Source: Rhizorhapis suberifaciens (lineage in GTDB: Bacteria > Pseudomonadota > Alphaproteobacteria > Sphingomonadales > Sphingomonadaceae). Taken from it: a stretch of DNA of 64,000 bases. Both the position numbers and the translations under genes were made by a program. Below, piece after piece: positions 1 through 64,000 of the stretch (the first letter of the stretch is position 1; each line of letters begins with the position of its first letter). The notes beneath the pieces were generated by a model. That model did no database searches. It was given only the letters and a program-made list of their open reading frames with translations, and was not told the origin of the DNA. The stretch covers positions 62,001 through 126,000 of the forward strand of contig NZ_JACHOV010000001.1 of NCBI RefSeq assembly GCF_014200045.1, given 5' to 3'.

Positions 1-180
1 GCCTATCATGCCGATCCGCATTTGATGGCGGAGGGCTGGACGGAGGGGTGCAGCGAAGATGAACCGCAAAAAAGTCGGCATGTCGTTGATTATATTGCTG
101 GCATGACGGACCGCTTCGCTCTCTCACGCCATCGCGAAATCTTTGGAAGTTCAGACTTGCCGGAAGGTTTCGTGGTCTGA
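1..180 (+). CDS. dgt: dGTP triphosphohydrolase-like protein, C-terminal end (partial)
   Basis: An open frame enters from the left edge of the window and stops with TGA at 178-180, giving the last 59 residues of a protein. The tail contains RHVVDYIAGMTDRFAL followed by a short charged end, the usual C-terminus of the HD-domain deoxyguanosinetriphosphate triphosphohydrolase-like family (dGTP to deoxyguanosine plus triphosphate). The HD catalytic residues lie outside the window, so the assignment rests on the tail alone. It is read in the same direction as the glycine cleavage operon but is separated from it by the riboswitch leader. Confidence 0.75.
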   Translation, partial: AYHADPHLMAEGWTEGCSEDEPQKSRHVVDYIAGMTDRFALSRHREIFGSSDLPEGFVV

Positions 181-258
181 TTGTTACACTGCGACGATTG
201 ACAGTGCTGATCACCTAAGCGAAGAGTCTTATGTCGCCGCCCGGATTCGGGCGGATGG

Positions 259-460
259 CGATGCGGGAGAGATCCGATCCACCCCAAAAGGGAGGAAAGG
301 ACGCCGAAGGAGCAACCGCCCCGGAAACTCTCAGGCCACCGGACCGCATCGTCAAGAGGCACTCTGGAAAGCGGATGGCACAGGCCGTCCCACCGAAGGT
401 GTAAGCCGCGCGGGCTCCAACCCCGCCGGTCAAGCTCTCAGGTTTCGTGACAGAGGGGGT
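259..460 (+). ncRNA. Tandem glycine riboswitch
   Basis: Two glycine aptamers lie in tandem upstream of gcvT. The first has the conserved GCCGAAGGAGCAA segment (303-315) and ACTCTCAGG; the linker ACTCTGG at 361-367 opens the second, which has ACCGAAGGTGTAA and ends with GCTCTCAGG and GACAGAGGGGG (to 459). This arrangement is the classical cooperative glycine sensor that controls gcv genes. Downstream, CTCTGTCCCCTC (491-502) can pair with ACAGAGGGG at the 3' end of aptamer 2, just before the gcvT ribosome binding site, and is a possible expression platform. Confidence 0.93.
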
Positions 461-522
461 GATGGAGAAGGGCGCCAATGGTGCGTTCAGACTCTGTCCC
501 CTCAAATGGAGCGAAGCCGGAT

Positions 523-1662
523 ATGAGCGCTACTGATTTACACGACAACGATATCGAGATCGTCGACGCGCTTCTGCCCCTTGACGTGTGGCACCGGGCA
601 AATGGCGCACGCATGGTGAGCTTCGCCGGCTATACGATGCCGATCCAATATGAGGGCATCCTGGCCGAGCATCTTTGGACCCGCGAACATGCGGGGCTTT
701 TCGATGTCAGCCATATGGGGCAGCTCGTCTTTTCCGGCGAAGGTGCGGATATCGCCCTGGAAGCTTTGCTGCCGGGCGATGTGCAGGGCCTGAAAGAAGG
801 TCGCATCCGCTATTCGCTGCTGCTGGACGCCGACGGTGGAATTTTGGACGACCTGATGATCTCACGGCGCTCAGAGGATTTGTACATGGTCGTCAATGGG
901 GCGACCAAATGGGACGATATTGCCCATCTTCGTGAGCATTTGCCTGACGAAATCACGATCAATCATCTGGATGAGCAGGCTTTGCTCGCTCTTCAGGGGC
1001 CGCAAGCCGCCGCTGCGCTGTCGCGGCTTGTTGCTGGCGTCGAAAAGCTATTCTTCATGCAGGCAGGTCCGTTCCGCTGGCGCACCCATGATTTATGGAT
1101 CAGCCGCTCTGGCTATACTGGCGAAGACGGGTTTGAAATCAGCCTAACCGCTGAAGCCGCAGCCAATTTCGTTGATGAGTTGTGCAAAATGCCGGAGGTC
1201 AAGCCGATCGGCCTTGGTGCTCGGGACAGCCTTCGGCTTGAAGCTGGCCTGCCGCTCTATGGCCATGACCTTGATGAGAATGTTGATCCGATCAGCGCGG
1301 ATCTGGCCTTTGCTATTTCCAAACGGCGCCGCAGTGAAGGCGGTTTTCCCGGCGCGGACCGCATTCTGGAACTCTTGGCTTCTGGGACTTCGACAAGGCG
1401 CGTCGGCCTCCTCATCGATGGCCGTATGCCCGCCCGTGAAGGCGCGAAGGCGTTCATCGGTGCAAAGGAAGTGGGCCGCCTCACTTCCGGCGGCTTTGCC
1501 CCCAGCCTCGGGGCACCCATAGCAATGGCCTATATCGCTGCCGAACATGCCGCATTGGGCAGCAAGCTGGAACTGGAAGTGCGGGGCAAACGCCTTGCCG
1601 CCACGGTCACGGCGATGCCTTTTGTACCACACCGTTATCACCGCACCAGGGAGCTTAAATAA
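523..1662 (+). CDS. gcvT: Glycine cleavage system T protein (aminomethyltransferase)
   Basis: GcvT transfers the methylene group from aminomethyl-lipoyl GcvH to tetrahydrofolate and releases ammonia. The protein is 379 residues, normal for the family, with the N-terminal [23 protein letters not shown] stretch cut short here to its core FAGYTMP, and [10 protein letters not shown] and [13 protein letters not shown] in the folate-binding part. ATG 523 is preferred because GGAG stands at 508-511 and the predicted riboswitch expression platform lies just upstream; an in-frame ATG at 478 would put the start inside the platform. The TAA stop shares its last base with the gcvH ATG. Confidence 0.96.
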
Positions 1663-2033
1663 TGAGCCGATATTTCACCGACGAACATGAGTGGGTCGAC
1701 GTCCAAGGGGAAATCGCTACCGTTGGCATCACCAATTACGCCCAAGGCCAATTGGGCGACATTGTGTTTGTGGATTTGCCAAACGAAGGCGCGACCTTCG
1801 ACAAGGGCGATGATGCCGCAGTCGTCGAATCGGTCAAGGCGGCATCCGATGTCTATGCCCCCCTGTCGGGCGAAGTCGTCGAGGTGAATGGCGCGCTTGA
1901 GGGCGAACCCGCCCTGGTCAACAGCGATGCGGAAGAGGACGGTTGGTTTTTCAAGCTGCGCCTCACCGATCCAGCGGAGTTGGATGGGCTGATGGATGAA
2001 GCCGCTTACAATAAATTTCTGAAGGATTTGTGA
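1662..2033 (+). CDS. gcvH: Glycine cleavage system H protein
   Basis: Small lipoyl carrier of the glycine cleavage complex, shuttling the aminomethyl group from the P to the T protein. The 123-residue length is typical. The lipoylation site is Lys59 within ESVKAASD, and the N-terminus has the usual TDEHEWV motif. The start codon overlaps the gcvT stop by one base, so the two are translationally coupled. It is controlled by the same glycine riboswitch. Confidence 0.98.
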
Positions 2034-2047
2034 TCGGAGAGCCCCTC

Positions 2048-3406
2048 ATGCGATACCTGCCACTCACCGATGCCGATCGACAGCAAATGCTTAAGCGGAT
2101 CGGAACCGCCTCCATCGGCGAACTATTTGCCGACGTCCCGATGGAAGCCCGCCTTGAGGAAGCCATTCCGGGCTTGCCGGATCACGCCAGCGAACTGGCT
2201 GTCGAACGTCATCTTTCCGGGCTCGCGCGTAGGAACATGGCGGCAGGAGAAGTGCCCTTCTTCCTTGGGGCCGGGGCATATCGTCATCACATTCCGGCGA
2301 GCGTCGATCACCTGATACAGCGTGGCGAGTTCCTCACCGCGTATACGCCTTACCAGCCGGAAATCGCGCAGGGGACGCTGCAGGTCCTGTTCGAGTTCCA
2401 GACCCAGGTAGCGCGTCTATTCGGCTGCGATGTGGCAAATGCCAGCATGTATGACGGCTCGACCGCCTGTTGGGAGGCCGTCGTCATGGCGGGACGGATC
2501 ACCAAACGGTCAAAGGCGGTGCTGTCGTCGGGGCTTCACCCGCATTATGTGTCCGTGGCGCAGACAATGGCCCGTTTTACCGGGGACGAAATCGTCCACT
2601 CCGCGCCGCGGCTGGAGGCGGAAACTGACGCCGCGAACCTCATTGAGGCGATTGACGGCCGCACAAGCTGCGTAGTCGTGCAATATCCGGATATATTAGG
2701 GCGGATTGCCGACTTGAGCGCTATTGCGGCTAAGGCGCACGCGGCGGGAGCGCTTCTGATCGCAGTGGTTACCGAGCCCGTCGCTCTTGGCGCGCTTACG
2801 CCTCCGGGCGAAATGGATGCCGATATCGTTGTTGGTGAGGGGCAGTCGATCGGGGTCGGCTTGCAGTTCGGCGGGCCCTATCTGGGCCTATTCGCAACCA
2901 AGCAGAAATTTGTGCGACAAATGCCGGGTCGGCTGTGCGGAGAGACGGTGGATGCGGAAGGAAAGCGCGGTTTCGTTCTGACGCTCTCCACTCGGGAACA
3001 GCATATTCGCCGCGAAAAGGCGACGTCCAACATCTGTACCAATAGCGGCCTTTGCGCGCTTGCCTTTTCCGTCCACATGACATTGCTGGGTGAGAAGGGA
3101 TTGAGGCAACTTGCCCTTTTGAATCATGGACTTGCAGTGGCGGCTGCGGAACGGCTTGGCAAAGTTCCCGGCGTTCGCCTTCTGAATGATGGCTTTTTCA
3201 ATGAATTCACCCTGCTGCTTGAAAAGGACGCCAGGTCGGTTGTGCGGCAACTTGCCGATCGAGATATTCTAGGGGGCGTGTCACTTGGCCGCCTGTTCCC
3301 GGATGCTTCCCAAATAGCACAGGGCCTGGTGATTGCCGTGACGGAAACCACCACCGCAGAAGATGTCGAGGCGCTGGCAGCGGCGCTTGAGGAGATTTTG
3401 GCATGA
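2048..3406 (+). CDS. gcvPA: Glycine dehydrogenase (decarboxylating) subunit 1
   Basis: N-terminal half of the two-subunit P protein that decarboxylates glycine with PLP. It is 452 residues and starts [14 protein letters not shown] 2048 has GGAG at 2036-2039, whereas the upstream GTG at 2030 has no good ribosome binding site and overlaps the gcvH end. Motifs include [14 protein letters not shown] and [10 protein letters not shown], both usual in GcvPA. Splitting of GcvP into two genes is common in alphaproteobacteria and Gram-positives. It overlaps gcvPB by four bases. Confidence 0.97.
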
Positions 3407-4968
3407 ACATGCTCAAAGAAGGCCGCCCTACGCGTCCAGCAGCGGCTGAGGCTGCGGGCCCCGCTACCTACACTGGCAACCGCGGCCTGATGCTGGAAGA
3501 GGCTTTGATATTTGAAATTGGGTCCAGTGAGACCACTGGCGTCGATTTTGCCGAGCCGCCAACGGTCGCACCCCGCCTGGGCGGTCTCGAACGCAGGCGG
3601 CCCATTGCGCTTCCTGGCCTTTCCGAGCAGGAAACTGTGCGCCACTATACCCGGCTAAGCCGTCAAAATTATGCTATCGATTTAGGGCTGTTCCCGCTCG
3701 GCTCGTGCACCATGAAGCATAATCCGCGCCTTAATGAAAAGGTGTCGCGGCTTCCAGGCTTTGCCGACCTCCATCCGCTTCAGCCGATCTCTACCGTGCA
3801 GGGCGCCCTGGCCGTCATCGATGAACTGGCGCATTGGTTGAAGACCCTGACCGGCATGGCGGCGGTAGCCATGAGCCCCAAGGCCGGAGCCCATGGCGAG
3901 CTTTGCGGGCTGCTGGCGATCCGTTCGGCGCTGGAAGCCAAAAATGATCCCCGCCCAGTCGTGCTGGTGCCGGAAAGCGCCCATGGCACCAATCCGGCGA
4001 CCGCGGCCTTTTGCGGTTACAAGGTGGAGGATATCCCGGCAAACAAGGAGGGCCGCGTCGATCTTGCGGCTTTGAAGGCCCGGCTCGGTTCCGATGTCGC
4101 GGCCGTCATGATTACCAATCCGAACACTTGCGGGCTGTTCGAAAAGGATATGAAGAATATCGCGGACGCAGCGCATGCGGCGGGCGCTTATGTCTATTGC
4201 GACGGCGCGAACTTCAACGCCATCGTGGGCAGGGTACGTCCCGGCGACCTGGGCATTGATGCCATGCACATCAATCTGCACAAGACCTTTTCCACGCCCC
4301 ATGGCGGCGGTGGTCCCGGCAGTGGTCCGGTTGTCTTCAGCGAAGCGCTCGCGCCCTTTGCCCCGCTGCCCTTCGTGGAGCGGACGGCGGATGGCTATCA
4401 ACTGATCGAAGAAGAAACGGCGGGCGATCATCATGCCGCCAGCTTTGGCCGCATGGTGGCCTTTCACGGTCAGATGGGTATGTTTACCCGCGCCCTTGCA
4501 TATATATTAAGTCACGGTGCCGATGGGCTGCGCCAAGTGAGTGGCGATGCGGTGCTCAACGCCAATTACATTTTGCGCTGCTTGGAGGACGTGCTCGATG
4601 CGCCCTTTGGGAACAGCGGTCCCTGCATGCATGAGGCGCTGTTCAGCGACAAGGGTTTTGCAGAGGGGTTCACCACATTGGACGTCGCCAAGGGCCTGAT
4701 CGACGAAGGGTTCCACCCGATGACCATGTATTTCCCGCTGGTGGTGCACGGCGCGATGCTCGTCGAACCCACAGAAACCGAAAGCAAGGGCGCTCTCGAT
4801 CAGTTCATTGCGGCTCTGCGAAGTGTGGCGGAGCGTGCCCGGGCTGGTGACCGGACCCTCCGTTCTGCACCTCATTACGCCCCCCGCCGCCGTCTGGATG
4901 AAACGCAAGCCGCAAGAAAGCCGGTATTGGTATGGGAGGAACCCAGCCTGCAAGAGGCGGCCGAATGA
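3403..4968 (+). CDS. gcvPB: Glycine dehydrogenase (decarboxylating) subunit 2
   Basis: C-terminal half of the split P protein, which carries the PLP cofactor. The Schiff-base lysine is about residue 294 in [16 protein letters not shown]. The protein is 521 residues, normal for GcvPB. Its ATGA start overlaps the gcvPA stop, which gives the 1:1 coupling expected for a heteromeric complex. Its stop overlaps the start of the next gene in the same way. Confidence 0.97.
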
Positions 4969-5609
4969 CGGACGCGCCTAAGCCCTGGCATCCGGCGGAT
5001 GTCGGGGAGCAAACCAAGCGTCATGCACCGGCAACCGTTCGCAACCGCGATGCTATTGCAGCGGTTTTAAAGGACGCGTTGCCAAGCAAGGGGATTGTTC
5101 TGGAATTGGCGAGCGGCAGCGGCGAGCATGTGGTTCACTTCGCCAATCTGTTTCCGTCATTGAGCTGGCAACCGAGTGACCCTGATCCAAATGCTTTGGG
5201 CTCTATCGCGGAATGGTCGCGGGAGGCGGGCCTGTCGAACATCCTGCCGCCATTGCCCATCGATGTTCGCGCTGAAGACTGGACCATTGGTCAAGTGGAT
5301 GCGATCCTTTGCATCAATATGGTTCATATCAGCCCATGGGAGGCAACCGTCGGTCTGATGCAGGGAGCAGGGCGTCTCCTGCCGGTGCAGGGTCTGCTTT
5401 ATCTATATGGACCCTATGTCCGCCCGGACGTGGAAACGGCGGCCAGCAACATTGCCTTCGATCAGTCGCTCAGGTCCCGCGACCCGGCCTGGGGTTTGCG
5501 CAACCTGGATGAAGTGAGGCAGCTGGCGTCAGCAAATGGCCTATTCCTGGACAAGCTGATCGACATGCCCGCGAATAATATTTCGTTGCTGTTCCGGAAG
5601 GCGGGTTAA
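4965..5609 (+). CDS. DUF938 family class I SAM-dependent methyltransferase-like protein
   Basis: A 214-residue protein of the DUF938 family. The SAM-binding motif I is visible as LELASGSGEH near residue 45, followed by the acidic motif SDPDPNA. The substrate of the family is not known. ATG 4965 overlaps the gcvPB TGA, so it is the last gene of the glycine cleavage operon and would follow the riboswitch. Whether it acts in one-carbon metabolism or simply rides on the operon cannot be told from sequence. Confidence 0.85.
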   Translation: MTDAPKPWHPADVGEQTKRHAPATVRNRDAIAAVLKDALPSKGIVLELASGSGEHVVHFANLFPSLSWQPSDPDPNALGSIAEWSREAGLSNILPPLPIDVRAEDWTIGQVDAILCINMVHISPWEATVGLMQGAGRLLPVQGLLYLYGPYVRPDVETAASNIAFDQSLRSRDPAWGLRNLDEVRQLASANGLFLDKLIDMPANNISLLFRKAG

Positions 5610-5627
5610 CCTGCGACACCCCTGGTT

Positions 5628-7241
5628 TCACTCAACCAGGCCGATCGCAATCCCGTATTCCCCCTTTTTTTCGTCATATTCCAGCGGTGCGCGAAGCTGG
5701 CGTGAAAGGCCGGTGAGGATGCGACCGAAGCGTTCGTCCAAATAGCGGGTCATCGTGGCCGAAGCGCGCAACGCGTCGGATTGGACACGCAGGATGGCGC
5801 GTTGCGCGTGCTTTCGTTGGCGGACCACTTCGCCCGAACGGACGGAAATCTTGAGCACTCCTTTGGGATCCACCAGCGTCGCCAACTCGACCAGCTCGGT
5901 AATCAGGAAGGCCACCGGAACGGCCACATCCTGACTGACATAAAGATGATCGCTGTGCACTTGAATGGCCATGTTGGGCGCATCATCCGGCATACTGGCG
6001 CGTAAGGAAACGGAAAGCTCCCCCACGAGAGATCGTATGCCGACGCCGCGATGCTCTTCCAACTCGGCATAATGATTGCGGTGGACCACTGAGAGCGCCT
6101 CTACGCGCCGCTGGATCGATGTATAGGCTTCGCCCGCCTCAGGCGTAGGGGCAGAGCGGCTATGAAGGTTGATAAGGCTAGCGATGATCTGAAGGTTGTT
6201 CTTCACCCGATGATGAACTTCGCGCGTAAGCCGGCGCTGGCGTTCGAGGCCCGCCGCCAGCTCTTCTTCGTGGTCGGCTACGGTCTGGGTAATCGCGCGG
6301 AAGGTGTGGCCGAGATCCCGGATCTCCTGTGCGGGCGTTGGCATCCGGCGCAGCGGCTCCAGAACTTGTCCCGGGCGATAATCGGACACCAGGCGGCGGA
6401 GCTGGATCAGCGGATGGATGAGCAGCCGGTTGACCACAAACCAGCCAATCGCGGCTGCTGCAAACCACATGAGCAGGGGCAGGAAGACCGACAGGCTCCG
6501 CGCTATGTCTACCGGTGGCTCCTTAACGCGCAGCAGCAAGGTTACGCCTGTTTCGCCAAGCGGTGCGGTAACCTGATCGAGTTCGTCGGTGCTGCGGGGC
6601 GGCAGGGTTCCGCCTACATCCAATATCCGGTTGCCCTTCTTCAAAAGGATACGGTAACTCTGCAAAGCCGTTTCCGGATTAGTGCGCCGTTCAAGGTGGG
6701 CAAGGCCGTAAACTGCTATAGCCACCATTTCGCCACCGGAACTCATCGTCCGCACGATCATCTGTTTTTGCGCTGGAAGGATGTCCGCCTGTTCCTCGCT
6801 GAAGCGGCTGGACTCAGGAATGGCAAGGCTGCTTTCACGGCGGGAATAGCAAAGTGGACTGCGGCTGCGTCGATCATAGATTACAAAGTCGACCCGTGTC
6901 CCGCCCCGGTTGCGCAATATCTCTCCAGCGCGCGCGCAGATATCGGTGCCGCTACGGTCGGCTACGAGTGAATTGACCACCAGCCGCAGCGCGGAGCGGT
7001 CGGCGGCTATGTCCGATACGAGGTGACGGGCGCTTTCATTCGCGGCAACGTTGAACAGGGCCGCCTTTTCCAGATCAGCCGTCCGGCTCGCTTGGAGCGA
7101 GGCGAACAACGCGATGAGGCCGAGCGGCAGCAGCGCGAGCGTCAGGATGAGGAATGTCTTTACACCGGTGGACAAGCGCGGGTCCGCAACAGGAAGCGTA
7201 GAGGTCCTGCCAGAGTGGAGAGTCGCCACGTCCGGCCCCAA
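5628..7241 (-). CDS. phyP: PhyP-type sensor histidine kinase/phosphatase of the general stress response
   Basis: A 537-residue membrane protein with two transmembrane helices (about residues 29-48 and 250-272) around a periplasmic sensor region, a HAMP-like linker, and a HisKA_2 dimerisation domain with the phospho-acceptor motif EVHHRVKNNLQ. The ATP-binding part is degenerate: where related kinases have ELVTNA the sequence reads ELVELA, so the N-box Asn is missing, and no DNGxG box is seen. PhyP of Sphingomonas is known as a negative regulator of PhyR that acts as a phosphatase, and the same role is inferred here. It is probably cotranscribed with nepR just upstream. The start is uncertain (TTG 7241 or GTG about 7229). 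Confidence 0.85.
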   Translation of the reverse strand: MGPDVATLHSGRTSTLPVADPRLSTGVKTFLILTLALLPLGLIALFASLQASRTADLEKAALFNVAANESARHLVSDIAADRSALRLVVNSLVADRSGTDICARAGEILRNRGGTRVDFVIYDRRSRSPLCYSRRESSLAIPESSRFSEEQADILPAQKQMIVRTMSSGGEMVAIAVYGLAHLERRTNPETALQSYRILLKKGNRILDVGGTLPPRSTDELDQVTAPLGETGVTLLLRVKEPPVDIARSLSVFLPLLMWFAAAAIGWFVVNRLLIHPLIQLRRLVSDYRPGQVLEPLRRMPTPAQEIRDLGHTFRAITQTVADHEEELAAGLERQRRLTREVHHRVKNNLQIIASLINLHSRSAPTPEAGEAYTSIQRRVEALSVVHRNHYAELEEHRGVGIRSLVGELSVSLRASMPDDAPNMAIQVHSDHLYVSQDVAVPVAFLITELVELATLVDPKGVLKISVRSGEVVRQRKHAQRAILRVQSDALRASATMTRYLDERFGRILTGLSRQLRAPLEYDEKKGEYGIAIGLVE

Positions 7242-7242
7242 C

Positions 7243-7446
7243 TCAGGTCAGTTTTTTAAGCAGATCTATCATCTCAGAGGGGATGTCTTCGTCTATTGTC
7301 TGCTGATAGACGGATCGCAAGGCACTGCCGACGTTACTATCCCCCAACCCCGGTTCTTTGGATCGGCCGTCGGACGCGGATCCCTTGCCCGGTGGCGTTC
7401 GATCCGAAGAGGGCGCACCACCATCGTTTTGGCTTTTGCCTTTCAT
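7243..7446 (-). CDS. nepR: NepR anti-sigma factor
   Basis: A small protein (67 residues from ATG 7446) whose C-terminal half carries the NepR signature: NVGSALRSVYQQ, then EDIPSEMIDLLKKL. NepR binds EcfG and blocks it until phosphorylated PhyR takes NepR away. The N-terminal part is low complexity and charged. Its stop lies next to the phyP start, so the two form an operon read away from phyR. The start is not firmly fixed; a longer form beginning at TTG or GTG codons between 7446 and 7500 is possible. An EcfG-like promoter sits about 150 bases upstream. Confidence 0.88.
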   Translation of the reverse strand: MKGKSQNDGGAPSSDRTPPGKGSASDGRSKEPGLGDSNVGSALRSVYQQTIDEDIPSEMIDLLKKLT

Positions 7447-7593
7447 ATCTGCAACCTGTCGCGGCCCTCGGTTCACAGAAGCCAATTCATTTCCCTTTTT
7501 CGGTATTAGCAATGTGCACGTGGTTAATTTCCCCGCTTCATTTTGCCTATAGCGTGGCCTCAGCGCAAATTGAATTTTCCAAACCGCTTGTGA

Positions 7594-7618
7594 AACATTT
7601 CGTTGTTTCATTTGTTCC
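7594..7618 (-). promoter_or_regulatory. Candidate EcfG promoter of nepR-phyP
   Basis: On the minus strand GGAAC (7618-7614) is followed after 16 bases by TGTT (7597-7594). This is the -35 element of the EcfG consensus with the right spacing and one mismatch in the -10 CGTT. It faces nepR, in keeping with the autoregulation usual for this locus. Confidence 0.55.
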
Positions 7619-7754
7619 GCAGTTGTCCGGTTTTTTAGGTTTGTTTGGGACGGGACAAAAGGGTGATCGTGGCGGGGATTGCAAACTTCCTTTCAGCGTT
7701 CCACCTTATGCGTCCCATCAGGGCCCCGTGCCATTTGTGGAGTTCCATCTGATC

Positions 7755-8552
7755 ATGTCGCTAGGCCAGCAGCTTCAACCTCATCTTCCTTTCCTTCGCC
7801 GATATAGCCGCGCCCTTACCGGTAGCCAGGCACATGGGGACGCCTATGTGCGGGCGACGCTTGAGGCGATCGTTGCCGCACCGGAGCAATTTCCGCGCGG
7901 CATTGACCCTCGCCTGGGCCTTTACCGCACGTTTCAGGTGATCTGGGGATCTGCCAATATGAGCGATCGTCCGGATCTACCCCAGGATATCGAAGGTCCG
8001 GAACAAGTGGCGAGAGCCAGGTTAGCCCGGATCACGCCATTGTCCCGCCAGGCCCTGCTGCTCACCGCTATGGAAGGGTTTACGCCGGAAGACGCCGCTT
8101 ATCTCATTGGATTGCCGGAGGCTGAAGTGAATGATCTGGTGCAGGACGCATTGCGTGAAATCGAGTCACAAACCAGGGCCAAGGTCCTGATCATTGAAGA
8201 TGAACCGATTATCGCAATGGACTTGGAAACCATCGTTCGGGATATGGGACACGAAGTGACGGCGGTCGCCGTGACCCGCGACGAAGCCGTTCGGGAAGCG
8301 ATGGCGGAACGGCCGGGCCTGGTGTTGGCCGACATTCAGCTTGCGGACGACAGCAGCGGGATTGACGCGGTCAAGGACATATTGGCGAAATTCTCGGTGC
8401 CGGTGATCTTCATTACCGCCTTTCCGGAACGCCTTTTGACCGGAGAACGGCCGGAACCGACCTTCCTCATTACCAAACCGTTCCAGCGATCCACGGTGAA
8501 AGCGGCGATTTCACAAGCTCTCTTTTTCGATGAGGCTACGGCCCCGGCCTGA
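7755..8552 (+). CDS. phyR: PhyR response regulator (anti-anti-sigma factor)
   Basis: PhyR is the switch of the alphaproteobacterial general stress response: when its receiver domain is phosphorylated, its sigma-like domain binds NepR and frees EcfG. The 265-residue protein has the ECF sigma-like domain first (residues about 1-135, with YSRALTGSQAHGDAYV) and a receiver domain after it (KVLIIEDEP, phospho-acceptor Asp193 in VLADIQL, conserved Lys in ITKPF). ATG 7755 is chosen because the sigma-like domain begins there; upstream in-frame codons would only add leader sequence. It is divergent from nepR. Confidence 0.96.
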   Translation: MSLGQQLQPHLPFLRRYSRALTGSQAHGDAYVRATLEAIVAAPEQFPRGIDPRLGLYRTFQVIWGSANMSDRPDLPQDIEGPEQVARARLARITPLSRQALLLTAMEGFTPEDAAYLIGLPEAEVNDLVQDALREIESQTRAKVLIIEDEPIIAMDLETIVRDMGHEVTAVAVTRDEAVREAMAERPGLVLADIQLADDSSGIDAVKDILAKFSVPVIFITAFPERLLTGERPEPTFLITKPFQRSTVKAAISQALFFDEATAPA

Positions 8553-8572
8553 TACAGCGCTGAACATCGTCC

Positions 8573-8597
8573 GGAACACTCCGGGCGGTTCCGCGTT
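8573..8597 (+). promoter_or_regulatory. EcfG promoter, perfect consensus
   Basis: GGAAC at 8573-8577 and CGTT at 8594-8597 are separated by exactly 16 bases, a perfect match to the EcfG consensus. It lies 21 bases after the phyR stop and points at the small membrane protein and ecfG, giving positive autoregulation of the sigma factor. Transcription should begin near 8604. Confidence 0.82.
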
Positions 8598-8628
8598 GGT
8601 CGCTGGCTACGTTACGGGAGAGATATCA

Positions 8629-8763
8629 TTGCAGGAACCCGGCCCCCATATCAGCAAGACCGATGCCAGGTCGGGAAGCACGCCGCACATAGTGCGATAT
8701 GTTTTGATGATTTCGCTCTTATTGGCGATAGTAGCGCTGATGGCTGTAGTCCTTATTTTTTAG
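8629..8763 (+). CDS. Small single-pass membrane protein between phyR and ecfG
   Basis: The favoured reading begins at TTG 8629, eight to nine bases after GGGAGAG (8617-8623), and encodes 44 residues: a polar N-terminus and one C-terminal hydrophobic helix (YVLMISLLLAIVALMAVVLIF cut to its last 20 residues). The same frame has an earlier ATG at 8530 that would overlap phyR and lie upstream of the EcfG promoter, so it could not be made from that transcript. I do not recognise a family. Its position suggests a stress-induced membrane peptide expressed together with ecfG; function is unknown. Confidence 0.65.
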   Translation: MQEPGPHISKTDARSGSTPHIVRYVLMISLLLAIVALMAVVLIF

Positions 8764-8871
8764 TGCGATCTCTTCACCCGGATCTGCCGGATCTGCGGGT
8801 AATGGGTTGGTAATTTTGAGGACTGAAGAAGGCGATGAAGTTGCTTTACAACACCGGCCGGGGGGTGTCTA

Positions 8872-9555
8872 ATGAGACCGCCAGAACAAGGGGGGAGCCC
8901 CATGGCCGATGATCAGTCGCCAGGCGTGCGGACCGACATGCCGGAAATTGCCGACGACCCAAAAGACCGCACGAGTCTTTCGGATACTGAATTCAAAAAG
9001 CAGTTGGCCGACGTGATTCCGCATCTGCGCGCCTTTGGCCGTTCCCTATCCGGCAATCGTGATGTTGCCGACGACCTGGTGCAGGAAACATTGCTCAAGG
9101 CATGGGCAGCCCGGGAGCGTTTTCAGGCCGGGACCAATATGCGCGCCTGGACCTTCATCATTCTGCGCAATTACTATCTATCGCAAATGCGGCGTTCCCG
9201 TTTCCGGGGGGAATGGGATGAATTGGCGGCGGACCGTCTGCTGGCGGCCCCAGCAGGACAGGATAAGCAGGTTGAATTGTCCGACATGCAACGGGCATTG
9301 ATGCAACTGCCTCAATCGCAGCGCGAAGCACTGATCCTGGTGGGAGCGGGCGGCTTTGCATATGAGGAGGCTGCCGAGATCTGCGAGGTTGCCGTTGGGA
9401 CTATCAAAAGTCGCGTTGCAAGAGGCAGGGCAGCGCTGGAGCAGATATTGGAAGACGGCGCGATCCCGTCCCGCCGTACGCAGATCAGCAGCGAGGGCGG
9501 AGCGCTTGAAGAAATAATGGATGACGTCGATCGCATGAGCCGGGGACGGCTATAA
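8872..9555 (+). CDS. ecfG: EcfG extracytoplasmic-function sigma factor
   Basis: Sigma factor of the general stress response. Region 2 is visible as AFGRSLSGNRDVADDLVQETLLKAW and NMRAWTFIILRN in shortened form DLVQETLLKAW and NMRAWTFIILRN; region 4 as LPQSQREALILVGAGGFAYEEAA with core QREALILVG and VGTIKSRVARGR. Length is 227 residues from ATG 8872 (GGGGG at 8860-8865) or 217 from ATG 8902 (GGGGGAG at 8891-8897); either start is possible. Together with PhyR, NepR and PhyP it completes the partner-switching module. It is convergent with a second NepR-like gene. Confidence 0.95.
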   Translation: MRPPEQGGSPMADDQSPGVRTDMPEIADDPKDRTSLSDTEFKKQLADVIPHLRAFGRSLSGNRDVADDLVQETLLKAWAARERFQAGTNMRAWTFIILRNYYLSQMRRSRFRGEWDELAADRLLAAPAGQDKQVELSDMQRALMQLPQSQREALILVGAGGFAYEEAAEICEVAVGTIKSRVARGRAALEQILEDGAIPSRRTQISSEGGALEEIMDDVDRMSRGRL

Positions 9556-9590
9556 AATAGCTGCATGCCGCATGCTTCATTTAGTCGAAG

Positions 9591-9782
9591 TCAGAGCGGA
9601 AGCTGGTTCAACTTTCCCAGCAAATCGCCCAATTCGGGCGGCAGGTTATTTTCTGGCTGATGATAGGCGCTACGAAGCGCCCGGCCCACACCCTCATGGG
9701 GGACCGGACGGGAAACTGTCTGGTAACGCGTGTTTCCCTCTTCCTGCTGCCGCACTGATAAACTTTCGTTCCGTCTTGACAT
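9591..9782 (-). CDS. Second NepR-like anti-sigma factor
   Basis: A 63-residue protein with the NepR core: VGRALRSAYHQ followed by NNLPPELGDLLGKLNQLP. It aligns in layout with the nepR product of this window (VGSALRSVYQQ ... IPSEMIDLLKKL) but is clearly a different gene, convergent with ecfG and divergent from glnE. A paralogue suggests a second brake on EcfG or a NepR specific to another ECF factor or PhyR-like protein. A weak EcfG-like promoter (GAAAC-N16-CGTT, 9815-9791, minus) lies so close to the ATG that it would give an almost leaderless message, so the start may be further in. Confidence 0.78.
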   Translation of the reverse strand: MSRRNESLSVRQQEEGNTRYQTVSRPVPHEGVGRALRSAYHQPENNLPPELGDLLGKLNQLPL

Positions 9783-9867
9783 GGCTTACAAACGAAGACG
9801 TCCCAGAAAGGTTTCTGATTATTTTTTTGGGACCAAGCGAGCTACATTTGCGACCGGCGCTTTTGCC

Positions 9868-12588
9868 ATGCGACTCCACGACTCGACGAAATTTCCCATT
9901 ATGTTGAATTTTTCCGATGCTTTAAACCGAGCGCGGCGGCACAGCGGGTTTTTATCGCGGCTTGCCGACCAGCATGAGGCAATCAGCGATCTTTTGAATG
10001 TCGGGAAGCTCGACGAGGCTTTTCGAAAAGCGGAGCAGTCAGGGCAGGACGCGTCCGGTACGGCGCAAATGTTGCGCAGGCGCCGCAATGCACTGGCGTT
10101 GGTAACCGCGATCGCTGATCTGGCGGGCGCGTGGGACCTCGAACGCGTGATGCACGTGCTCTCCGACTTTGCCGACGAGGCGTTGGAAGCAGCAATTCAT
10201 ACCGCCTTTGCCGAGCGGCTGCCTGGCGAAGAGCCGCGCGGCTTTGCTGTTATTGCACTGGGAAAGCATGGCAGTCGGGAACTCAATTACAGTTCTGACA
10301 TAGACCCGATCCTCGTTTACGATCCCAATACCATGCCTCGGCGGGAGCGCGAGGAACCGATCGAGGCGGCCCAGCGGATTGGACGGCGGGTGGTTGAATT
10401 ACTCAGCGCGCGCGATGGTGACGGCTATGTTTTTCGCGTGGACCTTCGGCTGAGGCCGTCTCCTGAAGCCACGCCCATCGTTCTTCCTGTAGACGCCGCA
10501 ATTTCCTATTATGAAACAATGGCTTTGGGATGGGAGCAGGCTGCATTCATCCGGTCTCGCGCTGCGGCGGGAGACAAAACACTGGGAACTTATTTTCTGC
10601 AGGCAATCCGTCCTTTCATCTGGCGGCGCTCACTTGATTTTGGGGCCATAGACCAGATTACCGATGTGTCGCGCCGCATTCGCGATCATTATGCTCAGGG
10701 GCAAGTTTTTGGGCCTGGCTTCGATCTGAAGCGTGGGCGGGGCGGTATCCGAGAAGTGGAATTTTTTGCCCAAGCGCATCAGCTCATCCATGGCGGACGC
10801 CATTCCGAATTGCGCGCGCCGGCAACAGGTGAGGCTTTGGCCGCGTTACGCGGCGGAGGCATTATAGAGTCTGATGTCGCCGCGGATCTCGACGCCGCTT
10901 ATGTGCTGTATCGCACCATCGAGCACCGGCTGCAGATGGTAGAGGACCGGCAGACCCATAGTCTGCCTAAAAGTGCCGAGGAGCTTCAACGCGTGGCGGG
11001 CCTGCATGGCCTGGAACGGCCGGAAGAGCTGTTCGACCTGCTGCGGCCGCACGTCGAACGAACCGGGCGTATATTCGACGGGCTGATCGGGTCGGACGCG
11101 GGGGACGGCTTGTCCATGAATGAGACCCGGCTTACCGAGCAATTGGCAGGGCTTGGTTTTGCCGATCCGAAGACACCGGCGGCCCGCATTATCAGTTGGC
11201 GTAGTGGAACGCTCCGGGCTTTGCGAAGCAAGGCGGCCTTGTCGGCTCTGGAAGCCGTGCTTCCCGACCTCATGGCGGCGATAGCGAAAGCGCCCGATCC
11301 GCCGGGATCGCTCAATCGGTTGGATCATATGATTGCGCGTCTGCCAAGCGCGATAAACTTCTTCAAGCTGTTGGAAGCGCGGCCTGCACTGGCCGCCATG
11401 CTGGGCAACATCCTAAGCCATGCTCCGGTTCTTGCAGAAGCCCTGGCGCGGCGCACGGAATTGCTGGACGGCTTGATCGACGCCACGGCCTTCGACCCAC
11501 AGTCGCCAGTGGACGAACTGGTCAGGTTGTTTTCGGCACTGGAACCCGGCGAGGATTATCAAGTGCTGCTTGATCGGGTGCGGCAGAAGGTGGGAGACCG
11601 TCGTTTTGCACTGGGCGTACAGATCATCGAGGGTGCGCGCGATCCTTTGGAAGTTGCTGCCGACTATTCGAAAATTGCGGAGGCGGCGCTCCTCACCCTC
11701 GCGGAAGCAACCGTCGGCGAGTTCGAGGCTCAGCATGGCAAGGTTCCTGGAAGCGAACTGGCGATATTGGCGCTCGGACGGTTAGGCGGTGGTGCGCTTA
11801 CCCATGCGTCCGATCTCGACTTGATTTATCTTTTCAGCGGCGATTTCCGCGCTGAGTCCGATGGACGCAGGCCGTTGGGCGCGACGCAATATTATAATCG
11901 CCTGGTTCAGCGGATCAGCAATGCCTTGTCTGTGCAAACCGCCTCCGGGCCGCTTTACGAGGTGGATACCCGTCTGCGGCCTTCGGGCGCGCAGGGCCTG
12001 CTGGCCGTCTCCTTCGACAGCTTTGAGCGGTATCAAAAAGAATCCGCCTGGACCTGGGAGCATCTGGCGCTGACACGAGCGCGGCCGGTTTTCGGATCGG
12101 CGTCGGCACGGACAGCCCTTCAGACCATCATAGATGATGTGCTCCATATGAAGCGAGACCTGTCACGTTTCGTGCGGGACGCCATCAAGATGCGAACCGA
12201 TATTGCGCGCCATAAGCCGCCATCCGGCCCCCTTGATGCAAAGCTCGTTGCCGGTGGGCTCATCGATCTGGAATTTCTAGTCCATGTCACTCAGTTTCGT
12301 AACGATAGTGGCTTTTCTCCGTGTCTGAACGAGGCGTTGCAGATGTTGGTAGGTGAAGGACATTTACCGGCGGAGCTGATCAGTGCTCATGACCTGCTCA
12401 CGCGCTTTTTGGTCGTGTCGCGCCTGGCTATATCGGGAGCGCTGGAACCAGACGGGGCCTCGAAGATGCTGGTGGCCCGCGCGTGCGGCTGTAAAAGCTG
12501 GGACGATTGGCTTGAAAGCTATGCTCGTGCCCGGCAATGCGTGCAAAGCCAATGGAAGGCCATAGTTTTGCAGCATGGAGACATTTGA
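9868..12588 (+). CDS. glnE: Bifunctional glutamine synthetase adenylyltransferase/deadenylyltransferase
   Basis: GlnE adenylylates and deadenylylates glutamine synthetase according to nitrogen status, guided by PII proteins. From ATG 9868 it has 906 residues, near the usual 930-980. Both nucleotidyltransferase sites are seen: GSRELNYSSDID in the N-terminal half and GGGALTHASDLDLIYLF in the C-terminal half, each with the GS/GG-x-DxD pattern. ATG 9901 is an alternative. The long open frame upstream to 9730 overlaps nepR-like sequence on the other strand and is unlikely to be translated. Its end overlaps or abuts the peroxiredoxin gene. Confidence 0.95.
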   Translation: MRLHDSTKFPIMLNFSDALNRARRHSGFLSRLADQHEAISDLLNVGKLDEAFRKAEQSGQDASGTAQMLRRRRNALALVTAIADLAGAWDLERVMHVLSDFADEALEAAIHTAFAERLPGEEPRGFAVIALGKHGSRELNYSSDIDPILVYDPNTMPRREREEPIEAAQRIGRRVVELLSARDGDGYVFRVDLRLRPSPEATPIVLPVDAAISYYETMALGWEQAAFIRSRAAAGDKTLGTYFLQAIRPFIWRRSLDFGAIDQITDVSRRIRDHYAQGQVFGPGFDLKRGRGGIREVEFFAQAHQLIHGGRHSELRAPATGEALAALRGGGIIESDVAADLDAAYVLYRTIEHRLQMVEDRQTHSLPKSAEELQRVAGLHGLERPEELFDLLRPHVERTGRIFDGLIGSDAGDGLSMNETRLTEQLAGLGFADPKTPAARIISWRSGTLRALRSKAALSALEAVLPDLMAAIAKAPDPPGSLNRLDHMIARLPSAINFFKLLEARPALAAMLGNILSHAPVLAEALARRTELLDGLIDATAFDPQSPVDELVRLFSALEPGEDYQVLLDRVRQKVGDRRFALGVQIIEGARDPLEVAADYSKIAEAALLTLAEATVGEFEAQHGKVPGSELAILALGRLGGGALTHASDLDLIYLFSGDFRAESDGRRPLGATQYYNRLVQRISNALSVQTASGPLYEVDTRLRPSGAQGLLAVSFDSFERYQKESAWTWEHLALTRARPVFGSASARTALQTIIDDVLHMKRDLSRFVRDAIKMRTDIARHKPPSGPLDAKLVAGGLIDLEFLVHVTQFRNDSGFSPCLNEALQMLVGEGHLPAELISAHDLLTRFLVVSRLAISGALEPDGASKMLVARACGCKSWDDWLESYARARQCVQSQWKAIVLQHGDI

Positions 12589-12589
12589 G

Positions 12590-13054
12590 ATGATCAATGA
12601 GGGGGAATCGGTTCCGGACACCGCGCTGGATGATTTGAATGGCGAAAGCTTCACGCTGCGGCGCTACCTTGGAAAACCGCTGGTTCTCTATTTCTACCCG
12701 AAGGCGGACACGCCGGGATGCACCAATGAAGCGAAGGATTTCTCCAGCCTGGCGGCAGAATTCGAAAGGGCTGGAGCAGCGGTTCTGGGTGTGTCCAAGG
12801 ACAGTGTGAAGAAACTTGGCCGTTTCGCCGAAAAGTACGATCTTAAGGTGGAATTGGCTTCGGATGGGACGGGAGATTTCTGCGAGGCTTTCGGCACTTG
12901 GATTGAAAAGAGCATGTACGGGCGAACCTACATGGGGATTGCGCGAGCGACCTTCCTGATCGACCGTGATGGGAAAGTGGTACGGGTCTGGCCTAAGGTG
13001 AAGGTTTCCGGCCATGCGCAGGAAGTATTGGAAGCGGTGAAGACGCTTGGTTGA
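12590..13054 (+). CDS. bcp: Bcp/PrxQ-type thioredoxin-dependent peroxiredoxin
   Basis: A 154-residue peroxiredoxin that reduces peroxides. The peroxidatic cysteine is in TPGCTNEA. The resolving cysteine that usually follows five residues later (PGCTxEAC) is replaced by Lys (EAKDF), so it is a 1-Cys type or uses another cysteine, for example that in GDFCEAFG. ATG 12590 has GGAG at 12577-12580; an alternative ATG at 12575 overlaps the end of glnE. It probably shares a transcript with glnE and the DUF455 gene. Confidence 0.92.
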   Translation: MINEGESVPDTALDDLNGESFTLRRYLGKPLVLYFYPKADTPGCTNEAKDFSSLAAEFERAGAAVLGVSKDSVKKLGRFAEKYDLKVELASDGTGDFCEAFGTWIEKSMYGRTYMGIARATFLIDRDGKVVRVWPKVKVSGHAQEVLEAVKTLG

Positions 13055-13853
13055 GGCTCACCGCCGAACGGTAGGCGAAGCTGCAAGCGCCGTGTTGCTG
13101 ACTGCTGACCCGTCCGCCAAGGTTATGGCGGCGAGGGCAGCCGCCAGGAATTGGCGGCTGGGCCGGTTGCAGCATGTCTTTGGCGTGTCGTTGCCGGAGC
13201 GGCCCGCAAGGCCGGATCAGCCGGAATTACTGCCTCCAACGCGGATGCCGAAGCGGGGCAGGGGCGGATCGGAACGGGCTCGCATAGCTATGCTACATGC
13301 CTTGGCCCATATCGAATTCGTCGCCATCGATCTGGCGTTCGACCTTGTGGCGCGGTTTGGTGCGGAATTTCCTCCGGAATTTACCAGTGACTGGATGAGG
13401 GTGGGTGCCGACGAAGCAATGCACTTCGCCCTGCTGGACCGGCGGCTTCGTCAATATGGCAGCTTCTATGGGGCGCTGCCCGCGCATGATGGGCTATGGG
13501 AGGCGGCGCAAGAGACGGCCCACGACGTTGCAGCACGACTAGCCATAGTTCCGATGGTCTTGGAAGCGAGAGCCCTGGATATCACGCCGCAGACAGCCGA
13601 ACGGTTCGAGCACATGGGCGACCGTCGTACCGCAACAATGCTTCGGCGAATCTACGCAGACGAAATTCGGCACGTCGCAACAGGGACGAAATGGTTCAAC
13701 GAGACGGCGAGACGAGGGGGTTTATCGGCTGCTAATTATTACCAAATCCTTGTAATCCGCCACTTTCGGGGCTCTCTAAAGCCTCCGTTCAACGACTCAG
13801 CGCGTCGGCAAGCCGGTTTAACGCGGGAATATTACACGGCGCTTGCAGGATAG
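13047..13853 (+). CDS. DUF455 ferritin-like protein
   Basis: A 268-residue protein of the DUF455 (COG2833) family. Ferritin-like metal ligands are visible: HALAHIEFVAIDLA with the core HIEFVA, DEAMHFALL and ADEIRHVATG, that is the E..H repeats of a four-helix di-iron fold. The function of the family is not established; some members lie near redox or tRNA modification genes. The start is a TTG at 13047 that overlaps the bcp stop, because no ATG is available upstream of the conserved region; this start is the least certain part of the call. Confidence 0.85.
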   Translation: MVEAHRRTVGEAASAVLLTADPSAKVMAARAAARNWRLGRLQHVFGVSLPERPARPDQPELLPPTRMPKRGRGGSERARIAMLHALAHIEFVAIDLAFDLVARFGAEFPPEFTSDWMRVGADEAMHFALLDRRLRQYGSFYGALPAHDGLWEAAQETAHDVAARLAIVPMVLEARALDITPQTAERFEHMGDRRTATMLRRIYADEIRHVATGTKWFNETARRGGLSAANYYQILVIRHFRGSLKPPFNDSARRQAGLTREYYTALAG

Positions 13854-13941
13854 GACCACTGCATGCACACAGGATGCACGGGGCCGGGAGGGCTTGGTTG
13901 GGGAAACCAGGGCCACTCAGCTAAAAAATTGGTCGCAAAAA

Positions 13942-13954
13942 GGGGCAACGCCCC
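13942..13954 (-). terminator. Short GC hairpin with T-run on the minus strand
   Basis: GGGGC-AAC-GCCCC at 13942-13954 is preceded on the plus strand by AAAAA, so on the minus strand the hairpin is followed by TTTTT, like an intrinsic terminator. No minus-strand gene ends here, so it may be chance, may end antisense transcription, or may matter in the leader of the downstream M23 gene. Confidence 0.3.
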
Positions 13955-13974
13955 GCGCATAAGTCGGGGTCTGC

Positions 13975-14694
13975 ATGTCCTTTTTCAAAGCGAACAACGA
14001 TGTCGGCGGAAGCTTGTTCCGTACGCTTTGGGACAATAACGCCTTCTCTGCTTTGAAAATTCTCTTTATTGGTGCCGCCATGTGCGCTGCCGCTCCGGCA
14101 ATGGCTGACGTTGCGATGGACAGCCATGAGGATGATGCCTCCGATATCAGGAGCGGCCTTGGCACGGCTGATGCCGATTTTCGTGCAATTTTCGCTTCCT
14201 GGAAAAAGATGGACGGCGGCCTGCAGGCAACGGTTTCTATTCCTTCGTCGCGCCCAGTGGACAATCTGACCCTGACCAGCAGCTTCGGTGTCCGCGAAGA
14301 TCCGTTCAACGGTCATCGGCGCGCTCACAAGGGCATTGATATTCCCGGTCCGGTCGGCACCCCGATCTATGCCACTGCCGATGGGATCGTCGGCCGCTCT
14401 CAGTGGGTTAGCGGTTATGGCAATCTGGTCGAACTGAACCACGGCAATGGCATTGAAACCCGCTATGGCCATATGTCGAAGCTGATCGTGCAGCCGAACC
14501 AGCGCGTGCGCCGTGGCCAGGTTATAGGCCTCATGGGTTCGACCGGTCGTTCCACCGGCAGCCACCTTCATTATGAAGTGCGCATAGACGGCGATGCCGT
14601 CAATCCTTTGCCCTTCATCCAATCCAGCGATTATCTGTTGGCACTGAACGGCAAGCCGCCGGTCATTGCGATGGGTGGTCCCGAAAGGGAATAA
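13975..14694 (+). CDS. M23 family metallopeptidase (LytM domain)
   Basis: A 239-residue exported peptidase of the murein-hydrolase type. An N-terminal hydrophobic segment (LKILFIGAAMCAAAPAMA) serves as signal peptide or anchor. The M23 domain follows from about residue 105 with the zinc motif HRRAHKGIDIP (H-x3-D) and GSHLHYEVR (HxH). It probably cuts peptide bridges of peptidoglycan, or acts as a regulator if the active site is not used. It stands alone, between the DUF455 gene and an Fe-S carrier gene. Confidence 0.9.
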   Translation: MSFFKANNDVGGSLFRTLWDNNAFSALKILFIGAAMCAAAPAMADVAMDSHEDDASDIRSGLGTADADFRAIFASWKKMDGGLQATVSIPSSRPVDNLTLTSSFGVREDPFNGHRRAHKGIDIPGPVGTPIYATADGIVGRSQWVSGYGNLVELNHGNGIETRYGHMSKLIVQPNQRVRRGQVIGLMGSTGRSTGSHLHYEVRIDGDAVNPLPFIQSSDYLLALNGKPPVIAMGGPERE

Positions 14695-14769
14695 GTGACC
14701 GCAGCTTTGCGATAGTACAACCGGCGCCATTGGCTTGCCGGTTTGGTTTTGAATCCCTATCTTCCCCAC

Positions 14770-15096
14770 ATGTCCGATATGATCCTTACGCCCTCCGCAG
14801 CCGCGCGTGTGGCCGCCATTGCGACCCGCCAGGGTAAACCTGCGATCCTGCGCCTAGCGGTGGAAGGAGGCGGTTGTTCTGGCTTCCAATACCGATTCGG
14901 GCTTGTCGAAGAGGTGGATAGCGATGATCTGACGGTGGAGCAGGATGGCGTCAGACTGGTGGTTGACGCCGTAAGCCTGGACCTGGTGCGTGGTTCAGCG
15001 GTCGATTATGTTGAGGATCTGGGCGGCTCAGCCTTCAAGGTTACCAATCCCAATGCAGCGTCCGGCTGCGGTTGCGGATCCAGTTTTTCGGTTTAG
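14770..15096 (+). CDS. erpA: A-type iron-sulfur cluster carrier (ErpA/HesB family)
   Basis: A 108-residue protein starting MSDMILTPSAAARV, with the three conserved cysteines of A-type carriers in GGGCSGFQY and GCGCGSSF. It accepts Fe-S clusters from a scaffold and delivers them to target enzymes. ATG 14770 is used because the family begins here; a longer frame from 14743 adds nine residues without support. The name ErpA rather than IscA or SufA is a family-level guess. Confidence 0.88.
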   Translation: MSDMILTPSAAARVAAIATRQGKPAILRLAVEGGGCSGFQYRFGLVEEVDSDDLTVEQDGVRLVVDAVSLDLVRGSAVDYVEDLGGSAFKVTNPNAASGCGCGSSFSV

Positions 15097-15153
15097 AAGC
15101 ACCGCCTGAAACTATTTCGGTTTTGCCGGAATATTGCTTTTGGGAAAGCTTTC

Positions 15154-15924
15154 ATGCGGATCGCCACTTTCAATATCAACGGCATCAAGGCGCGCCTGCC
15201 GCGTCTTTTGGAATGGATAGCCGAAACCCGGCCGGATGTAGCGTGTCTTCAGGAAATCAAGACGGCGGACGAAGGGTTTCCGGAAAAGGAAATTCGCGAT
15301 GCCGGCTATGGGTGTATCTGGCATGGGCAAAAGGGATTTAACGGCGTTGCCATTCTGGCGCGCGGCATAGATCCGATCGAAGTTACACGCGGCCTCGCGG
15401 GCGAGCCGGAGGACGAGCATAGCCGCTATATCGAGGCGGACGTAAACGGCGTTCGGGTCGCCAGCATTTACCTGCCCAACGGCAATCCTCAACCGGGTCC
15501 CAAGTTCGACTATAAGCTGCGCTGGATGGAGCGCCTGCGCCATCGCTCCGCGGAGATAATGGCGGAGGAAATCCCGGCGGTGCTGGCTGGAGACTATAAT
15601 GTCATTCCACACGATCAGGACGTTTTCTCCGTGCGGGCCATGGAGAACGACGCCCTTATGCAGCCGGAAAGCAGGGCCGCCTATCGGCGCATCCTTGGGG
15701 ATGGATGGACCGATGCGCTGGCGACGCGGTATCCTTCAGGCGGGGTGTGGACCTTTTGGGATTATCAGGCAGGCTGCTGGCAGCGGGATGCCGGTTTTCG
15801 CATCGACCATTTCCTGTTGAGTCCCATTGCGGCGGACCGGCTGATCGACGCGCAAGTGGATAAGGAATATCGAGGCCGGGAAAAAGCCAGCGATCATGCG
15901 CCGGTCTGGGTGGAACTGCGCTAA
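15154..15924 (+). CDS. xthA: Exodeoxyribonuclease III
   Basis: A 256-residue AP endonuclease/3'-5' exonuclease of base excision repair. Motifs of the EEP nuclease fold are all present: FNINGIKAR, LQEIKT (metal-binding Glu), YLPNGNP, GDYNVIP (catalytic Asp and Asn) and SDHAPVW with the catalytic His at the end. It is convergent with the phosphoesterase gene, leaving only three bases between the stops. Confidence 0.95.
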   Translation: MRIATFNINGIKARLPRLLEWIAETRPDVACLQEIKTADEGFPEKEIRDAGYGCIWHGQKGFNGVAILARGIDPIEVTRGLAGEPEDEHSRYIEADVNGVRVASIYLPNGNPQPGPKFDYKLRWMERLRHRSAEIMAEEIPAVLAGDYNVIPHDQDVFSVRAMENDALMQPESRAAYRRILGDGWTDALATRYPSGGVWTFWDYQAGCWQRDAGFRIDHFLLSPIAADRLIDAQVDKEYRGREKASDHAPVWVELR

Positions 15925-15927
15925 TGA

Positions 15928-16713
15928 TTATCGATCTGCTGTCGATAAATACCAGCGCTCCGTTCCCTCAAGCCCAATCGCCGTCAGCCGACCGCTATGG
16001 TACGCGCCTGTGTCGATACCGATCCGATTGGGGTGCTCATCTACCTCCAGCATGATCGTGTGGCCATGGACAACGATCTTGTCATGGGGCTGGCGGTAGA
16101 ACAGGAATTCATCCCGGATCCACCGCAAGTCGGCTGGATCTTGTTCCGATAAGGCCACGCCCGGCTTTATGCCCGCGTGGACGAACACGTAATCGCCTGC
16201 CTCGATCAGATCTTCAAAACTGTCCAGAAAATCGATATGGACTCTGGGAACATTGTTCAACATCCAGTCGGTGAGCTGCTCAGCCTCCATGCTTTCATAG
16301 TCATCGGCGCCAAGGCCATAGCTAAGCATTGTTTCCCGCCCACCGAAACGGGTGAGAAAACGAGTCGACTGGACGTCCCCGCGAGCCGCGCGAATGAAAA
16401 CTTCCTCATGGTTTCCCTTTAGGAAGCGCACGGTGCCTTCGTCGCTCTGAATTCCGAGCTCCGCCAATTCCATGGCGCGCTGAACCACACCGGCCGAAGC
16501 AGGGCCTCTATCGACCAGGTCTCCAAGGAAGATCAGCCGGGCTTCGCCGTCCCCCCTTGCGCTGCTGTCGCTAAGGATGCGGTCGAGGAGCTGGTCCAGA
16601 AGATCCAACCGCCCGTGAATGTCGCCAATCGCGTAATATCGTCGGCCATCCTCCACCGAAGGAAGAGCCGGTGCTTCAGCGATTTTTTTCCTGCGTGAGA
16701 AAATCCCCAACAT
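15928..16713 (-). CDS. PPP-family metallophosphoesterase (serine/threonine phosphatase-like)
   Basis: A 261-residue phosphatase. The PPP metal-binding motifs are in order: GDIHG, GDLVDRG, GNHE and HGHT. Bacterial relatives include PrpA/PphA, which act on phosphoproteins, but small-molecule substrates are also possible. It is read leftward, ahead of a dcd-cdd group with which it may share a transcript (15 bases between it and dcd). Confidence 0.88.
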   Translation of the reverse strand: MLGIFSRRKKIAEAPALPSVEDGRRYYAIGDIHGRLDLLDQLLDRILSDSSARGDGEARLIFLGDLVDRGPASAGVVQRAMELAELGIQSDEGTVRFLKGNHEEVFIRAARGDVQSTRFLTRFGGRETMLSYGLGADDYESMEAEQLTDWMLNNVPRVHIDFLDSFEDLIEAGDYVFVHAGIKPGVALSEQDPADLRWIRDEFLFYRQPHDKIVVHGHTIMLEVDEHPNRIGIDTGAYHSGRLTAIGLEGTERWYLSTADR

Positions 16714-16727
16714 GCCGGGCCACTATA

Positions 16728-17282
16728 TCACAGTCTGGGCAGCGTCACGCCCTGTTGTCCCATATATTTTCCGGCGCGGTCGGCATAGCTGACTTCACAC
16801 GGCTCATTGCCTTGCAGGAACAGAAACTGGCACGCGCCTTCATTGGCGTAGATCTTGGCGGGAAGCGGCGTGGTGTTGGAAAATTCGAGCGTCACATGTC
16901 CTTCCCAGCCTGGCTCAAGGGGCGTTACATTAACGATGATGCCGCAACGCGCATAGGTGCTCTTGCCAAGGCAGATGACCAGCACGTCGCGCGGAATGCG
17001 GAAATATTCCACCGTCCGGGCCAAGGCAAAACTATTGGGCGGAATGATGCAGCAATCGGTCTTGCGGTCGACAAAGCTGTTCGATGCGAAATCTTTGGGA
17101 TCCACCGTGGCGCTGTCCACATTGGTGAAGATCTTGAACTCATCGGATACGCGCGCGTCATAGCCATAGGAGGAAAGGCCGTAGCTGATGCAACCCTCAC
17201 GCTTCTGCGCCTCGACGAAGGGCTCGATCATGGCATTTTCCAGCGCCTGCGCGCGAATCCACTTATCGGACATTATCGACAT
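16728..17282 (-). CDS. dcd: dCTP deaminase
   Basis: Deaminates dCTP to dUTP in thymidylate supply. The 184-residue protein starts [10 protein letters not shown], as is usual in alphaproteobacteria, and has the nucleotide-binding [18 protein letters not shown] and the catalytic Glu in GHVTLEFSN. Its 5' end overlaps the cdd stop by ten bases, so the two pyrimidine deaminase genes are coupled. Confidence 0.96.
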
Positions 17283-17746
17283 TCAAGCATCTTTCGCTTC
17301 GTTTCCTTCAAGAATGGCCGGCCGAACGCATGAGGCAAGAGTTGGGCAAGGCTGTACCGTTCCACCCGATCACCCTCGGCTGATGTGCAATAGATGGAAA
17401 TCGCCCGTCCCGCCACCTGCTCGGCTTCACTGATGATTTGACGGCAGCGGCCGCAGGGTGTGACCACATTCTGGCCAGATATGACCCCCCGGTCGTCAAT
17501 GGGGCCGCCTGCCATGGCGATAGCTTCCACATCGGCCAAGCGTCCCTGAGCATTGACCGAGGCGAGGGCCACGGTTTCGGCGCACAGCGACAGTCCGTAG
17601 CTCGCATTTTCGAAATTGCTGCCAATGACAACTGTTCCGTCTGTTAGGCGGACCGCTGCCCCCACTGCAAAGCGGCTATAAGGACAGTGTGCATTTTCCA
17701 TGGCTTTGCGAGCCGCCGCGAGAAGTTCTTGTTGAGGATCCGTCAT
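17273..17746 (-). CDS. cdd: Cytidine deaminase
   Basis: Pyrimidine salvage enzyme that deaminates cytidine and deoxycytidine. In 157 residues it has the zinc site: LCAETVAL (Cys and catalytic Glu) and TPCGRCRQ (two Cys), as in the homotetrameric three-cysteine class. ATG 17746 (MTDPQQE) is chosen; an upstream ATG at 17764 would overlap the previous gene further. It overlaps the GH25-like gene by four bases and dcd by ten. Confidence 0.95.
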
Positions 17747-18435
17747 GGCCGCACCACGTCCCATTCGACTGCGCTTTCGATCCCCTCAATCCGTCTGATG
17801 TTGGACGCTGTCCATATGACCCAGGGGCGCTCCGCATAATCGGGGGGGAAGAAATTGCCTTCAAGCCACAAAGTGCGATTAATGCCTTCGCCGACCCGGT
17901 AAAGATCCTCAAATTCAGGGCTGACCCTGATGAGTGCGGGCTTGCCAAGATGCGCCTCGATGAGGTTCAGAAAGATGTTAAGTTCGCTAAGGACCGTCGC
18001 GCGACCGGGTCGGCGCAAGCAGCCGGGCATCAGATCCAGGCGCACCGCAGGTGGCAACATGGCATCGTCACGCGGCACGGTCGCAATGAACAGGGTCGCC
18101 TGATCGCCGGCGGACGCACACAGGCTGTAATCGTGCATTGCCCCATAGCGTAGCCGGGCGTCGCGCGCGCCCGTCAGATTATCCTCGAAAGCCGTGTCAC
18201 GGGTCGACGCACCCGCCGACGCCCGTAAATAGGCAAAGTCAGCGCCCTCGGCTCTTATCGTTCTCCATTCAGCAGAACCATTGGCGGCCGTGACGGCGAT
18301 CCCTTGCACTGGATAGCTATTGCGCGAGGGCGTCCACGCTTCGGCGTAGCGCACGGCCATCAAGGCCGCGGCGGCAAGCAATATCAGCCACAGGCCGAGG
18401 AACATCAGCCGCCGCTTCCATGTTCTTTGCGCCAT
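17743..18435 (-). CDS. GH25 lysozyme-like membrane protein lacking catalytic acids
   Basis: A 230-residue protein with an N-terminal membrane anchor (about residues 11-30) and a domain with the layout of glycoside hydrolase family 25: GIAVTAANGSAEWRTIRAEGADFAYLRASAG (here only its parts GIAVT and FAYLRASAG matter), then FEDNLTGARDARLRYGAMHDY. Active GH25 enzymes have GIDVS and ATEG; here Asp is Ala and Glu is Ala, so hydrolysis is unlikely. It may bind peptidoglycan or another glycan. It is coupled to cdd by a four-base overlap. ATG 18435 has GGGGTGA just upstream. Confidence 0.7.
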   Translation of the reverse strand: MAQRTWKRRLMFLGLWLILLAAAALMAVRYAEAWTPSRNSYPVQGIAVTAANGSAEWRTIRAEGADFAYLRASAGASTRDTAFEDNLTGARDARLRYGAMHDYSLCASAGDQATLFIATVPRDDAMLPPAVRLDLMPGCLRRPGRATVLSELNIFLNLIEAHLGKPALIRVSPEFEDLYRVGEGINRTLWLEGNFFPPDYAERPWVIWTASNIRRIEGIESAVEWDVVRP

Positions 18436-18437
18436 GC

Positions 18438-18920
18438 TCACCCCTTGATATGCAGCACGCACAGGAGCGTGAACAGCCGGCGGGCAGTATCGAAATCGAC
18501 GTCGATCTTCCCTTCCAGCCGTTCTCTCAGTACTTCAGCCGCCTCATTGTGGATGCCGCGACGGGCCATGTCGACCGTTTCGATCTGCTGGGGCGTGGCG
18601 TGGCGGATCGCCTGATAATAGCTGTCACAAATGGCGAAATAATCTTTGATGGGACGCCGGAACCGGCCGAGGCCAAGGATGACCGATTCCAAGTAAACGC
18701 CATTTTCCCGCGCTATGTCGATTGCCAGCCGCCCTTCTTCCACGCGCAAGTTGACACAGTAAGGACCTTTATAGCCATCGGCATGCTCCCGCTGGGGGGC
18801 GAAATGATTTTCCTCCAATATGTCGAAGATCGCAATCCGTCGTTCCTGCTCGACATCCGCGTTGCGCCAGATGATGGTCTGTTCGTCGAGCGAAATGTCT
18901 ATGATGCGCGGATCGGCCAT
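18438..18920 (-). CDS. UPF0262 family protein
   Basis: A 160-residue protein of the UPF0262 family, which is nearly confined to alphaproteobacteria and has no known function. Recognisable parts are the start with IIDISLDE, VEQERRIAIFDILEEN and the C-terminal DTARRLFTLLCVLHIK. It is the first gene of a leftward group with the GH25-like protein, cdd and dcd; only two bases separate it from the next gene. Confidence 0.88.
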   Translation of the reverse strand: MADPRIIDISLDEQTIIWRNADVEQERRIAIFDILEENHFAPQREHADGYKGPYCVNLRVEEGRLAIDIARENGVYLESVILGLGRFRRPIKDYFAICDSYYQAIRHATPQQIETVDMARRGIHNEAAEVLRERLEGKIDVDFDTARRLFTLLCVLHIKG

Positions 18921-19040
18921 TCGATCCCTCCACTACGAGGGGGGCGGGGGTGAGATCAACGGATAAAAGCGCAAAGGCAAGTTCATGGAGCCTTTATGGT
19001 CCGCAAGCGTTATGAATTTTCTGCCCTGTGTGGGGGCCTG

Positions 19041-20570
19041 ATGAAGAGGATCGGAATGGCGACACGGCGCGAAGCGGTTTTCGGGCTAGCTGGCCTATGG
19101 GCACTTCATCCGGCATTTGCCGGGGCTGTCACGAAAGGCGGCGAAGCTTTTTCCTGGGCATGGCTCCAGGATCGCGCGCTTGCGCTTTCCCGTGAGCCGT
19201 GGCGCGCACCGCCCAAGGGTGCGCCTGCCCTCGACAAAATGGACTATGACGCCATACAGCATGTCGAATATCGCCCGGAGCGGACCTTGTGGGCCGATCA
19301 TGACGATGCTTTCGGCGTCCGCTTCTTTCCGTTGAGCAAGACGGCCAGGAGAGCGATTTCGATCGATATTGTTCAAAATGGCATTGCCCGCCCCTTCGCT
19401 TACAGTCCTTCGCTCTATCGCTTTCCGGCGAAGCATCCGATGGCCGCTATTGGCAAAAATGGCGGCTTTTCCGGCTTCCGTTTTATGAACAGAGGGGGAC
19501 GGGGCGATTGGATGGCCTTTCAAGGCGCATCCTATTTCCGATCCGCAGGGCCACTGCATCAATATGGGCTGTCGGCGCGCGGCCTGGCCATTAACACCGG
19601 CATTTCCGGTCCCGAAGAGTTTCCGGAGTTTACGCATTTCTGGCTGGAACGGGGGGAGACTGGAGTGACCGTCTATGCCCTGCTGGATGGTCCATCCGTG
19701 ACGGGTGCTTACCGGCTGGTGAACCACCTGCTTGCTGACCAGATGCTGCAGGATGTCAGTATGACGCTGCACTTGCGGAACAGCGTGGAACGGCTTGGGA
19801 TCGCACCGCTGACCAGCATGTTCTGGTATGGCGAAGGGCATCGCGCGAAGGCAAAGGATTGGCGGCCCGAGATTCACGACTCCGATGGGCTTGCGATCCG
19901 CACGGGTGGGGGCGAGCGCATCTGGCGTCCGCTCAACAATCCGCCCCGCGCGCAAATGAACAGCTTCGCCGACAGCAATATCAAGGGCTTTGGGCTGTTG
20001 CAGCGGGATCGATCTTTCGATCATTATCAGGATGACGCCGTCTTTTATGAAAAACGGCCCAGCCTGTGGATTGAGCCGCAGGGAAAGTGGGGTGCGGGAG
20101 CCGTCATGTTGTATGAGATTCCGACGACCAGCGAATATGAAGATAATATCGTCGCCTTTTGGACCCCGGCAGCTGCCGCCGCTGCAGGATCGCGCTATTC
20201 ATACGACTACAGGATGCGGTGGATCGGCAACGAGCCGGAGGCGATGCCTGTTGCAAGGACGGTTGACTGCTGGACAGGGCAGGGCGGGCGCCCCGGCCAG
20301 CCGCCGAGCGATGCTGTCACGAAGGTCGTCGTTGATTTCGCGGGCGAGCGATTCGGTGGTCTTACCTACAAAAATCCAGTGAAGCCGGTTATTTCTGTCA
20401 CGAACGGAAAGTTGGTCAATAGCGGCACCTTTCCAGTTGATGGAACACGCAATCGCTGGCGGCTTATCCTTGATATCCAACGCGGCAACGGTGAACCGAC
20501 CGATATCCGCGCTTTCCTGAGTCTGAATCAGGAGGCACTCACGGAAACTTTTGTTTACCAGCTGTTTTAA
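19041..20570 (+). CDS. opgG: Glucan biosynthesis protein OpgG/OpgD
   Basis: Periplasmic protein needed to make osmoregulated periplasmic glucans, working with the OpgH synthase. The 509-residue product has a twin-arginine-like signal (TRREAVFGLAGLWALHPAFA) and the MdoG-fold segments SMFWYGEGHR, RAQMNSFADSNIKGFG and GFGLLQRDRSF. The RR pair favours Tat export, as in E. coli OpgD. The start may be ATG 19041 or ATG 19056 (AGAGG at 19045-19049); an ATG at 18996 is less likely. It is followed by opgH. Confidence 0.92.
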   Translation: MKRIGMATRREAVFGLAGLWALHPAFAGAVTKGGEAFSWAWLQDRALALSREPWRAPPKGAPALDKMDYDAIQHVEYRPERTLWADHDDAFGVRFFPLSKTARRAISIDIVQNGIARPFAYSPSLYRFPAKHPMAAIGKNGGFSGFRFMNRGGRGDWMAFQGASYFRSAGPLHQYGLSARGLAINTGISGPEEFPEFTHFWLERGETGVTVYALLDGPSVTGAYRLVNHLLADQMLQDVSMTLHLRNSVERLGIAPLTSMFWYGEGHRAKAKDWRPEIHDSDGLAIRTGGGERIWRPLNNPPRAQMNSFADSNIKGFGLLQRDRSFDHYQDDAVFYEKRPSLWIEPQGKWGAGAVMLYEIPTTSEYEDNIVAFWTPAAAAAAGSRYSYDYRMRWIGNEPEAMPVARTVDCWTGQGGRPGQPPSDAVTKVVVDFAGERFGGLTYKNPVKPVISVTNGKLVNSGTFPVDGTRNRWRLILDIQRGNGEPTDIRAFLSLNQEALTETFVYQLF

Positions 20571-20697
20571 TGCTCTCGTCATCCGTCGCGGATTTTGTTT
20601 CGGCTTTCCAGCGATCGGGGCATCGGCCAGATGGGCCGTGTTGGGAGATAATGCCGCTGGCGAAAAATAAGCCGACGACAACAGACTGGGCACCGGA

Positions 20698-22599
20698 TTG
20701 CTGAACAGATTGACCGCGACACCTTTGTTGCCGGCCGCGCGGGCCGATGAAATTGTGAGATTGGTTGGAGCTGGAGATCTTCCTCCGGAAACGCCGATCC
20801 ACATGCCAACCCAATCATTCGAAGAAGCGCCTGAAGTGACGCGCCAGGTCGTAACCTCTCCATGGGGAATGACAGAGCGTCGGCTACTGCTGGTGCTTGG
20901 CAGCCTGGCGGTAGGGTTGATGGCTGCCAGCGATTTGGCCAGCCCGCTGCGGGAGGATGGAACGTCCCTTATCGACGCGGCGCTATTCCTTCTCTATTTC
21001 AGCTTGTTTTGCTGGGTATCCTTCGGGTTTTTAAGTGCTTTCGCCGGCTTCTGCGTCCTGGCCAGCAGCCGCAGCATGACCCTTCCCGACGAGCCGGAAC
21101 TCCGTCTTCCACGCAAGCGCACGGCTGTACTCATTCCGATTTATAATGAAGATGTCGATCAGATATTCGGACGCGTGGCCAAGATGACGGCGATGGTTGC
21201 CGATGTGGGCGCGACCGGGCTGTTCGACTTTTTCGTGCTGAGCGATTCCCGCGCCGAAATGGAGGCTCGGGAATATAGGGCCTACCGACAGACTAAGGCA
21301 GGTAGCACGGTCCCGGTATATTATCGGCGGCGGTCCAAGAATATCGCGCGCAAACCAGGCAATATCGCCGAGTGGGTGGGTCGTTTTGGCGGCGGTTACG
21401 ATTACATGCTGGTTCTGGATGCCGACAGCCTGATGAGCGGCAAGGCCATGGTGCAGTTGGCAAGCGCCATGGACCGAGCACCCTCCGTCGGCTTGATCCA
21501 GACGGTCCCGACGGTGATAAACGCACGAACGCTGTTCGCCCGCTGGCAGCAATTTTGCGGCGTGGCTTATGGGCCGGTCGCCGGTGCTGGCCTCGCATGG
21601 TGGTCGGGAGCGGAAGGCACCTTCTGGGGTCACAACGCGATCATAAGGGTGGAGGCCTTCGCTCAAAGTTGTGGCTTGCCTGAACTATCCGGGCCAGAGC
21701 CCTTTGGCGGCCACGTCATGAGCCATGATATCGTCGAGGCGGCCTTGCTCCGGCGGCGTGGCTGGGCCGTCCATATGGTGGAACTGCCGGAGGGAAGCCA
21801 CGAGGAATTTCCGCCGACGCTCACGGATTTTGCCATCCGCGATCGCCGTTGGTGCCAGGGCAATTTGCAGCATTTGCGGCTGTTGAACGGGGCAGGGCTC
21901 CACTGGGTCAGCCGGTTCCAGATGCTGATGGGCGCGTCCGCATATCTTGCCTCGCCCTTGTGGCTCATATTGATGATCGCAACGCTGCTTCATCCACTGA
22001 TCTTCGCGAACTCGCCGCTAGGCTCACCGCCTTCGACCTGGCTAGTAGCGTTGACGGGACTGCTACTGGTAGGTCCCAAGCTTATGTCCTTTGCCTGGCT
22101 GTGCATGGATCGCCGGCGGCAGTTGGCGCTTGGTGGGCTGGGGCGGATCGCGCGGACAATGGCGGTCGAAATACCGCTATCCATTTTGATCGCTCCGGTC
22201 ACCATGCTCGCGCAGACCATAGCCGTGATTGGCATCCTGCGTGGCCGCCCAAGCGGCTGGTCGCCTCAGCGCCGGGAAGCTGACGGGATAGCGCTTCATC
22301 AAGCCACCCAGGATTATCGCAGTCACCTTTATCTGGCAGTGCCTTTTCTCGCCGGTATCGTGGCGGGACCAGGCGTCATGGTCTGGCTGTTGCCGGTCGC
22401 GATAAGCCTGTTGCTGGCCCCCTTCATCGTGACCGCCACGTCGCGTTGTGACGTAGGCGAGTGGCTGGCGCGGCGCGGAATATTCCGGATGCCGGAAGAT
22501 GAGGGCCGGCTTCCGTCTTTTGGCAGGGCAGCGCGGCGGCAACTTTACGCGCCTGTTCCCCCACCCGCGCTTAGCCTTGGGAAATGCGCCTTTACCTAA
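20698..22599 (+). CDS. opgH: Glucans biosynthesis glucosyltransferase OpgH
   Basis: Inner-membrane family 2 glycosyltransferase that polymerises glucose from UDP-glucose for periplasmic glucans. The 633-residue form is shorter than the 847-residue E. coli protein at both ends. Catalytic motifs: IPIYNED, VLDADSLMSG (DxD), SHDIVEA and RDRRWCQGNLQH (Q/RxxRW-like), with membrane helices before (two, about residues 65-120) and after (four or so). The start is given as TTG 20698, the most upstream in-frame start; ATG 20803 is an alternative. Confidence 0.92.
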   Translation: MLNRLTATPLLPAARADEIVRLVGAGDLPPETPIHMPTQSFEEAPEVTRQVVTSPWGMTERRLLLVLGSLAVGLMAASDLASPLREDGTSLIDAALFLLYFSLFCWVSFGFLSAFAGFCVLASSRSMTLPDEPELRLPRKRTAVLIPIYNEDVDQIFGRVAKMTAMVADVGATGLFDFFVLSDSRAEMEAREYRAYRQTKAGSTVPVYYRRRSKNIARKPGNIAEWVGRFGGGYDYMLVLDADSLMSGKAMVQLASAMDRAPSVGLIQTVPTVINARTLFARWQQFCGVAYGPVAGAGLAWWSGAEGTFWGHNAIIRVEAFAQSCGLPELSGPEPFGGHVMSHDIVEAALLRRRGWAVHMVELPEGSHEEFPPTLTDFAIRDRRWCQGNLQHLRLLNGAGLHWVSRFQMLMGASAYLASPLWLILMIATLLHPLIFANSPLGSPPSTWLVALTGLLLVGPKLMSFAWLCMDRRRQLALGGLGRIARTMAVEIPLSILIAPVTMLAQTIAVIGILRGRPSGWSPQRREADGIALHQATQDYRSHLYLAVPFLAGIVAGPGVMVWLLPVAISLLLAPFIVTATSRCDVGEWLARRGIFRMPEDEGRLPSFGRAARRQLYAPVPPPALSLGKCAFT

Positions 22600-22635
22600 A
22601 GTACGTTGCGTCGCTGTCGACAGTCTCTGCCGTAG

Positions 22636-22654
22636 TTTTCCACAGCTTGCCCAC
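22636..22654 (+). promoter_or_regulatory. Possible DnaA-box-like sites upstream of dnaB
   Basis: TTTTCCACA (22636-22644) differs from the DnaA box TTATCCACA at one base, and GCCCACA follows at 22648-22654. They lie about 60-70 bases ahead of dnaB. This could be chance; two sites in the leader of the replicative helicase gene are noted because of the context. Confidence 0.25.
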
Positions 22655-22707
22655 AGCGAAAAAATCCGGCCTCTTGTCTCCTCAGCCTGATCGGTAGATG
22701 AGGGGAC

Positions 22708-24216
22708 ATGGCCGAGAATATAAGACTGATTGCGCCGTCTGAGGGGACGGAAAAGAGCCTGCCGCGCAATGTGGAAGCGGAGGCGGCGCTGCTCGGCGCG
22801 TTGATGATCGACAATCGAATCGCAGAGGATGTGCAGCTGAAGCTTCGCTCAGAGCATTTCTTCGAGCCGGTGCATGGCCGGGTCTATGATGCAATATTAA
22901 AGCTGCTCGATCGCAACATGGTGGCAAACCCGGTGACGCTGAAGCCATTGCTGGATGCCGATGAGTCCCTGAAAGAGCTGGGAGGTCCAGCTTATCTTGC
23001 ACAGCTGACGGGCAATGGCGCTGCCTTGATCGGCGCGCGGGATTTTGCGACGCAGATCTATGATCTGGCCCTGCTGCGCGAGTTGGTGGGCGTCGGTCGG
23101 GAACTGGTGGAGAAGGCGCTCGATACAAGTGAGGACGTTGATCCGCTGGGCCAGATCGAAGCGGCGGAAGTGGCGCTTTACCGTGTTTCCGAGGGCGAGG
23201 GCGAGGGCGGTAGCGTCAAGAGCTTCCTGCAGGCCAGTACCATGGCGGTGCAAGTTGCTGAACGCGCCTTTTCCAGCGGCGGTCACCTGTCGGGTATCAC
23301 AACGGGTTTAACTGGCCTGAATGAGAAGATCGGCGGCCTGCATAATAGCGATCTCATGATCCTTGCCGGCCGGCCGGGCATGGGCAAGACCTCGCTTGCC
23401 ACCAACATCGCCTATAACGCCGCCATCCGCTACGTCCGTGACAAGGACGATGGAATTGATGACGCCAAGAATATGGGTGCGCCAGTCGCCTTCTTCAGCC
23501 TGGAAATGTCTGCGGATCAGCTTGCGACGCGTATATTGGCCGAACAGTCGGGGATCAGCGGCGAGGCGCTGCGCATGGGCAAGATCAGCCGTGCGGACTT
23601 CCAGAATCTGTCGCGCGCGGCGCGGGAATTGCAAAACCTGCCTCTTTTCATCGACGATACGCCAGGGTTGACGATTGCGGCTTTGCGCACGCGGGCGAGG
23701 CGGCTGAAGCGACGACACAATATCGGTTTCATCGTGGTGGATTATTTGCAGCTGCTGCAGGGTTCCTCAAAAGGGGGCGATAATCGTGTGCAGGAGATTT
23801 CGGAGATCAGCCGCGGCCTGAAGACACTGGCGAAGGAACTGAACGTGCCGGTAATGGCGCTTTCACAGCTCAGCCGTGCCGTGGAGCAGCGCGAAGACAA
23901 GAAGCCGCAGCTTTCGGACCTGCGTGAATCAGGCTCCATCGAGCAGGACGCCGACATGGTCATGTTCGTTTTTCGTGAGGATTATTATGTCGCCGCCCGT
24001 GAACCGCGCCGGCCAATGGATGGCGACGATGCGAAGAGCTTTGACGATCACGCCAAATGGGCGATGGAGATGGAGCGGGTCTTCGGCTTGGCCGAACTGA
24101 TCGTGGCCAAGCAGCGCCATGGCGCGACAGGCAAGGTCAAGTTACGCTTCGATGCGAAGATCACAAAGTTCAGCGACCATATTGATGATGGCTATAGCGC
24201 TTTAAGTTATGATTGA
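22708..24216 (+). CDS. dnaB: Replicative DNA helicase
   Basis: DnaB, the hexameric 5'-3' helicase of the replication fork. The 502-residue protein has the N-terminal DnaB domain (LPRNVEAEAALLGALMID shortened to NVEAEAALLGALMID), the RecA-like domain with Walker A GRPGMGKTSL (Lys227), Walker B FIVVDYLQLL, and the sensor/arginine-finger parts ALSQLSRAVEQR and LRESGSIEQDAD. No intein is seen. A strong hairpin follows the stop. Confidence 0.97.
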   Translation: MAENIRLIAPSEGTEKSLPRNVEAEAALLGALMIDNRIAEDVQLKLRSEHFFEPVHGRVYDAILKLLDRNMVANPVTLKPLLDADESLKELGGPAYLAQLTGNGAALIGARDFATQIYDLALLRELVGVGRELVEKALDTSEDVDPLGQIEAAEVALYRVSEGEGEGGSVKSFLQASTMAVQVAERAFSSGGHLSGITTGLTGLNEKIGGLHNSDLMILAGRPGMGKTSLATNIAYNAAIRYVRDKDDGIDDAKNMGAPVAFFSLEMSADQLATRILAEQSGISGEALRMGKISRADFQNLSRAARELQNLPLFIDDTPGLTIAALRTRARRLKRRHNIGFIVVDYLQLLQGSSKGGDNRVQEISEISRGLKTLAKELNVPVMALSQLSRAVEQREDKKPQLSDLRESGSIEQDADMVMFVFREDYYVAAREPRRPMDGDDAKSFDDHAKWAMEMERVFGLAELIVAKQRHGATGKVKLRFDAKITKFSDHIDDGYSALSYD

Positions 24217-24222
24217 CTTGTT

Positions 24223-24244
24223 CCCCTCCCGCTCGCGGGAGGGG
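24223..24244. terminator. Bidirectional hairpin between dnaB and cysH
   Basis: CCCCTCCCGC (24223-24232) and GCGGGAGGGG (24235-24244) form a perfect ten-base stem with a two-base gap between convergent genes. No T-run follows on either side, so it is a candidate weak or Rho-assisted terminator or an RNA-stabilising hairpin rather than a classical intrinsic terminator. Confidence 0.55.
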
Positions 24245-24250
24245 AGATAA

Positions 24251-25030
24251 TCAGAACACAGGCTGGTTGGCGGGGTCCTCGGGATCGCCGATAGGGGTAG
24301 ATGGCGTGTGGATGCCGCATTCCACCTTGTCCCAACCGCGCCAGCGACCAGCGCGGGGATCTTCTCCGGGCTTGACCTTGGACGTGCAGGGTTCGCAGCC
24401 GATGGAAAGATAACCCTGCTCCTCCAAGGGATGACGGGGCAGCTGATGCCTTATGAAATAGGCCTCCAGATCCTCCTTGGTCCAGTCGCCCAACGGGTTG
24501 AGCTTCAGGCGTCCGTCCTCCACCTCGAATCGGGGCAGATTCTGGCGGGTCTGCGACTGGAACGCCTTGCGGCCTGAAATCCATGCATCGAGACCGTTCT
24601 TGGCGCGGGCCAGGGGCTCCACTTTGCGGATTTCGCAGCAGCCGTCGGGATCATAGGACCAGCGCAGGCCGGTATTGTCCTTTGCAGCAAGCGCGTCGTG
24701 ATCGGGCGTGACCACCCAGCTGTTCTCGATCGCGAAGGCGTCGATCAGCGTATCCCGATATGCCAGGGTTTCCGGAAACATTTTCAGCGTATCGACGAAG
24801 ATCACGGGAACGGTCCGATCCGCCTGCGCCACCAGATGCAGCAGAACGGCGCTTTCCGTGCCGAAGGAGGAAACGACCGCTACCTTGCCCAGCATGCCCT
24901 CCGAAAAGAGAGTGCGGAGCATTTCTTCCGTTCCGACACCTTCGAAACGGGCATTGAGGGCGTCCGCGGCAGCCTGTGTGAAGCTGGGGCGGGCGTCGAT
25001 AACGTCGATTTTCCGAGCAGCTTCAGCCAT
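24251..25030 (-). CDS. cysH: Assimilatory adenylylsulfate (APS/PAPS) reductase
   Basis: Reduces activated sulfate to sulfite. The 259-residue protein has SSFGTESAVLLHL (PP-loop type nucleotide site), the catalytic cysteine in ECGIH near the C-terminus, and two further cysteine pairs: DGCCEIRK and CEPCT. Those pairs bind a [4Fe-4S] cluster in the reductases that use APS rather than PAPS, so an APS substrate is inferred. ATG 25030 (MAEAARK) is preferred over the longer frame to 25096 and overlaps the DUF934 gene by eight bases. It is the last gene of the sulfur operon. Confidence 0.94.
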   Translation of the reverse strand: MAEAARKIDVIDARPSFTQAAADALNARFEGVGTEEMLRTLFSEGMLGKVAVVSSFGTESAVLLHLVAQADRTVPVIFVDTLKMFPETLAYRDTLIDAFAIENSWVVTPDHDALAAKDNTGLRWSYDPDGCCEIRKVEPLARAKNGLDAWISGRKAFQSQTRQNLPRFEVEDGRLKLNPLGDWTKEDLEAYFIRHQLPRHPLEEQGYLSIGCEPCTSKVKPGEDPRAGRWRGWDKVECGIHTPSTPIGDPEDPANQPVF

Positions 25031-25451
25031 TACGAAGCGCCCATACGGGCTCCCGGCCATCAACGGTCTTCTGGTAGACATGCTCATAGCGCTCAAGAGA
25101 TGTCTTCACCACGTCAGCATCGAAAGGTACGTCGGGCACGAAGCTGTCGAAGCCGCAGCGGCGCATATGCGGCAGTTGATCGACCAAAACGTCACCCACG
25201 GCGCGGAGCTCTCCGGTATAACCGGCTTCCCGCAGAATGCGTGCGGCCGAATAGCCGCGACCATCGCCGAACACGGGGAAGCTCACCTCAACCAGCGAAA
25301 TGCGATCGAGATAAGGGAGCAACTCACGCGCATCGTCGCCCGGCTCGATCCGGACCGCTGTTGCGTTGGTCTGGCCCTGGAAAGACTCCAGTGTGACAGT
25401 CGGTTCCTGCGTGGCCACGTCACCATCCCGAAAGGAGAGGAAATCAACCAT
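25023..25451 (-). CDS. DUF934 protein of sulfite reduction operon
   Basis: A 142-residue member of DUF934, a family found almost only beside cysI- and cysH-type genes in proteobacteria and sometimes described as oxidoreductase-related. Typical segments are LPYLDRISLVEVSFPVFGDGRGYS in its core FPVFGDGRGYSAAR and VDQLPHMRRCGFDSF. It overlaps cysI by eight bases at its start and cysH by eight at its end, so it is tightly coupled to both. Its biochemical role is not established. Confidence 0.9.
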   Translation of the reverse strand: MVDFLSFRDGDVATQEPTVTLESFQGQTNATAVRIEPGDDARELLPYLDRISLVEVSFPVFGDGRGYSAARILREAGYTGELRAVGDVLVDQLPHMRRCGFDSFVPDVPFDADVVKTSLERYEHVYQKTVDGREPVWALRNG

Positions 25452-27075
25452 AAATAGCCTCCTTGAACGGCTCCATGCCGACGCGCCGATAAGTGTCCAG
25501 AAAGCGTTCGCCGTCCTGACGTAGCGCCTTGTAAACGTCCGTCGCCTTTTCGACCGCGTCTACGATGCCGTCTTCATCGAAACCCGGGCCGACGATCTTT
25601 GCGAGGCTCGCATCCTCCGCTCCCGAACCCCCGAAGAGAAGCTGGTAATTCTCGGTGCCTTTCCGGTCGACGCCAAGAATGCCGATATGTCCCGCATGGT
25701 GATGGCCACAGGCGTTGATGCAGCCTGAAATCTTCAGCTTCAATTCGCCCAGATCGCGCTGCCGGTCGAGATCGGCGAAGCGTTCGCTGATCTTTTGCGC
25801 GACGGGGATCGAACGGGCATTGGCCAAACTGCAATAATCCAGGCCAGGGCAAGCGATGATGTCGGTGATGAGATCAAGGTTCGCCGGCGAAAGTCCCGCT
25901 GCGTCCAGTTTTTGCCAAAGCGGGTAGAGATCCGACTTTTTCACATAGGGCAGGACAATGTTCTGCGCATGGGTGACGCGCAGTTCGTCCATCGAATATT
26001 GCTGGGCAAGATCGGCGATCAGGTCGATCTGGTCCGCCGAAGCGTCGCCCGGAATGCCACTGACAGGCTTCAGGCTGATTGTCGCGATGGCGTAACCAGG
26101 CTGCTTGTGGGCGGCCACATTCTGACGAACCCAGATGGCGAAATCGGGATCGCTGAGATCGATGTCATCGGCGAGGCCGGTTTCATAAGCCGGGTCGGCG
26201 AAATATCCCCGAATGCGGTCGAGTTCGGCAGTCGGCGGATTGAGACCCAGTGTCTTCATCTGGGCAAATTCTTCTTCGACCTGGCGGCGATATTCATCGA
26301 CGCCCAGTTCGTGGACCAGGATCTTGATCCGTGCCTTGAACTTGTTGTCGCGGCGGCCGTAGCGATTGTAGACGCGCAAGCATGCTTCCAGATAGGAAAT
26401 CAGTTCGTCTTCGGTAACAAAGTCGCGGATTTCCGGTCCCACCATCGGGGTGCGGCCCATGCCGCCGCCAGCGAAGACGCGAGCGCCGATAACCCCATCG
26501 CGCTTTACGAGTTCGATACCGATGTCGTGCAGCCGCATGGCGGCGCGGTCTTCCTTCGAAGCGATCACCGCAATCTTGAATTTGCGGGGCAGATAGCTGA
26601 ATTCGGGGTGAAAGCTGGACCATTGGCGAAGCAGTTCCGCCCAGGGGCGCGGATCGGCCACCTCGTCAGCGGATACTCCGGCATATTGGTCCGAACTGAT
26701 GTTGCGGATGCAATTGCCGCTGGTCTGGATAGCGTGCATTTCCACCGTCGCGAGATCGGCAAGGATGTCGGCCGCGTCTTCCAGCTTGATCCAGTTGTAT
26801 TGGATGTTCTGGCGCGTGGTGAAATGGCCGTAATCCCGGTCATATTTGCGGGCGATATGCGCCAGCATGTGGGTTTGGCGGCTGTTGAGCGTGCCATAGG
26901 GTATGGCGACGCGCAGCATGTAGGCGTGCAATTGGAGATAAAGGCCGTTCATCAGCCGCAGCGGCTTGAATTGCTCCTCCGTCAGTTCGCCGGCCATCCG
27001 GCGACGGGCCTGATCGCGGAATTCCTCGACGCGGCGATTGACGATTGCCTGATCGTAATTGTCGTAGCGATACAT
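25444..27075 (-). CDS. cysI: Sulfite reductase hemoprotein (nitrite/sulfite reductase family)
   Basis: Six-electron reductase that turns sulfite into sulfide using siroheme and a [4Fe-4S] cluster. The 543-residue protein has both cysteine groups that bind the coupled cofactors: ACPGLDYCSLA and SGCINACGHHHAG, and siroheme-contact segments such as HFTTRQNIQYNW and TSGNCIRNISSD. The neighbours cysH and the siroheme gene cobA favour sulfite rather than nitrite as the substrate. Confidence 0.94.
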   Translation of the reverse strand: MYRYDNYDQAIVNRRVEEFRDQARRRMAGELTEEQFKPLRLMNGLYLQLHAYMLRVAIPYGTLNSRQTHMLAHIARKYDRDYGHFTTRQNIQYNWIKLEDAADILADLATVEMHAIQTSGNCIRNISSDQYAGVSADEVADPRPWAELLRQWSSFHPEFSYLPRKFKIAVIASKEDRAAMRLHDIGIELVKRDGVIGARVFAGGGMGRTPMVGPEIRDFVTEDELISYLEACLRVYNRYGRRDNKFKARIKILVHELGVDEYRRQVEEEFAQMKTLGLNPPTAELDRIRGYFADPAYETGLADDIDLSDPDFAIWVRQNVAAHKQPGYAIATISLKPVSGIPGDASADQIDLIADLAQQYSMDELRVTHAQNIVLPYVKKSDLYPLWQKLDAAGLSPANLDLITDIIACPGLDYCSLANARSIPVAQKISERFADLDRQRDLGELKLKISGCINACGHHHAGHIGILGVDRKGTENYQLLFGGSGAEDASLAKIVGPGFDEDGIVDAVEKATDVYKALRQDGERFLDTYRRVGMEPFKEAIYG

Positions 27076-27080
27076 GGTCT

Positions 27081-27368
27081 TCAGGCCCTTACGATGGGAA
27101 TGGAGGCGTTGATGCCAAGATCGGCACGGACGGTCGGGCCGCTGGCGCGAATGCGGTCCTTGATGTGGAGCGGCATGGGGCCATCGCCGGTCAGTTCCGC
27201 CTCCACCACATAGCCCGCATTGACGCGGCGTTCGGCGTCTTCGCGTGCGAGAATGGATTCCGCATCGTGGCCAGCGTCGACCGCTTCCGCCAGATGCCGC
27301 GACCAGCCTTCACCAGTCCACCAGATGACATCGCCTGTTTTCAGGTCATTGCCGGTCAATATTCTCAC
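27081..27368 (-). CDS. DUF2849 protein
   Basis: A 95-residue protein of DUF2849, known only as a companion of cobA and cysI in alphaproteobacterial sulfur operons. It begins at GTG 27368 with VRILTGNDLKTGDVIWW; the GTG overlaps the cobA stop as GTGA, which fixes the start. The short WW-containing N-terminus and the GINASIPIVRA end are typical. Function unknown; small size and context suggest a helper or regulatory role in sulfite reduction. Confidence 0.86.
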   Translation of the reverse strand: MRILTGNDLKTGDVIWWTGEGWSRHLAEAVDAGHDAESILAREDAERRVNAGYVVEAELTGDGPMPLHIKDRIRASGPTVRADLGINASIPIVRA

Positions 27369-28150
27369 GCCAGTTTCTCCGCCTGTATGGCCCATTGGGC
27401 CAGTTTTTCTTCCGCATTGGAGCGAAGCACAACCTCGCCGACGACGATCAGCGCAGGACTCTTCACTTGCTCGCGCGCCATAAGGCCGCCGAGGTCAGCG
27501 AGCAAGGTCCGCATGGCGCGGCTGTCCCTCCGCGTACCTTTTTCCAGCACTGCAACCGGCGTGTCGGGGGACAGGCCGTCCGCCATCAGCTTGTCGGCAA
27601 TGTCTGTCGCCGTCGCGATGCCCATGTAAATAACCAGCGTACGGCCCTTGCCTGCAAGGCCCGACCAGTCCTGATCCGTCAGGCCCTTGCACTGTCCGGC
27701 GACGAAAGTCACCGCGCTCGCGGCCTCCCGATGCGTCAACGGCAATTGCGCTTCGGCCGCGCAGCCGATGGCGGCGCTGATGCCCGGAATGACCTCGACT
27801 GGCACTCCAGCGGCGCGGCATTCCTCGGCCTCTTCGCCGCCGCGCCCGAAAATATAGGGATCGCCACCTTTCAGGCGCACGATGTCATGTCCCGCCTGTG
27901 CTTCGCGGATGATGAACGCATTAATCTCTTCCTGCGGCATGGAATGGCGGCTGCGGCTCTTGGCCACCGAAATGAGCCGGGCATCCCGACGAGCAAGGGC
28001 GAGAATTTCATCGTCCACCAAGCCGTCGTGCACAATTACAGACGCTGTGGAAATCAACCGCGCGGCGCGCACGGTCAGCAGGTCGGGATCGCCTGGTCCA
28101 GCGCCGACGAGGAAAATACGACCTGGTTCCTTGGGTACATCATTAGCCAT
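27365..28150 (-). CDS. cobA: Uroporphyrinogen-III C-methyltransferase
   Basis: Methylates uroporphyrinogen III to precorrin-2, the first step of siroheme synthesis, here supplying the cofactor of CysI. The 261-residue protein carries the family motifs VGAGPGDPDLLT, VRLKGGDPYIFGRGGEE and VIPGISAAIGCAA. It is the first gene of the leftward operon cobA-DUF2849-cysI-DUF934-cysH. It lacks the CysG-type dehydrogenase/ferrochelatase domain, so that activity must be encoded elsewhere. Confidence 0.95.
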   Translation of the reverse strand: MANDVPKEPGRIFLVGAGPGDPDLLTVRAARLISTASVIVHDGLVDDEILALARRDARLISVAKSRSRHSMPQEEINAFIIREAQAGHDIVRLKGGDPYIFGRGGEEAEECRAAGVPVEVIPGISAAIGCAAEAQLPLTHREAASAVTFVAGQCKGLTDQDWSGLAGKGRTLVIYMGIATATDIADKLMADGLSPDTPVAVLEKGTRRDSRAMRTLLADLGGLMAREQVKSPALIVVGEVVLRSNAEEKLAQWAIQAEKLA

Positions 28151-28190
28151 GGTGGGGAGATGCGTCGAGAAGGCCCTGATCGCAACCCAG

Positions 28191-28222
28191 AATGTTTTGT
28201 TACCAACTTAGGAAATGTTTTG
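28191..28222. repeat. Direct repeats AATGTTTTG upstream of cobA
   Basis: AATGTTTTG occurs at 28191-28199 and 28214-28222, 23 bases apart, that is about two helical turns. The pair lies 40-70 bases ahead of the cobA start in the only upstream region of the sulfur operon, so it may be a binding site for a sulfur regulator. No regulator is identified. Confidence 0.4.
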
Positions 28223-28260
28223 GTGACTTGTTTTCGGTCCCCCGGCAGTTGCAAAAGTTG

Positions 28261-29682
28261 CTATTCAGGAATGCCGGCATCCCTCAGTCCGATCCCAATC
28301 GACGCCCGGGCCTGATCCGATTCGGACGACGTGACGGGGTAGGCGCAATAGTCAGCCGCATAAAAGGCGCTTGGCCGGTGATTGCCGGAAATGCCGACGC
28401 CGCCAAAGGGCGCGGTGGAAGGCGCGCCATTGGTAGGTTTGTTCCAATTGATGACGCCCGCCCGGACATTGGCCCAGAACTGGTCATAATGTTGCGCGGT
28501 CCCGCCGATCAGCGATGCGGACAGGCCGTAGCGGCTGTTGTTGGCCTCCGCGATCGCCTGCTCGAAGCTCGAAACGCGGACGACCTGCAGCAGGGGGCCG
28601 AATAGCTCAACGTCCGGGCGTTCCGGCATGTCGGTGACATCGATGATGCCTGGCGTGAGGAAGGGTCGGCCTTCTATCGGGCGAGCCATATGCTTGATGG
28701 GTTTGCCGCCGTTGCTCATCAGGATGAGGAAGCTTTCGGTAAGGCCGTCGGCCGCCTGGTTGTCGATCACCGGTCCCATGAAAGGGGACGGCTGGCTGTG
28801 GGGTTCGCCGACGATCAGGCGGTCCGCGATGGTCTTTACCTCAGCCAGCAGCGCCTCATAGAGGCTGTCCCTGACGATTAAGCGCTTGGCCGCGGTGCAA
28901 CGCTGACCTGCCGACAAGAAGGCTGATTGGACCACGACTATTGCTGCCGTGTGGATGTCCAGCGTGTCCCAAACCACAATGGGATTATTGCCGCCCATTT
29001 CGAGCGCGACGATCTTGTTCGGCTGGCTGGCAAGCTGGACATTGATGGCGATGCCCGTTTGTGCGGACCCAGTGAACAATATTCCGTCGACATCCTGATG
29101 AGCGGTCAACGCCTTTCCTTCCAGCGGGCCGCCCACCACCAAGCGGATCGCTTCGTCCGGGACGCCTGCGGCGCGATAGAGATCGACCATCATCTCGCCC
29201 ACCGCAGGCGTCTTTTCAGAAGGCTTGAAGATGACGGCATTGCCGGCGATCAGCGCGGGAACGATATGACCGTTCGGCAGGTGCGCCGGGAAATTGTATG
29301 GACCCAGAACCGCCATCACGCCATGGGGTTTATGCCGCACGGCGGTACGGTCGCCCATGGTGCCTTCAAGCCGCTTCTGCCCGGTGCGTTCGGAATAGGC
29401 GGAGACGGAAATTTCAACTTTGTTGATGACCGCGTCGACTTCGGTAAGCGCTTCCCAAACGGGCTTGCCGGTTTCCCGCGCGATGAGGTCGGCGAGCTTC
29501 CCGTTCTTGGAGCGGACCAGATTGGCGAAGCGGCGCATGATCTCGATGCGGCTGGTCAGCGATTGGGCCGCCCATTCTGGCCAGGCCGCTCGGGCGAGCG
29601 CAACTTCGGCGTTTACGTCGCTGATTTTGCCGGACCAAAGCGTAGCGCCGGTGGCGGGCTCAGTGGATGTGAGCTGGGACAT
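28261..29682 (-). CDS. astD: Succinylglutamate-semialdehyde dehydrogenase
   Basis: Aldehyde dehydrogenase of the AST pathway of arginine breakdown, forming N-succinylglutamate with NAD. The 473-residue protein has FTGSAQTG (nucleotide binding), the catalytic Glu in ALEMGGNNP and catalytic Cys in SAGQRCTAAKR, with the AstD-like NFPAHLPNGHIVPALIAGN segment here cited as FPAHLPNGHIVPAL. The other ast genes are not in the window, so the gene stands alone, and the exact substrate is inferred from sequence likeness. Confidence 0.88.
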   Translation of the reverse strand: MSQLTSTEPATGATLWSGKISDVNAEVALARAAWPEWAAQSLTSRIEIMRRFANLVRSKNGKLADLIARETGKPVWEALTEVDAVINKVEISVSAYSERTGQKRLEGTMGDRTAVRHKPHGVMAVLGPYNFPAHLPNGHIVPALIAGNAVIFKPSEKTPAVGEMMVDLYRAAGVPDEAIRLVVGGPLEGKALTAHQDVDGILFTGSAQTGIAINVQLASQPNKIVALEMGGNNPIVVWDTLDIHTAAIVVVQSAFLSAGQRCTAAKRLIVRDSLYEALLAEVKTIADRLIVGEPHSQPSPFMGPVIDNQAADGLTESFLILMSNGGKPIKHMARPIEGRPFLTPGIIDVTDMPERPDVELFGPLLQVVRVSSFEQAIAEANNSRYGLSASLIGGTAQHYDQFWANVRAGVINWNKPTNGAPSTAPFGGVGISGNHRPSAFYAADYCAYPVTSSESDQARASIGIGLRDAGIPE

Positions 29683-29793
29683 GGGATGCCGTACCGAGCG
29701 TCATGCGGTTCATATAGTGCGATGTAGCGCAAATTTCATTGGGCGCCAGGGATTAGTGAGGCGCCTGAACTCCGGCCTGGACGATAGAGGTCG

Positions 29794-31182
29794 TCAACTC
29801 TTGTGCGCCGCGCCCATCCGCCGAATGGCCGCTACCTTATGGCGCAACGGTGCCCAATCATCGCGCTCTGCGATGGCGGACCAGATCGCTTCGACCTCTT
29901 CGATATGCATGGAACAAGGGGCTTCGTCGGTCCAGTAGGCATGATCGCGCGTACCGGTGGGGGCGAAAGCATTGATCTCCGCGCGAAGCTTGTCCCATGT
30001 GTCGCCGGCATAGCTGTCGGCCCGCTGGGGCTTGCCATGCCGCCAATCGAAAAAGAAACGGTCGATCTGCGTCTTCGAAGCGGCCATGGCTTGTACAGAG
30101 GTTTCGATGAACTGCAGGGATGAATCTCTTTCGCCCGGCGCGAGGCCGAGGCGGCGGAAGAAATGCGCGATGAGGGCGTTTTGGTAAAGATCCGGGAAGC
30201 GCTCCAGCTCTGCGATCAAAGGCTGGGAATCGCAAAGGAGCCTCAATGAGACGGCAAGTTGCGCGACATCCCAGTGAATGGCCTCGGCCTGGCGACCAAA
30301 GGCGTAAAGTCCAGTCTGGTCGAAATATGCGGCGGTAAAGCCTGACTCCCAAAGCGGAGTGAAGCGCCAGGGGCCATAGTCGAAGCTTTCGCCGGTGATA
30401 TTGATGTTGTCGCTGTTAAGTACGCCGTGAACGAAGCCGGCGACCATATAGGAAGCGGCGAGATCGGCTGTGTTATTCACCGCCTGTCGCATAAGCGCAA
30501 TTGGGGGCGGAAGTCCTTCGGGAGCAGGCTGGAGCAGGTTTTCCAGGCAATAATCGATGAGACGGACCATCAATTCCTTGTTCTGCTCCAGCGCGATTCG
30601 TTGAAACGTGCCGATACGGATGTGGCTGTGGTTCAGACGTACGAGCACCGATGAGCGGGTGGGGGAAGGCTCATCGCCGCGTACCAGGTCTTCCCCGGTT
30701 TCAATCAGGGAGAAGGTCTTGCTGGTGTTTACGCCAAGGGCCTCCAACATTTCAGTCGCCAATATCTCGCGAACCCCGCCCTTGAGCGTCAGGCGGCCGT
30801 CCCCGAAGCGGCTATAAGGGGTCTGGCCCGATCCCTTGGTGCCAAGATCGAGCAGGCGGCCGCCAGAATCGCGAAGCTGAGCGAAAAGAAATCCCCGGCC
30901 GTCGCCGATGTCGGGATTGTACACGCGGAATTGATGTCCGTGATACCGCAGGGCGAGCGGTTGCTGAAGAGTTTCTTCCAGCGGCTGGAACCGGCCGAAA
31001 TGCGTTATCCACTGTTCGTCCGTAAGGTGGCCAAGGCCCACAGCTTCCGCCCAACGGTCATTGCGGAAGCGTAGGACGGTTTTGGGGAAGTCCGCCGCCT
31101 CGACGGGATCGCCGATATTCTCGCCCAGGGCAAGAATCTTGGATTCTGGATGATATTTCGATGCTTGCGGCTGGATCGTCAT
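29794..31182 (-). CDS. selO: SelO/YdiU protein adenylyltransferase (pseudokinase fold)
   Basis: A 462-residue member of the SelO family (UPF0061), which has a kinase fold with ATP bound in reverse and transfers AMP to protein hydroxyl groups, in other bacteria in redox stress. Motifs: KGSGQTPYSRFGDGR, VREILATEMLEALG and the metal-binding GVLNSDNINI. The C-terminus ends without a selenocysteine or CxxC motif. It is divergent from the alpha/beta hydrolase gene, with 37 bases between the starts. Confidence 0.92.
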   Translation of the reverse strand: MTIQPQASKYHPESKILALGENIGDPVEAADFPKTVLRFRNDRWAEAVGLGHLTDEQWITHFGRFQPLEETLQQPLALRYHGHQFRVYNPDIGDGRGFLFAQLRDSGGRLLDLGTKGSGQTPYSRFGDGRLTLKGGVREILATEMLEALGVNTSKTFSLIETGEDLVRGDEPSPTRSSVLVRLNHSHIRIGTFQRIALEQNKELMVRLIDYCLENLLQPAPEGLPPPIALMRQAVNNTADLAASYMVAGFVHGVLNSDNINITGESFDYGPWRFTPLWESGFTAAYFDQTGLYAFGRQAEAIHWDVAQLAVSLRLLCDSQPLIAELERFPDLYQNALIAHFFRRLGLAPGERDSSLQFIETSVQAMAASKTQIDRFFFDWRHGKPQRADSYAGDTWDKLRAEINAFAPTGTRDHAYWTDEAPCSMHIEEVEAIWSAIAERDDWAPLRHKVAAIRRMGAAHKS

Positions 31183-31219
31183 AAGGCGATATGGGGCATG
31201 AACAGCGAAAGGTTCAAGC

Positions 31220-32086
31220 TTGGCCGACTATAAAGACGGATTTTGGTGGTCCAACGACGGCCTGCGGCTGCATTACCGCGACTATGCAGGACCCTCTGAC
31301 CGGCCGCCTATCTTCTGTTTCCATGGGCTCACCCGAAATGCGCGCGATTTCGATGCCTTGGCCAGCCGACTTGCGGGGACTTGGCGGCTGATCTGTCCTG
31401 AGATGCGGGGACGTGCCGACAGCGCTTATGCCAAGGACCCCATGACTTATGCGCCCCTTACTTATCTGCAGGATATAGAACGGCTATTGGCCGATCTGGC
31501 GGTGAGCCGCTTTGTCGCGTTCGGTACGTCGCTGGGCGGAATATTGACGATGCTGCTGGCGGCGACGCGACCGGAGCGCATTGCAGGAGCGCTTCTGAAC
31601 GATATTGGGCCGGTGATCGAGCAGGCGGGGCTTGAGCGGATCAAGGGCTATGTCGGATCAGGGGGGAGCTATCCCACCTGGGTGCATGCGGCACGTGCGC
31701 TGGGGGAAAACAACGCGGATATCTATCCGCGCTATGGCCTGGAAGATTGGCTGGACATGGCGAAACGGCTGTATCGCCTGACCAGCGGCGGGCGCATCGT
31801 GCTTGATTATGATATGCGGATCGCCGAACCGTTGCGGATGCCGGGGGGCGAAGCAGGCGTGGATCTGTGGCCGACGCTGGAAGCGCTGAAGGACGTGCCG
31901 GTCCTGTTGGTGAGGGGCGAACGGTCCGACCTTTTGAGTGAAGCGACGGTGCGGAACATGGCGGCGCGGCTCAGCATGGTCAAGATCGTGACAGTACCCG
32001 ATGTTGGTCATGCCCCGGTGCTGGATGAGCCCGAGGCAGCCGAGGGAGTCGACTGGTTGCTGCAGCAGATTCTGCAGGGCGCCTGA
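31220..32086 (+). CDS. Alpha/beta hydrolase
   Basis: A 288-residue alpha/beta hydrolase. The oxyanion-hole stretch is CFHGLTRNARDF, the nucleophile elbow is GTSLGG with Ser about residue 102, an acid is expected in VRGERSD, and the catalytic His is in DVGHAPVL. It is next to a glycosyltransferase gene (five bases apart), with which it is probably cotranscribed. The substrate cannot be told from sequence. Confidence 0.88.
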   Translation: MADYKDGFWWSNDGLRLHYRDYAGPSDRPPIFCFHGLTRNARDFDALASRLAGTWRLICPEMRGRADSAYAKDPMTYAPLTYLQDIERLLADLAVSRFVAFGTSLGGILTMLLAATRPERIAGALLNDIGPVIEQAGLERIKGYVGSGGSYPTWVHAARALGENNADIYPRYGLEDWLDMAKRLYRLTSGGRIVLDYDMRIAEPLRMPGGEAGVDLWPTLEALKDVPVLLVRGERSDLLSEATVRNMAARLSMVKIVTVPDVGHAPVLDEPEAAEGVDWLLQQILQGA

Positions 32087-32091
32087 GCGGA

Positions 32092-33231
32092 ATGACGCGG
32101 CCAGCCCGTATCCTGCATCTTCACAGCAGCTTTTCGCTGGGCGGCAAGGAGGCGCGGGCGGTGAGGCTGATGAATGCCTGGGAGGGCAGGGCCGAGCATC
32201 GCATAATGAGCGGAGCGCCCGATCAGCTGGGCGCGCGAGAGGCGATCGCGCCGGGAGTAGCGGTCGGCTTTCCCACGGACGCCCCCGCGCTTGCGGGCAG
32301 GCCTTCGCTGGCGCGGTATCGGCAACTTGCTGCTTATATGAAATATTTTGATCTGGTGCTCAGCTATAATTGGGGCGCGATGGACGGAGCCATGGCCCAC
32401 CGGCTGTTCGCCCGATCGATGAAGTTGCCGCCGCTAATCCATCATGAGGATGGCTTTAACAGCGATGAGGTGAATGGCCTTAAGGCCGGCCGGAATTTGT
32501 TTCGGCGGTTGGGCCTCAGCAGTGCACATGCATTGGTGGTGCCTTCAGAAAAGCTTCAGCGCATTGCTGTCAGGGCGTGGCGTCAGTCGGTCGGTAGGAT
32601 ACGGCTGATCAGCAATGGCATTGATGTGGCGCGCTATGGCGTGCCGGCTGAAGCACACGCCATTCCCGGCCTTGTCCGCACTCCGGGCAAGCTGCTGGTA
32701 GGAACGCTCGCAGGGTTGCGGCCGGTGAAAAATCTTCCCCGGCTGGTCAGAGCCGTCGCGGCGCAGAAGGATCGGTTTCAGCTTGTCATCATTGGTGAGG
32801 GGCCAGAGCGGAATGCCGTGATTGCGGAGGCTTCTGCTTGCGGTCTGGACGACATTCACCTGCCAGGCTTCATGGCGGAACCATTTCGCTTTATTGGGAT
32901 TTTCGACATGTTCGCGCTCTCCTCCGATAGCGAGCAATTCCCGATTTCGCTGGTGGAGGCAATGGCCGCGGGACTTGCTGCCGTCACTACTGATGTGGGC
33001 GATGTCGCCAGCATGGTGGCGGAAGAAAACCGGCCGTTTATCGTACCTGTCGGTGACGAAAGGGCGTTCGCTGAGGCGTTGGGCAAGCTGGGGGGCGATG
33101 GTCAATTGAGGAAGGCAGTCGGCGCGGCCAATCGGGAAAAGGCACGTCGGGCCTTTGCAGAGGCAGACATGATCCGCGCCTATGCCGAGCTTTACGGGGA
33201 GGCACTAGGCAGGCCGGACGCATTGCTGTAG
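32092..33231 (+). CDS. Glycosyltransferase family 4
   Basis: A 379-residue GT-B fold glycosyltransferase. The N-terminus has the glycine-rich FSLGGKEARAVRL, and the C-terminal domain the donor-binding region GTLAGLRPVKNLPRLVRA and the EX7E-like motif SDSEQFPISLVEAMAAG. It adds a sugar to an unknown acceptor in the cell envelope. It follows the hydrolase gene closely and is separated from the next gene by 93 bases. Confidence 0.88.
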   Translation: MTRPARILHLHSSFSLGGKEARAVRLMNAWEGRAEHRIMSGAPDQLGAREAIAPGVAVGFPTDAPALAGRPSLARYRQLAAYMKYFDLVLSYNWGAMDGAMAHRLFARSMKLPPLIHHEDGFNSDEVNGLKAGRNLFRRLGLSSAHALVVPSEKLQRIAVRAWRQSVGRIRLISNGIDVARYGVPAEAHAIPGLVRTPGKLLVGTLAGLRPVKNLPRLVRAVAAQKDRFQLVIIGEGPERNAVIAEASACGLDDIHLPGFMAEPFRFIGIFDMFALSSDSEQFPISLVEAMAAGLAAVTTDVGDVASMVAEENRPFIVPVGDERAFAEALGKLGGDGQLRKAVGAANREKARRAFAEADMIRAYAELYGEALGRPDALL

Positions 33232-33324
33232 GACGCGGCCGATATTGTACGCGCAACAGCGCTAAAACTTGCTATAGGACGACCCTTGCAAGGGCGCAAA
33301 CGGATAGGCTTTGGGGAGCATAAT

Positions 33325-34728
33325 GTGTTCAAGGGGTTAAAACCCATTATCTATGGCGGACGCGAAGTGTGGCCGCTGGTAGAAGGCGGCAAGGGCGTTG
33401 CCGTATCCAACCACATGAGTTCCGGGGCCTGGGCTGCCGCTGGTGGTATTGGTACTGTTTCGGCCGTCAACGCCGACAGCTATGATCCTACGGGCAAGAT
33501 CATACCGCAGGTCTATCACGCCGCTACCCGACGTGAACGCCATGAGGAACTCATCAAATACGCCATTGACGGCGCGGTCGAGCAGGTGAAGCGAGCCTTT
33601 GAGATCGCTGGCGGCAAGGGTGCGATCAACATCAACGTGCTGTGGGAAATGGGCGGCGCCCAGCGGGTTCTGCATGGCGTGCTTGAACGCACGCGTGGAA
33701 TGGTGGCCGGCGTCACCTGCGGCGCAGGCATGCCCTATAAGCTGAGCGAAATCTCGGCCTCCTATGAGGTGAGCTACCTGCCAATCATCAGTTCGGCACG
33801 CGCGTTCCGGGCGCTCTGGAAGCGCGCCTATAGCAAAGCTTCGGACTGGCTGGCGGCGGTGGTCTATGAAGATCCCTGGCTAGCCGGCGGACATAATGGA
33901 CTGTCCAACGCGGAAGATCCTCTGCAGCCACAAGATCCCTATCCCCGTGTGCGCGAATTGCGGGCGACGATGCGCGAGGGTGGTATCAGCGACGATGTTC
34001 CCATCGTCATGGCGGGAGGCGTCTGGTATCTGCGCGATTGGAACGACTGGATCGACAATCCAGAACTGGGCAGCATCGCCTTCCAATTTGGCACTCGCCC
34101 GCTCCTAACCCAGGAAAGCCCTATCCCGGCGGGCTGGAAAGAACGGCTTACAACGCTGGACGAAGGCGACATCCTTCTCCACCGTTTCTCGCCGACCGGC
34201 TTTTATTCCTCCGCAGTCCGTAATCCGTTCCTGCGTAGCCTGGAAACTCGTTCGGAACGGCAGATCGCTTTCTCCGGCGAAGCTGCGGGCGATCATCAGC
34301 ACCAGCTTGATGTTGCTGTGAAGGGCAAGAATTTCTGGGTAACCCGCGGCGACTTGTTGCGCGCGCGCGAATGGTATGGCCTAGGTTACACCAGCGCTTT
34401 GAAAACGCCGGACAATACTCTGGTGTTCGTCACCGAAGAAGAGCGCACTTTGATCCGTAAGGATCAGGCAGACTGCATGGGCTGCCTTAGCCAATGTGCT
34501 TTTTCAAGCTGGATGGATAGCGAGACGAACAGCACCGGCCGGCTAGCCGACCCCCGCAGCTTTTGCATTCAGAAGACTCTGCAGGATATCGCTCATGGCG
34601 GCGATCCCGAGCAGAATCTGATGTTCGCTGGTCATGGCGCCTATCATTTCAAACAGGATCCGTTCTATTCGAACGGCTTCGTGCCCACCGTCAAACAATT
34701 GGTGGACCGCATCCTGACGGGCGACTGA
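33325..34728 (+). CDS. Nitronate monooxygenase-like flavoprotein with C-terminal cysteine cluster
   Basis: A 467-residue protein of the NAD(P)H-dependent flavin oxidoreductase/nitronate monooxygenase family (VSNHMSSGAWAAAGGIGTVS near the start in short form NHMSSGAWAAAGG; FMN phosphate site GGVWYL; TRPLLTQESP). The usual length is about 320, so there is an extra C-terminal part with DCMGCLSQCAF (C-x2-C-x3-C) and a later Cys in RSFCIQK, which could hold an Fe-S cluster or zinc. GTG 33325 is preferred because GGGGAG lies six bases upstream; a TTG at 33286 is the alternative. Confidence 0.8.
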   Translation: MFKGLKPIIYGGREVWPLVEGGKGVAVSNHMSSGAWAAAGGIGTVSAVNADSYDPTGKIIPQVYHAATRRERHEELIKYAIDGAVEQVKRAFEIAGGKGAININVLWEMGGAQRVLHGVLERTRGMVAGVTCGAGMPYKLSEISASYEVSYLPIISSARAFRALWKRAYSKASDWLAAVVYEDPWLAGGHNGLSNAEDPLQPQDPYPRVRELRATMREGGISDDVPIVMAGGVWYLRDWNDWIDNPELGSIAFQFGTRPLLTQESPIPAGWKERLTTLDEGDILLHRFSPTGFYSSAVRNPFLRSLETRSERQIAFSGEAAGDHQHQLDVAVKGKNFWVTRGDLLRAREWYGLGYTSALKTPDNTLVFVTEEERTLIRKDQADCMGCLSQCAFSSWMDSETNSTGRLADPRSFCIQKTLQDIAHGGDPEQNLMFAGHGAYHFKQDPFYSNGFVPTVKQLVDRILTGD

Positions 34729-34759
34729 GAAAGCGTTGCCCGCAGAATGGCGCTACGCC

Positions 34760-34810
34760 TGCAGGAGCGCCGAGTTCCGAGTGCTACGGCCGAACTCCCT
34801 GGCTCCTGCA
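34760..34810. terminator. Long inverted repeat between nitronate monooxygenase-like gene and entericidin
   Basis: TGCAGGAGC (34760-34768) pairs with GCTCCTGCA (34802-34810), and inside it GAGTTC (34772-34777) pairs with GAACTC (34792-34797). The two-part stem lies between convergent genes and may end transcription from either side. There is no adjacent T-run. Confidence 0.5.
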
Positions 34811-34836
34811 TGCGCAGACCAAGTTAAAGAATTTTC

Positions 34837-34965
34837 TTAATCGGCCGCGTCTTCTACGGCGTTACCGGCGCTTCCAAGGTCCTTACCAGCGCCTTCCACA
34901 GTATTGCACGCGCTGATCAAAAGCAGCGCAGGCAAGGTAAGTGCGGCGAGAAATGCCTTAATCAT
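34837..34965 (-). CDS. Entericidin A/B family small lipoprotein
   Basis: A 42-residue lipoprotein precursor: MIKAFLAALTLPALLLISAC forms the signal with a lipobox ending at Cys20, followed by NTVEGAGKDLGSAG, the entericidin motif. Entericidins are small cell-envelope lipoproteins linked to stress and stationary phase. GGAGAAAACC gives a ribosome binding site before ATG 34965. A candidate EcfG promoter lies 47 bases upstream on the same strand, in keeping with stress control. Confidence 0.9.
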   Translation of the reverse strand: MIKAFLAALTLPALLLISACNTVEGAGKDLGSAGNAVEDAAD

Positions 34966-35011
34966 GGTTTTCTCCTGATCTTTTCACCATCGATAGGTGA
35001 CTGGAAATACA

Positions 35012-35036
35012 AACCAAGCAAAACTTGCTTCGTTCC
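35012..35036 (-). promoter_or_regulatory. Candidate EcfG promoter of the entericidin gene
   Basis: On the minus strand GGAAC (35036-35032) and GGTT (35015-35012) are 16 bases apart, an EcfG-type promoter with one mismatch in the -10 (CGTT). The spacer holds the palindrome AAGCAA-AAC-TTGCTT. The entericidin start is 47 bases downstream of the -10. Confidence 0.6.
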
Positions 35037-35122
35037 CCGCGCAACTTTGCGGGGTGAGCGAGCAAGGATTTTCCTGCAACGGCACAACGCCAAATAAGTG
35101 GCGGATTTGCTTCATTTCTTAA

Positions 35123-35147
35123 GGAACAGCGCCCTTGGCCAAACGTT
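35123..35147 (+). promoter_or_regulatory. EcfG promoter, perfect consensus, of the hydrolase-phosphoribosyltransferase operon
   Basis: GGAAC (35123-35127) and CGTT (35144-35147) with a 16-base spacer match the EcfG consensus exactly. It faces the three-gene operon starting at 35241 and is back to back with the entericidin promoter. Confidence 0.8.
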
Positions 35148-35240
35148 CGTTTCTTGTCTGGTTAGCCAGGTTGACCACCTCAACCGTGTAGAAAATCCTG
35201 CGTTTGACCAGTCAGCCTGTAGCCACGCAGGAGAGGTCAA

Positions 35241-35435
35241 ATGGGTCACATCGGCATGCGCAGCACGACCGGAAGGGAGGCTTCTGCCGAACTGGTTTCA
35301 GCCCTGCGCCACCGTGCCGAGTCCTTGCCGCCGCCAGAAGAAGCCTGGCTGTGGTTTGAACAGACCCGGGCTGTCACTCCAATAGGTTCTGAGCGACCGG
35401 TAGGAGCGCCCGAAACCTACCCCTTCGGGCTGTAA
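35241..35435 (+). CDS. Small hypothetical protein, first gene of an EcfG-type operon
   Basis: A 64-residue polar protein (MGHIGMRSTTGREASAEL, later PPPEEAWLWFEQTR) with no membrane segment and no family I recognise. GGAGAGG stands just upstream of ATG 35241. It lies about 95 bases after a perfect EcfG promoter and six bases before the hydrolase gene. The Pro-rich middle and the WLWF patch may form a short helix. Stress-induced expression is inferred from the promoter; function is unknown. Confidence 0.6.
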   Translation: MGHIGMRSTTGREASAELVSALRHRAESLPPPEEAWLWFEQTRAVTPIGSERPVGAPETYPFGL

Positions 35436-35440
35436 AGGCC

Positions 35441-36109
35441 ATGAATAACGATCCCCTACCCGTCGAAATCGGTCCCAGCCGCTTGCAGGCTCTGCTTGGT
35501 ATTCCAATCAGGGCCAAAGGGTTGGTGATATTCGCGCATGGCAGCGGTAGCGGCCGTCACAGCCCCCGCAACAATCAGGTGGCTAAGGGGCTGCGGGCAA
35601 GCGGATTTGCTACCTTGTTGCTGGATCTTTTGACGCCTGCCGAGGAGCTGGATCGTCATAACATCTTTGACATCCCGCTTTTGGCGTCGCGTCTGGCAAC
35701 GGCTACCGCCTGGGTGGTGCAACAACCCGAAACGGCAGCGCTGCGCGTCGGCTATTTCGGCGCGAGTACGGGCGCGGGAGCCGCGTTGCTCGCCACCGCC
35801 GCCGCGGATGGACGCATTGGTGCGGTGGTATCCAGAGGTGGACGGCCGGACCTCGCCGGCGACGCGCTTCGGCAGGTGCATGCGCCTACTCTGCTTATCG
35901 TCGGCAGTCTGGATGGAGAGGTGCTGCGCCTCAACCGAGAGGCTCTGGTCAAAATCGACGCGCCCCGCCGCTTGGCTGTCGTGGAAGGGGCAGGCCATTT
36001 GTTCGAGGAGCCGGGAACAATGGATGAGGTGTTGGACCATGCGATCGAATGGTTCGGCCAGTTCTTGCCTCGCCCAAGAAAGGAGACTGGCAATGTTCGG
36101 ACATCCTGA
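35441..36109 (+). CDS. Dienelactone hydrolase-like alpha/beta hydrolase
   Basis: A 222-residue hydrolase with FAHGSGSGRHSPRN (oxyanion part), the nucleophile elbow FGASTGAG, the acidic residue in VGSLDGEVL and the catalytic His in EGAGHLFEEPG. Proteins of this type are often encoded next to a phosphoribosyltransferase of the family seen downstream, and some genomes fuse the two. The overlap of 17 bases with that gene points to coupled translation. Substrate unknown. Confidence 0.88.
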   Translation: MNNDPLPVEIGPSRLQALLGIPIRAKGLVIFAHGSGSGRHSPRNNQVAKGLRASGFATLLLDLLTPAEELDRHNIFDIPLLASRLATATAWVVQQPETAALRVGYFGASTGAGAALLATAAADGRIGAVVSRGGRPDLAGDALRQVHAPTLLIVGSLDGEVLRLNREALVKIDAPRRLAVVEGAGHLFEEPGTMDEVLDHAIEWFGQFLPRPRKETGNVRTS

Positions 36110-36746
36110 ATTCCAGGACCGCTATGACGCCGGAAAGCGGCTAGCCAAAGTGTTGGCCGGTTTTGCCGCCCTCGATCCGGTCATCCTTGGCCTGCCTCGG
36201 GGGGGCGTTCCCGTCGCCTATGAGGTGGCGATTGCATTGGGGGCGGAACTCGACCTTTTGTTCGTGCGCAAGATTGGCGCACCCGGCCATGAGGAGTTGG
36301 GAATAGGCGCGGTGGTCGACGGGCCAAATCCGCAATTGGTGCTCAACGAAGATATTGTGCGCCAGCTCGGCCCCAGCCCCAATTATATTCGGTCCGAAAT
36401 GCGCAGGCAGCTTGAAACGATCGACGAACGAAGGCGGCTATATCGCGGAGCGGCGGAACCGGTGGAATTGGAAGACCGAACGGTAATCGTCGTCGATGAC
36501 GGCATAGCGACCGGAGGAACTGTGCGCGCCGCCTTGAAGGGCGTCAGGAAGAACCATCCGGCCCGGCTCATTCTCGCCGTACCGGTGGCTCCGGCCGATA
36601 CGGTGGCGCAGCTTGCCGAAGAATGCGACGAAATCATTTGCCTGGTTTCGCCCAGTCCGTTTCACGCCGTGGGCGCGCATTATGTCGACTTCACTCAGAC
36701 GGGGGATGAAGAAGTCATCCATTTGATGCGAGAGGCGCGGGGCTGA
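36093..36746 (+). CDS. Phosphoribosyltransferase family protein
   Basis: A 217-residue type I phosphoribosyltransferase. The PRPP-binding motif is VIVVDDGIATGGTVRAA, and an early loop is GLPRGGVPVAYEVA. The base substrate cannot be read from sequence; relatives lie with dienelactone hydrolase-like genes. ATG 36093 has AGGAG eight bases upstream. It is the third gene of the EcfG-promoted operon, and a terminator-like hairpin follows on the opposite strand. Confidence 0.88.
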   Translation: MFGHPEFQDRYDAGKRLAKVLAGFAALDPVILGLPRGGVPVAYEVAIALGAELDLLFVRKIGAPGHEELGIGAVVDGPNPQLVLNEDIVRQLGPSPNYIRSEMRRQLETIDERRRLYRGAAEPVELEDRTVIVVDDGIATGGTVRAALKGVRKNHPARLILAVPVAPADTVAQLAEECDEIICLVSPSPFHAVGAHYVDFTQTGDEEVIHLMREARG

Positions 36747-36810
36747 AGTGATTTCGAGGCAGACGGAATCATTTGCCGACTCGGAAATCGCGGGAAACGA
36801 ACAAAATCCG

Positions 36811-36845
36811 GACTCGATCCGGTTCAACCTGAACAGGATCGAGTC
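36811..36845 (-). terminator. Intrinsic terminator after metK
   Basis: GACTCGATCC (36811-36820) pairs with GGATCGAGTC (36836-36845), and inside GTTCA (36822-36826) pairs with TGAAC (36830-36834). On the minus strand the hairpin is followed by ATTTTGTT, so it should end metK transcription. It also closes the convergent phosphoribosyltransferase operon. Confidence 0.78.
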
Positions 36846-36855
36846 TGGGAGTTAC

Positions 36856-38061
36856 TCAGAAAGCCTGCTTCAGTGCGTCGACCAAGTCCGTTTTTTCCCA
36901 CGGAAAGAAATCGCCATTGGCGGTGCGGCCGAAATGACCGTAGGCCGCCGTCGGTTCGTAGATCGGCTTGTTAAGGTTCAAATGAGTACGAATACCGCGC
37001 GGGGTTAGGCGCATCAACTTCGGCAGTACTGCTTCAATTCTGGCTTCGTCGATTTTGCCCGTGCCGTGCGTATCGACATAGAGCGAGAGCGGCTCTGCAA
37101 CGCCAATGGCATAGGAAAGCTGAATGGTGCAGCGTTCGGCCAGTCCAGCCGCGACCACATTTTTGGCGAGATAGCGACTGACATAAGCGGCCGAACGGTC
37201 GACTTTCGTCGGATCTTTGCCCGAAAAAGCGCCGCCGCCATGGGGCGCCGCGCCGCCATAAGTGTCGACGATGATCTTGCGGCCGGTCAGGCCTGCGTCG
37301 CCATCAGGGCCGCCGATTTCGAACAGGCCCGTGGGATTGATGTAGATGGCGTCGTCGGCAGGGAGCCAGCCCGAGGGCAGAACGTCTTCCATAACCGCCT
37401 TGGCATAGTCGCGCAGCTTCTTCTGCCCTTCGATATTGCTGAGAGCGGCGCTGTGTTGCGTCGAAACCACCAGCGCGGTGGCGCGCACGGGCTTGCCGTT
37501 CTCAAAAGCCAAAGTTACCTGGCTCTTGGCGTCGGGTTCAAGGAAGTCCACGACTTTGGCGTGCCGATCGGCGGCCATTTTTTCCAGTATCTTATGCGAA
37601 TAGTAGAGCGTCGCAGGCATGAGGCCCGGTGTCTCGTCGCAGGCATAACCAAACATGATGCCCTGGTCGCCTGCGCCCTCATCCTTGTTGCCGCTGGCGT
37701 CCACGCCCTGGGCGATATGGGCCGATTGGCCGTGAAGGAAGTTGGACAGTTCAGCTTCCTTCCAATGGAAACCCTCTTGCTCATAACCGATGCGCTTGAC
37801 GGTATCGCGCGCGGCCTTTTCAATCTCCGCCTTGCCCTGATCTGTGAGTTCGCCATCCGCAGTAATGAAGTTGCGGTCCGAACAACGTACCTCGCCCGCC
37901 AATACGATCCGATTGGTTGTGGTCAGGGTTTCGCACGCAACCCGGGCTTCAGGATCCTTGGAAAGGAACAGGTCGACGATTGCGTCGCTGATCTGATCCG
38001 ACACCTTGTCGGGATGACCTTCAGAGACGGATTCGGAGGTGAAAAGATAGGAACTGCGCAT
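36856..38061 (-). CDS. metK: S-adenosylmethionine synthase
   Basis: Makes SAM from methionine and ATP. The 401-residue protein starts [19 protein letters not shown] (cited to 20 residues), with the ATP-binding [13 protein letters not shown], and [19 protein letters not shown] in the C-terminal active site. ATG 38061 is chosen because MetK normally begins here; the open frame runs on to 38115. I looked for a SAM riboswitch in 38062-38139 and saw no convincing match. Confidence 0.96.
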
Positions 38062-38139
38062 GATACTCCCGTACTTCCCGCGTTTAGGCATGCCTTCAGT
38101 GAAAACATGCACCATATAAAGATTTCCTTATATGCTCCC

Positions 38140-39678
38140 TTAGCCGCTCCGCCGACGCAACGCAATGCCGACGACAAATATAAGCAAGGCTAGGAGAAAG
38201 GGGGCAGGATTGCCCATACGGGCAAAGGCCGTCGGCGGCAGCTTACCCGGCAGGAATGTCTTGATATAACCCGCCTGACCGAGCGGCAGGTGATCGAGCA
38301 ACGCGCCGTCGGCAGCAATGACAGCCGAAATGCCCGTCGGCGTCGAACGAATGATCGGGATGCCCTCCTCCAGGGCACGAAGCCGGGCTTGCGCCAGATG
38401 CTGGGGCGGGCCCCAGCTTCCGAACCATGCATCATTAGACGGGTTGAAGAGGAAATCCGGCCGGTTGCGTTCATCGACGACATGGCCGGAAAATATAATC
38501 TCATAGCAAATCTGAACGCCCATTTTGAGGGAAGGGCGACTGCCGCTCGCCGGAAGGTCAAGCGTTTCGGGGCCGGGGCCTGGCCAGAAGTCTGCATCAC
38601 CTGGCACTAGGCGGGATAACCCAAGCGGCTGCAATATGCCACGCATCGGCAGATATTCGCCATAAGGCACCAAATGCGCCTTGTCATAACGGCTGATCAG
38701 CCAAGAATCCGGCGTCAGCACCCAAAGGCTGTTATTCGCACCGGTAAGCACGGTCTGCTGATTGCCGCCCTTTCCCCGGATCTCATAATAAAGCTTGAGA
38801 CCCCCAGTCATCAGCAATTCGCGCGGGCCAATCGTGCTGGCCAGGCGATCTCGCCAATTAGGTTCCAGATCCAATATCGCAGGCACGGCGGCTTCGGGCC
38901 AGAAGATCAGCCGCGATCTGCCGTCCGGCTTGCCGGAAAGTTGAGCCAGCTTCAGGAAATTGGGTTCCTCATAGGCTTCGACATGCTTGTATTGCTGCCC
39001 GATATTGGGCTGAACAATCCGGACCGGGACATCGCGGCGCAGCGGCGGCGTGGTGGGCTTGGCGAAATGCGCAGCTCCGGCAAACAGGGCGATGAGAAAT
39101 GCCGTGGCGGCGGCAAAGCTCCTGTTCTCGGCCCGGGACGCCAGCAGGATTGTTCCGGCCAAAAGAACCGTCAGAGCCGAAAGTCCATAAGTCCCGATCC
39201 AGCGCGCTCCGTCCGCCAGGGGCAGTGCGGAAATCCAGATCACCCCAAGCGGATTCCAGGAAAAGCCAGTGAAGATGTTCGCTCGCAGCCATTCCGTTAC
39301 CAGCCACGCCACGGCGAAATACAGCACGAATTGCCGCTGGTCACGCTTCCCATATCTCCACGCCAGCCCGGCCGCCATGGCAGGATAGACGGCAAGGTAA
39401 AGCGACAGCAGGAAGACTGCGCCATAACCAAACCAGTGCGGCATGGCGTCCTGAAAGGTAAAGGCATGCGCGATCCAGTTGAGCCCCGCCGTAAAATGTC
39501 CGACCCCGAACCACCAGCCACGGGTGAGGGCCTGCCGCAAATTCGCCGCTCGCTCGACAAGGAGCAGCAACAATGTGAAGCAAAGCAGGGTCAGCGGCCA
39601 AATTCCCAGCGGCGCGAATCCGATGGCAGAAATGAGTCCGAGGACAAAAGCGGCGATGATGGGATAAATTTTGTGCAC
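38140..39678 (-). CDS. lnt: Apolipoprotein N-acyltransferase
   Basis: Inner-membrane enzyme that adds the third acyl chain to lipoproteins. The 512-residue protein has several N-terminal membrane helices and the nitrilase-type catalytic domain: Glu in IFWPEAAVP, Lys in YDKAHLVPYGEYLP and Cys in GVQICYEIIF. A final membrane helix is near residue 490. It lies just upstream of metK and on the same strand. Confidence 0.95.
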   Translation of the reverse strand: MHKIYPIIAAFVLGLISAIGFAPLGIWPLTLLCFTLLLLLVERAANLRQALTRGWWFGVGHFTAGLNWIAHAFTFQDAMPHWFGYGAVFLLSLYLAVYPAMAAGLAWRYGKRDQRQFVLYFAVAWLVTEWLRANIFTGFSWNPLGVIWISALPLADGARWIGTYGLSALTVLLAGTILLASRAENRSFAAATAFLIALFAGAAHFAKPTTPPLRRDVPVRIVQPNIGQQYKHVEAYEEPNFLKLAQLSGKPDGRSRLIFWPEAAVPAILDLEPNWRDRLASTIGPRELLMTGGLKLYYEIRGKGGNQQTVLTGANNSLWVLTPDSWLISRYDKAHLVPYGEYLPMRGILQPLGLSRLVPGDADFWPGPGPETLDLPASGSRPSLKMGVQICYEIIFSGHVVDERNRPDFLFNPSNDAWFGSWGPPQHLAQARLRALEEGIPIIRSTPTGISAVIAADGALLDHLPLGQAGYIKTFLPGKLPPTAFARMGNPAPFLLALLIFVVGIALRRRSG

Positions 39679-39799
39679 GCCGCTGCTATCGCCTGCTTTT
39701 ACGGCAGTTTCAACCGGGTGCCGAAACGAACGGCGGAAGGCTGACCGAGGTGGTAAACTTCTCGCTTCAAGTTGAGCCGGCTCAGGCCGCCAAGCTTTC

Positions 39800-40528
39800 C
39801 TAATCCATCGTCCAGGAATAATCCTCTTCCATCACCTGGGTGATGGGAATCCCGTCTTCGTCGCGCGCAGGCTTGAAGCGGTAGCGTTCAACGATCACGC
39901 GACAGGTCATTGCGTCGACCTCGGGATATCCGCTTGGCTCGATGATTTCGCATTGATCGACAACGCCTGATGGGCCAACCGCGTATCGCACGCCGATCTT
40001 GAGCCGACCCGCGCCCTTGGCGGAGGCCGGGAAGTCGGAGTTGCGGAAGCGACCGCGGATCTGCCGGGCGCTAGTGAACTCGCCGTCGCCAATGCCTTGG
40101 CCCCGGCCTGAACCTGTTCCGCCCGCCCCCTGGCCTGAGCCGGCGCCACCTGCGCCGGACCCCACGGGATTGTCGCCGGCGGCAATTGGTGGCGGCGCTG
40201 CGGTCATTAGAGGGGGGATCGGCACGACGGGTACTGGCGCCACGGCTTGCTGCAGTGGACGCGCTTTTGGTCCCGGCGCAGCACCACCTTGTTTGGGGGT
40301 GGCCCTGTGCCGTTCTGTGGGTTCGGGCTCAGGCTTGGCGGGCGGCTTGGGGGGAGGAAGCGGCTTCAAATCCAATAGGACAAGAGCCGCTTCATCAATT
40401 CCCCGGGGCAAAGGCACTTGCAGGCCAGCGACGATCGCATAACCCAGAACAATGTGGACCGCCGCTACACCAATTACCGGGCCGATCCGCTCATATGTTC
40501 TTGATCGTCTGGCGGATAAGTTAGCCAT
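39800..40528 (-). CDS. TonB-family energy transducer
   Basis: A 242-residue protein with an N-terminal membrane helix (GVAAVHIVLGYAIVAGLQV), a proline-rich spacer (KPLPPPKPPAKPEPEPTE), a Gly/Ser-rich stretch and a TonB C-terminal domain (FPASAKGAGRLKIGVRYAV and RVIVERYRFKPARD). It probably couples the proton motive force to TonB receptors. No exbB/exbD are next to it. It is followed by a second TonB-like gene further upstream on the same strand. Confidence 0.85.
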   Translation of the reverse strand: MANLSARRSRTYERIGPVIGVAAVHIVLGYAIVAGLQVPLPRGIDEAALVLLDLKPLPPPKPPAKPEPEPTERHRATPKQGGAAPGPKARPLQQAVAPVPVVPIPPLMTAAPPPIAAGDNPVGSGAGGAGSGQGAGGTGSGRGQGIGDGEFTSARQIRGRFRNSDFPASAKGAGRLKIGVRYAVGPSGVVDQCEIIEPSGYPEVDAMTCRVIVERYRFKPARDEDGIPITQVMEEDYSWTMD

Positions 40529-40561
40529 GCCCGTTGCCGCAGCATGTCAGACCGCGCCGCT

Positions 40562-40852
40562 TTAACGGTAGACCCGGCGGCCGTTCTTATCGATATAATA
40601 TTCTCGCCCACGGCTATCGCGATGCCATTTGCGCTGGCCTTCAGAAGTGGCCGCGCCGACAGCCGCGCCGCCAGCAGCGCCAATGGCCGCACCTTCCAAC
40701 ACACCTAAGCCAGGGATCAGCGCCCCGGCCACAGCGCCGCCAGCACCACCAAATCCAGCGCCCCGTAGAGCATCGCGTGTCGTTTCGCGCGCGCACCCGC
40801 CGAGACCTGCCGTGGTAGCAAGCGCTGCTGCGATCAGCATTGTCTTGCGCAT
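40562..40852 (-). CDS. Glycine-zipper lipoprotein
   Basis: A 96-residue small lipoprotein: signal MRKTMLIAAALATTAGLGGC with lipobox Cys, then a glycine-zipper segment (GFGGAGGAVAGALIPG and GAAIGAAGGAAVGAAT) and a charged YIDKNGRRVYR tail. Glycine-zipper repeats usually insert in or lie against membranes. CAGGAGGTGAAT precedes ATG 40852, an excellent ribosome binding site, which rejects the longer frame to 40966. Its role is unknown. Confidence 0.82.
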   Translation of the reverse strand: MRKTMLIAAALATTAGLGGCARETTRDALRGAGFGGAGGAVAGALIPGLGVLEGAAIGAAGGAAVGAATSEGQRKWHRDSRGREYYIDKNGRRVYR

Positions 40853-40974
40853 ATTCACCTCCTGGTTGATTGAAATAGTCAACGTCTGGTGCTGCATTTG
40901 GTTCTGCGAATGGCAGGGAGAAGGCTCGGTCCGGCGCGCCTGGCCTACGGATCGGCGTGAAAACAATGACTTTC

Positions 40975-41724
40975 TTACCTGTTTAAGGGTATCCCTTCAC
41001 TCCGCCGGAGTTCATAATCGATCCGGATGCGAACCCATTCGCCTACCTTTGGCAGCCCTCCAAGTTGTGGTGGGCGAACGCGGAACTGCCAGGCTGCGGC
41101 CAGCACGGCGTGCGCGATGTTCGATCCCTGAGGATATTCGGCAACGGGGACGCAATCTTCCACGCGATAATCGGGTACGGTGCGACACGCGATCAAGCCC
41201 CAGCCCGGCCCGCGCGCCGTGGACAAATATCCGCGCAACTCATCATCATAAGGCTTGCGATACCAGGAGGCGGCATAGAGAGGTTCGCCATGCGGCCCCC
41301 CACCTTCAACGCGGGGCGTGTCGCCAGGCATGCCGCTATTGGGCGGACCCACTGTCGACTTGGCCGCTGGAGCCGGTGGTGCCGGGCGCACCGGTATGGT
41401 GGCGATGTCGGCGGCAGCCATCTGCCTTTGCGAAAGCTGAATCATTGATGGGAAAGGTGGTGCCGGCTGCTGTTCGTCGGGGAGCGGCTTTGCCTGGGCG
41501 GGCTCGGGAGGAGGCGCGGCGGGCCGTTCGCGCGACTGCCGGTCTTGCGTGCTGACCGCGGGCGGTGAGGGTTCCTCTTCCGATAAAGGCACCGCATCGA
41601 AGCTGAGCAACGACACTTCAGCCTCTTCGTGGCGCGAGGTCGATGGCGCGAGGGTGAGCAATAGAAGCCCCAACAGCCCTTCTACGAGTAGCGTCAGGAA
41701 AATTCCCGTCGCGCGCCTTCCCAT
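40975..41724 (-). CDS. TonB-like protein with membrane anchor
   Basis: A protein of about 249 residues with an N-terminal membrane helix (GIFLTLLVEGLLGLLLLTLA), a Pro-rich middle (PAAPPPEPAQAKPLPDEQ) and a C-terminal domain with VRPPQLGGLPKVGEWVRIRIDY that resembles the TonB fold. It could be a second energy transducer or a cell envelope protein. The start is not clear: ATG 41724 has no good ribosome binding site, and the frame is open to ATG 41853. It is on the same strand as tonB and the zipper lipoprotein. Confidence 0.65.
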   Translation of the reverse strand: MGRRATGIFLTLLVEGLLGLLLLTLAPSTSRHEEAEVSLLSFDAVPLSEEEPSPPAVSTQDRQSRERPAAPPPEPAQAKPLPDEQQPAPPFPSMIQLSQRQMAAADIATIPVRPAPPAPAAKSTVGPPNSGMPGDTPRVEGGGPHGEPLYAASWYRKPYDDELRGYLSTARGPGWGLIACRTVPDYRVEDCVPVAEYPQGSNIAHAVLAAAWQFRVRPPQLGGLPKVGEWVRIRIDYELRRSEGIPLNR

Positions 41725-41994
41725 CCCTGTGCGAACTCGCTCAGGCAAAATTTTGGCGGGAATACGGATCGTCTGGAACAATGAACCTCGCTTTGGATCA
41801 ACGCGGGATGGTTTAAGCCTTGTGAGGCAGTAGCCGACAGCAATCCTGACCATAAGCTAAAATTGGTAATTCCGGACGGGTTTCGACCAATATTCACCAT
41901 GGTTTGTCGATTTTTCGGCCTGGCGCAACTTTAGAGGCGCGAATTCGCTCTAAATGCCACGCAGAACAGGGGTGCATCAATCGGCAATGCTCAG

Positions 41995-42693
41995 TCAGCC
42001 TATCAGATCAATCCATTCGCTGATCACCCGGCGTCCTGCCGCCACCGCTGGAGGGCCATGAAGATCATGGGCGGCGCGTAGTGAGGCTTCGTCGCCACCG
42101 GCTTCGATCACGAATTCCGGACATTCCTCGATCCATGCGTTGAAGCGCTCATCTTCTCCCATTTCGGCATGAAACTGCAACGCCAACAGGTTAGGGCCGC
42201 GCCGGAAGGCCTGGTATTCGTATAAGTGGCTGGATCCCAAAAGCTCCACATTCTCCGGCAGTGTAAAGCTATCGCCATGCCAATGAAGAACCGGCACATT
42301 CTCCAGATGCCGCAAGGGCGAGGAAAGACCGGCGGTATTGAGGCGAATGGGATGAAATCCCACTTCCTTGTGGGGACCGGCATAGACGTCTGCTCCCAAG
42401 GCGGCTGCCATCATCTGAGCCCCGAAACAGACTCCGAGCGTTGGCCGGTCTGCCTCAAGCCGCAAACGCAATCGCTGTAGTTGGCAGGCGATCCATGGAT
42501 ATCGTTCCTGCTCATAAACCCCCATCGGCCCGCCCATCATGATCAGCAGATCGGGTTCCCGCAGATCGAGAGAACTGAATGCAGGATCAGCAACATCAAT
42601 TCGATCGATATGATAACCGGCATCCTCGATCGGCTGCCGATAGCCGGCGACGCCTTCATAAGGAACGTGGCGGATGATAAGCGCGGATTTCAT
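41995..42693 (-). CDS. Class I glutamine amidotransferase-like protein
   Basis: A 232-residue GATase of the GuaA N-terminal type. The nucleophile Cys is in GVCFGAQ and the catalytic His in LQFHAEMGED; the start MKSALIIRHVPYEG and MMGGPMGVYE are usual for free-standing members, which may act on glutamine or gamma-glutamyl compounds. ATG 42693 is used; the frame is open to 42816. It is divergent from the TonB receptor leader, with a sigma-70 type promoter for the other direction. Confidence 0.85.
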   Translation of the reverse strand: MKSALIIRHVPYEGVAGYRQPIEDAGYHIDRIDVADPAFSSLDLREPDLLIMMGGPMGVYEQERYPWIACQLQRLRLRLEADRPTLGVCFGAQMMAAALGADVYAGPHKEVGFHPIRLNTAGLSSPLRHLENVPVLHWHGDSFTLPENVELLGSSHLYEYQAFRRGPNLLALQFHAEMGEDERFNAWIEECPEFVIEAGGDEASLRAAHDLHGPPAVAAGRRVISEWIDLIG

Positions 42694-42805
42694 GAAGTTC
42701 GCCTGATACCGTCCCGATTTGCGAAATGAAGATAGACTTTCTTGACAGCTTAAAAGCAACCTGCCGCAGATATGCGAGCTTTCGCCTTGGAAATCAAAAC
42801 TTTGC

Positions 42806-42834
42806 TTGACCCCCATTTTTCTACCATATAGATA
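42806..42834 (+). promoter_or_regulatory. Sigma-70-like promoter of the TonB receptor operon leader
   Basis: TTGACC (42806-42811) and TAGATA (42829-42834) are separated by 17 bases; a TATAGA at 42827 gives 15. It is the best promoter-like sequence in the 700 bases before the receptor gene and would give a leader of about 560 bases. The CCTTCTTG-G-CAAGAAGG palindrome lies 20 bases downstream. Confidence 0.5.
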
Positions 42835-42853
42835 GAGTTTGTCGATGCAAGCG

Positions 42854-42870
42854 CCTTCTTGGCAAGAAGG
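42854..42870. repeat. Palindrome CCTTCTTG-G-CAAGAAGG
   Basis: A perfect 8-base inverted repeat with a single central base, just downstream of the likely promoter of the TonB receptor operon. It may be the operator of a repressor or the first hairpin of the leader RNA. Confidence 0.55.
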
Positions 42871-42974
42871 TGACGGTTTTCCGCCGTTCGACTGCCCGCG
42901 GCTTTTGACAGGGATGCAGCTTGCTCCGCGTTACCAAAGGCTAAAGCGCGCGATGCTCGGGCGACCACGCCAGG

Positions 42975-43010
42975 CATCGTGTTCCCCCAATCGCTTGGGA
43001 GAAAACGATG
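42975..43010 (+). promoter_or_regulatory. Leader hairpin covering the start of a nine-codon ORF
   Basis: CATCGT (42975-42980) pairs with ACGATG (43005-43010) and CCCAA (42986-42990) with TTGGG (42995-42999). The right arms contain most of the GGGAG ribosome binding site (42997-43001) and the ATG of the nine-codon ORF, so folding would hide its start. Confidence 0.45.
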
Positions 43011-43037
43011 CGTATTTTCATGATGTGTAGCAGATAG
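43008..43037 (+). CDS. Candidate leader peptide MRIFMMCSR
   Basis: A nine-residue ORF (ATG 43008, stop TAG 43035-43037) with GGGAG at 42997-43001, six bases before the start. It contains two Met codons and one Cys codon in a row, which would fit ribosome-mediated sensing of sulfur amino acids ahead of an organosulfur uptake operon. That role is an inference; short ORFs with a ribosome binding site also occur by chance. Confidence 0.4.
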   Translation: MRIFMMCSR

Positions 43038-43219
43038 GACCGGCCGGCCGGATGGCCAGCCGCGGGGCGCATATGTCCTGCGGGGATGACGGCTGCATCA
43101 ACCGCTTACCGGCGACCATGCATCCGCGCGCCAGCTATCCTGTTCGACCGCAACGCCGATCAATCTGAACCCAACAGCATGACGGAACGCCCGAACGGCG
43201 TTTCCTGCGAGGAAGAGCC

Positions 43220-43384
43220 ATGTCCATCATTCTTACAGAAGCCGATCTTGCGGCGCTCGCCCACTATCCCTTGTCCCTTCAGGAAGCTGCGCGCGCCCTT
43301 TGGAGCGGAAGGGAAGCTGTCCCGATCCAACATGCAGAAGACCTGCCTTCCGCCAACACACGGACGCGCCCAAAGGCGCGCTGA
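43220..43384 (+). CDS. Small hypothetical ORF before the TonB receptor
   Basis: A 54-residue ORF from ATG 43220 (AGGAAGAG just upstream) to TGA 43384, 16 bases before the receptor start. The sequence begins MSIILTEADLAALAHYPLSL and has a hydrophilic tail rich in Arg and Pro. It is in a different frame from the receptor. I do not recognise a family; a well placed ribosome binding site and position in the operon make it a plausible small gene or leader peptide. Confidence 0.45.
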   Translation: MSIILTEADLAALAHYPLSLQEAARALWSGREAVPIQHAEDLPSANTRTRPKAR

Positions 43385-43400
43385 ATTTTCAGGAAATTAC

Positions 43401-45788
43401 ATGACTATCAAAAAGAACAACATAAACATGTTCCGCCTTCCGCTCGCCATCGGGGCGAGCGTCACCGCCCTGGCCGCCGCGCCGGCCAAAGCGGACGAAG
43501 CGCCTCTACCGGTCGTGGCAGAGGCTGCTTCTGACGACGGCGCCATCATCGTGATGGCTCGCCGCCGTGAGGAAGAGGCCCAGGATGTACCGGTCGCGCT
43601 CAGCGTAGTCGATGCCACGACGTTGGAACGGACCGGCAATTTCACCTTGGGGCAGGTGCAGCAGCTTGTCCCCAGCCTTCAGGTGTTCAGCTTCAATCCG
43701 CGCAATACGAACATCAATATTCGTGGCCTTGGTTCCAATGTCGCGCTCACTAATGACGGACTGGAAAACGGCGTCGGCTTCTATGTCGACAATGTTTATT
43801 ACGGCCGCCCGGGGCAGTCGCAGTTCGACCTCATCGACTTGCAGCAGATAGAGGTATTGCGTGGACCGCAAGGGACGCTGTTCGGCAAGAACACGACGGC
43901 AGGTGCGATCAACATCACCACCCGCCTGCCAAGCTTCGATCCTGAATTTACAGGGGAAGCAACGTTTGGAACCTATGACTATCATCAGGTTCGCGCTTCT
44001 CTGTCCGCCCCGCTAATCGCCGACAAAGCTGCCTTCCGTATCAGTGTGGCGGACACGCATCGGGACGGTTTCCTGACCAACCTGTTCGACGGATCGAAAG
44101 CACAGGATTATGATAATTTCTCTATTCGCGGGCAGTTCCTGCTGAAACCGACTGAGAATCTGTCGATCCGCCTGATCGGTGACTATTCCAACCAAAAGCA
44201 GCGTTTCGTGCTGAGCGTACCGGTAGCCTATTTCTCCTCCTATGACAGCGGCCTGACCTTTCCCAATGCCTTTCTCCAGCGCGTCGCCCGTGCCGGTTAT
44301 GCGCCCCTTCCTGCCGATCCTTTTGCGCGGCGGGGAGATTCCGACAGCCATTATCAAGCCTTCATGAAGGGATATGGTGTGTCGGGCGAGGTGAACTGGG
44401 ATCTTGGCCCCGCTTCGCTGACGTCTGTCACCGCCTATCGCTGGTGGGATTGGAACCCAGCCAATGACGGGGATTCCACCGGCCTTCCAGTGATAACAAA
44501 GGGGCAGCAGGCCAACCGCCAGCGCCAGTTCAGCCAGGAAATCCGCCTTGCCTCCAATGACGAGAACAGCATCGATTATGTTTTAGGTGCTTATTATTTC
44601 TGGCAAATTATCCGGGGCTATGGCGCTTCCGCATACGGATCGGCCGCGCCCGACTGGTACGCGCCGACGGCCAATCCGGTCATCGCCAATGCCGCCCTCA
44701 ATGGCTTTGAGGCGAATTCCACATCGACACCGGAAACGAAGAGCTACGCTCTTTTCGGTCAGGCGAACTGGAACATCAGCGATGCGCTCAGCCTCACCGC
44801 GGGGTTGCGCTATACGCATGAGAAAAAGAAGGGCGGCTTCAACCAATTTTGGGTGGCCGGGGCCGATCTTTCCGCCTTGTCGCCAACACAAGCGGCGGGG
44901 GCAACGGCCATCCGTGACCGGTTCAATCCAGTCGCCAGCTACTCGGCCAAGCTGGACGACGACAGCCTGTCGGGACTTTTGACGCTGAGCTGGAAGTTCG
45001 TTCCCGATGCCTTGGTCTATGCGACCTATTCGCGTGGAAACAAGTCCGGCGGGCTCAACCTTACCAATCTCCCTTCCGGAGCCATCCCCCAAGTGAAACC
45101 GGAAACCGTCGATAACTACGAAATCGGGTTCAAGAGTCAGCTCTTCGACCGGAAGCTGACCTTCAACGGTGCCGCTTATTGGACGGAAGTTTCCGACTAT
45201 CAGACCGCCATTACCCAGTTCAACCTGACCGGCGCTAATATCCAGTATATTTCCAACATTCCAAAGGTTCGGGCGCGAGGCGTGGAAGGCGACATCCTGT
45301 TTACGCCGAACGAGCTGATCAGCTTCACCGCCGCGGCAGCCTATACCGACGCAACCTACCGTGATTACACCAACGCGCCGCAAGCGCCGGAAAATAACCC
45401 TGCGCTCGCCCCGACACAAAACCTTACTGGGGTGCAGCTTGGAGGCGTGCCGAAATTCACCTACGCGCTGGGGGGAGATGTGGCTCAGCCGCTCACGGAA
45501 TGGGAGGGGCGCGAGCTTCTGATCTACGCTCACGCCGATTATTCGCACCGGAGCAAGTTCAACACCTCTTCGACCAATAGCCGCTATGCAGTGGTGCGGG
45601 GCTATGGCCTGCTCAATGCGCGCATAGGCCTAAGGCTCGACGACGGGCTTTGGGACCTGTCCCTATGGGCCCGGAATCTCACCAACAAAAACTACTATCA
45701 GACGCTCAATGCGCAAGCGATCGGCTTTGTCACCGGCCTCGTTGGTGATCCGCGCACCGTGGGCGTGACCCTACGCACCAAATTGTGA
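43401..45788 (+). CDS. TonB-dependent outer-membrane receptor
   Basis: A 795-residue outer-membrane receptor. The signal peptide ends after AAAPAKA (about residue 35), the plug domain carries PSLQVFSFNPRNTNINIRGLG and LRGPQGTLFGKNTTAGAINI (cited by parts RNTNINIRGLG and GPQGTLFGKNTTAGAI), and the rest is the 22-strand barrel ending in VGVTLRTKL. It lies in one operon with a GPH transporter and a TauD-type dioxygenase, so it probably imports an organosulfur compound such as a sulfonate or sulfate ester. ATG 43401 has CAGGAAA upstream; the frame is open further upstream but overlaps the leader. Confidence 0.93.
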   Translation: MTIKKNNINMFRLPLAIGASVTALAAAPAKADEAPLPVVAEAASDDGAIIVMARRREEEAQDVPVALSVVDATTLERTGNFTLGQVQQLVPSLQVFSFNPRNTNINIRGLGSNVALTNDGLENGVGFYVDNVYYGRPGQSQFDLIDLQQIEVLRGPQGTLFGKNTTAGAINITTRLPSFDPEFTGEATFGTYDYHQVRASLSAPLIADKAAFRISVADTHRDGFLTNLFDGSKAQDYDNFSIRGQFLLKPTENLSIRLIGDYSNQKQRFVLSVPVAYFSSYDSGLTFPNAFLQRVARAGYAPLPADPFARRGDSDSHYQAFMKGYGVSGEVNWDLGPASLTSVTAYRWWDWNPANDGDSTGLPVITKGQQANRQRQFSQEIRLASNDENSIDYVLGAYYFWQIIRGYGASAYGSAAPDWYAPTANPVIANAALNGFEANSTSTPETKSYALFGQANWNISDALSLTAGLRYTHEKKKGGFNQFWVAGADLSALSPTQAAGATAIRDRFNPVASYSAKLDDDSLSGLLTLSWKFVPDALVYATYSRGNKSGGLNLTNLPSGAIPQVKPETVDNYEIGFKSQLFDRKLTFNGAAYWTEVSDYQTAITQFNLTGANIQYISNIPKVRARGVEGDILFTPNELISFTAAAAYTDATYRDYTNAPQAPENNPALAPTQNLTGVQLGGVPKFTYALGGDVAQPLTEWEGRELLIYAHADYSHRSKFNTSSTNSRYAVVRGYGLLNARIGLRLDDGLWDLSLWARNLTNKNYYQTLNAQAIGFVTGLVGDPRTVGVTLRTKL

Positions 45789-45795
45789 GGTAATC

Positions 45796-47190
45796 ATGGC
45801 GACGGCGTTCATCCCTGCACCAAGCATTGAAACGGTCCGTCCGCGCGAAGAACGGCTGGACGGAAAAAGGCTGGCGGCATTCGCCACTCTGGGTATCCCC
45901 ATCTATGCGGCGCAGATGCCCTTGGCCGTGCATTTGCCGGCGATTTACGCGCAGCAGTTCAAAATTTCGCTGGGCGTCATCGGCACGATTTTCCTGCTGG
46001 AACGGCTCTGGGGAGCAGTGGCCGATCCATTGATCGGGACGCTGAGCGACCGCACCCGCAGCCGTTTGGGCCGGCGGCGGCCATGGATACTGGTGGGCGG
46101 GGCGATCTATGCGATCGCCGCTTTCCTGCTTTTCATGCCGCAAGGCAGTGTGTCCCCCGCCTATCTCTCTGTCACGCTCTTCGCCTTCTATCTCGGCTGG
46201 TCGATGATCCAAATCCCTTATCTCGCCTGGTCCGGCGAAATTTCCACGCACTATCATGAGCGGACCCGTGTCGCGACTTATCAAACCGTGGCGGCATCAT
46301 CTTCGCTGTTGCTGGTCCTGATCCTGCCGACCCTGATCGACCAGATCGATCCGCATGACGGCGCTTTGAAATTGTTCGCCATGGGCAGTGTCGTGCTGGC
46401 GAGCCTTGCCATCGCCTTGCCGCTCGCTTTGGGGGCATTCCCGGAAGTTGCAGCGCCCGAGAAACAAGGAACGTCCCCCGGCTTCGGTAAGACTGTTTCC
46501 TTGCTGTTCCGCAATCGTCTGTTGTTGCGCGTTCTCGCTTCCGATCTGGCCGTAACCACGGGACAGGCCATCCGGAGCGCGCTCATCGTCTTCTTCACCA
46601 CTTATTATATGGGCTTGCCGCAATGGGCGAGCGGACTGTTCCTGCTGCAGTTCGTGTTCGGCATTGCCGCGGGCCCAATCTGGATGAAGATTGGCTACCG
46701 GCTCGGCAAGCACCGCGCTGCTGTCGCGGGCGAACTGGCGCAGGTCATCATCAATCTGGGCCTGTTGCTGGTGACGCCGGGTGATCTGCCGCTGCTGCTT
46801 TTTCTCACTATCGCCCAGGGTTTCGCCCAAGGTTCGGGCAATCTGATGCTGCGGTCGATGGTGGCCGACATTGCCGACAAGCATCGGCTGGAAACGGGCG
46901 AGGACCGCACGGCGCTGTTCTTCTCGGCATTCAGCCTTTCGGTGAAGGCCGGAATGGCCGCGGCCATCGGCATTACCTTTCCACTTCTGGGTTGGTTGGG
47001 TTTCAGCCCTTCCGCCCAAAATCCGCCCGAGGCGCTCCAGGGACTTCTCCTGGTCTTCGCCCTCGGTCCAGCCATCGGACACTCCCTGTCCGCCTGGTTG
47101 ATCCTTGGCTTTCCGCTCGATGAAGCCGCCCACAATGAAATTCGCCGGGCCCTTGATGAACGCGACAACGCGCTGGTCGCCGCTGAATGA
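45796..47190 (+). CDS. GPH-type MFS transporter
   Basis: A 464-residue transporter with about twelve membrane helices. The motif DPLIGTLSDRTRSRLGRRRPW (here cited as DPLIGTLSDRTRSRLGRRR) is typical of the glycoside-pentoside-hexuronide:cation symporter family. It starts eight bases after the receptor stop. In this context it should carry the compound, taken up by the receptor, across the inner membrane; sugar transport is the default for the family, so the substrate is uncertain. Confidence 0.88.
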   Translation: MATAFIPAPSIETVRPREERLDGKRLAAFATLGIPIYAAQMPLAVHLPAIYAQQFKISLGVIGTIFLLERLWGAVADPLIGTLSDRTRSRLGRRRPWILVGGAIYAIAAFLLFMPQGSVSPAYLSVTLFAFYLGWSMIQIPYLAWSGEISTHYHERTRVATYQTVAASSSLLLVLILPTLIDQIDPHDGALKLFAMGSVVLASLAIALPLALGAFPEVAAPEKQGTSPGFGKTVSLLFRNRLLLRVLASDLAVTTGQAIRSALIVFFTTYYMGLPQWASGLFLLQFVFGIAAGPIWMKIGYRLGKHRAAVAGELAQVIINLGLLLVTPGDLPLLLFLTIAQGFAQGSGNLMLRSMVADIADKHRLETGEDRTALFFSAFSLSVKAGMAAAIGITFPLLGWLGFSPSAQNPPEALQGLLLVFALGPAIGHSLSAWLILGFPLDEAAHNEIRRALDERDNALVAAE

Positions 47191-47216
47191 CATTCCCAAG
47201 TAGAAGGAGACATGAC

Positions 47217-48158
47217 ATGACTACTACGATTTCATCTTACATCAATGCCAGGGACCCTAGCAGCCCGCTGGACATCGCACCTATTGCGGGCCGGATCGGC
47301 GCGGAGGTGCGGGGAATCGAATTGTCGGGCGATCTGGACGACTCCTTGATCCAGGCGATCCGGGCTGCGCTTGCTCGCCACAAGGTGCTGTTCTTTCGTG
47401 ATCAGGTCGCGCTAGATGATGACCGCCACGAAGCCTTTGCCGCGCATTTGGGCAAGCCGGTTGCGCATCCTACGGTTCCGGTCGCTGATGGATCGCAATA
47501 TCTGCTCGAATTGAATTCGAAGGAGGGCTATGCGGCATCCACCTGGCACACGGACGTCACCTTTGTGGATGCCTATCCTGAGGCATCTATTCTCCGCGCC
47601 ATCACCATTCCCGAAGCGGGCGGCGACACGCTGTGGGCCAATACGGCGACAGCCTATGAAGGGCTCCCGGAAGCCTTGAAGTCGCTGGCTGACAGCCTAT
47701 GGGCGGTACACACCAATCATTATGACTATGCGGGGGTCTTCGCCGATGTGCCTAAGGATCGTCTGGACTATCATCGCCAGGTCTTCGCCTCCACCATATA
47801 TGAAACCGAGCATCCGGTCGTTCGCGTTCATCCCGAAAATGGCGAGCGTTCCCTGCTGCTCGGGCACTTCCTGAAAAACTTCACCGGGCTGTCCAGCACT
47901 GACTCCCGGCGCCTGTTCTCCATCCTTCAGGATCATGTGATCAAGCCGGAGAACATCGTCCGCTGGCGCTGGCGGTCGGGCGACGTTGCGATCTGGGACA
48001 ATCGGGCCACGCAGCATCGCGCCGTTGCCGATTTCGGCCTGCAACAGCGTCACCTGCGTCGCGCCACGATTGCTGGCGAAGTGCCCGTATCTATTGACGG
48101 GCGCCGTAGTCGAACCGTGAGTGTCGAACCGCAGCCGGCGCTTGAGGCGGCCGAATAG
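47217..48158 (+). CDS. TauD/TfdA-family alpha-ketoglutarate-dependent dioxygenase
   Basis: A 313-residue Fe(II)/2-oxoglutarate dioxygenase. The metal triad is H-x-D in STWHTDVTF and the distal His in NRATQHRAVADFG, and Arg in RRATIAGE probably binds 2-oxoglutarate. Family members cut taurine, other sulfonates or alkyl sulfates to release sulfite or sulfate. ATG 47217 follows AAGGAGA; the in-frame upstream start at 47187 overlaps the transporter. The position as third gene of the operon supports a sulfur-supply role. Confidence 0.9.
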   Translation: MTTTISSYINARDPSSPLDIAPIAGRIGAEVRGIELSGDLDDSLIQAIRAALARHKVLFFRDQVALDDDRHEAFAAHLGKPVAHPTVPVADGSQYLLELNSKEGYAASTWHTDVTFVDAYPEASILRAITIPEAGGDTLWANTATAYEGLPEALKSLADSLWAVHTNHYDYAGVFADVPKDRLDYHRQVFASTIYETEHPVVRVHPENGERSLLLGHFLKNFTGLSSTDSRRLFSILQDHVIKPENIVRWRWRSGDVAIWDNRATQHRAVADFGLQQRHLRRATIAGEVPVSIDGRRSRTVSVEPQPALEAAE

Positions 48159-48265
48159 CCAAGCTCGCTTCTACCCCGGCGCTGACTGAGACGTTTCAAC
48201 CCAAATCCGGGCTAAGCCAACTGGAAATGGTTGCCCGAATGCGACTGCCAATAGGATCGTACGAG

Positions 48266-48290
48266 GGAACCTGCCCTATGTCAGCTGGTT
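48266..48290 (+). promoter_or_regulatory. Candidate EcfG promoter of csbD-like gene
   Basis: GGAAC (48266-48270) and GGTT (48287-48290) have a 16-base spacer, an EcfG-type promoter with one mismatch in the -10. It lies 53 bases before the CsbD start codon. CsbD-type genes are common members of the general stress regulon. Confidence 0.6.
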
Positions 48291-48342
48291 GAATTCCTAT
48301 GCAGGGCGATAGGCGCCCCCTCAGCAATAAAGGAGATTGGAC

Positions 48343-48513
48343 GTGGGTGAACTGAAGGACAAGGCAAAAGGAAATGTCAACGAAACGCTGGGTAAGGTCA
48401 AGCAGAAGAGCGGCAATCCCAACACTCGACAAGAAGGCCGGGCCCAAGAGGTCAAGGGTAAAGGCCAGCAGTTTAAGGGCGAGGTAAAGGGTAAGCTAGG
48501 CGACGACATTTAG
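48343..48513 (+). CDS. CsbD family stress protein
   Basis: A 56-residue CsbD-like protein starting at GTG 48343 (AGGAGA nine bases upstream) with VGELKDKAKGNVNETLGKVK and then repeated Lys/Gly-rich segments GRAQEVKGKGQQFKGEVKGK. CsbD proteins are small, soluble and strongly stress-induced, with unknown function. An EcfG-type promoter and a terminator bracket it. It is the last core gene before the island. Confidence 0.88.
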   Translation: MGELKDKAKGNVNETLGKVKQKSGNPNTRQEGRAQEVKGKGQQFKGEVKGKLGDDI

Positions 48514-48536
48514 CTAGCCAATCGGCATTCAGTCGC

Positions 48537-48564
48537 GAGAGCCCCGGCTTTGGTCGGGGCTCTC
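48537..48564 (+). terminator. Hairpin terminator after csbD-like gene
   Basis: GAGAGCCCCG (48537-48546) and CGGGGCTCTC (48555-48564) form a perfect ten-base stem with the eight-base loop GCTTTGGT, 23 bases after the stop. The following CTCAATAAG has few T, so it is a moderately strong intrinsic terminator. Confidence 0.7.
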
Positions 48565-48633
48565 CTCAATAAGTCACTGAAAAAATTTGAGAGGCGTCAC
48601 ACCTCCTCAATCACCCGTAACCCAATGAAATAT

Positions 48634-48682
48634 ATGGTGAGCCCTGCTGGATTCGAACCAGCGACCTACTGATTAAAAGTCA
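48634..48682. repeat. Left attachment copy: tRNA-Lys 3' half (attL)
   Basis: 49 bases identical to 63632-63680, the 3' half of the intact tRNA-Lys including the CCA end and part of the anticodon arm. The rest of the tRNA is absent here, so it is a displaced fragment left by integration and not a working tRNA. The conserved TGAAATAT flank to its left is shared with the copy at 62793. Confidence 0.88.
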
Positions 48683-49017
48683 ATCTTTTCAATAACTTAC
48701 AACATTCCATATTGCAGTATCTCGTCCGCTAGTCAATGATTTTTCGACTCTTTGGCTGAGCAGTTCGCCTGAGGCCGTTTCATGCTCTTTCACTCAATCT
48801 TGGGCTCCCGATACCCGCTTGGGACCCCAGCGGAAGACCGGCGATTTTCTGGGTATCGGATGATTGGAGAAGGGGCTGGCTGATGGGTGCAATCGCCGGT
48901 CGCCAGTGTCATATCGATCAAAGCGGGTTCTGTCAGGAAAATCCTGCCGCGACCATTTGCATTGAAACGTAGCTCGCGATGATATACATATGAAGATCGT
49001 ATATCATGGAGGTTCGA
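48683..49017. other. Left end of the island, no gene
   Basis: About 335 bases between the attachment copy and vapB. Only an inverted repeat close to vapB is clear. GACCCC/GGTACC-like stretches (for example TTGGGACCCCAGC near 48820) resemble sequence on the far side of the other att copies (63560, 62730) and may be arm-type integrase sites. An open frame on the minus strand from 49254 to 48790 is mostly a shadow of vapB. Confidence 0.4.
48979..49007. promoter_or_regulatory. vapBC operator
   Basis: ATGATATAC (48979-48987) and GTATATCAT (48999-49007) form a perfect 9-base inverted repeat with an 11-base spacer just before vapB. AbrB-type antitoxins bind such repeats to autoregulate. It also overlaps AT-rich sequence that could be the -10 element. 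Confidence 0.65.
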
Positions 49018-49248
49018 ATGCAGGTCGCGAAGTGGGGAAACAGCCTGGCCGTGCGTCTGCCTGCGGCTGTGGTCGAAGCGCTCGATCTTCACGAGGGAGA
49101 CGATATCGAGATACATATCGCCGATGCACGCAGCATGGGCGTGGCTCGGAAGCCCAGCCGGAATGAACTGATCGAACGCTTGCGCGCTTTCCGAGGACGC
49201 ATCCCCTCCGATTTCAAATTCGATCGGGATGCGGCGAATGCCCGGTAG
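49018..49248 (+). CDS. vapB: VapB-type antitoxin (AbrB/MazE fold)
   Basis: A 76-residue DNA-binding antitoxin: the AbrB swapped-hairpin N-terminus MQVAKWGNSLAVRLP and DIEIHIADAR, and a flexible C-terminus (LRAFRGRIPSDFKFDRDAAN) that would hold the toxin. ATG 49018 follows GGAGGTTCGA. It overlaps vapC by eleven bases. An inverted repeat operator is just upstream. Confidence 0.9.
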   Translation: MQVAKWGNSLAVRLPAAVVEALDLHEGDDIEIHIADARSMGVARKPSRNELIERLRAFRGRIPSDFKFDRDAANAR

Positions 49249-49636
49249 CTTCATTGATACAAATATTCTGATCTACCTAGCCGGTTCCGATAGCGGCAAA
49301 GCAGGGAAAGCGGAGACCTTACTCAACGCTGGTGGAACAATCAGCGTTCAGGTGCTCAATGAACTGGCGAATGTCGGCAGGCGAAAGCTGGGCTTTTCCT
49401 GGGATGAAGTGTCTGCGTTCCTTGGAGCCTTACGTGAGCTGTTGAATGTCGTTCCCATGGATGAGGCCGTTCATGATGAAGGACTCCGGATAGCCCAGCG
49501 TTACGGCCTATCGGTTTACGACGGCATGATTGCTGGCGCCGCACTCGGGGCCGGCTGTGAAATCCTGTGGTCCGAAGACATGCATTCGGGATTGGTGATC
49601 GACCATAAGCTGGAGATTCGCAATCCGTTTGCCTGA
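49238..49636 (+). CDS. vapC: VapC-type PIN-domain toxin
   Basis: A 132-residue PIN-domain RNase. Acidic residues of the active site: FIDTNILIYL, the Glu in VLNELANV and YDGMIAGAALGAG (Asp). VapC toxins cleave tRNA or rRNA when not bound by VapB. ATG 49238 (MPGSFIDTN) is chosen over ATG 49229. It belongs to the island and may help to hold it in the cell. Confidence 0.92.
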   Translation: MPGSFIDTNILIYLAGSDSGKAGKAETLLNAGGTISVQVLNELANVGRRKLGFSWDEVSAFLGALRELLNVVPMDEAVHDEGLRIAQRYGLSVYDGMIAGAALGAGCEILWSEDMHSGLVIDHKLEIRNPFA

Positions 49637-49725
49637 TAGACCAAATAGATCGATGATCGATTGAGAAAGGTTTATAAATCATATAATGCGCATATTATGA
49701 TCGATAGAAAGGCTGTCGATCGATC

Positions 49726-50835
49726 ATGCGCTGGAACTGGCAACAACCGGATTGGCCGAATTTCCGCTTCGATGCCGCGCGCCTCCATTCGGCGGAAGCG
49801 CAATTCCTCAAAGGGGCGGGGGTTGTCATTGGCACCTTGCATCATCTGGACGGCGAAGCCCAGCGCGGCTTTGCAATCGAGCTTATCTCGCAGGAGATGG
49901 TCGAGAGTTCAGCGATCGAGGGAGAGGTGCTCGATCGCGCCAGCGTGCAATCCTCGATCGCCAAGCAGCTTGGATTTGCCGTATCCCAGCGCCGCGCGAA
50001 TGCCGCGGAAGCCGGGGCGGCGGAGCTTATGGCTGACCTCTATCGAAGCTACGCCCGGCCGCTGACCGATCGCCAATTGTTTGACTGGCACAAGATGCTG
50101 ATGAACGGCCGCAGGGACATCAACGAGGTCGGCGCGTACCGCGCGCATGCCGATGCGATGCAGATCGTATCCGGTGCGCTCCATGCGCCGCGCGTCCACT
50201 ATGAGGCGCCGCCATCGGATCGTGTGCCCGCCGAGATGCAGGCGTTCATCCAATGGTTCAACGATAGCGCACCGGGAAGCGCCAAGCCCCTTTCGGCGGT
50301 CACGCGTGCCGGGATCGCGCATCTATGGTTTGAATCGATCCATCCGTTTGAAGATGGAAACGGGCGAATTGGGCGGGCGATTGCCGAGAAGGCCCTTGCG
50401 CAAGCTCTGCAAGCTCCAACCCTGACCGCACTTGCCGAAACCATCAATCGACATCGCAAGGCCTATTATGCGGAACTTCAGCGCGCGAGTGCGACCAACG
50501 AGATCGATGCTTGGCTCGGTTGGTTTGACGACATCGTGCTTGAAGCCCAGACTAGAACGATCGCACGTATCCGATTCCTCATAGAAAAGACCCGCATGTT
50601 CGATCACCTTCGAAACCGGATCAACGCGCGGCAGGAGAAGGCGTTATTGCGCATGTTTGCCGAGGGTCCGGACGGCTTCAAAGGCGGGCTCAGTGCGCAC
50701 AACTACCGGACGATCACGGATGCGACATCCGCGACGGCCACCCGCGATCTTTCCGAATTGGTCGATCTGGAAGCCCTCATACGCACAGGCGAACGGCGTT
50801 ATGCGCGCTACCATCTCAACGTGGATATCGGCTAG
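49726..50835 (+). CDS. Fic family protein (AMP-transferase type) with inhibitory helix
   Basis: A 369-residue Fic protein. The catalytic loop HPFEDGNGRIGRA begins at His206, and the inhibitory motif SSAIEG (Ser61-Gly66, class II, N-terminal inhibitory helix) is present upstream, so activity should be kept low until relieved. A C-terminal winged-helix part (about 295-369, RYARYHLNV) follows. Fic enzymes add AMP to proteins such as topoisomerases. It follows vapBC by 90 bases and may be a toxin or a defence effector of the island. Confidence 0.9.
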   Translation: MRWNWQQPDWPNFRFDAARLHSAEAQFLKGAGVVIGTLHHLDGEAQRGFAIELISQEMVESSAIEGEVLDRASVQSSIAKQLGFAVSQRRANAAEAGAAELMADLYRSYARPLTDRQLFDWHKMLMNGRRDINEVGAYRAHADAMQIVSGALHAPRVHYEAPPSDRVPAEMQAFIQWFNDSAPGSAKPLSAVTRAGIAHLWFESIHPFEDGNGRIGRAIAEKALAQALQAPTLTALAETINRHRKAYYAELQRASATNEIDAWLGWFDDIVLEAQTRTIARIRFLIEKTRMFDHLRNRINARQEKALLRMFAEGPDGFKGGLSAHNYRTITDATSATATRDLSELVDLEALIRTGERRYARYHLNVDIG

Positions 50836-51049
50836 GCTGGTAGCTGAGCGTCATTCAATCGCATGAGACCCAAAATCGAGAAACAGTGTCGCGACGCTTG
50901 GTCCGAGCATCGGTACGAAAAATCGATCTAAACCACCCCCCGGGTTGTCAGGGCATATTCTTAGATTGCGCCGCGTTGCTCTTTCCTGATCCATGTCCTC
51001 CGTAGATCAGGAATTCCTTTGAGATTGGCTGATTTCCGTGATTATTGAA
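50836..51049. other. Intergenic region between fic and int
   Basis: About 215 bases without a gene. It has no repeats that stand out apart from the palindrome GGAATTCC at 51010 and the inverted repeat that starts at 51050. It is the expected place for the integrase promoter. Confidence 0.4.
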
Positions 51050-51071
51050 GTGTCATTCGAAAGGATGACAC
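51050..51071. promoter_or_regulatory. Inverted repeat at the int start
   Basis: GTGTCAT (51050-51056) and ATGACAC (51065-51071) form a perfect 7-base inverted repeat that ends at the int start codon. It includes the AAGG ribosome binding site (51061-51064), so it may be an operator or an RNA hairpin that limits integrase translation. Confidence 0.5.
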
Positions 51072-52226
51072 ATGAAGAAAGCCCTGACTGCAAAGACGCT
51101 CGATGCCCTCAAGGGCAAAGAAAAACGATATGACGTCCATGATCTTCACTGTCCCGGCCTGAGCGTTCGGGTTTCGGAGAACGGGCGAAAGGTCTTCTCC
51201 GTCAAGTTCCGATTTGGCCTTGAACAGAAGCGGGTCACGCTTGGCGTATATCCGCGCCTGTCGTTGGCAACGGCCCGCGAGAAGGCAATCGATTTACTCC
51301 GGCAGGCCGATGAAGGGATCGACCCAACCAAGCGACGGCGCAGACCCGACATGAAGGTCGAGACCGTCTGCCGCGAGTTCATCCGCTTATATGCGCAGAC
51401 CCGCAACAAGAGTTGGCGCGAAGCCGAGCGCATACTGGAACAGGAATTCATAAGCGCGCATGGTCCGCGCGATATCCGCGAGATCAAGCGGTACGACATA
51501 TTGGAATTGATGGACGCAGCCATCGAGCGGGGAGCAGGCTATCAGGCCAACCGCATCCTCTCGCATATCCGCAAGCTGTTCAACTGGTGTATCGAACGCG
51601 GGATTCTCGAAGCCAGCCCGATCGCCGGCGTGAAACCTCCCACCAAGGAGGTGTCCCGCGAGCGTGTGTTGAACGATGATGAGTTGGTTCGCATTCTGCG
51701 GGCATGCCGCAACGAGGTCTATCCGTTTCGGCAGATCGTTCCCATGCTGCTGGCGACAGCACAACGCCGGGGCGAACTGACTGAGATGCGCTGGAGCGAA
51801 ATCGATCTTGAGGAGAAGCTTTGGGTGATCCCGGCCGAGCGCGCCAAGAACGGCAAGAAGCATTATGTGCCGCTCAGCACCTTCGCCCTCGAAATCCTTA
51901 ATGAGGTTCCGCGCTTCCTCGATTGCGATTACGTCTTCACGACCACGCGCCAAACGCCTGTCAGTGGCTATTCAAAGTGGCTGCGTCGCCTCTCCGCCGA
52001 ATCCGAAACCTCCGACTGGCGCTATCATGACTTGCGCCGAACCGCTGCGACCAACCTTGCCAAGTTGGGGGTTACGCAAGCTGTGACCGAGAAGATTCTA
52101 AATCATGTCAGCGGCATCGTGTCAGGCGTTGCGGCGGTGTATAACCGGCATAATTATGCCGATGAAATGCGCGAGGCATTGGAGATGTGGGGGCAGCGGC
52201 TCGCGGAATTGAGCCCAATCGTATAG
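51072..52226 (+). CDS. int: P4-type tyrosine recombinase/integrase
   Basis: A 384-residue integrase with the DUF4102 arm-binding N-terminus (LTAKTLDALKG, DVHDLHCPGLSVRVSENG), a core-binding SAM-like domain and the catalytic domain: Arg232 in AQRRGEL, HDLRRTAATNLA (His and Arg), and the nucleophile in VYNRHNY. It should recombine at the tRNA-Lys 3' end, giving the att copies at both sides. It lies 2.4 kb from attL, which is near the end of the element. Confidence 0.93.
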   Translation: MKKALTAKTLDALKGKEKRYDVHDLHCPGLSVRVSENGRKVFSVKFRFGLEQKRVTLGVYPRLSLATAREKAIDLLRQADEGIDPTKRRRRPDMKVETVCREFIRLYAQTRNKSWREAERILEQEFISAHGPRDIREIKRYDILELMDAAIERGAGYQANRILSHIRKLFNWCIERGILEASPIAGVKPPTKEVSRERVLNDDELVRILRACRNEVYPFRQIVPMLLATAQRRGELTEMRWSEIDLEEKLWVIPAERAKNGKKHYVPLSTFALEILNEVPRFLDCDYVFTTTRQTPVSGYSKWLRRLSAESETSDWRYHDLRRTAATNLAKLGVTQAVTEKILNHVSGIVSGVAAVYNRHNYADEMREALEMWGQRLAELSPIV

Positions 52227-52311
52227 GATTTTCCGAGCAACCGACCGGCGGACTCGCGCCAGCCCGGAGAGTGGGGGCATTGGTCACGACTGCACGACAG
52301 TAAGGGGCATC

Positions 52312-52950
52312 ATGTATCTGCCATGGCCGGAGATGTTTGGTGACGCAGCGATGCGCAAGCTGTCGGCGCATCTTGGGTTAGACGATAAGATCGAGGCGGC
52401 GCGGCGCGATTTCCTAGCGGTTGGTGAACGCATTCGCGCGATTATCGATGCCACGCCGTCCAGCTTCGACCATGGCCCTGACGATATGTCTCTCTCCAAG
52501 CGGGCGCGGTGGCTGCAACAGCAGATACTCAACCCGGCTGAGGCATTGCGCAACGCCTTGGCTGATGATCCGAAATTCGCGCAGTACCCGGAAAATCACA
52601 CATCGGCTTTGGCGGCAGATGAGCGGTATTCATTAGCTGAGAGCCTCGCGCGGCTGGAACGGTTCGCGGCCGATTTGCGCGACGATCTTACCGCCCGTTC
52701 CGAGTCCCGGCATTTCAGCCACAATATTGAGATGCGCCGCGAATTCCTCTTCTGGATCGCGCAGGTGGTTCGCCGCCACGCGCCCAATCTCGACGTTCAG
52801 CGATCTTATACCGGTGTCGATGACGGGAACGGCAAAGGCAATGCCTCACCCTTCTTCGCGGCAATGAAACTCGCCTATGTCGAGATTACCCGTGAGGCCA
52901 AACCGCAGCTTGAGGACCATTTCAAGGAATTGGTCAGAATGGGCGTGTGA
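52312..52950 (+). CDS. Hypothetical island protein
   Basis: A 212-residue soluble, mostly helical protein (start MYLPWPEMFGDAAMRKL; later SLAESLARLERFAADLRDD and ITREAKPQLEDHFKEL). AAGGGG stands just before ATG 52312. No family is recognised; no signal peptide, membrane segment or cysteine motif is visible. It lies between int and alpA, in the part of satellites that often carries accessory genes. Confidence 0.6.
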   Translation: MYLPWPEMFGDAAMRKLSAHLGLDDKIEAARRDFLAVGERIRAIIDATPSSFDHGPDDMSLSKRARWLQQQILNPAEALRNALADDPKFAQYPENHTSALAADERYSLAESLARLERFAADLRDDLTARSESRHFSHNIEMRREFLFWIAQVVRRHAPNLDVQRSYTGVDDGNGKGNASPFFAAMKLAYVEITREAKPQLEDHFKELVRMGV

Positions 52951-53041
52951 CGCTTCGGCCCGGATTGGGCTGAGATCGTCAAGACCTTCGATGGCAAGCC
53001 GGCTCAGGATGCGGCACAAACATGCACGACGTCGGAGTTTG

Positions 53042-53055
53042 AGGGTGCGCACCCT
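53042..53055. promoter_or_regulatory. 14-base palindrome upstream of alpA
   Basis: AGGGTGCGCACCCT is a perfect palindrome 29 bases before the AlpA start, followed by TTTATC. It may be an operator for AlpA or, with the T-run, a weak terminator of the preceding gene. Confidence 0.5.
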
Positions 53056-53083
53056 TTATCATTGAAGATGAAGGGATAATGTC

Positions 53084-53305
53084 ATGTCAGAACTGCCTGT
53101 TCGAGCGGCGGATCGCCGCTTGCTATACACGCGTAAGCATTTGGTGCGCCTTGGGATCAATCTGTCCAATTCCACCATGTTGCGGCTGGAAGCGGCCGGG
53201 AAATTCCCCAAGCGCGTCCGCATCGGAGCGCATTCGGTCGCCTGGCTGGCCTCCGAAATTCATACCCATATCGAAGCGCTTGCCGCGTTGCGGGAGGTGG
53301 CGTGA
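53084..53305 (+). CDS. alpA: AlpA-family regulator/excisionase-like protein
   Basis: A 73-residue helix-turn-helix protein of the AlpA/Vis type: RRLLYTRKHLVRLGINLSNSTMLRLEAAGKFPKRVRIG in brief LVRLGINLSNSTMLRLEAAG, then WLASEIHTHIE. AlpA proteins of P4 and satellites control integrase expression and excision. AAGGGA precedes ATG 53084. Its stop overlaps the next gene by four bases, which starts the replication operon. Confidence 0.85.
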   Translation: MSELPVRAADRRLLYTRKHLVRLGINLSNSTMLRLEAAGKFPKRVRIGAHSVAWLASEIHTHIEALAALREVA

Positions 53306-53583
53306 TGATCTTCGATTACAGGGGTGAAAAGATCGGCTTCGGTGAGCCGCTTATCAACAACGTGGTGCACATCGACTTCGAAGTAATCTCCACGTGTCGA
53401 TGCTGTGGAACCGAGATCGAGAAGACCGAAGAACGGATGGGGTTCGAAACCTATCTTCCGTTTGAGGACATACGGCAATGGTTGGGGACCACCGGGGCCA
53501 TAACGCGCATCATGGATTTGGTTCAGGTGGAGGCGAAGCGGGTAGGAGCGGTTCGTGATGATTCCGAGGGAGGCGACGCATGA
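53302..53583 (+). CDS. Small hypothetical protein of the replication operon
   Basis: A 93-residue protein (MMIFDYRGEKIGFGEPL) with a CRCCGTEIEK cysteine group near residue 32 that might bind zinc, and FEDIRQWLGTT. It overlaps alpA and the next gene by four bases each, so it is part of one translational unit with the primase-polymerase. No family recognised. Confidence 0.65.
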   Translation: MMIFDYRGEKIGFGEPLINNVVHIDFEVISTCRCCGTEIEKTEERMGFETYLPFEDIRQWLGTTGAITRIMDLVQVEAKRVGAVRDDSEGGDA

Positions 53584-53729
53584 CGCGATTCCTTGGATAT
53601 CTCTATCTTCATGCGCCAGACCCGGACAATCGCGGGCAATATGTGACTTATCGGATCGCGGTCGAAGAAACTGGCGACACAAGCTATAACGCTGGCGAAC
53701 CCGAGGAGGCGGACGATGAGCAAGATTGA
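53580..53729 (+). CDS. Very small hypothetical protein of the replication operon
   Basis: A 49-residue ORF (MTRFLGYLYLHAPDPDNRG, YVTYRIAVEE, acidic C-terminus) that starts inside the end of the previous gene (ATGA overlap) and ends 14 bases into the primase-polymerase gene. Short, acidic and without known motifs. The strict overlap chain supports real translation, but no function can be given. Confidence 0.6.
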   Translation: MTRFLGYLYLHAPDPDNRGQYVTYRIAVEETGDTSYNAGEPEEADDEQD

Positions 53730-55443
53730 GCTCACGCCTCTGGCCAAACGTAAATTCGGGGCGGCGCAAGCCGCCCTGAAAGCATCCATGCGTGTAGTCG
53801 CGCTACAACCCCGCTCCAAGGTGCCTGACACGCGCTTTTGCGCCAGCGGGGCGGATAGCGCGACCGAGGAAGCCTTAATCGTCAAGCAATGGCTGAGCGA
53901 AGATCCGTCGATCAACCTTGGAGCTGTGGCGAAGGCATCGCCGGTTCTCATTATTGACGTGGACGGACCGGAAGGAGAGGCGGCGCTGAAACGTTTCGGG
54001 CCGCTGCCTCCCACGCGCGAAACGATCACCCGCAATGGACGGCACCTCTATTTCCACCACGCTGGGCGGATCAGGGGAAGCAAGATCGGCTTGGAGCCCA
54101 AGCTGGACATCATTGCGTCCGGTTATGTGCTGCTCCCGGAGTCCGCACATCCCGAAGGCGGGCGTTACCGATCGGATGAACCGGCAGCACCTATTGCTAA
54201 GTTGCCGGGGCGGGTGCTCAATGCCATTCTGGCGCGGAGCAATTCCCCTAAGCGCAAGCAGGCAAAAGCTGGTGAGGGGATTCTTCGCCGAGGGTCGCGC
54301 GATAACCGCCTGACCAGCTTAGCCGGGCCATTCAGACGACAGGGCTTCGATGATGCGGTGATCGCCACCGCGCTCCATGCGGTGAACGCTGACCATTGCA
54401 GTCCGCCTTTGCCCGACCAGGACATCGAACGGATCGCATCCAGCGTCATGCGCTATGATCCCGCCGACGATGAACTGTTCGAGACCATGGCGAATGTGAC
54501 GCCGCGTGATGTGGATTTCCTGTGGGAGCCCTATTTCGTGCGCGGGGCGATTAACCTGCTCGAAGGTGATCCCAATGTCGGCAAGACCTACCTGCTGTGC
54601 GAACTGGCGGCGGCGATCTCAAGTGGACGGGCCTTGCCGGGACAGAAGAAGGGCGGGGCGGCCAATGTCCTCTTCATGAGCGCCGAGGATGATCCCGAAA
54701 CCACGCTTGTGCGGCGTCTCACCCGGATGAACGCCGATTTGTTGCGCATCACCTTTTCCAAGAAGTTCTTCCGATTGGAGGAGGAGGCGCTGGGCTGGAT
54801 CGAGAAACACATTGTCGCACAAAAGGCGGCGGTGCTCATCCTCGACCCACTGCTGGCCTACATGCAAGGTGGTATCGACATGAACAAGGCGAACGAAACC
54901 CGCCCATTCATGGCCCGGCTTGCGGAACTGGCGAAAGCAACCAATGTCACGGTGATTGCCTTGCGCCATTTGACCAAGGGAGAGAAGGACAAGGCGATTT
55001 TTCGCGGGCTGGGCTCGGTCGACATCACGGCGGCTGCCCGTTCTGCGGTACTTATCGGCCAGCACCCGGAAAATGACGACCTCAAGGTCATGGTCCACAT
55101 CAAGCACAACCTGTCCGAACGGGGTGCCTCGCAGATCTATGCGCTGGTAGACGGCGACCGCGAGAAGCGGATCATTCCGGTGGTCGAGTGGCAAGGCGAG
55201 TGTGAGCTAGGGCCTGAGGACTTCCTCAAATCCGTTGAGAAGGTCGGACGGCCCGATACCGAAGTCAAAGCCGCCATCGAGTTCCTCGAAACGGCGCTGG
55301 CTAAGGGCGAACGCCGGATCGCGGAAGTCATAGCCGACGGAGAAAAACGCTCGCATTCGGCCCGTACCGTGCGGCGCGCGGCCAAGTCGCTGGGCGTCAT
55401 CAAGGCCGGACAACGCTGGAAACTGGCCAATATTATCCTATAG
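53716..55443 (+). CDS. Primase-polymerase/helicase replication protein of the island
   Basis: A 575-residue protein with an N-terminal bifunctional primase-polymerase domain (LIIDVDGPEGEAAL with the DxD metal site, GRHLYFHH, DIIASGYVLLPES) and a RepA-like AAA helicase (Walker A EGDPNVGKTYLL, Walker B LILDPLLAYMQ, LRHLTKGEKD). It can prime and unwind for autonomous replication, the role of P4 alpha or PICI pri-rep proteins. It is the last gene of the alpA operon. ATG 53716 overlaps the previous small gene. Confidence 0.88.
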   Translation: MSKIELTPLAKRKFGAAQAALKASMRVVALQPRSKVPDTRFCASGADSATEEALIVKQWLSEDPSINLGAVAKASPVLIIDVDGPEGEAALKRFGPLPPTRETITRNGRHLYFHHAGRIRGSKIGLEPKLDIIASGYVLLPESAHPEGGRYRSDEPAAPIAKLPGRVLNAILARSNSPKRKQAKAGEGILRRGSRDNRLTSLAGPFRRQGFDDAVIATALHAVNADHCSPPLPDQDIERIASSVMRYDPADDELFETMANVTPRDVDFLWEPYFVRGAINLLEGDPNVGKTYLLCELAAAISSGRALPGQKKGGAANVLFMSAEDDPETTLVRRLTRMNADLLRITFSKKFFRLEEEALGWIEKHIVAQKAAVLILDPLLAYMQGGIDMNKANETRPFMARLAELAKATNVTVIALRHLTKGEKDKAIFRGLGSVDITAAARSAVLIGQHPENDDLKVMVHIKHNLSERGASQIYALVDGDREKRIIPVVEWQGECELGPEDFLKSVEKVGRPDTEVKAAIEFLETALAKGERRIAEVIADGEKRSHSARTVRRAAKSLGVIKAGQRWKLANIIL

Positions 55444-55466
55444 GGGAGTTCTGGCCAGTTTTTCGC

Positions 55467-55745
55467 TCAACGGTCGGCGGTAAGGGCCTTTCGCGCTTCA
55501 TCCAGCGCCTTTGACCCTGCCGCCCACTGCCACGGTTGGCGGGCGACATGCTCCTTGCCAAGGTTTGGATATTGCCGCGTCTGTTTGGCCGCAAGGCGCA
55601 GCAGCATCCGAGCGTCGCGCGGTGTTATCTTCATTTCTCGGGCAAGCTGGTCGAGCGTGACCACGGCAGGCTTGCCTGCGTCGGTTTTCGCCTCGGTAAT
55701 CGGAGCATTGGGCTTCTCGGTTTCGGTCGTGGTCATGTCGGTCAT
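55467..55745 (-). CDS. Hypothetical island protein
   Basis: A 92-residue protein (MTDMTTTETEKPNAPIT low-complexity N-terminus, then VTLDQLAREMKITPRDARMLLRLA, a helix-turn-helix-like stretch). It is read leftward, convergent with the primase-polymerase gene. It may be a small DNA-binding protein, but no family is recognised. The start may also be the second ATG. Confidence 0.55.
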   Translation of the reverse strand: MTDMTTTETEKPNAPITEAKTDAGKPAVVTLDQLAREMKITPRDARMLLRLAAKQTRQYPNLGKEHVARQPWQWAAGSKALDEARKALTADR

Positions 55746-55824
55746 CTCCTTTGGTTGGGACCGACATTTCCATTAAGACGGGTTCGGAAGGCTTGTCAGG
55801 GTAAATCCCAGAAGGAACAGGAAA

Positions 55825-56295
55825 ATGCCGGTTTGGGTCTCAACTATTGGTTTTGTCATTGCGCCGGTCACGACCTTGATCGCTGTTTGGATGACCTCCC
55901 ATTTTGCGTGGAGGCGATCGCAAAATGAGAAGCTCTGGGACCGGAAAGCGAACGCCTATGGCGCAATCCTCGAAGCCCTCCACGAAATGGATGCGTGGTT
56001 CACTGTCAGCATGAACGATGCGATGTTGAGGCGTGACCCCTCGGACGAAATTGTTGAAGAGCGCGGTGCCAGCTACCGCAGCGCCCGAAAGATTCTTCGG
56101 GGCGTTGTCGGGCGAGAGGTCTGGTTGCTCGATCCTGCCGTCAAAGAACGAGCCGAGGCAATGAACAAGGTGTTGGACGACCACTATGACGGCTGGTTTG
56201 AAGTTCTGGACGCCGGGAGCTATGCGGTCGCCCAAGCGATAAAGGAGATTACCGCCTTGGCCACGAGGGAGCTGAAAACGGAACGAACCCACTGA
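55825..56295 (+). CDS. Membrane-anchored hypothetical protein
   Basis: A 156-residue protein with an N-terminal membrane helix (VWVSTIGFVIAPVTTLIAVW) and a helical C-terminus (NEKLWDRKANAYGAILEALHEMDAWF in parts; RASYRSARKILRG). AGGAACAGG stands upstream of ATG 55825. Single helix plus cytosolic coiled region fits a small anchored island protein. Function unknown. Confidence 0.65.
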   Translation: MPVWVSTIGFVIAPVTTLIAVWMTSHFAWRRSQNEKLWDRKANAYGAILEALHEMDAWFTVSMNDAMLRRDPSDEIVEERGASYRSARKILRGVVGREVWLLDPAVKERAEAMNKVLDDHYDGWFEVLDAGSYAVAQAIKEITALATRELKTERTH

Positions 56296-56416
56296 TTTCC
56301 CTGACCTCGTTCAAGAAAATCCGGGCGACATACCCCCGACGTCCGGCCCCGACCCACTGATTGTAAATGAGGCCATCGTCCTGCCCAAACAGCCGGAAAT
56401 CCGAATCTCGAACCCG

Positions 56417-57034
56417 TTAACGGGCGTCGTCGGGTATCCGTCGGGCACCAGACCGATCAGTAAGATTGCGCAGCCGATCAAGGCATAGCGTCTTCGCTTC
56501 TAACTCCGCCTGCCGGAGTCGTTGCACCGTGTCGATCCGGTTGCGTCCGCGAGGGATCGGCTGACTTCCCGACCCAGACAGGCGGCTGCGTAGCTTGGCG
56601 GCCTTGCGACGGGCACGGGAACATTCATTCATCCCCTGCACCGCATAGCTTAGCCGTTGCGCCTCGCGTGAGCCGAACCGGCCTCCGGCATAGTAGATCA
56701 CTTCGCAGCGCCGAGCGATGAACGGGCAGATGAAGTAGCAGCGATGGCCCCCGAACGGCGACGGCACCATTTCGATAGCGACGTGCTGTTTGATGGTGCC
56801 ACCGGGCATATCGGCGTCGATCGCCATGACGCCGCCGCGTTCAATGTCGCTGAGATCGATACGAAGGCGACTGAATGCGCTTAGATCGCCAATCAACCAG
56901 TGCACCGTGTTACATGTGCATTCGCCGGGTCGAACTACGCCCAGCCGCCGCAAAGCGCGAATGTCGAGTGCCAACGCGTCCTCGATGTTTCCGATGTTCG
57001 TTGAACGACGCGCGCCTGATCCGATCCCGCCCAT
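56417..57034 (-). CDS. Hypothetical protein of a mobile-element family (MGGIGSG type)
   Basis: A 205-residue protein with the start MGGIGSGARRSTNIGN, seen in many prophage and ICE proteins, a Cys group in RRCEVIYYAG and CTCNTVHWLIG, and a basic C-terminus. A zinc-binding fold is possible. The start ATG 57034 follows GGAGGTGACA; an upstream ATG at 57061 is less likely. No known function. Confidence 0.68.
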   Translation of the reverse strand: MGGIGSGARRSTNIGNIEDALALDIRALRRLGVVRPGECTCNTVHWLIGDLSAFSRLRIDLSDIERGGVMAIDADMPGGTIKQHVAIEMVPSPFGGHRCYFICPFIARRCEVIYYAGGRFGSREAQRLSYAVQGMNECSRARRKAAKLRSRLSGSGSQPIPRGRNRIDTVQRLRQAELEAKTLCLDRLRNLTDRSGARRIPDDAR

Positions 57035-57472
57035 TGTCACCTCCATGATTGATGGCGGCATTATACATCCGAAGGCGCTGGGTCTCAGGCCCAGACTTCG
57101 GCTCTGCGGACGAAGTCAATGCGTCTGCGATCCCGTTCTCTGCGTCGCTTTAGCTGGCTCTTCTCCGAAATCCTGCGTCTTGGGGCAGGTTGTCGTTGAG
57201 TTACAGGCGTTTCTTTCTCATACAGGCATCGGAACCGCCACGCACGGTTTCCGGGGCGTGGTAACCCCGAAAGTGAACGGTTGGATCGCCCGATGCGGTC
57301 CACACATCCTTGACCCTTATGGTCGGGGAGCCTGCGGCGTATGTCCAGGGCTTCCCAGCCTAAAGGTCGTAGGGACCGATTCACTTCGGTTTACCAACTC
57401 CCCGATCACCAGGATCAGGTGTGAAGTCGAACAGCGGGGGCGTACCGCCATCGACTTCCGGGGAGAAAGGGA
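57035..57472. other. Gene-poor stretch of the island
   Basis: About 440 bases. Open frames here on both strands (57085-57384 minus, and part of 56790-57581 plus) have no recognisable features and look like chance frames in GC-rich sequence. Nothing else is visible apart from GC-rich blocks. Confidence 0.4.
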
Positions 57473-57670
57473 ATGCCGAGAGGCACCCGACACACCCTTA
57501 CGGGAACGTTGCGCTGGACGCGCCTTGGCTATGCGCTGGAAATGGACGACGGCGGCATGTGGAGGCTGGACCTCGGCATGATCTGGCGCATTAGGCGCCA
57601 TGTTGATCGGCGCATTACTGTGGAAGGCGCACGCTCCGGGTTCGATCTGCTGGACGTGCATCGGCTGTGA
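57473..57670 (+). CDS. DUF5818-like small protein
   Basis: A 65-residue protein beginning MPRGTRHTLTGTLRWTRLGYAL and ending VTVEGARSGFDLLDVHRL in the likeness of DUF5818 proteins common in sphingomonads and their mobile elements (here VTVEGARSGFDLLDV is ITVEGARSGFDLLDV). AGAAAGGGA precedes ATG 57473. The compact beta-rich layout suggests an OB-like or SH3-like fold. Function unknown. Confidence 0.7.
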   Translation: MPRGTRHTLTGTLRWTRLGYALEMDDGGMWRLDLGMIWRIRRHVDRRITVEGARSGFDLLDVHRL

Positions 57671-57876
57671 GCGGCTGAAACCGCGCCTTGACTCACAGTA
57701 GTACTCTTTGCAGTGTTCTGGCTGTTGCCGCATCTACGATCAAGCGCTTGCAGATGCGCAGCGAAATGGTCATTGGGTACCCTGTATCTCTAGAGGATTC
57801 CTACCCCGACCAGATTGACATCGCGATCTGAGTTATCTTCATCGAACACGACACATAAATCGGAAAATGGCCAAGT
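57671..57876. other. Upstream region of the defence block
   Basis: About 200 bases before the DUF262 gene with a lower GC content than the flanks. It probably holds the promoter for the four-gene block, but no element is clear enough to name. Confidence 0.35.
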
Positions 57877-58998
57877 ATGACACAAAGGAGGAAGAAGGCA
57901 TCCCTCGCTCCCGAGCGGATCGAAGAAGCTGAGCGGCAAATCATCGATTATTCTAAGACGGTAAAGTTTACTGTTACAGAGTATTCGTTCGAGTTTATCG
58001 TGCAGAAGCTTAATGCCGAACGATATTACGTACCGGAATATCAACGGGAATTGATCTGGACATCGACTAAAAAGTCGAAGTTCATCGAATCAGTGCTCAT
58101 GGGTTTGCCGATCCCTTTCGTGTTCTTTTGGCAGGACAAGGATGGTCGGATGGAGATCGTCGACGGTTCGCAGCGTCTGCGTACGATTCGTGATTTCATG
58201 GCGGACAAATTCGCCTTGCGTGATCTGGAAACCATCCCGGCCCTCAACGGCTTTCGGTTCTCTGATCTGCCGCCATCACGCCAACTGAAGTTCGGTGAGA
58301 TTCCGATCCGCGTCATCATTCTGGACAACACCACGGATGCGGAAACGCGGACGGAGATGTTTGCACGCATCAACACCGGCGGGACGACCGCTAACGATGC
58401 CGAAATCCGGAGAGGGAGCCTTCCCGGGCCATTCATGGATCTCGTGATCGAACTGGCGAACGACGAGACGTTCGTAGAGCTTACGCCGATCAGTGCGGAA
58501 CTGGTCAACAAACGTGAGCGCGAGGAATTGGTGACCCGCTTCTTCGCGTATCTGAACAGCTTCGATCCGGCTGCGAACGACGGGGACGGCGACATCGTGT
58601 CGTACAGAGAGGAACCGCGCCGGTTTTTCTTCCAGTTCGTAAAAGAAATGAACGACCGGATCACGCTCGAACAGGAGAATGGTCAGCAGTCGCAGACGAT
58701 TGCCGCGATGCGCACAGACTTCGCGAATGCCCTGGGGTTCATTCACTCGGTCTCTCCGAACGGATTCACCAAATCCGAAACCGGCAAACAAGTGCCACGG
58801 GTTAGGTTTGAGTCCATCGCCGTTGGTTCTGCGCTTGCATTGCGAGCTGATTCCACGGTTCCGGATCGTGCGACGGATATGACGCCGTTGCTCGAATCAC
58901 TCGATTTCCTGGAGGCTACGAAATCGGATGCGGCGAATGTGAAAAGCAAGCTGCTCAATCGCATAAGGCTCACTCGAAATTGGTTGTTGCAGCAATGA
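57877..58998 (+). CDS. DUF262 domain protein (GmrSD N-terminal-like)
   Basis: A 373-residue protein with the DUF262 (ParB/Srx-like) motifs: YYVPEYQRELIW, FIESVLMGLPIPFVFF and IVDGSQRLRTI. In the type IV enzyme GmrSD the same domain binds or hydrolyses nucleotide and is joined to a DUF1524 HNH nuclease; here no HNH part is seen (no HxxP motif), so the nuclease may be supplied by the HEPN protein next door. ATGA overlap with that gene shows coupling. It is the first gene of the defence block. Confidence 0.85.
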   Translation: MTQRRKKASLAPERIEEAERQIIDYSKTVKFTVTEYSFEFIVQKLNAERYYVPEYQRELIWTSTKKSKFIESVLMGLPIPFVFFWQDKDGRMEIVDGSQRLRTIRDFMADKFALRDLETIPALNGFRFSDLPPSRQLKFGEIPIRVIILDNTTDAETRTEMFARINTGGTTANDAEIRRGSLPGPFMDLVIELANDETFVELTPISAELVNKREREELVTRFFAYLNSFDPAANDGDGDIVSYREEPRRFFFQFVKEMNDRITLEQENGQQSQTIAAMRTDFANALGFIHSVSPNGFTKSETGKQVPRVRFESIAVGSALALRADSTVPDRATDMTPLLESLDFLEATKSDAANVKSKLLNRIRLTRNWLLQQ

Positions 58999-59711
58999 GG
59001 GAGGTTCTCGACTACTTGGAGGAGCGGAGATCGGAGTTCGAGCGGCATTTGTTCGTAGCTCGCCTGCTGGAGGCTCGCGTAGATGACGCGACCGGTGCGG
59101 ACACGGCCCAAGTCGAGGTACGGCATGTCAATACTTTGAAGTCTGGCCTGCTCATTCATCTGTACAACATTGTCGAAGCCGTCACGACCCGGACCATGGA
59201 TATCGTCGGGCAGACGATCGTCACCGAGAAACCGAAACTGTGGAAAGAGGTCGTGCTCAGGGAATGGGTCCGCGCTGCCATATGGGACGGCGAGGATCGC
59301 TTGGGGGAAGGTGCTGTCACAAGGCTCGCCGGCATCAGCAGCGTCCTTGCGTCCGGGGAAGCGCCGAGCGCCTTCAAGATAAAGGGCGAGCCGGGAAGCT
59401 GGGACGATGAAGCTATCAAGAAGGTGGCAGAACGTCTCGGTTGCCGACTTGTTCTCTCCAATGCTATCAAGCGGGCAGCGTTTGAAAAAGTTTACCGGAA
59501 CGAGATGACCGCAATGAAGTATCTGGCGAGCCGTCGAAATGCGATCGCCCATGGAGCGACAACCTTCGAGGAGGGGGCTCACGATCATACCCTGGACGAA
59601 ATCTCAGCCTTGGGTGGGCGGATTCTGCCGTTCCTTAAAGCCGTTACAGAGTCCTACGGGGCATTCCTCGACTCGAAAGCTTATCTCGCGCAACAACAGG
59701 CCGCAGCGTGA
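58995..59711 (+). CDS. HEPN nuclease-like protein (MAE_28990/MAE_18760 type)
   Basis: A 238-residue helical protein with the HEPN catalytic motif R-x4-H in SRRNAIAHGAT near residue 180 and an acidic N-terminus (DYLEERRSEFERHLFVARLL). HEPN proteins of this type are RNases in defence and toxin systems. It overlaps DUF262 by four bases and the methyltransferase by four bases, so the products are probably made in fixed amounts. Its target is unknown. Confidence 0.8.
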   Translation: MREVLDYLEERRSEFERHLFVARLLEARVDDATGADTAQVEVRHVNTLKSGLLIHLYNIVEAVTTRTMDIVGQTIVTEKPKLWKEVVLREWVRAAIWDGEDRLGEGAVTRLAGISSVLASGEAPSAFKIKGEPGSWDDEAIKKVAERLGCRLVLSNAIKRAAFEKVYRNEMTAMKYLASRRNAIAHGATTFEEGAHDHTLDEISALGGRILPFLKAVTESYGAFLDSKAYLAQQQAAA

Positions 59712-60757
59712 ATACTCAGCAGATCGTTGCAGTCGACCTCTTTTGTGGGGTTGGGGGGTTGACGCACGGCCTAACCAAAGCTGGCGTGAAGGTCGAACTC
59801 GGCGTCGATCTTGACCCGGCCTGCCGCTATCCGATGGAAAAAAATAACGCGGCGAAGTTTCTCGAAGCCGACGTTGCAAACTTGTTACCTTCCGACGTGC
59901 GGATGGCGTTCGGCGATGCCCAGATCACGCTGCTGGCGGGTTGTGCACCGTGTCAGCCGTTCTCATCGTATGCGCAAGCGGCTAAGCGCGCTACACCGCA
60001 TGAAGATTGGGAGCTTCTCAAGTCGTTCTCCAAGCTCGTGCTGGCGGTACGGCCGACGCTGGTGACGATGGAAAATGTCCCGCCGCTGTTGAAGCAGCAG
60101 ATATTCAAGGATTTCGTCGCAGACTTGCACGGAGCTGGATACGATCTCGATTTCAAGGTGGTGGACGGACGCGGCATCGGTTTGCCGCAACGCCGGCAGC
60201 GTCTAGTGCTGGTTGCATCACTGCTCGGTCCGATCGTCATTCCTGACGCGGACAAGCCGCAAGCAACCGTACGGCAAACTATTTCCGAGCTTCCTCCGCT
60301 GGCGGCTGGATCGTCCGACCTTGAGGATCCGCTTCATGCCGCCGCCTCGCTGAGTGATCTCAATCTCGCTCGAATCCGCCACTCGAAGCCGGGTGGTACA
60401 TGGCGCGATTGGCCCAACGAACTCGTTGCGGCCTGCCACACGCGACCGACCGGTAGTACCTTTCCTTCTGTCTATGGGCGCATGGAATGGGATGCGCCCG
60501 CACCGACGATGACCACACAATGCTACGGCTTTGGCAACGGCCGGTTCGGACATCCTGAGCAGGATCGGGCGATCAGTCTTCGAGAGGCAGCGATGCTACA
60601 AAGCTTCCCGAAAAACTACGCCTTCGTGCCGAAGGGAGCATCGATCAATTTCAGCACGCTCGGACGCATGATCGGCAACGCGGTGCCGGTCCTCTTGGGC
60701 GAGTTCATAGGCGGGATTCTGGTCGATCACGTGAAGGCTTTCGGCTCGGAGCGTTGA
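59708..60757 (+). CDS. dcm: DNA (cytosine-5) methyltransferase
   Basis: A 349-residue C5 methyltransferase: motif I DLFCGVGGLTHGL, motif IV with the nucleophile Cys in GCAPCQPFSSY, motif VI ENVPPL, motif VIII QRRQRLVL, and motif X GNAVP. The target recognition region lies around residues 215-280. The recognition site cannot be read from sequence, but Vsr next to it suggests a site like CCWGG, or another site where deamination makes a T:G mismatch. GTG 59708 overlaps the HEPN stop. Confidence 0.95.
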   Translation: MNTQQIVAVDLFCGVGGLTHGLTKAGVKVELGVDLDPACRYPMEKNNAAKFLEADVANLLPSDVRMAFGDAQITLLAGCAPCQPFSSYAQAAKRATPHEDWELLKSFSKLVLAVRPTLVTMENVPPLLKQQIFKDFVADLHGAGYDLDFKVVDGRGIGLPQRRQRLVLVASLLGPIVIPDADKPQATVRQTISELPPLAAGSSDLEDPLHAAASLSDLNLARIRHSKPGGTWRDWPNELVAACHTRPTGSTFPSVYGRMEWDAPAPTMTTQCYGFGNGRFGHPEQDRAISLREAAMLQSFPKNYAFVPKGASINFSTLGRMIGNAVPVLLGEFIGGILVDHVKAFGSER

Positions 60758-61194
60758 CCACCGATCCGCCAGTCTCCCCACAACGTTCGGCCCTCATGTC
60801 TCGTGTAGGGCCGAAGGATACCAAACCAGAGATGTTGGTGCGACGGACGTTGCATCGCTTAGGATACCGGTTCCGCCTCCATCAAGCTGATCTGCACGGA
60901 CGGCCAGACATTGTATTGCCGAGATACAGGACAGTGATATTCGTCCATGGTTGTTTCTGGCATCGACATCCAGGCTGCTCGAAAGCGAGCACACCAAAGA
61001 CCAGAGAGGATTTCTGGCAGGACAAGTTCGCAACCAATATCGCTCGCGACCGTCGCAATGAAGATGCACTGCGTGCAGACGGTTGGCAGGTCTTGGTCGT
61101 CTGGGAATGCGAGACGAGGAACCCGGTGAAATTGGATTCCAAAGTGCTAGTAGCGCTAGCACCATCCACTACAGGGAATTGTCAAACCGAATAG
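60754..61194 (+). CDS. vsr: Very short patch repair endonuclease
   Basis: A 146-residue Vsr nuclease. Motifs: MSRVGPKDTKPEMLVRR, GRPDIVLP (catalytic Asp), VHGCFWHRH (zinc and catalytic His) and VWECE. It nicks at T:G mismatches created by deamination of 5-methylcytosine made by the upstream methyltransferase. TTG 60754 overlaps the dcm stop, so its expression is coupled. It is convergent with the endonuclease gene. Confidence 0.95.
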   Translation: MTTDPPVSPQRSALMSRVGPKDTKPEMLVRRTLHRLGYRFRLHQADLHGRPDIVLPRYRTVIFVHGCFWHRHPGCSKASTPKTREDFWQDKFATNIARDRRNEDALRADGWQVLVVWECETRNPVKLDSKVLVALAPSTTGNCQTE

Positions 61195-61377
61195 GTGACT
61201 ACCAGACCCTAAATTAAATCACAGTCTCAAATGTCAATGTGTCTGCGGAACATGGTCTCTGAGGCTTAATCTTTGCCGCTTTATATCCCATCGTTAGCAT
61301 TATGATATGGATCAATAATTAAATTGCCAATAATGCTATTGATACGCCAAAGATTATTCGTTCAGCGAGTCTGGTGC
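61195..61377. other. AT-rich intergenic region between vsr and endonuclease gene
   Basis: About 180 bases, clearly richer in A and T than the rest of the window (for example ATCAATAATTAAATTGCCAA). It lies between convergent genes. No strong hairpin is seen; it may reflect a foreign origin of the block. Confidence 0.4.
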
Positions 61378-62632
61378 TTAGCTAATCTCCATCTCGAAAG
61401 GGCGCAAGTCCAAGGGAGAGGATTTCGGAACTGATATAGCGAGGCTTTCGCTATACTCTACCAAGTGGATATGCCAATAGGTGCTGCCAGGCTTGTTGCT
61501 TGTTGTGTGTAGCAAGGGCAGGAGTGGGCCCATTGCGGAATGTGGGACTGCATAGGCAGTATCGCGGTCCATGCACCCAAGGACGAAATAGCCACGACCG
61601 GCCTCGGCCAAGAAGGTTTCCCACTGCGGATGATAAGCATACCAATAAGGCGCTTGGTTTTTGCCGGTGTAGCGCTTGGACATCGAACAAGCTGCGCGGA
61701 CATCGCGTTGCGCGTTCCAATAGAGCGCACGGCTCTTGCGGACTAGACTGGTTCCCTCCCGGTGGCTCAACGCCGCGATCACATCCTCGCGCTTAGCTTG
61801 CAAAAGTTCCGCGTCGGTGAAGTGCCAGGTCCCCTTGGTGCGGACAGGCCGTGACATTGTCGAACCAATAACGGGTGGGACCAACGTGTTCGCAGATTGC
61901 CGTTCCGCTGCGTCCGCCGACTCCTCGACCTCAGGATCAGGCTCTTCCTCGACGTCTGTTGCGGTGGTGAACATTACGTCGACCATGCGGTCGAGACGCG
62001 TATACTCTATTGGGGTGAGCAGGCTACGCATCTTCAGCCCCGTTTCAAGCGCTTCGGTATTTTCTTTGAGCAGGACGAGCTTGATGAGCGCCTCGACGCT
62101 TATCAGGCGAATATCCCAGGCATGCCGCGACCCGCGAATCTGCGCCTCAAGCTCACCCGTATCCTGCCGGCCCACCACGATTAGGATGGACGACTCCGAT
62201 GAGAGCTTGCCAGCCTCGGCAAGCTTCGCGCGATAGACAGCCAGCGTGTCAAGGGAAAGCCTATAGGCATCGGTGGTCTTCACCTCGACGATGAGCGTAT
62301 GATCCTCAGGCGACAGCCATAGTCCATCGAACCCGATCTTGCCTTGGGTGCCGTGATAGCGACCATTGATCACTTCATAGTCGAGGCGACGGCCTAGCTC
62401 GTTGACCAGGTCTTGTAGAACCAGACCGCTCTTTTGGAAAGGAACCGAAAGGCAATGGTGGACATAATCGGCGATCTTTTCTGTTCCCTATCCTTCCTAG
62501 ATATTCCCTCAGTTCGGCAGAGCAGCTAGTATCGTCTTTCAACATGCCATCACCGGCAGTCGAGACTACTTGTTCTATGCTGAATTTCGCGACACTTTCG
62601 GGTGCTGTCTCGAAGATAGAAATCAGTGGCAT
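61378..62632 (-). pseudogene. PD-(D/E)XK restriction endonuclease-like gene, broken by a one-base frameshift
   Basis: Two minus-strand frames join to one protein. The N-terminal part (MPLISIFETAPESV to LGRIG, 62632 to about 62487) and the C-terminal part (KIADYVHHCL onward, then the catalytic core GFDGLWLS and IVEVKTTDAYR) fit end to end if one base of CCC at 62486-62488 is removed, giving LGRIGTEKIADYVHH and a 417-residue protein. The D...E-V-K pattern is the nuclease core. It is convergent with dcm/vsr and is the likely partner nuclease. Either the gene is truly dead, or the sequence has an error, or expression uses frameshifting. Confidence 0.75.
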
Positions 62633-62792
62633 CTTAAAATCTTAGCGTGTGGATGAGGTGACGCAACTCCCATTACGCCTGCGAACTTCAAATTTTAGAC
62701 AATTGAAGGCAAACTCTGATGCCCCATCGGTACCCCAACAGCCTTTTAGGGCATCGCGTACCACTTTAATCACGTATAAGTAATTGAAATAT

Positions 62793-62838
62793 ATGGTGAG
62801 CCCTGCTGGATTCGAACCAGCGACCTACTGATTAAAAG
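62793..62838. repeat. Middle attachment copy of tRNA-Lys 3' half
   Basis: 46 bases identical to the 3' half of tRNA-Lys (as at 48634 and 63632), with the same TGAAATAT flank as the left copy. It ends at AAAAG, three bases earlier than the others. It is the right boundary of the 14.2-kb element or the left boundary of the small remnant. Confidence 0.88.
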
Positions 62839-62865
62839 GCCGACCCGAAGACCAATAGCGCTCCT

Positions 62866-63174
62866 TCAGCCTTCAAGTAGGCTTTCAAAATCTCTGCCGC
62901 CATAGAAGATGCCGACCACCACCACGTCGGTTTCTTCGACTACGAAAGCGATCGTCACCCGGCGGCGCCAGGCGATTGTACGCAGGCCTGATCGGAGATC
63001 GTCTCGCGGCGTTCCTCGTTTGGGGAACTCGCTCAGACCATCGATATGGTCGATGATCCCGTCCGTGAAGCGTGAAGCGGTCTCGACGTCAGCGGCGGCC
63101 GAGATGTAGGCATGGAGACGGTCGAGCTGATCGCGGGCTTCTGGTGTGAAGACGATGCGATAGGACATCGTCAT
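62866..63174 (-). CDS. parE: ParE-type toxin (RelE/ParE fold)
   Basis: A 102-residue toxin starting MTMSYRIVFTPEARDQLDRLHAYI, with FPKRGTPRDDLRSGLRTIAW (here as GTPRDDLRSGLR) and the C-terminal VVGIFYGGRDFESLL; these are typical of ParE, which poisons gyrase in related pairs. ATG 63174 or ATG 63168 may be the start; the longer frame to 63297 is a shadow of parD. It is downstream of parD with 14 bases between. Confidence 0.9.
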   Translation of the reverse strand: MTMSYRIVFTPEARDQLDRLHAYISAAADVETASRFTDGIIDHIDGLSEFPKRGTPRDDLRSGLRTIAWRRRVTIAFVVEETDVVVVGIFYGGRDFESLLEG

Positions 63175-63188
63175 TCTTCTGGTCTCAC

Positions 63189-63449
63189 TCAGCCGTTCCG
63201 CTTGCCGATGGTCGCCCGGACTTCTTCCAACGGGATGCCCTTCGACGGATCGGCACGATAGGCGTCGTAGGAAGGGAGAGCCTGCTGGGTCAGCCAATCA
63301 TTCAGGGCACGTTCGCGAGCGTTGAGCGCGCGAAGACCTTCCCGGATGACCTCGCTTTCGCTTGCATATTCTCCGGACGCCACCTTGGCCCGAACAAGTG
63401 CTGCCATCTCATTAGGCAACGTCACGCTGAATTGTTGAGTCGAACGCAT
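63189..63449 (-). CDS. parD: ParD-type antitoxin (ribbon-helix-helix)
   Basis: An 86-residue antitoxin: ribbon-helix-helix N-terminus MRSTQQFSVTLPNEMAALVRAKV, the helix GEYASESEVIREGLRALN, and a C-terminus (LPSYDAYRADPSKGIP) that contacts ParE. It should repress its own promoter at repeats just upstream (63468-63495) and neutralise ParE. AGGAGGTTCC precedes ATG 63449. Confidence 0.92.
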   Translation of the reverse strand: MRSTQQFSVTLPNEMAALVRAKVASGEYASESEVIREGLRALNARERALNDWLTQQALPSYDAYRADPSKGIPLEEVRATIGKRNG

Positions 63450-63467
63450 CGGAACCTCCTACATCAG

Positions 63468-63495
63468 TAGGATTTAATCCTATTCGCATAGGATT
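63468..63495. promoter_or_regulatory. parD operator
   Basis: TAGGATT-T-AATCCTA (63468-63482) is a perfect palindrome, and a third half-site TAGGATT follows at 63489-63495. They lie 20-45 bases before the parD start, the expected place for ParD binding. Confidence 0.68.
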
Positions 63496-63632
63496 TCAAT
63501 GGAGGTGTGCCCAAGGGCAATCTTGAGAGAGATGCCCGTATTTTCGAGCGAAAAGTCTGGTACCCCAGTGATACCCCGCCGGTACTCACGGCTATGCCGG
63601 GGTCCCAAACCAACGCTAAATCATTGAAAACA

Positions 63633-63708
63633 TGGTGAGCCCTGCTGGATTCGAACCAGCGACCTACTGATTAAAAGTCAGTTGCTCTACCGACTGAGCT
63701 AAGGGCCC
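63633..63708 (-). tRNA. tRNA-Lys (UUU)
   Basis: An intact 76-base tRNA gene on the minus strand with anticodon TTT (loop CTTTTAA), T arm GGTTCGAATCC and encoded CCA. The acceptor stem pairs GGGCCCT with AGGGCTC. Its 3' half is the integration site for the island elements and lies at the left end of the gene. Confidence 0.97.
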
Positions 63709-63748
63709 TTGTACCGCGCTTGCGCGGTTGGCGGGTGAGGGGTTTCCC

Positions 63749-64000
63749 CTAGTCGGGCTTTGGTTTGCGGTCAACCGGCTTTGGTTTTTTTACACGGCTG
63801 TGGAGTTGCTGCACCGTCAGGCCCGTGATCGGGTCCCGCCAGGAAGCGGCGATGCGGGCGAGGGGGGCCAGGACGAAATTGCGTTCTCGGTAGGCGCTAT
63901 GGGGAATGGACAAGTGCTTGTGCTTCCAAATGCCCCCGGACCACAGAATAATGTCCAGGTCCAGCGTTCGTGCGCTCCAGCGTTGGCCGGTTCGCATGCC
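63749..64000 (-). CDS. folK: 2-amino-4-hydroxy-6-hydroxymethyldihydropteridine pyrophosphokinase, C-terminal part (partial)
   Basis: The C-terminal 83 residues of FolK, open at the right edge of the window. ARTLDLDIILW holds the metal-binding Asp pair of the family, followed by LSIPHSAYRERNFVLAPLA. FolK transfers pyrophosphate from ATP to hydroxymethyl-dihydropterin in folate synthesis. The gene is read leftward, and the tRNA-Lys follows it on the same strand after about 40 bases. Confidence 0.9.
   Translation of the reverse strand, partial: GMRTGQRWSARTLDLDIILWSGGIWKHKHLSIPHSAYRERNFVLAPLARIAASWRDPITGLTVQQLHSRVKKPKPVDRKPKPD

Follow-up and report, generated by a model that had tools for sequence, protein, structure and literature searches.

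A second, shortened NepR next to glnE in sphingomonads, a proposed feedback brake with a promoter that predicts a leaderless mRNA

The general stress response locus of Rhizorhapis suberifaciens raises the question of why two NepR-type brakes should accompany one EcfG sigma factor, which of them binds EcfG or PhyR, and whether they respond to different kinases. Within the window, the 64,000-nucleotide stretch of DNA analyzed here, the locus begins with a gene resembling HisKA_2/HWE histidine kinases (5628..7241, minus strand), recognized by a domain match and situated where phyT lies in the gene order given for Sphingomonas melonis Fr1 in the accessible parts of that report (PMC6599016). It is followed by the canonical anti-sigma factor ORF nepR (7243..7611, minus; Pfam NepR, E = 1.3e-6), whose true start is probably downstream of 7611, by phyR (7755..8552, plus; Pfam PhyR domains), which encodes a response regulator with a sigma-like domain and is the presumed target of the second NepR, and by ecfG itself (8872..9555, plus). 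Between phyR and ecfG, a short ORF with a hydrophobic C-terminus (TTG 8629 to 8763, plus) has a GGAAC-N16-CGTT promoter ahead of it (region 8573-8763) and occupies the same place as the strongly EcfG-dependent gene #1446 of Fr1. The 63-residue ORF with which we are concerned converges with ecfG on the minus strand (9591..9782); its coordinates and ATG start are exactly those of the original prediction, and it contains VGRALRSAYHQPENNLPPELGDLLGKL, the stretch that had been proposed as a NepR core. Divergent from it is glnE (9868..12588, plus; Pfam GlnE), encoding glutamate-ammonia ligase adenylyltransferase, with a proposed ATG 86 nt from that of the ORF. Judged from the comparisons below, the ORF is NepR2, a real, conserved, and largely unannotated second NepR of shortened form that is presumably translated.

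The assignment of a second NepR-type gene to this PhyR-NepR-EcfG locus is supported by profile homology. A NepR2 profile of 42 relatives aligned to a profile of 30 canonical NepR proteins with an hhalign probability of 98.2 (E = 4.9e-14), and its only matches among solved structures at E up to 1 were the NepR chains 2lfw_B (E = 7.6e-6) and 3t0y_B (E = 0.006). In a single BLASTP comparison, the window nepR2 product shared 15 of 28 residues with canonical NepR from its own locus (E = 8e-07). Taken alone, the window ORF matched 2lfw_B weakly (E = 0.14), fell below the curated cut-off of the Pfam NepR model, and matched neither a Pfam model (E up to 1) nor an NCBIfam model; the Pfam NepR model (PF18557) was reached by 8 of the 42 relatives at E up to 1, the best at 0.00059. 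When the whole genome was searched with Pfam NepR, the one match was the canonical gene, and nepR2 was not picked up. Standard annotation would therefore miss nepR2, as had been expected of so short a gene. Comparison of 45 pairs drawn from 66 nepR2 ORFs, at 60 to 98.5 percent identity, gave pN below pS in every pair, with a median ratio of 0.34. This purifying selection, together with the conservation of place and the fixed promoter before the start codon described below, rules out a chance ORF.

NepR2 nonetheless differs from canonical NepR within the core that the two share. In all 30 canonical proteins the Tyr-to-Pro linker is exactly eight residues long and a Glu stands at position P-3. 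Among the 37 NepR2 sequences that could be parsed out of 42, the linker from the Tyr or other aromatic residue to the Pro measured seven residues in 14, six in 15, and other lengths in eight, and the Glu was present in two; the window protein has a seven-residue linker. NepR2 thus lacks the combination of eight-residue linker and Glu that marks the canonical branch, and the loss of both leads us to regard it as a divergent NepR branch and not a plain copy. The window protein retains Leu36, Arg37, and the aromatic Tyr40, and its AlphaFold2 model (mean pLDDT 72.3, pTM 0.34) has predicted helices at residues 30-40 and 49-60 and a loose N-terminus. Outside the core the NepR2 alignment is highly variable, with a mean column identity of 31 percent.

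We assessed conservation in 81 genomes, comprising the window and the best 80 of 575 EcfG relatives, which were picked by EcfG similarity alone and are in part near-duplicates (L116 and L117, for example). In 60 of these loci nepR2 lies at most 2.6 kb downstream of ecfG, and whole-genome searches of the other 21 located it elsewhere in 19, for a total of 79 of 81. Almost all of the relatives examined carry the gene, and the lack of conservation across sphingomonads that would have spoken against it was sought and not found. In the window nepR2 adjoins ecfG, but glnE is the conserved neighbor: it lies next to nepR2 in all 19 genomes in which nepR2 has moved away from ecfG, a result that rules out ecfG as the conserved partner, and in 78 of 79 overall, the exception (L127) being a contig that ends there. 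Sphingobium and S. melonis AS2.3 are examples in which nepR2 stays with glnE while ecfG sits elsewhere. In the two remaining genomes (L115 and L131), where glnE follows ecfG, the whole-genome search found a canonical NepR and no NepR2, possibly reflecting loss of the gene. A class-wide search gave at least 5 matches in 387 genomes at E 1e-5, with at most 16 candidates per genome scored, so confinement of NepR2 to the Sphingomonadaceae is only a lead; three matches outside the family (L197 to L199) have phyR and ecfG genes nearby, not glnE. The corresponding family search, scored in the same way, gave at least 132 of 397, a figure that mixes NepR with NepR2 and is unusable as a NepR2 count.

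The most regular feature of nepR2 is found upstream of its start codon. In the window, an EcfG-type promoter consists of a -35 element GAAAC (9811..9815, minus) and, 16 nt away, a -10 element CGTT (9791..9794, minus) that ends 8 nt before the ATG. On the nepR2 strand, no further than 2.6 kb from ecfG, we looked for G[N]AAC-N16-NGTT followed after 7 to 10 nt by the start of an ORF with a minimum length of 35 codons, making no use of protein similarity. The pattern occurred 56 times, once in each of 56 of the 81 loci, and every match was NepR2; the opposite strand of the same stretches gave three matches, and 778,684 strand-bases upstream gave 20. Although 7 to 10 nt had been allowed, the distance from the -10 element to the start codon was 8 nt in 30 cases and 9 nt in 26. 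The -35 element was GCAAC in 39 and GAAAC in 17, never GGAAC, and the -10 element was CGTT in 48, GGTT in six, and TGTT in two. The same promoter pattern preceded 18 of the 19 relocated genes, so that in 74 of 79 nepR2 genes (56 at ecfG, 18 elsewhere) the start codon follows G[AC]AAC-N16-NGTT at a distance of 8 or 9 nt. Five lack the strict pattern: the spacer is 17 nt in L113 and L129 and 15 nt in L175, L128 has GGAAC with CGTC, and L072 has GGAAC with CGTC and no assignable nepR2 start; the variants in L113, L128, and L129 were read by eye from the sequence.

Transcription driven by ECF sigma factors usually begins about 5 to 9 nt downstream of the -10 element. The nepR2 message is therefore expected to start at the start codon or 1-2 nt from it, and the spacing conserved in 74 of 79 genes predicts a leaderless mRNA. 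Zymomonas mobilis is itself a sphingomonad. In the accessible parts of the relevant reports, 119 leaderless gene pairs are given for that species, and in Sinorhizobium meliloti 171 leaderless transcripts have been mapped, all with an AUG start (PMC3616915). Because the S. meliloti messages are uniformly AUG-initiated, the GTG starts of six nepR2 genes (L076, L105, L137, L138, L172, and L174) count against the leaderless model. The nepR2-type pattern occurs 18 times in the source genome, compared with 7 times for the reversed pattern, and among these 18 only an MscS-like gene and a MarR-like gene, named from inspection of their sequences, look truly leaderless besides nepR2. This type of promoter architecture is uncommon, yet not exclusive to nepR2. 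In the MscS-like gene (L145 position 1535) G[AC]AAC-N16-CGTT stands 9 nt upstream of the ATG, and in the MarR-like gene (L151 position 1534) 8 nt; both may be further leaderless stress genes.

The promoter of canonical nepR is of the opposite type. We located nepR in 80 of 81 loci and a promoter motif in 70 of these 80, in every case GGAAC-N16 followed by either TGTT or GGTT. From the motif to the earliest possible start codon the distance was 7 to 159 nt (7 nt in one case and at least 14 in the rest). Canonical nepR thus mostly has a long leader and nepR2 no room for one, and the -10 element of nepR2 is mostly CGTT. In the window, the listed ATG of nepR at 7611 falls between the -35 and -10 elements of its own EcfG-type promoter (GGAAC-N16-TGTT, 7594..7618, minus), and its true start should accordingly lie further downstream, at GTG 7512 or ATG 7446. 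The opposite promoter types of the two brakes make the need for two NepRs in one stress circuit directly testable. We also considered whether GCAAC and GAAAC form a weak promoter suited to a late brake. This idea is weakened by the available parts of a study of Sphingopyxis granuli TFA, in which a natural difference between GGAAC and GCAAC was seemingly immaterial in vitro and a consensus -10 element gave more transcript (PMC7083833).

These features are consistent with a model in which NepR2 is an EcfG-driven, leaderless brake that antagonizes PhyR, to which we assign a probability of about 0.8. Under stress, phosphorylated PhyR would take NepR off EcfG, and free EcfG would transcribe nepR2 from its own promoter. 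The transcript would begin at the AUG or 1-2 nt away and be translated as a leaderless mRNA. NepR2 would then occupy the sigma-like domain of PhyR, so that NepR is released, rebinds EcfG, and turns the response down. Homology, conservation, promoter architecture, and the changes in the core come from the present analysis. EcfG dependence, a negative effect, PhyR binding, and the need for the core Leu and Phe are taken from S. melonis Fr1, where, in the sections of the report by Gottschlich et al. (2019) considered here (PMC6599016), gene #1448 beside ecfG (#1447) was named NepR2 and described as a PhyR antagonist and negative feedback regulator. There, #1448 belongs to the EcfG regulon, an EcfG reporter rose on its deletion and fell on its overexpression, NepR2 co-precipitated PhyR, and Leu31 and Phe35 mattered whereas Arg32 and Met46 did not. 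NepR and EcfG formed a complex, whereas no stable complex of NepR2 with EcfG was seen, a result based on protein instability upon co-expression (data not shown in that report). Induction of NepR2 was slightly under the paper's own cut-off, and of 50 strongly EcfG-dependent genes in Table 1 of that paper, 5 have the motif no more than 10 nt from the start, #1448 not being among them. When S. melonis AS2.3 NepR2 is read from its promoter-proximal ATG, L31, R32, and F35 carry the residue numbers published for Fr1 NepR2. As to which NepR binds EcfG or PhyR, an answer is thus published for one strain, in which NepR2 binds PhyR and seemingly not EcfG. All binding and regulation in R. suberifaciens, together with the transcript start and leaderless translation, are what we infer. 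The question of different kinases would fall away in this model, in which NepR2 acts below PhyR, under EcfG control, and has no kinase of its own.

The kind of protein is therefore already described in one strain, and what seems to be unreported in the literature searched is the fixed promoter geometry and the glnE neighbor. The word leaderless is absent from the main text of the Fr1 paper, and the parts examined make no mention of a glnE linkage (PMC6599016). In searches of the main texts of open-access papers, EcfG and leaderless met only in a Bradyrhizobium japonicum paper, where EcfG appears in a reference, and NepR and glnE were not found together; among the matches listed, no work on PhyR or Sphingomonas addressed a leaderless mRNA for nepR2. 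NepR2, a feedback regulator described in a single strain and unseen by standard family models, seems to be nearly fixed in the sphingomonad stress circuit.

Other readings of nepR2 must be weighed against a PhyR antagonist. It could be a mere copy of the anti-sigma factor, redundant with NepR and binding EcfG itself. In favor of this, NepR2 shares the core fold and the conserved ALR..Y/F and LL..L residues with NepR, and two NepR-type proteins, RsiA1 and RsiA2, work together in another alphaproteobacterium, S. meliloti. However, NepR2 diverges in linker length and in the Glu, two features common to all 30 NepRs, and the Fr1 sections cited above report a complex with EcfG for NepR and none for NepR2 (PMC6599016); we consider redundancy of this kind unlikely. 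It is highly improbable that the ORF is what is left of a nepR duplication, unexpressed and retained through neutral linkage to glnE alone. The variability outside the core and the two genomes in which NepR2 went undetected would suit a remnant, but an open frame under purifying selection in 45 of 45 pairs, a fixed distance from promoter to start codon, and a functional counterpart in Fr1, as described in the parts of that report seen (PMC6599016), would not.

The constancy of the glnE neighbor suggests a further possibility, namely that nepR2 and glnE work as one divergent unit: EcfG polymerase at the nepR2 promoter would influence glnE too, and the stress response would thereby be tied to nitrogen assimilation. 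The two genes stay together even where ecfG lies elsewhere, and their starts are usually 40 to 110 nt apart (several N-terminal glnE matches begin far inside glnE), so the nepR2 promoter occupies much of the gap. In 12 of 56 loci the nepR2 -35 element has a sigma-70-like TTGAC for glnE immediately next to it, and 12 columns around the -35 element are invariant in 14 of 14 aligned Sphingobium-type loci. In Sphingobium-type genomes (L159-L169, L171, L173, and L189-L191), the invariant strip around the -35 element, CCAGAAACTTTT, extends well past the five promoter bases, and a second conserved box, GC(A/G)ATA, lies closer to glnE. Across the gap in 56 loci family-wide, however, the EcfG elements and the start codon alone are strongly conserved, which weakens the idea of a shared promoter element for glnE. 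In the window, scanning the gap for sigma-70 sites yielded no glnE promoter, and linkage alone can be neutral. A functional tie between nepR2 and glnE is thus a minority reading, and the divergent unit as formulated here is doubtful. We regard as improbable a broader proposal: throughout the lineage, nepR2 would act as a leaderless feedback brake with its EcfG promoter embedded in the glnE control region. The onset of the stress response would then both trigger its own shut-off and alter glutamine synthetase adenylylation, and the leaderless message would allow the brake to be translated under conditions in which leadered messages are not. The linkage offers a further testable tie of the stress response to nitrogen metabolism.

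In summary, comparison with known systems places the PhyR-antagonist reading of NepR2 in context. With canonical NepR (PF18557; PDB 2lfw chain B, 3t0y chain B), NepR2 has in common a two-helix core with ALR..Y/F and P....LL.(K/R)L, and it differs in a linker of six or seven residues in 29 of 37 parsed sequences, in the missing invariant Glu, and in its promoter type. The nepR2 of S. granuli TFA (SGRAN_1162) is likewise a sphingomonad NepR-type protein under an EcfG promoter; it precedes ecfG1 within a single operon, the two genes overlapping by 4 bp, whereas the window gene is linked to glnE, and with differing gene order and the name alone in common we rejected their identity (PMC7083833). 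The likeness to S. melonis Fr1 NepR2, drawn from the parts of its published description consulted (PMC6599016), is closer to hand: both are small NepR-like proteins encoded beside ecfG that keep the core Leu, and the EcfG-type promoter of the window gene fits the EcfG dependence reported for Fr1. The linker shorter by one residue than in NepR recurs as well, with F35 to M46 in Fr1 NepR2, compared with Y36 to M48 in Fr1 NepR, matching the 11-residue span from Y40 to L51 in the window protein, where L36, Y40, and L51 correspond to L31, F35, and M46 of Fr1.

Follow-up and report, generated by a model that had tools for sequence, protein, structure and literature searches.

A tRNA-Lys-integrated, satellite-like island family of Sphingomonadales with a C4/CI-like antisense RNA

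The locus lies in a 64,000-nucleotide stretch of a Rhizorhapis suberifaciens contig (NZ_JACHOV010000001.1), referred to here in its entirety as the window, and is bounded by repeats of the 3' end of a tRNA-Lys(TTT) gene that are present as exact 46-bp copies at 48634, 62793, and 63632. The first two repeats, which have 50 bp in common, are spaced 14,159 bp apart, in agreement with the size of 14.2 kb given in an earlier note on this DNA, and define an element spanning 48634-62838 (Table 1). To the right of this element, an 839-bp segment bounded by two attachment repeats is either a second, tandem element or a remnant. No clean empty tRNA-Lys site was found in relatives via the left flank, and the flanks are not conserved beside the tRNA.

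Table 1. Features of the island and its right flank, in window coordinates; the 49-aa frame, the promoter, and the nuclease-like motif were read from the sequence
Feature	Position	Strand	Details
Left attachment repeat	48634-48679	.	46-bp copy of tRNA-Lys(TTT) 3' end; identity stops in anticodon loop
MazE-type antitoxin and PIN toxin	49006-49636	+	Antitoxin 49006-49248; toxin 49229-49636
Fic protein	49726-50835	+	DUF4172 + Fic; PADLOC SoFic
Tyrosine integrase (int)	51072-52226	+	Arm-DNA-bind_3, Phage_int_M, Phage_integrase; best E 1e-24
u212	52312-52950	+	Hypothetical protein; in the place of PICMI iolg
AlpA-type regulator/excisionase	53084-53305	+	E 1.2e-9
93-aa protein	53302-53583	+	Hypothetical protein; GTG start; in the place of PICMI up1
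49-aa ORF	53580-53729	+	Overlaps both neighbours
Primase-polymerase + AAA_25 helicase-like protein	53716-55443	+	Prim-Pol + PriCT_1 + AAA_25
u92, conserved backbone gene	55467-55745	-	Predicted small helix-turn-helix-like fold, domain pLDDT ~80
Two internal integrase core-like sites	56287-56371	+	CCCACTGATT at 56287; GACCCACTGATTGTAAATGAG at 56351-56371
u214, conserved backbone gene	56417-57061	-	MGGIGSG...; hypothetical protein
Putative promoter	57196-57224	+	TTGAGT-17-CATACA; conserved in RNA islands
Target of antisense RNA	57253-57281	+	P4 seqA-like
C4-like three-way-junction antisense RNA	57321-57407	+	GGU at 5' end; specificity loop and tail 57374-57403
Conserved hairpin	57423-57458	+	Directly 5' of next ribosome-binding site
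65-aa protein	57473-57670	+	Conserved gene 3' of RNA
Defence/restriction cargo block	57877-61194	+
DUF262/GmrSD_N	57877-58998	+	Cargo block
HEPN MAE_28990	58980-59711	+	Cargo block
C5 cytosine methylase	59708-60757	+	Cargo block
Vsr	60754-61194	+	Cargo block
331-aa protein	61378-62373	-	D...EVK nuclease-like motif
Right attachment repeat	62793-62838	.	Closes the 14,159-bp island
parDE pair	62866-63449	-	Inside the 839-bp segment
Intact tRNA-Lys(TTT) with third repeat	63632-63708	-	46-bp copy 63632-63677; gene 63633-63708

The integrase, the AlpA-type regulator, the two small genes, and the primase-polymerase are located where the earlier note had put them, and the overlaps of 4, 4, and 14 bases that it described along the chain of alpA, the 93-aa and 49-aa frames, and the primase-polymerase gene are present in the sequence. 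The interval delimited there (51072-55443) does hold this core but is too short, given that the backbone extends to about 57670 and the element to both attachment repeats. The u212 gene comes after int in most islands of the family described below and overlaps it in several relatives, with an 86-nt gap in the window copy. In a sister island of the same genome (G000:C6), the place of the primase-polymerase is taken by a TIGR01613 "phage/plasmid primase, P4 family" protein (214 bits against a cut-off of 108.7).

The predicted structure of u92 produced no significant match in Foldseek, that of u214 was set aside for its low confidence (pLDDT 54), and neither protein has relatives in IMG/VR. The 65-aa protein, which we take to be DUF5818-like, matches no NCBIfam model. 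Restriction and defence families dominate the cargo across islands, and the Fic gene adjoins int in 5 of them, with 70-73% identity. The 331-aa protein, without a family match in domain, defence-system, and NCBIfam scans, could possibly, going by its sequence, be a partner of the methylase.

The int-alpA-primase-polymerase sets that the earlier note proposed to seek in other sphingomonads were found at about 20 related loci in Sphingomonadales, ranging from 10.7 to 20.0 kb, in which a common backbone (int, an unknown gene, AlpA, primase, and two conserved unknown genes) is followed by defence cargo up to the tRNA-Lys. Because the gene arrangement recurs in these loci, it is not due to chance, and the assignment of the locus to a family of tRNA-Lys-integrated, satellite-like islands in Sphingomonadales is supported. 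Relatives on Nostoc and betaproteobacterial contigs (L021 and L020) are suspected contamination and were excluded as evidence of host range. Modules have been swapped between distant genera, with primase-polymerases 93% identical where the integrases are 55% identical, and recent movement is therefore implied. This exchange, together with the intact int, AlpA, and primase and the near-identical attachment repeats of the window copy, argues against a defence island without mobility of its own that is passed on vertically and spread by general transduction, by gene transfer agents, or through recombination between the tRNA flanks. We consider such an immobile island improbable, even with the integrase frame split in two relatives (L022 and L029), no resident helper found, and a gene transfer agent-like capsid gene in all but one of the host genomes tested. 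In the window's own genome, it is the sole HK97-type capsid gene; counterparts of equal strength occur in 10 of the 11 other host genomes, and its appearance is that of a gene transfer agent, not of a helper prophage.

The reading as a P4/PICI-like satellite, put forward in the earlier note, stands in part. It is favored by the integrase/AlpA/primase core, the tRNA attachment sites, the defence cargo, a PICMI-like gene order, and the P4-family primase of the sister island. On the other side, Pfam and PHROGs scans of the island genes yielded no match to the capsid-hijack genes psu, sid, and delta, the PICI hallmarks terS and ppi were not seen among these genes, neither a helper phage nor a capsid-redirection gene was found, and island DNA had no match among phage records apart from the RNA described below. 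The reported lack of structural and conjugation genes was borne out: none of the island genes scanned matched a family of relaxases, portals, terminases, or capsids. A search of the open-access literature returned no relevant paper tying satellites to sphingomonads.

In the published model of the PICMI satellites of Vibrionaceae, co-localised int, alpA, and prim are the mandatory genes, and transfer requires int, iolg, alpA, and prim (PMC10803314). Pfam domains and gene order, as opposed to homology with the PICMI proteins, show the mandatory trio to be co-localised in the window. Compared on gene order and domains, the island and PICMI (PMC10803314) share the succession of int, a gene beside int, alpA, a small gene, and primase, lack capsid-remodelling genes, carry a defence gene, and are smaller than a phage genome. 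The island differs in its location at tRNA-Lys, whereas PICMI lie next to fis, in the size of its family members compared to about 6.7 kb for PICMI, and in the addition of u92, u214, and a C4-like RNA or XRE switch. With P4-like satellites, the family shares an integrase, AlpA, and primase at a tRNA, a CI-like antisense RNA whose target lies upstream, and, in the sister island, the primase family; unlike these satellites, the window island has a primase-polymerase/AAA_25 protein in place of alpha and no match to psu, sid, or delta, and its RNA is not located 5' of the primase operon.

This structured leader RNA (57196-57472) lies just beyond the interval initially delimited and precedes the small 65-aa gene and the cargo, not the alpA-primase operon. 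It has the C4-type architecture, with a basal stem, two hairpins, and a variable specificity loop, as well as the 5' GGU, in common with C4 of P1/P7 (RF01695), isrK, and sRNA-Xcc1 (RF02221). RNase P cuts C4 RNA at GGW, and the a' loop determines target specificity (PMC5320573). P4 CI RNA acts through pairing with an upstream site, seqA, and a downstream one, seqC (PMC4825925). Judged by structure and logic, not by sequence homology, the island RNA is of the CI type, with a complementary target in the leader; a downstream seqC-like target was not found, nor was any consistent second target elsewhere in each island or near the alpA-primase operon. It differs from the C4 group in the position of its target, upstream on the same transcript, in its alphaproteobacterial hosts, which are absent from the C4 taxa list quoted in PMC5320573, and in scoring under the threshold of every Rfam family, with weak matches recurring at one place: 21.5 of 45 bits for the C4 model (gathering threshold not reached) and, for sRNA-Xcc1, 27.8 of 53 bits in islands and, at best, 37.6 of 53 elsewhere. 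No relevant open-access paper tying C4 RNA to Alphaproteobacteria was found.

In the three-way fold, 97.9% of cells are paired, with 21 double-change cells (0/500 shuffles). Pairing between loop and target reaches 98.6% in 13 islands (37 double-change cells) and 94.0% in 40 distinct copies (124 double-change cells); in the latter set, loop-target covariation is 0.351 vs at most 0.056 in slid controls, and nearly every copy has a hypervariable loop complementary to its own target upstream. The pairing energy is -31.3 kcal/mol for self and -19.8 kcal/mol for non-self combinations (0/20,000 permutations). The RNA and an XRE repressor gene are mutually exclusive, with 13 islands carrying only the RNA, 6 only the repressor gene, and none both. 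A replication origin or cos site in this conserved non-coding block was set aside because both the fold and the pairing with the target show covariation of the RNA kind and the block follows a promoter, with a role as DNA still conceivable. The island RNA is uncatalogued and self-recognising, and is similar to the switch by which the satellite phage P4 stays dormant.

The loop and target might alternatively pair in cis, as a signal-responsive attenuator and not as a trans-acting immunity RNA: both are on one transcript, RNAalifold merges them into a single long helix, and covariation alone cannot separate cis from trans pairing. We regard an attenuator as doubtful, considering that the loop is hypervariable within a fixed frame, that the fold of the mature RNA is kept as a separate unit with its GGU 5' end, that C4 and CI, to which it is related, work in trans, and that the RNA is exchanged for the gene of a trans-acting repressor.

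Outside the islands, the RNA was detected on alphaproteobacterial plasmids, including 152 conjugative plasmids, in ICE-like regions, where its neighbours are DUF3363, RPA, and RovC/DUF2285, and on one contig with a phage terminase gene. Being common on conjugative plasmids and in ICE-like regions, it was ruled out as a mark of phage satellites and therefore is not itself a pointer to phage mobilisation. This distribution fits an integrative mobilisable element in which an oriT of the island borrows the transfer machinery of an ICE or conjugative plasmid and the primase serves only replication after transfer, as do the PF03432 relaxase genes present outside the islands in 7 of the 12 host genomes, with three in the window's own. 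Such elements resemble the islands in combining an integrase, an AlpA-type factor, a replication protein, cargo, and an expected dependence on a helper. Unlike them, the islands have no recognisable mobilisation gene: PF03432 relaxases are missing from all islands in the 12 genomes, as are other relaxase families in Pfam scans of island genes, and no mobilisation family is among the top cargo families. Considering also that the AlpA-primase order is typical of satellites and that one primase in the family is of the P4 type, we deem a mobilisable element unlikely.

The explanation that best covers the whole, which in our estimate could equally well prove right or wrong, is that of a satellite-like tRNA-Lys island spread by a helper and silenced by a C4/CI-type RNA or an XRE repressor. 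The integrase, assisted in excision by AlpA and perhaps u212, would release a circular island, and the primase module would copy this circle, which might then spread in the particles or conjugation machinery of another element, a tailed phage being the likeliest. Between such visits, the island would pay its way through its restriction and defence cargo. In the quiet state, transcription from the putative promoter would produce the leader, in which RNase P probably cuts at the conserved GGU to release the 5' end of the antisense RNA. The freed RNA would pair in trans with new leader transcripts, at the target some 70 nt upstream, and turn off the downstream gene or genes; in the six islands with an XRE repressor gene, the repressor would take the role of the RNA from the same place. 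As changes in the loop go along with changes in the target, an island would recognise its own kind alone, resulting in immunity groups.

On a wider scale, with a confidence that falls slightly short of even, we propose that the antisense RNA represents a large and uncatalogued family of self-specific immunity RNAs spread across the mobile elements of Alphaproteobacteria, namely satellite-like islands, ICE-like elements, conjugative plasmids, and some prophages. Every copy would have its own target and loop and be exchangeable with a protein repressor, the family would sort these elements into immunity groups, and the tRNA-Lys islands of sphingomonads would be satellites that depend on a helper and use this RNA. 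To our knowledge, complete PICMI-like satellites have been reported in Vibrio only, and a broad sphingomonad family with a PICMI core, defence cargo, and replication modules that can be swapped would carry small satellites into another bacterial class and provide a tractable system. The RNA opens an old question to direct testing: does antisense immunity of the P4/P1 type serve mobile DNA in general as an exchangeable switch, and does it divide elements into mutually excluding groups, comparable to plasmid incompatibility?

The integrase, AlpA and primase-polymerase (prim-pol) genes of the island are present where the earlier note had placed them, and direct reading of the sequence bore out the gene overlaps of 4, 4 and 14 bases: alpA runs to 53305 and the next gene has its GTG start at 53302, the latter runs to 53583 and the following ORF has its ATG at 53580, and this ORF runs to 53729, with prim-pol starting at 53716. 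Exact 46-bp copies of the tRNA-Lys(TTT) 3' end occur at 48634, 62793 and 63632, and because the first two, which have 50 bp in common, are spaced by 14,159 bp, the island was delimited as 48634-62838. Its cargo genes encode DUF262/GmrSD_N and HEPN proteins, a C5 methylase, Vsr and a nuclease-like protein of 331 aa. An 839-bp segment with a parDE pair (62839-63631) separates the right repeat from tRNA-Lys and is apparently a second, tandem (mini-)element or remnant.

Coordinates of the island and associated features, in the window unless a contig is named
Feature	Position	Remark
Integrase	51072-52226	firm by Pfam and PHROGs
AlpA	53084-53305	firm by Pfam and PHROGs
prim-pol	53716-55443	firm by Pfam and PHROGs
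Internal integrase core-like sites	56287 and 56351	
Promoter-like TTGAGT-17-CATACA	57196-57224	
Target GGGGCGTGGTAACCCCGAAAGTGAACGGT	57253-57281	
Three-way junction of the RNA	57321-57407	
Hairpin loop and tail	57374-57403	complementary to target
tRNA-Lys(TTT)	63633-63708	intact
Capsid gene	G000:C7:71501-72364	window's own genome; nearly equal scores in 11/12 sphingomonad genomes

Similar islands in other sphingomonads, a check proposed in the earlier note, were recovered by searching prim-pol against 299 and the backbone gene u214 against 348 sampled Sphingomonadales-family genomes, extended by named contigs. About 20 loci share the order (Fic), int, u212, AlpA, small gene, primase, u92 (reverse), u214 (reverse), RNA or XRE, cargo and tRNA-Lys, where u212, u92 and u214 are backbone genes; they measure 10.7 to 20.0 kb between attachment repeats, have mostly restriction-modification and other defence genes as cargo, and with few exceptions (tRNA-Thr in L025) use Lys(TTT) or Lys(CTT). 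The replication module is swapped freely within the family, since prim-pol of the window island is 93% identical to that of genome G089 and the integrase only 55%. The genome that contains the window has a second island of the family (contig C6, tRNA-Lys CTT, 19.5 kb; L105/L113/L115), in which a TIGR01613 P4-family primase stands in for prim-pol and which also carries an XRE repressor; additional integrase genes lie directly ahead of this island. A promoter-like CTGACA-N17-TTAAT on the minus strand ahead of u92 (55745-55815) is conserved in relatives, several of which repeat it ahead of another small gene.

The proposal of a P4/PICI-like satellite was upheld in part. The core genes and their order match those of PICMI, the Vibrionaceae satellites whose transfer requires int, iolg, alpA and prim (PMC10803314); however, the island is not at fis, is larger and lacks capsid-hijack genes. 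Capsid, portal, terminase or conjugation families, the last three named earlier as evidence against a satellite, were not seen among the island genes, and the islands of 12 host genomes contained no PF03432 relaxase. A capsid search with PF05065 gave one strong HK97-type match of nearly equal score in 11 of the 12 host genomes, a pattern that fits a gene transfer agent, which this gene probably is, so the search revealed no helper prophage in the genome of the window. IMG/VR yielded no relatives of u92 or u214, and island DNA matched none of 50,697 phage records other than via the RNA. A satellite is the best single explanation of the island, although unproven.

In all islands with defined ends, an integrase core-like site, GACCC(A/G)CTGAT with an imperfect inverted half after it, lies between u92 and u214 (in total 20 interior sites on the + strand versus 0.24 expected on both strands by a base-composition estimate). 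Its sixth base tracks the tRNA isoacceptor, being A in the five Lys(TTT) and G in the eight Lys(CTT) islands, which suggests a genuine binding site of the cognate integrase that may serve in regulation, cargo exchange or multimer resolution.

Upstream of u214 the islands share 83-89% DNA identity even where their u214 proteins are only ~42% identical, and this DNA encodes a structured leader RNA. Covariation backs its three-way fold, with 97.9% of cells paired and 21 double-change cells (0/500 shuffles as high, these not being probabilities as the sequences share descent). Loop and target are paired in 98.6% of cells across 13 islands (37 double-change cells) and in 94.0% across 40 distinct copies (124), where covariation reached 0.351 versus at most 0.056 in slid controls, which preserve relatedness. 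Mean duplex energy was -31.3 kcal/mol for self and -19.8 for non-self pairs (0/20,000 permutations as low), and the self target ranked top for 31 of 40 antisense RNAs. The RNA is similar to P4 CI, whose pairing partners seqA and seqC lie on its upstream and downstream side, respectively (PMC4825925), and to P1/P7 C4, which RNase P cleaves at GGW and which owes its specificity to its a' loop (PMC5320573); the island RNA starts with GGU at the basal stem.

An XRE repressor-like gene occupies the place of the RNA in six loci, and none of the 13 RNA islands carries one; we infer that RNA and repressor serve the same function. The XRE copies are mostly 90-96% identical, which argues for few events, not six, but the u214 backbones that carry them are of at least two kinds. 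Downstream of the RNA lies a small conserved protein gene (57473-57670 in the window) or a variable small gene; in the XRE islands examined for comparison (G089), the same small gene and the repressor are divergently transcribed.

The RNA fell below threshold for every Rfam family. It was found in 86 of 348 family genomes (model R1; many matched by the core alone), in ICE-like regions with DUF3363, RPA and RovC/DUF2285 genes, on 182 plasmid records (152 typed conjugative) and in six IMG/VR contigs. Among these contigs, L174 combines a terminase gene with two copies of the RNA that differ in their loops (7424-7701, 10320-10617). On plasmids of Rhizobium, Agrobacterium, Paracoccus and Afipia (H41-H60, L180-L183) the RNA lies ahead of HTH regulator genes, hypothetical genes or a gene for a DUF2285 protein. 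This spread over ICE-like regions, plasmids and viral contigs rules out the RNA as a satellite marker; it is a module of mobile elements at large.
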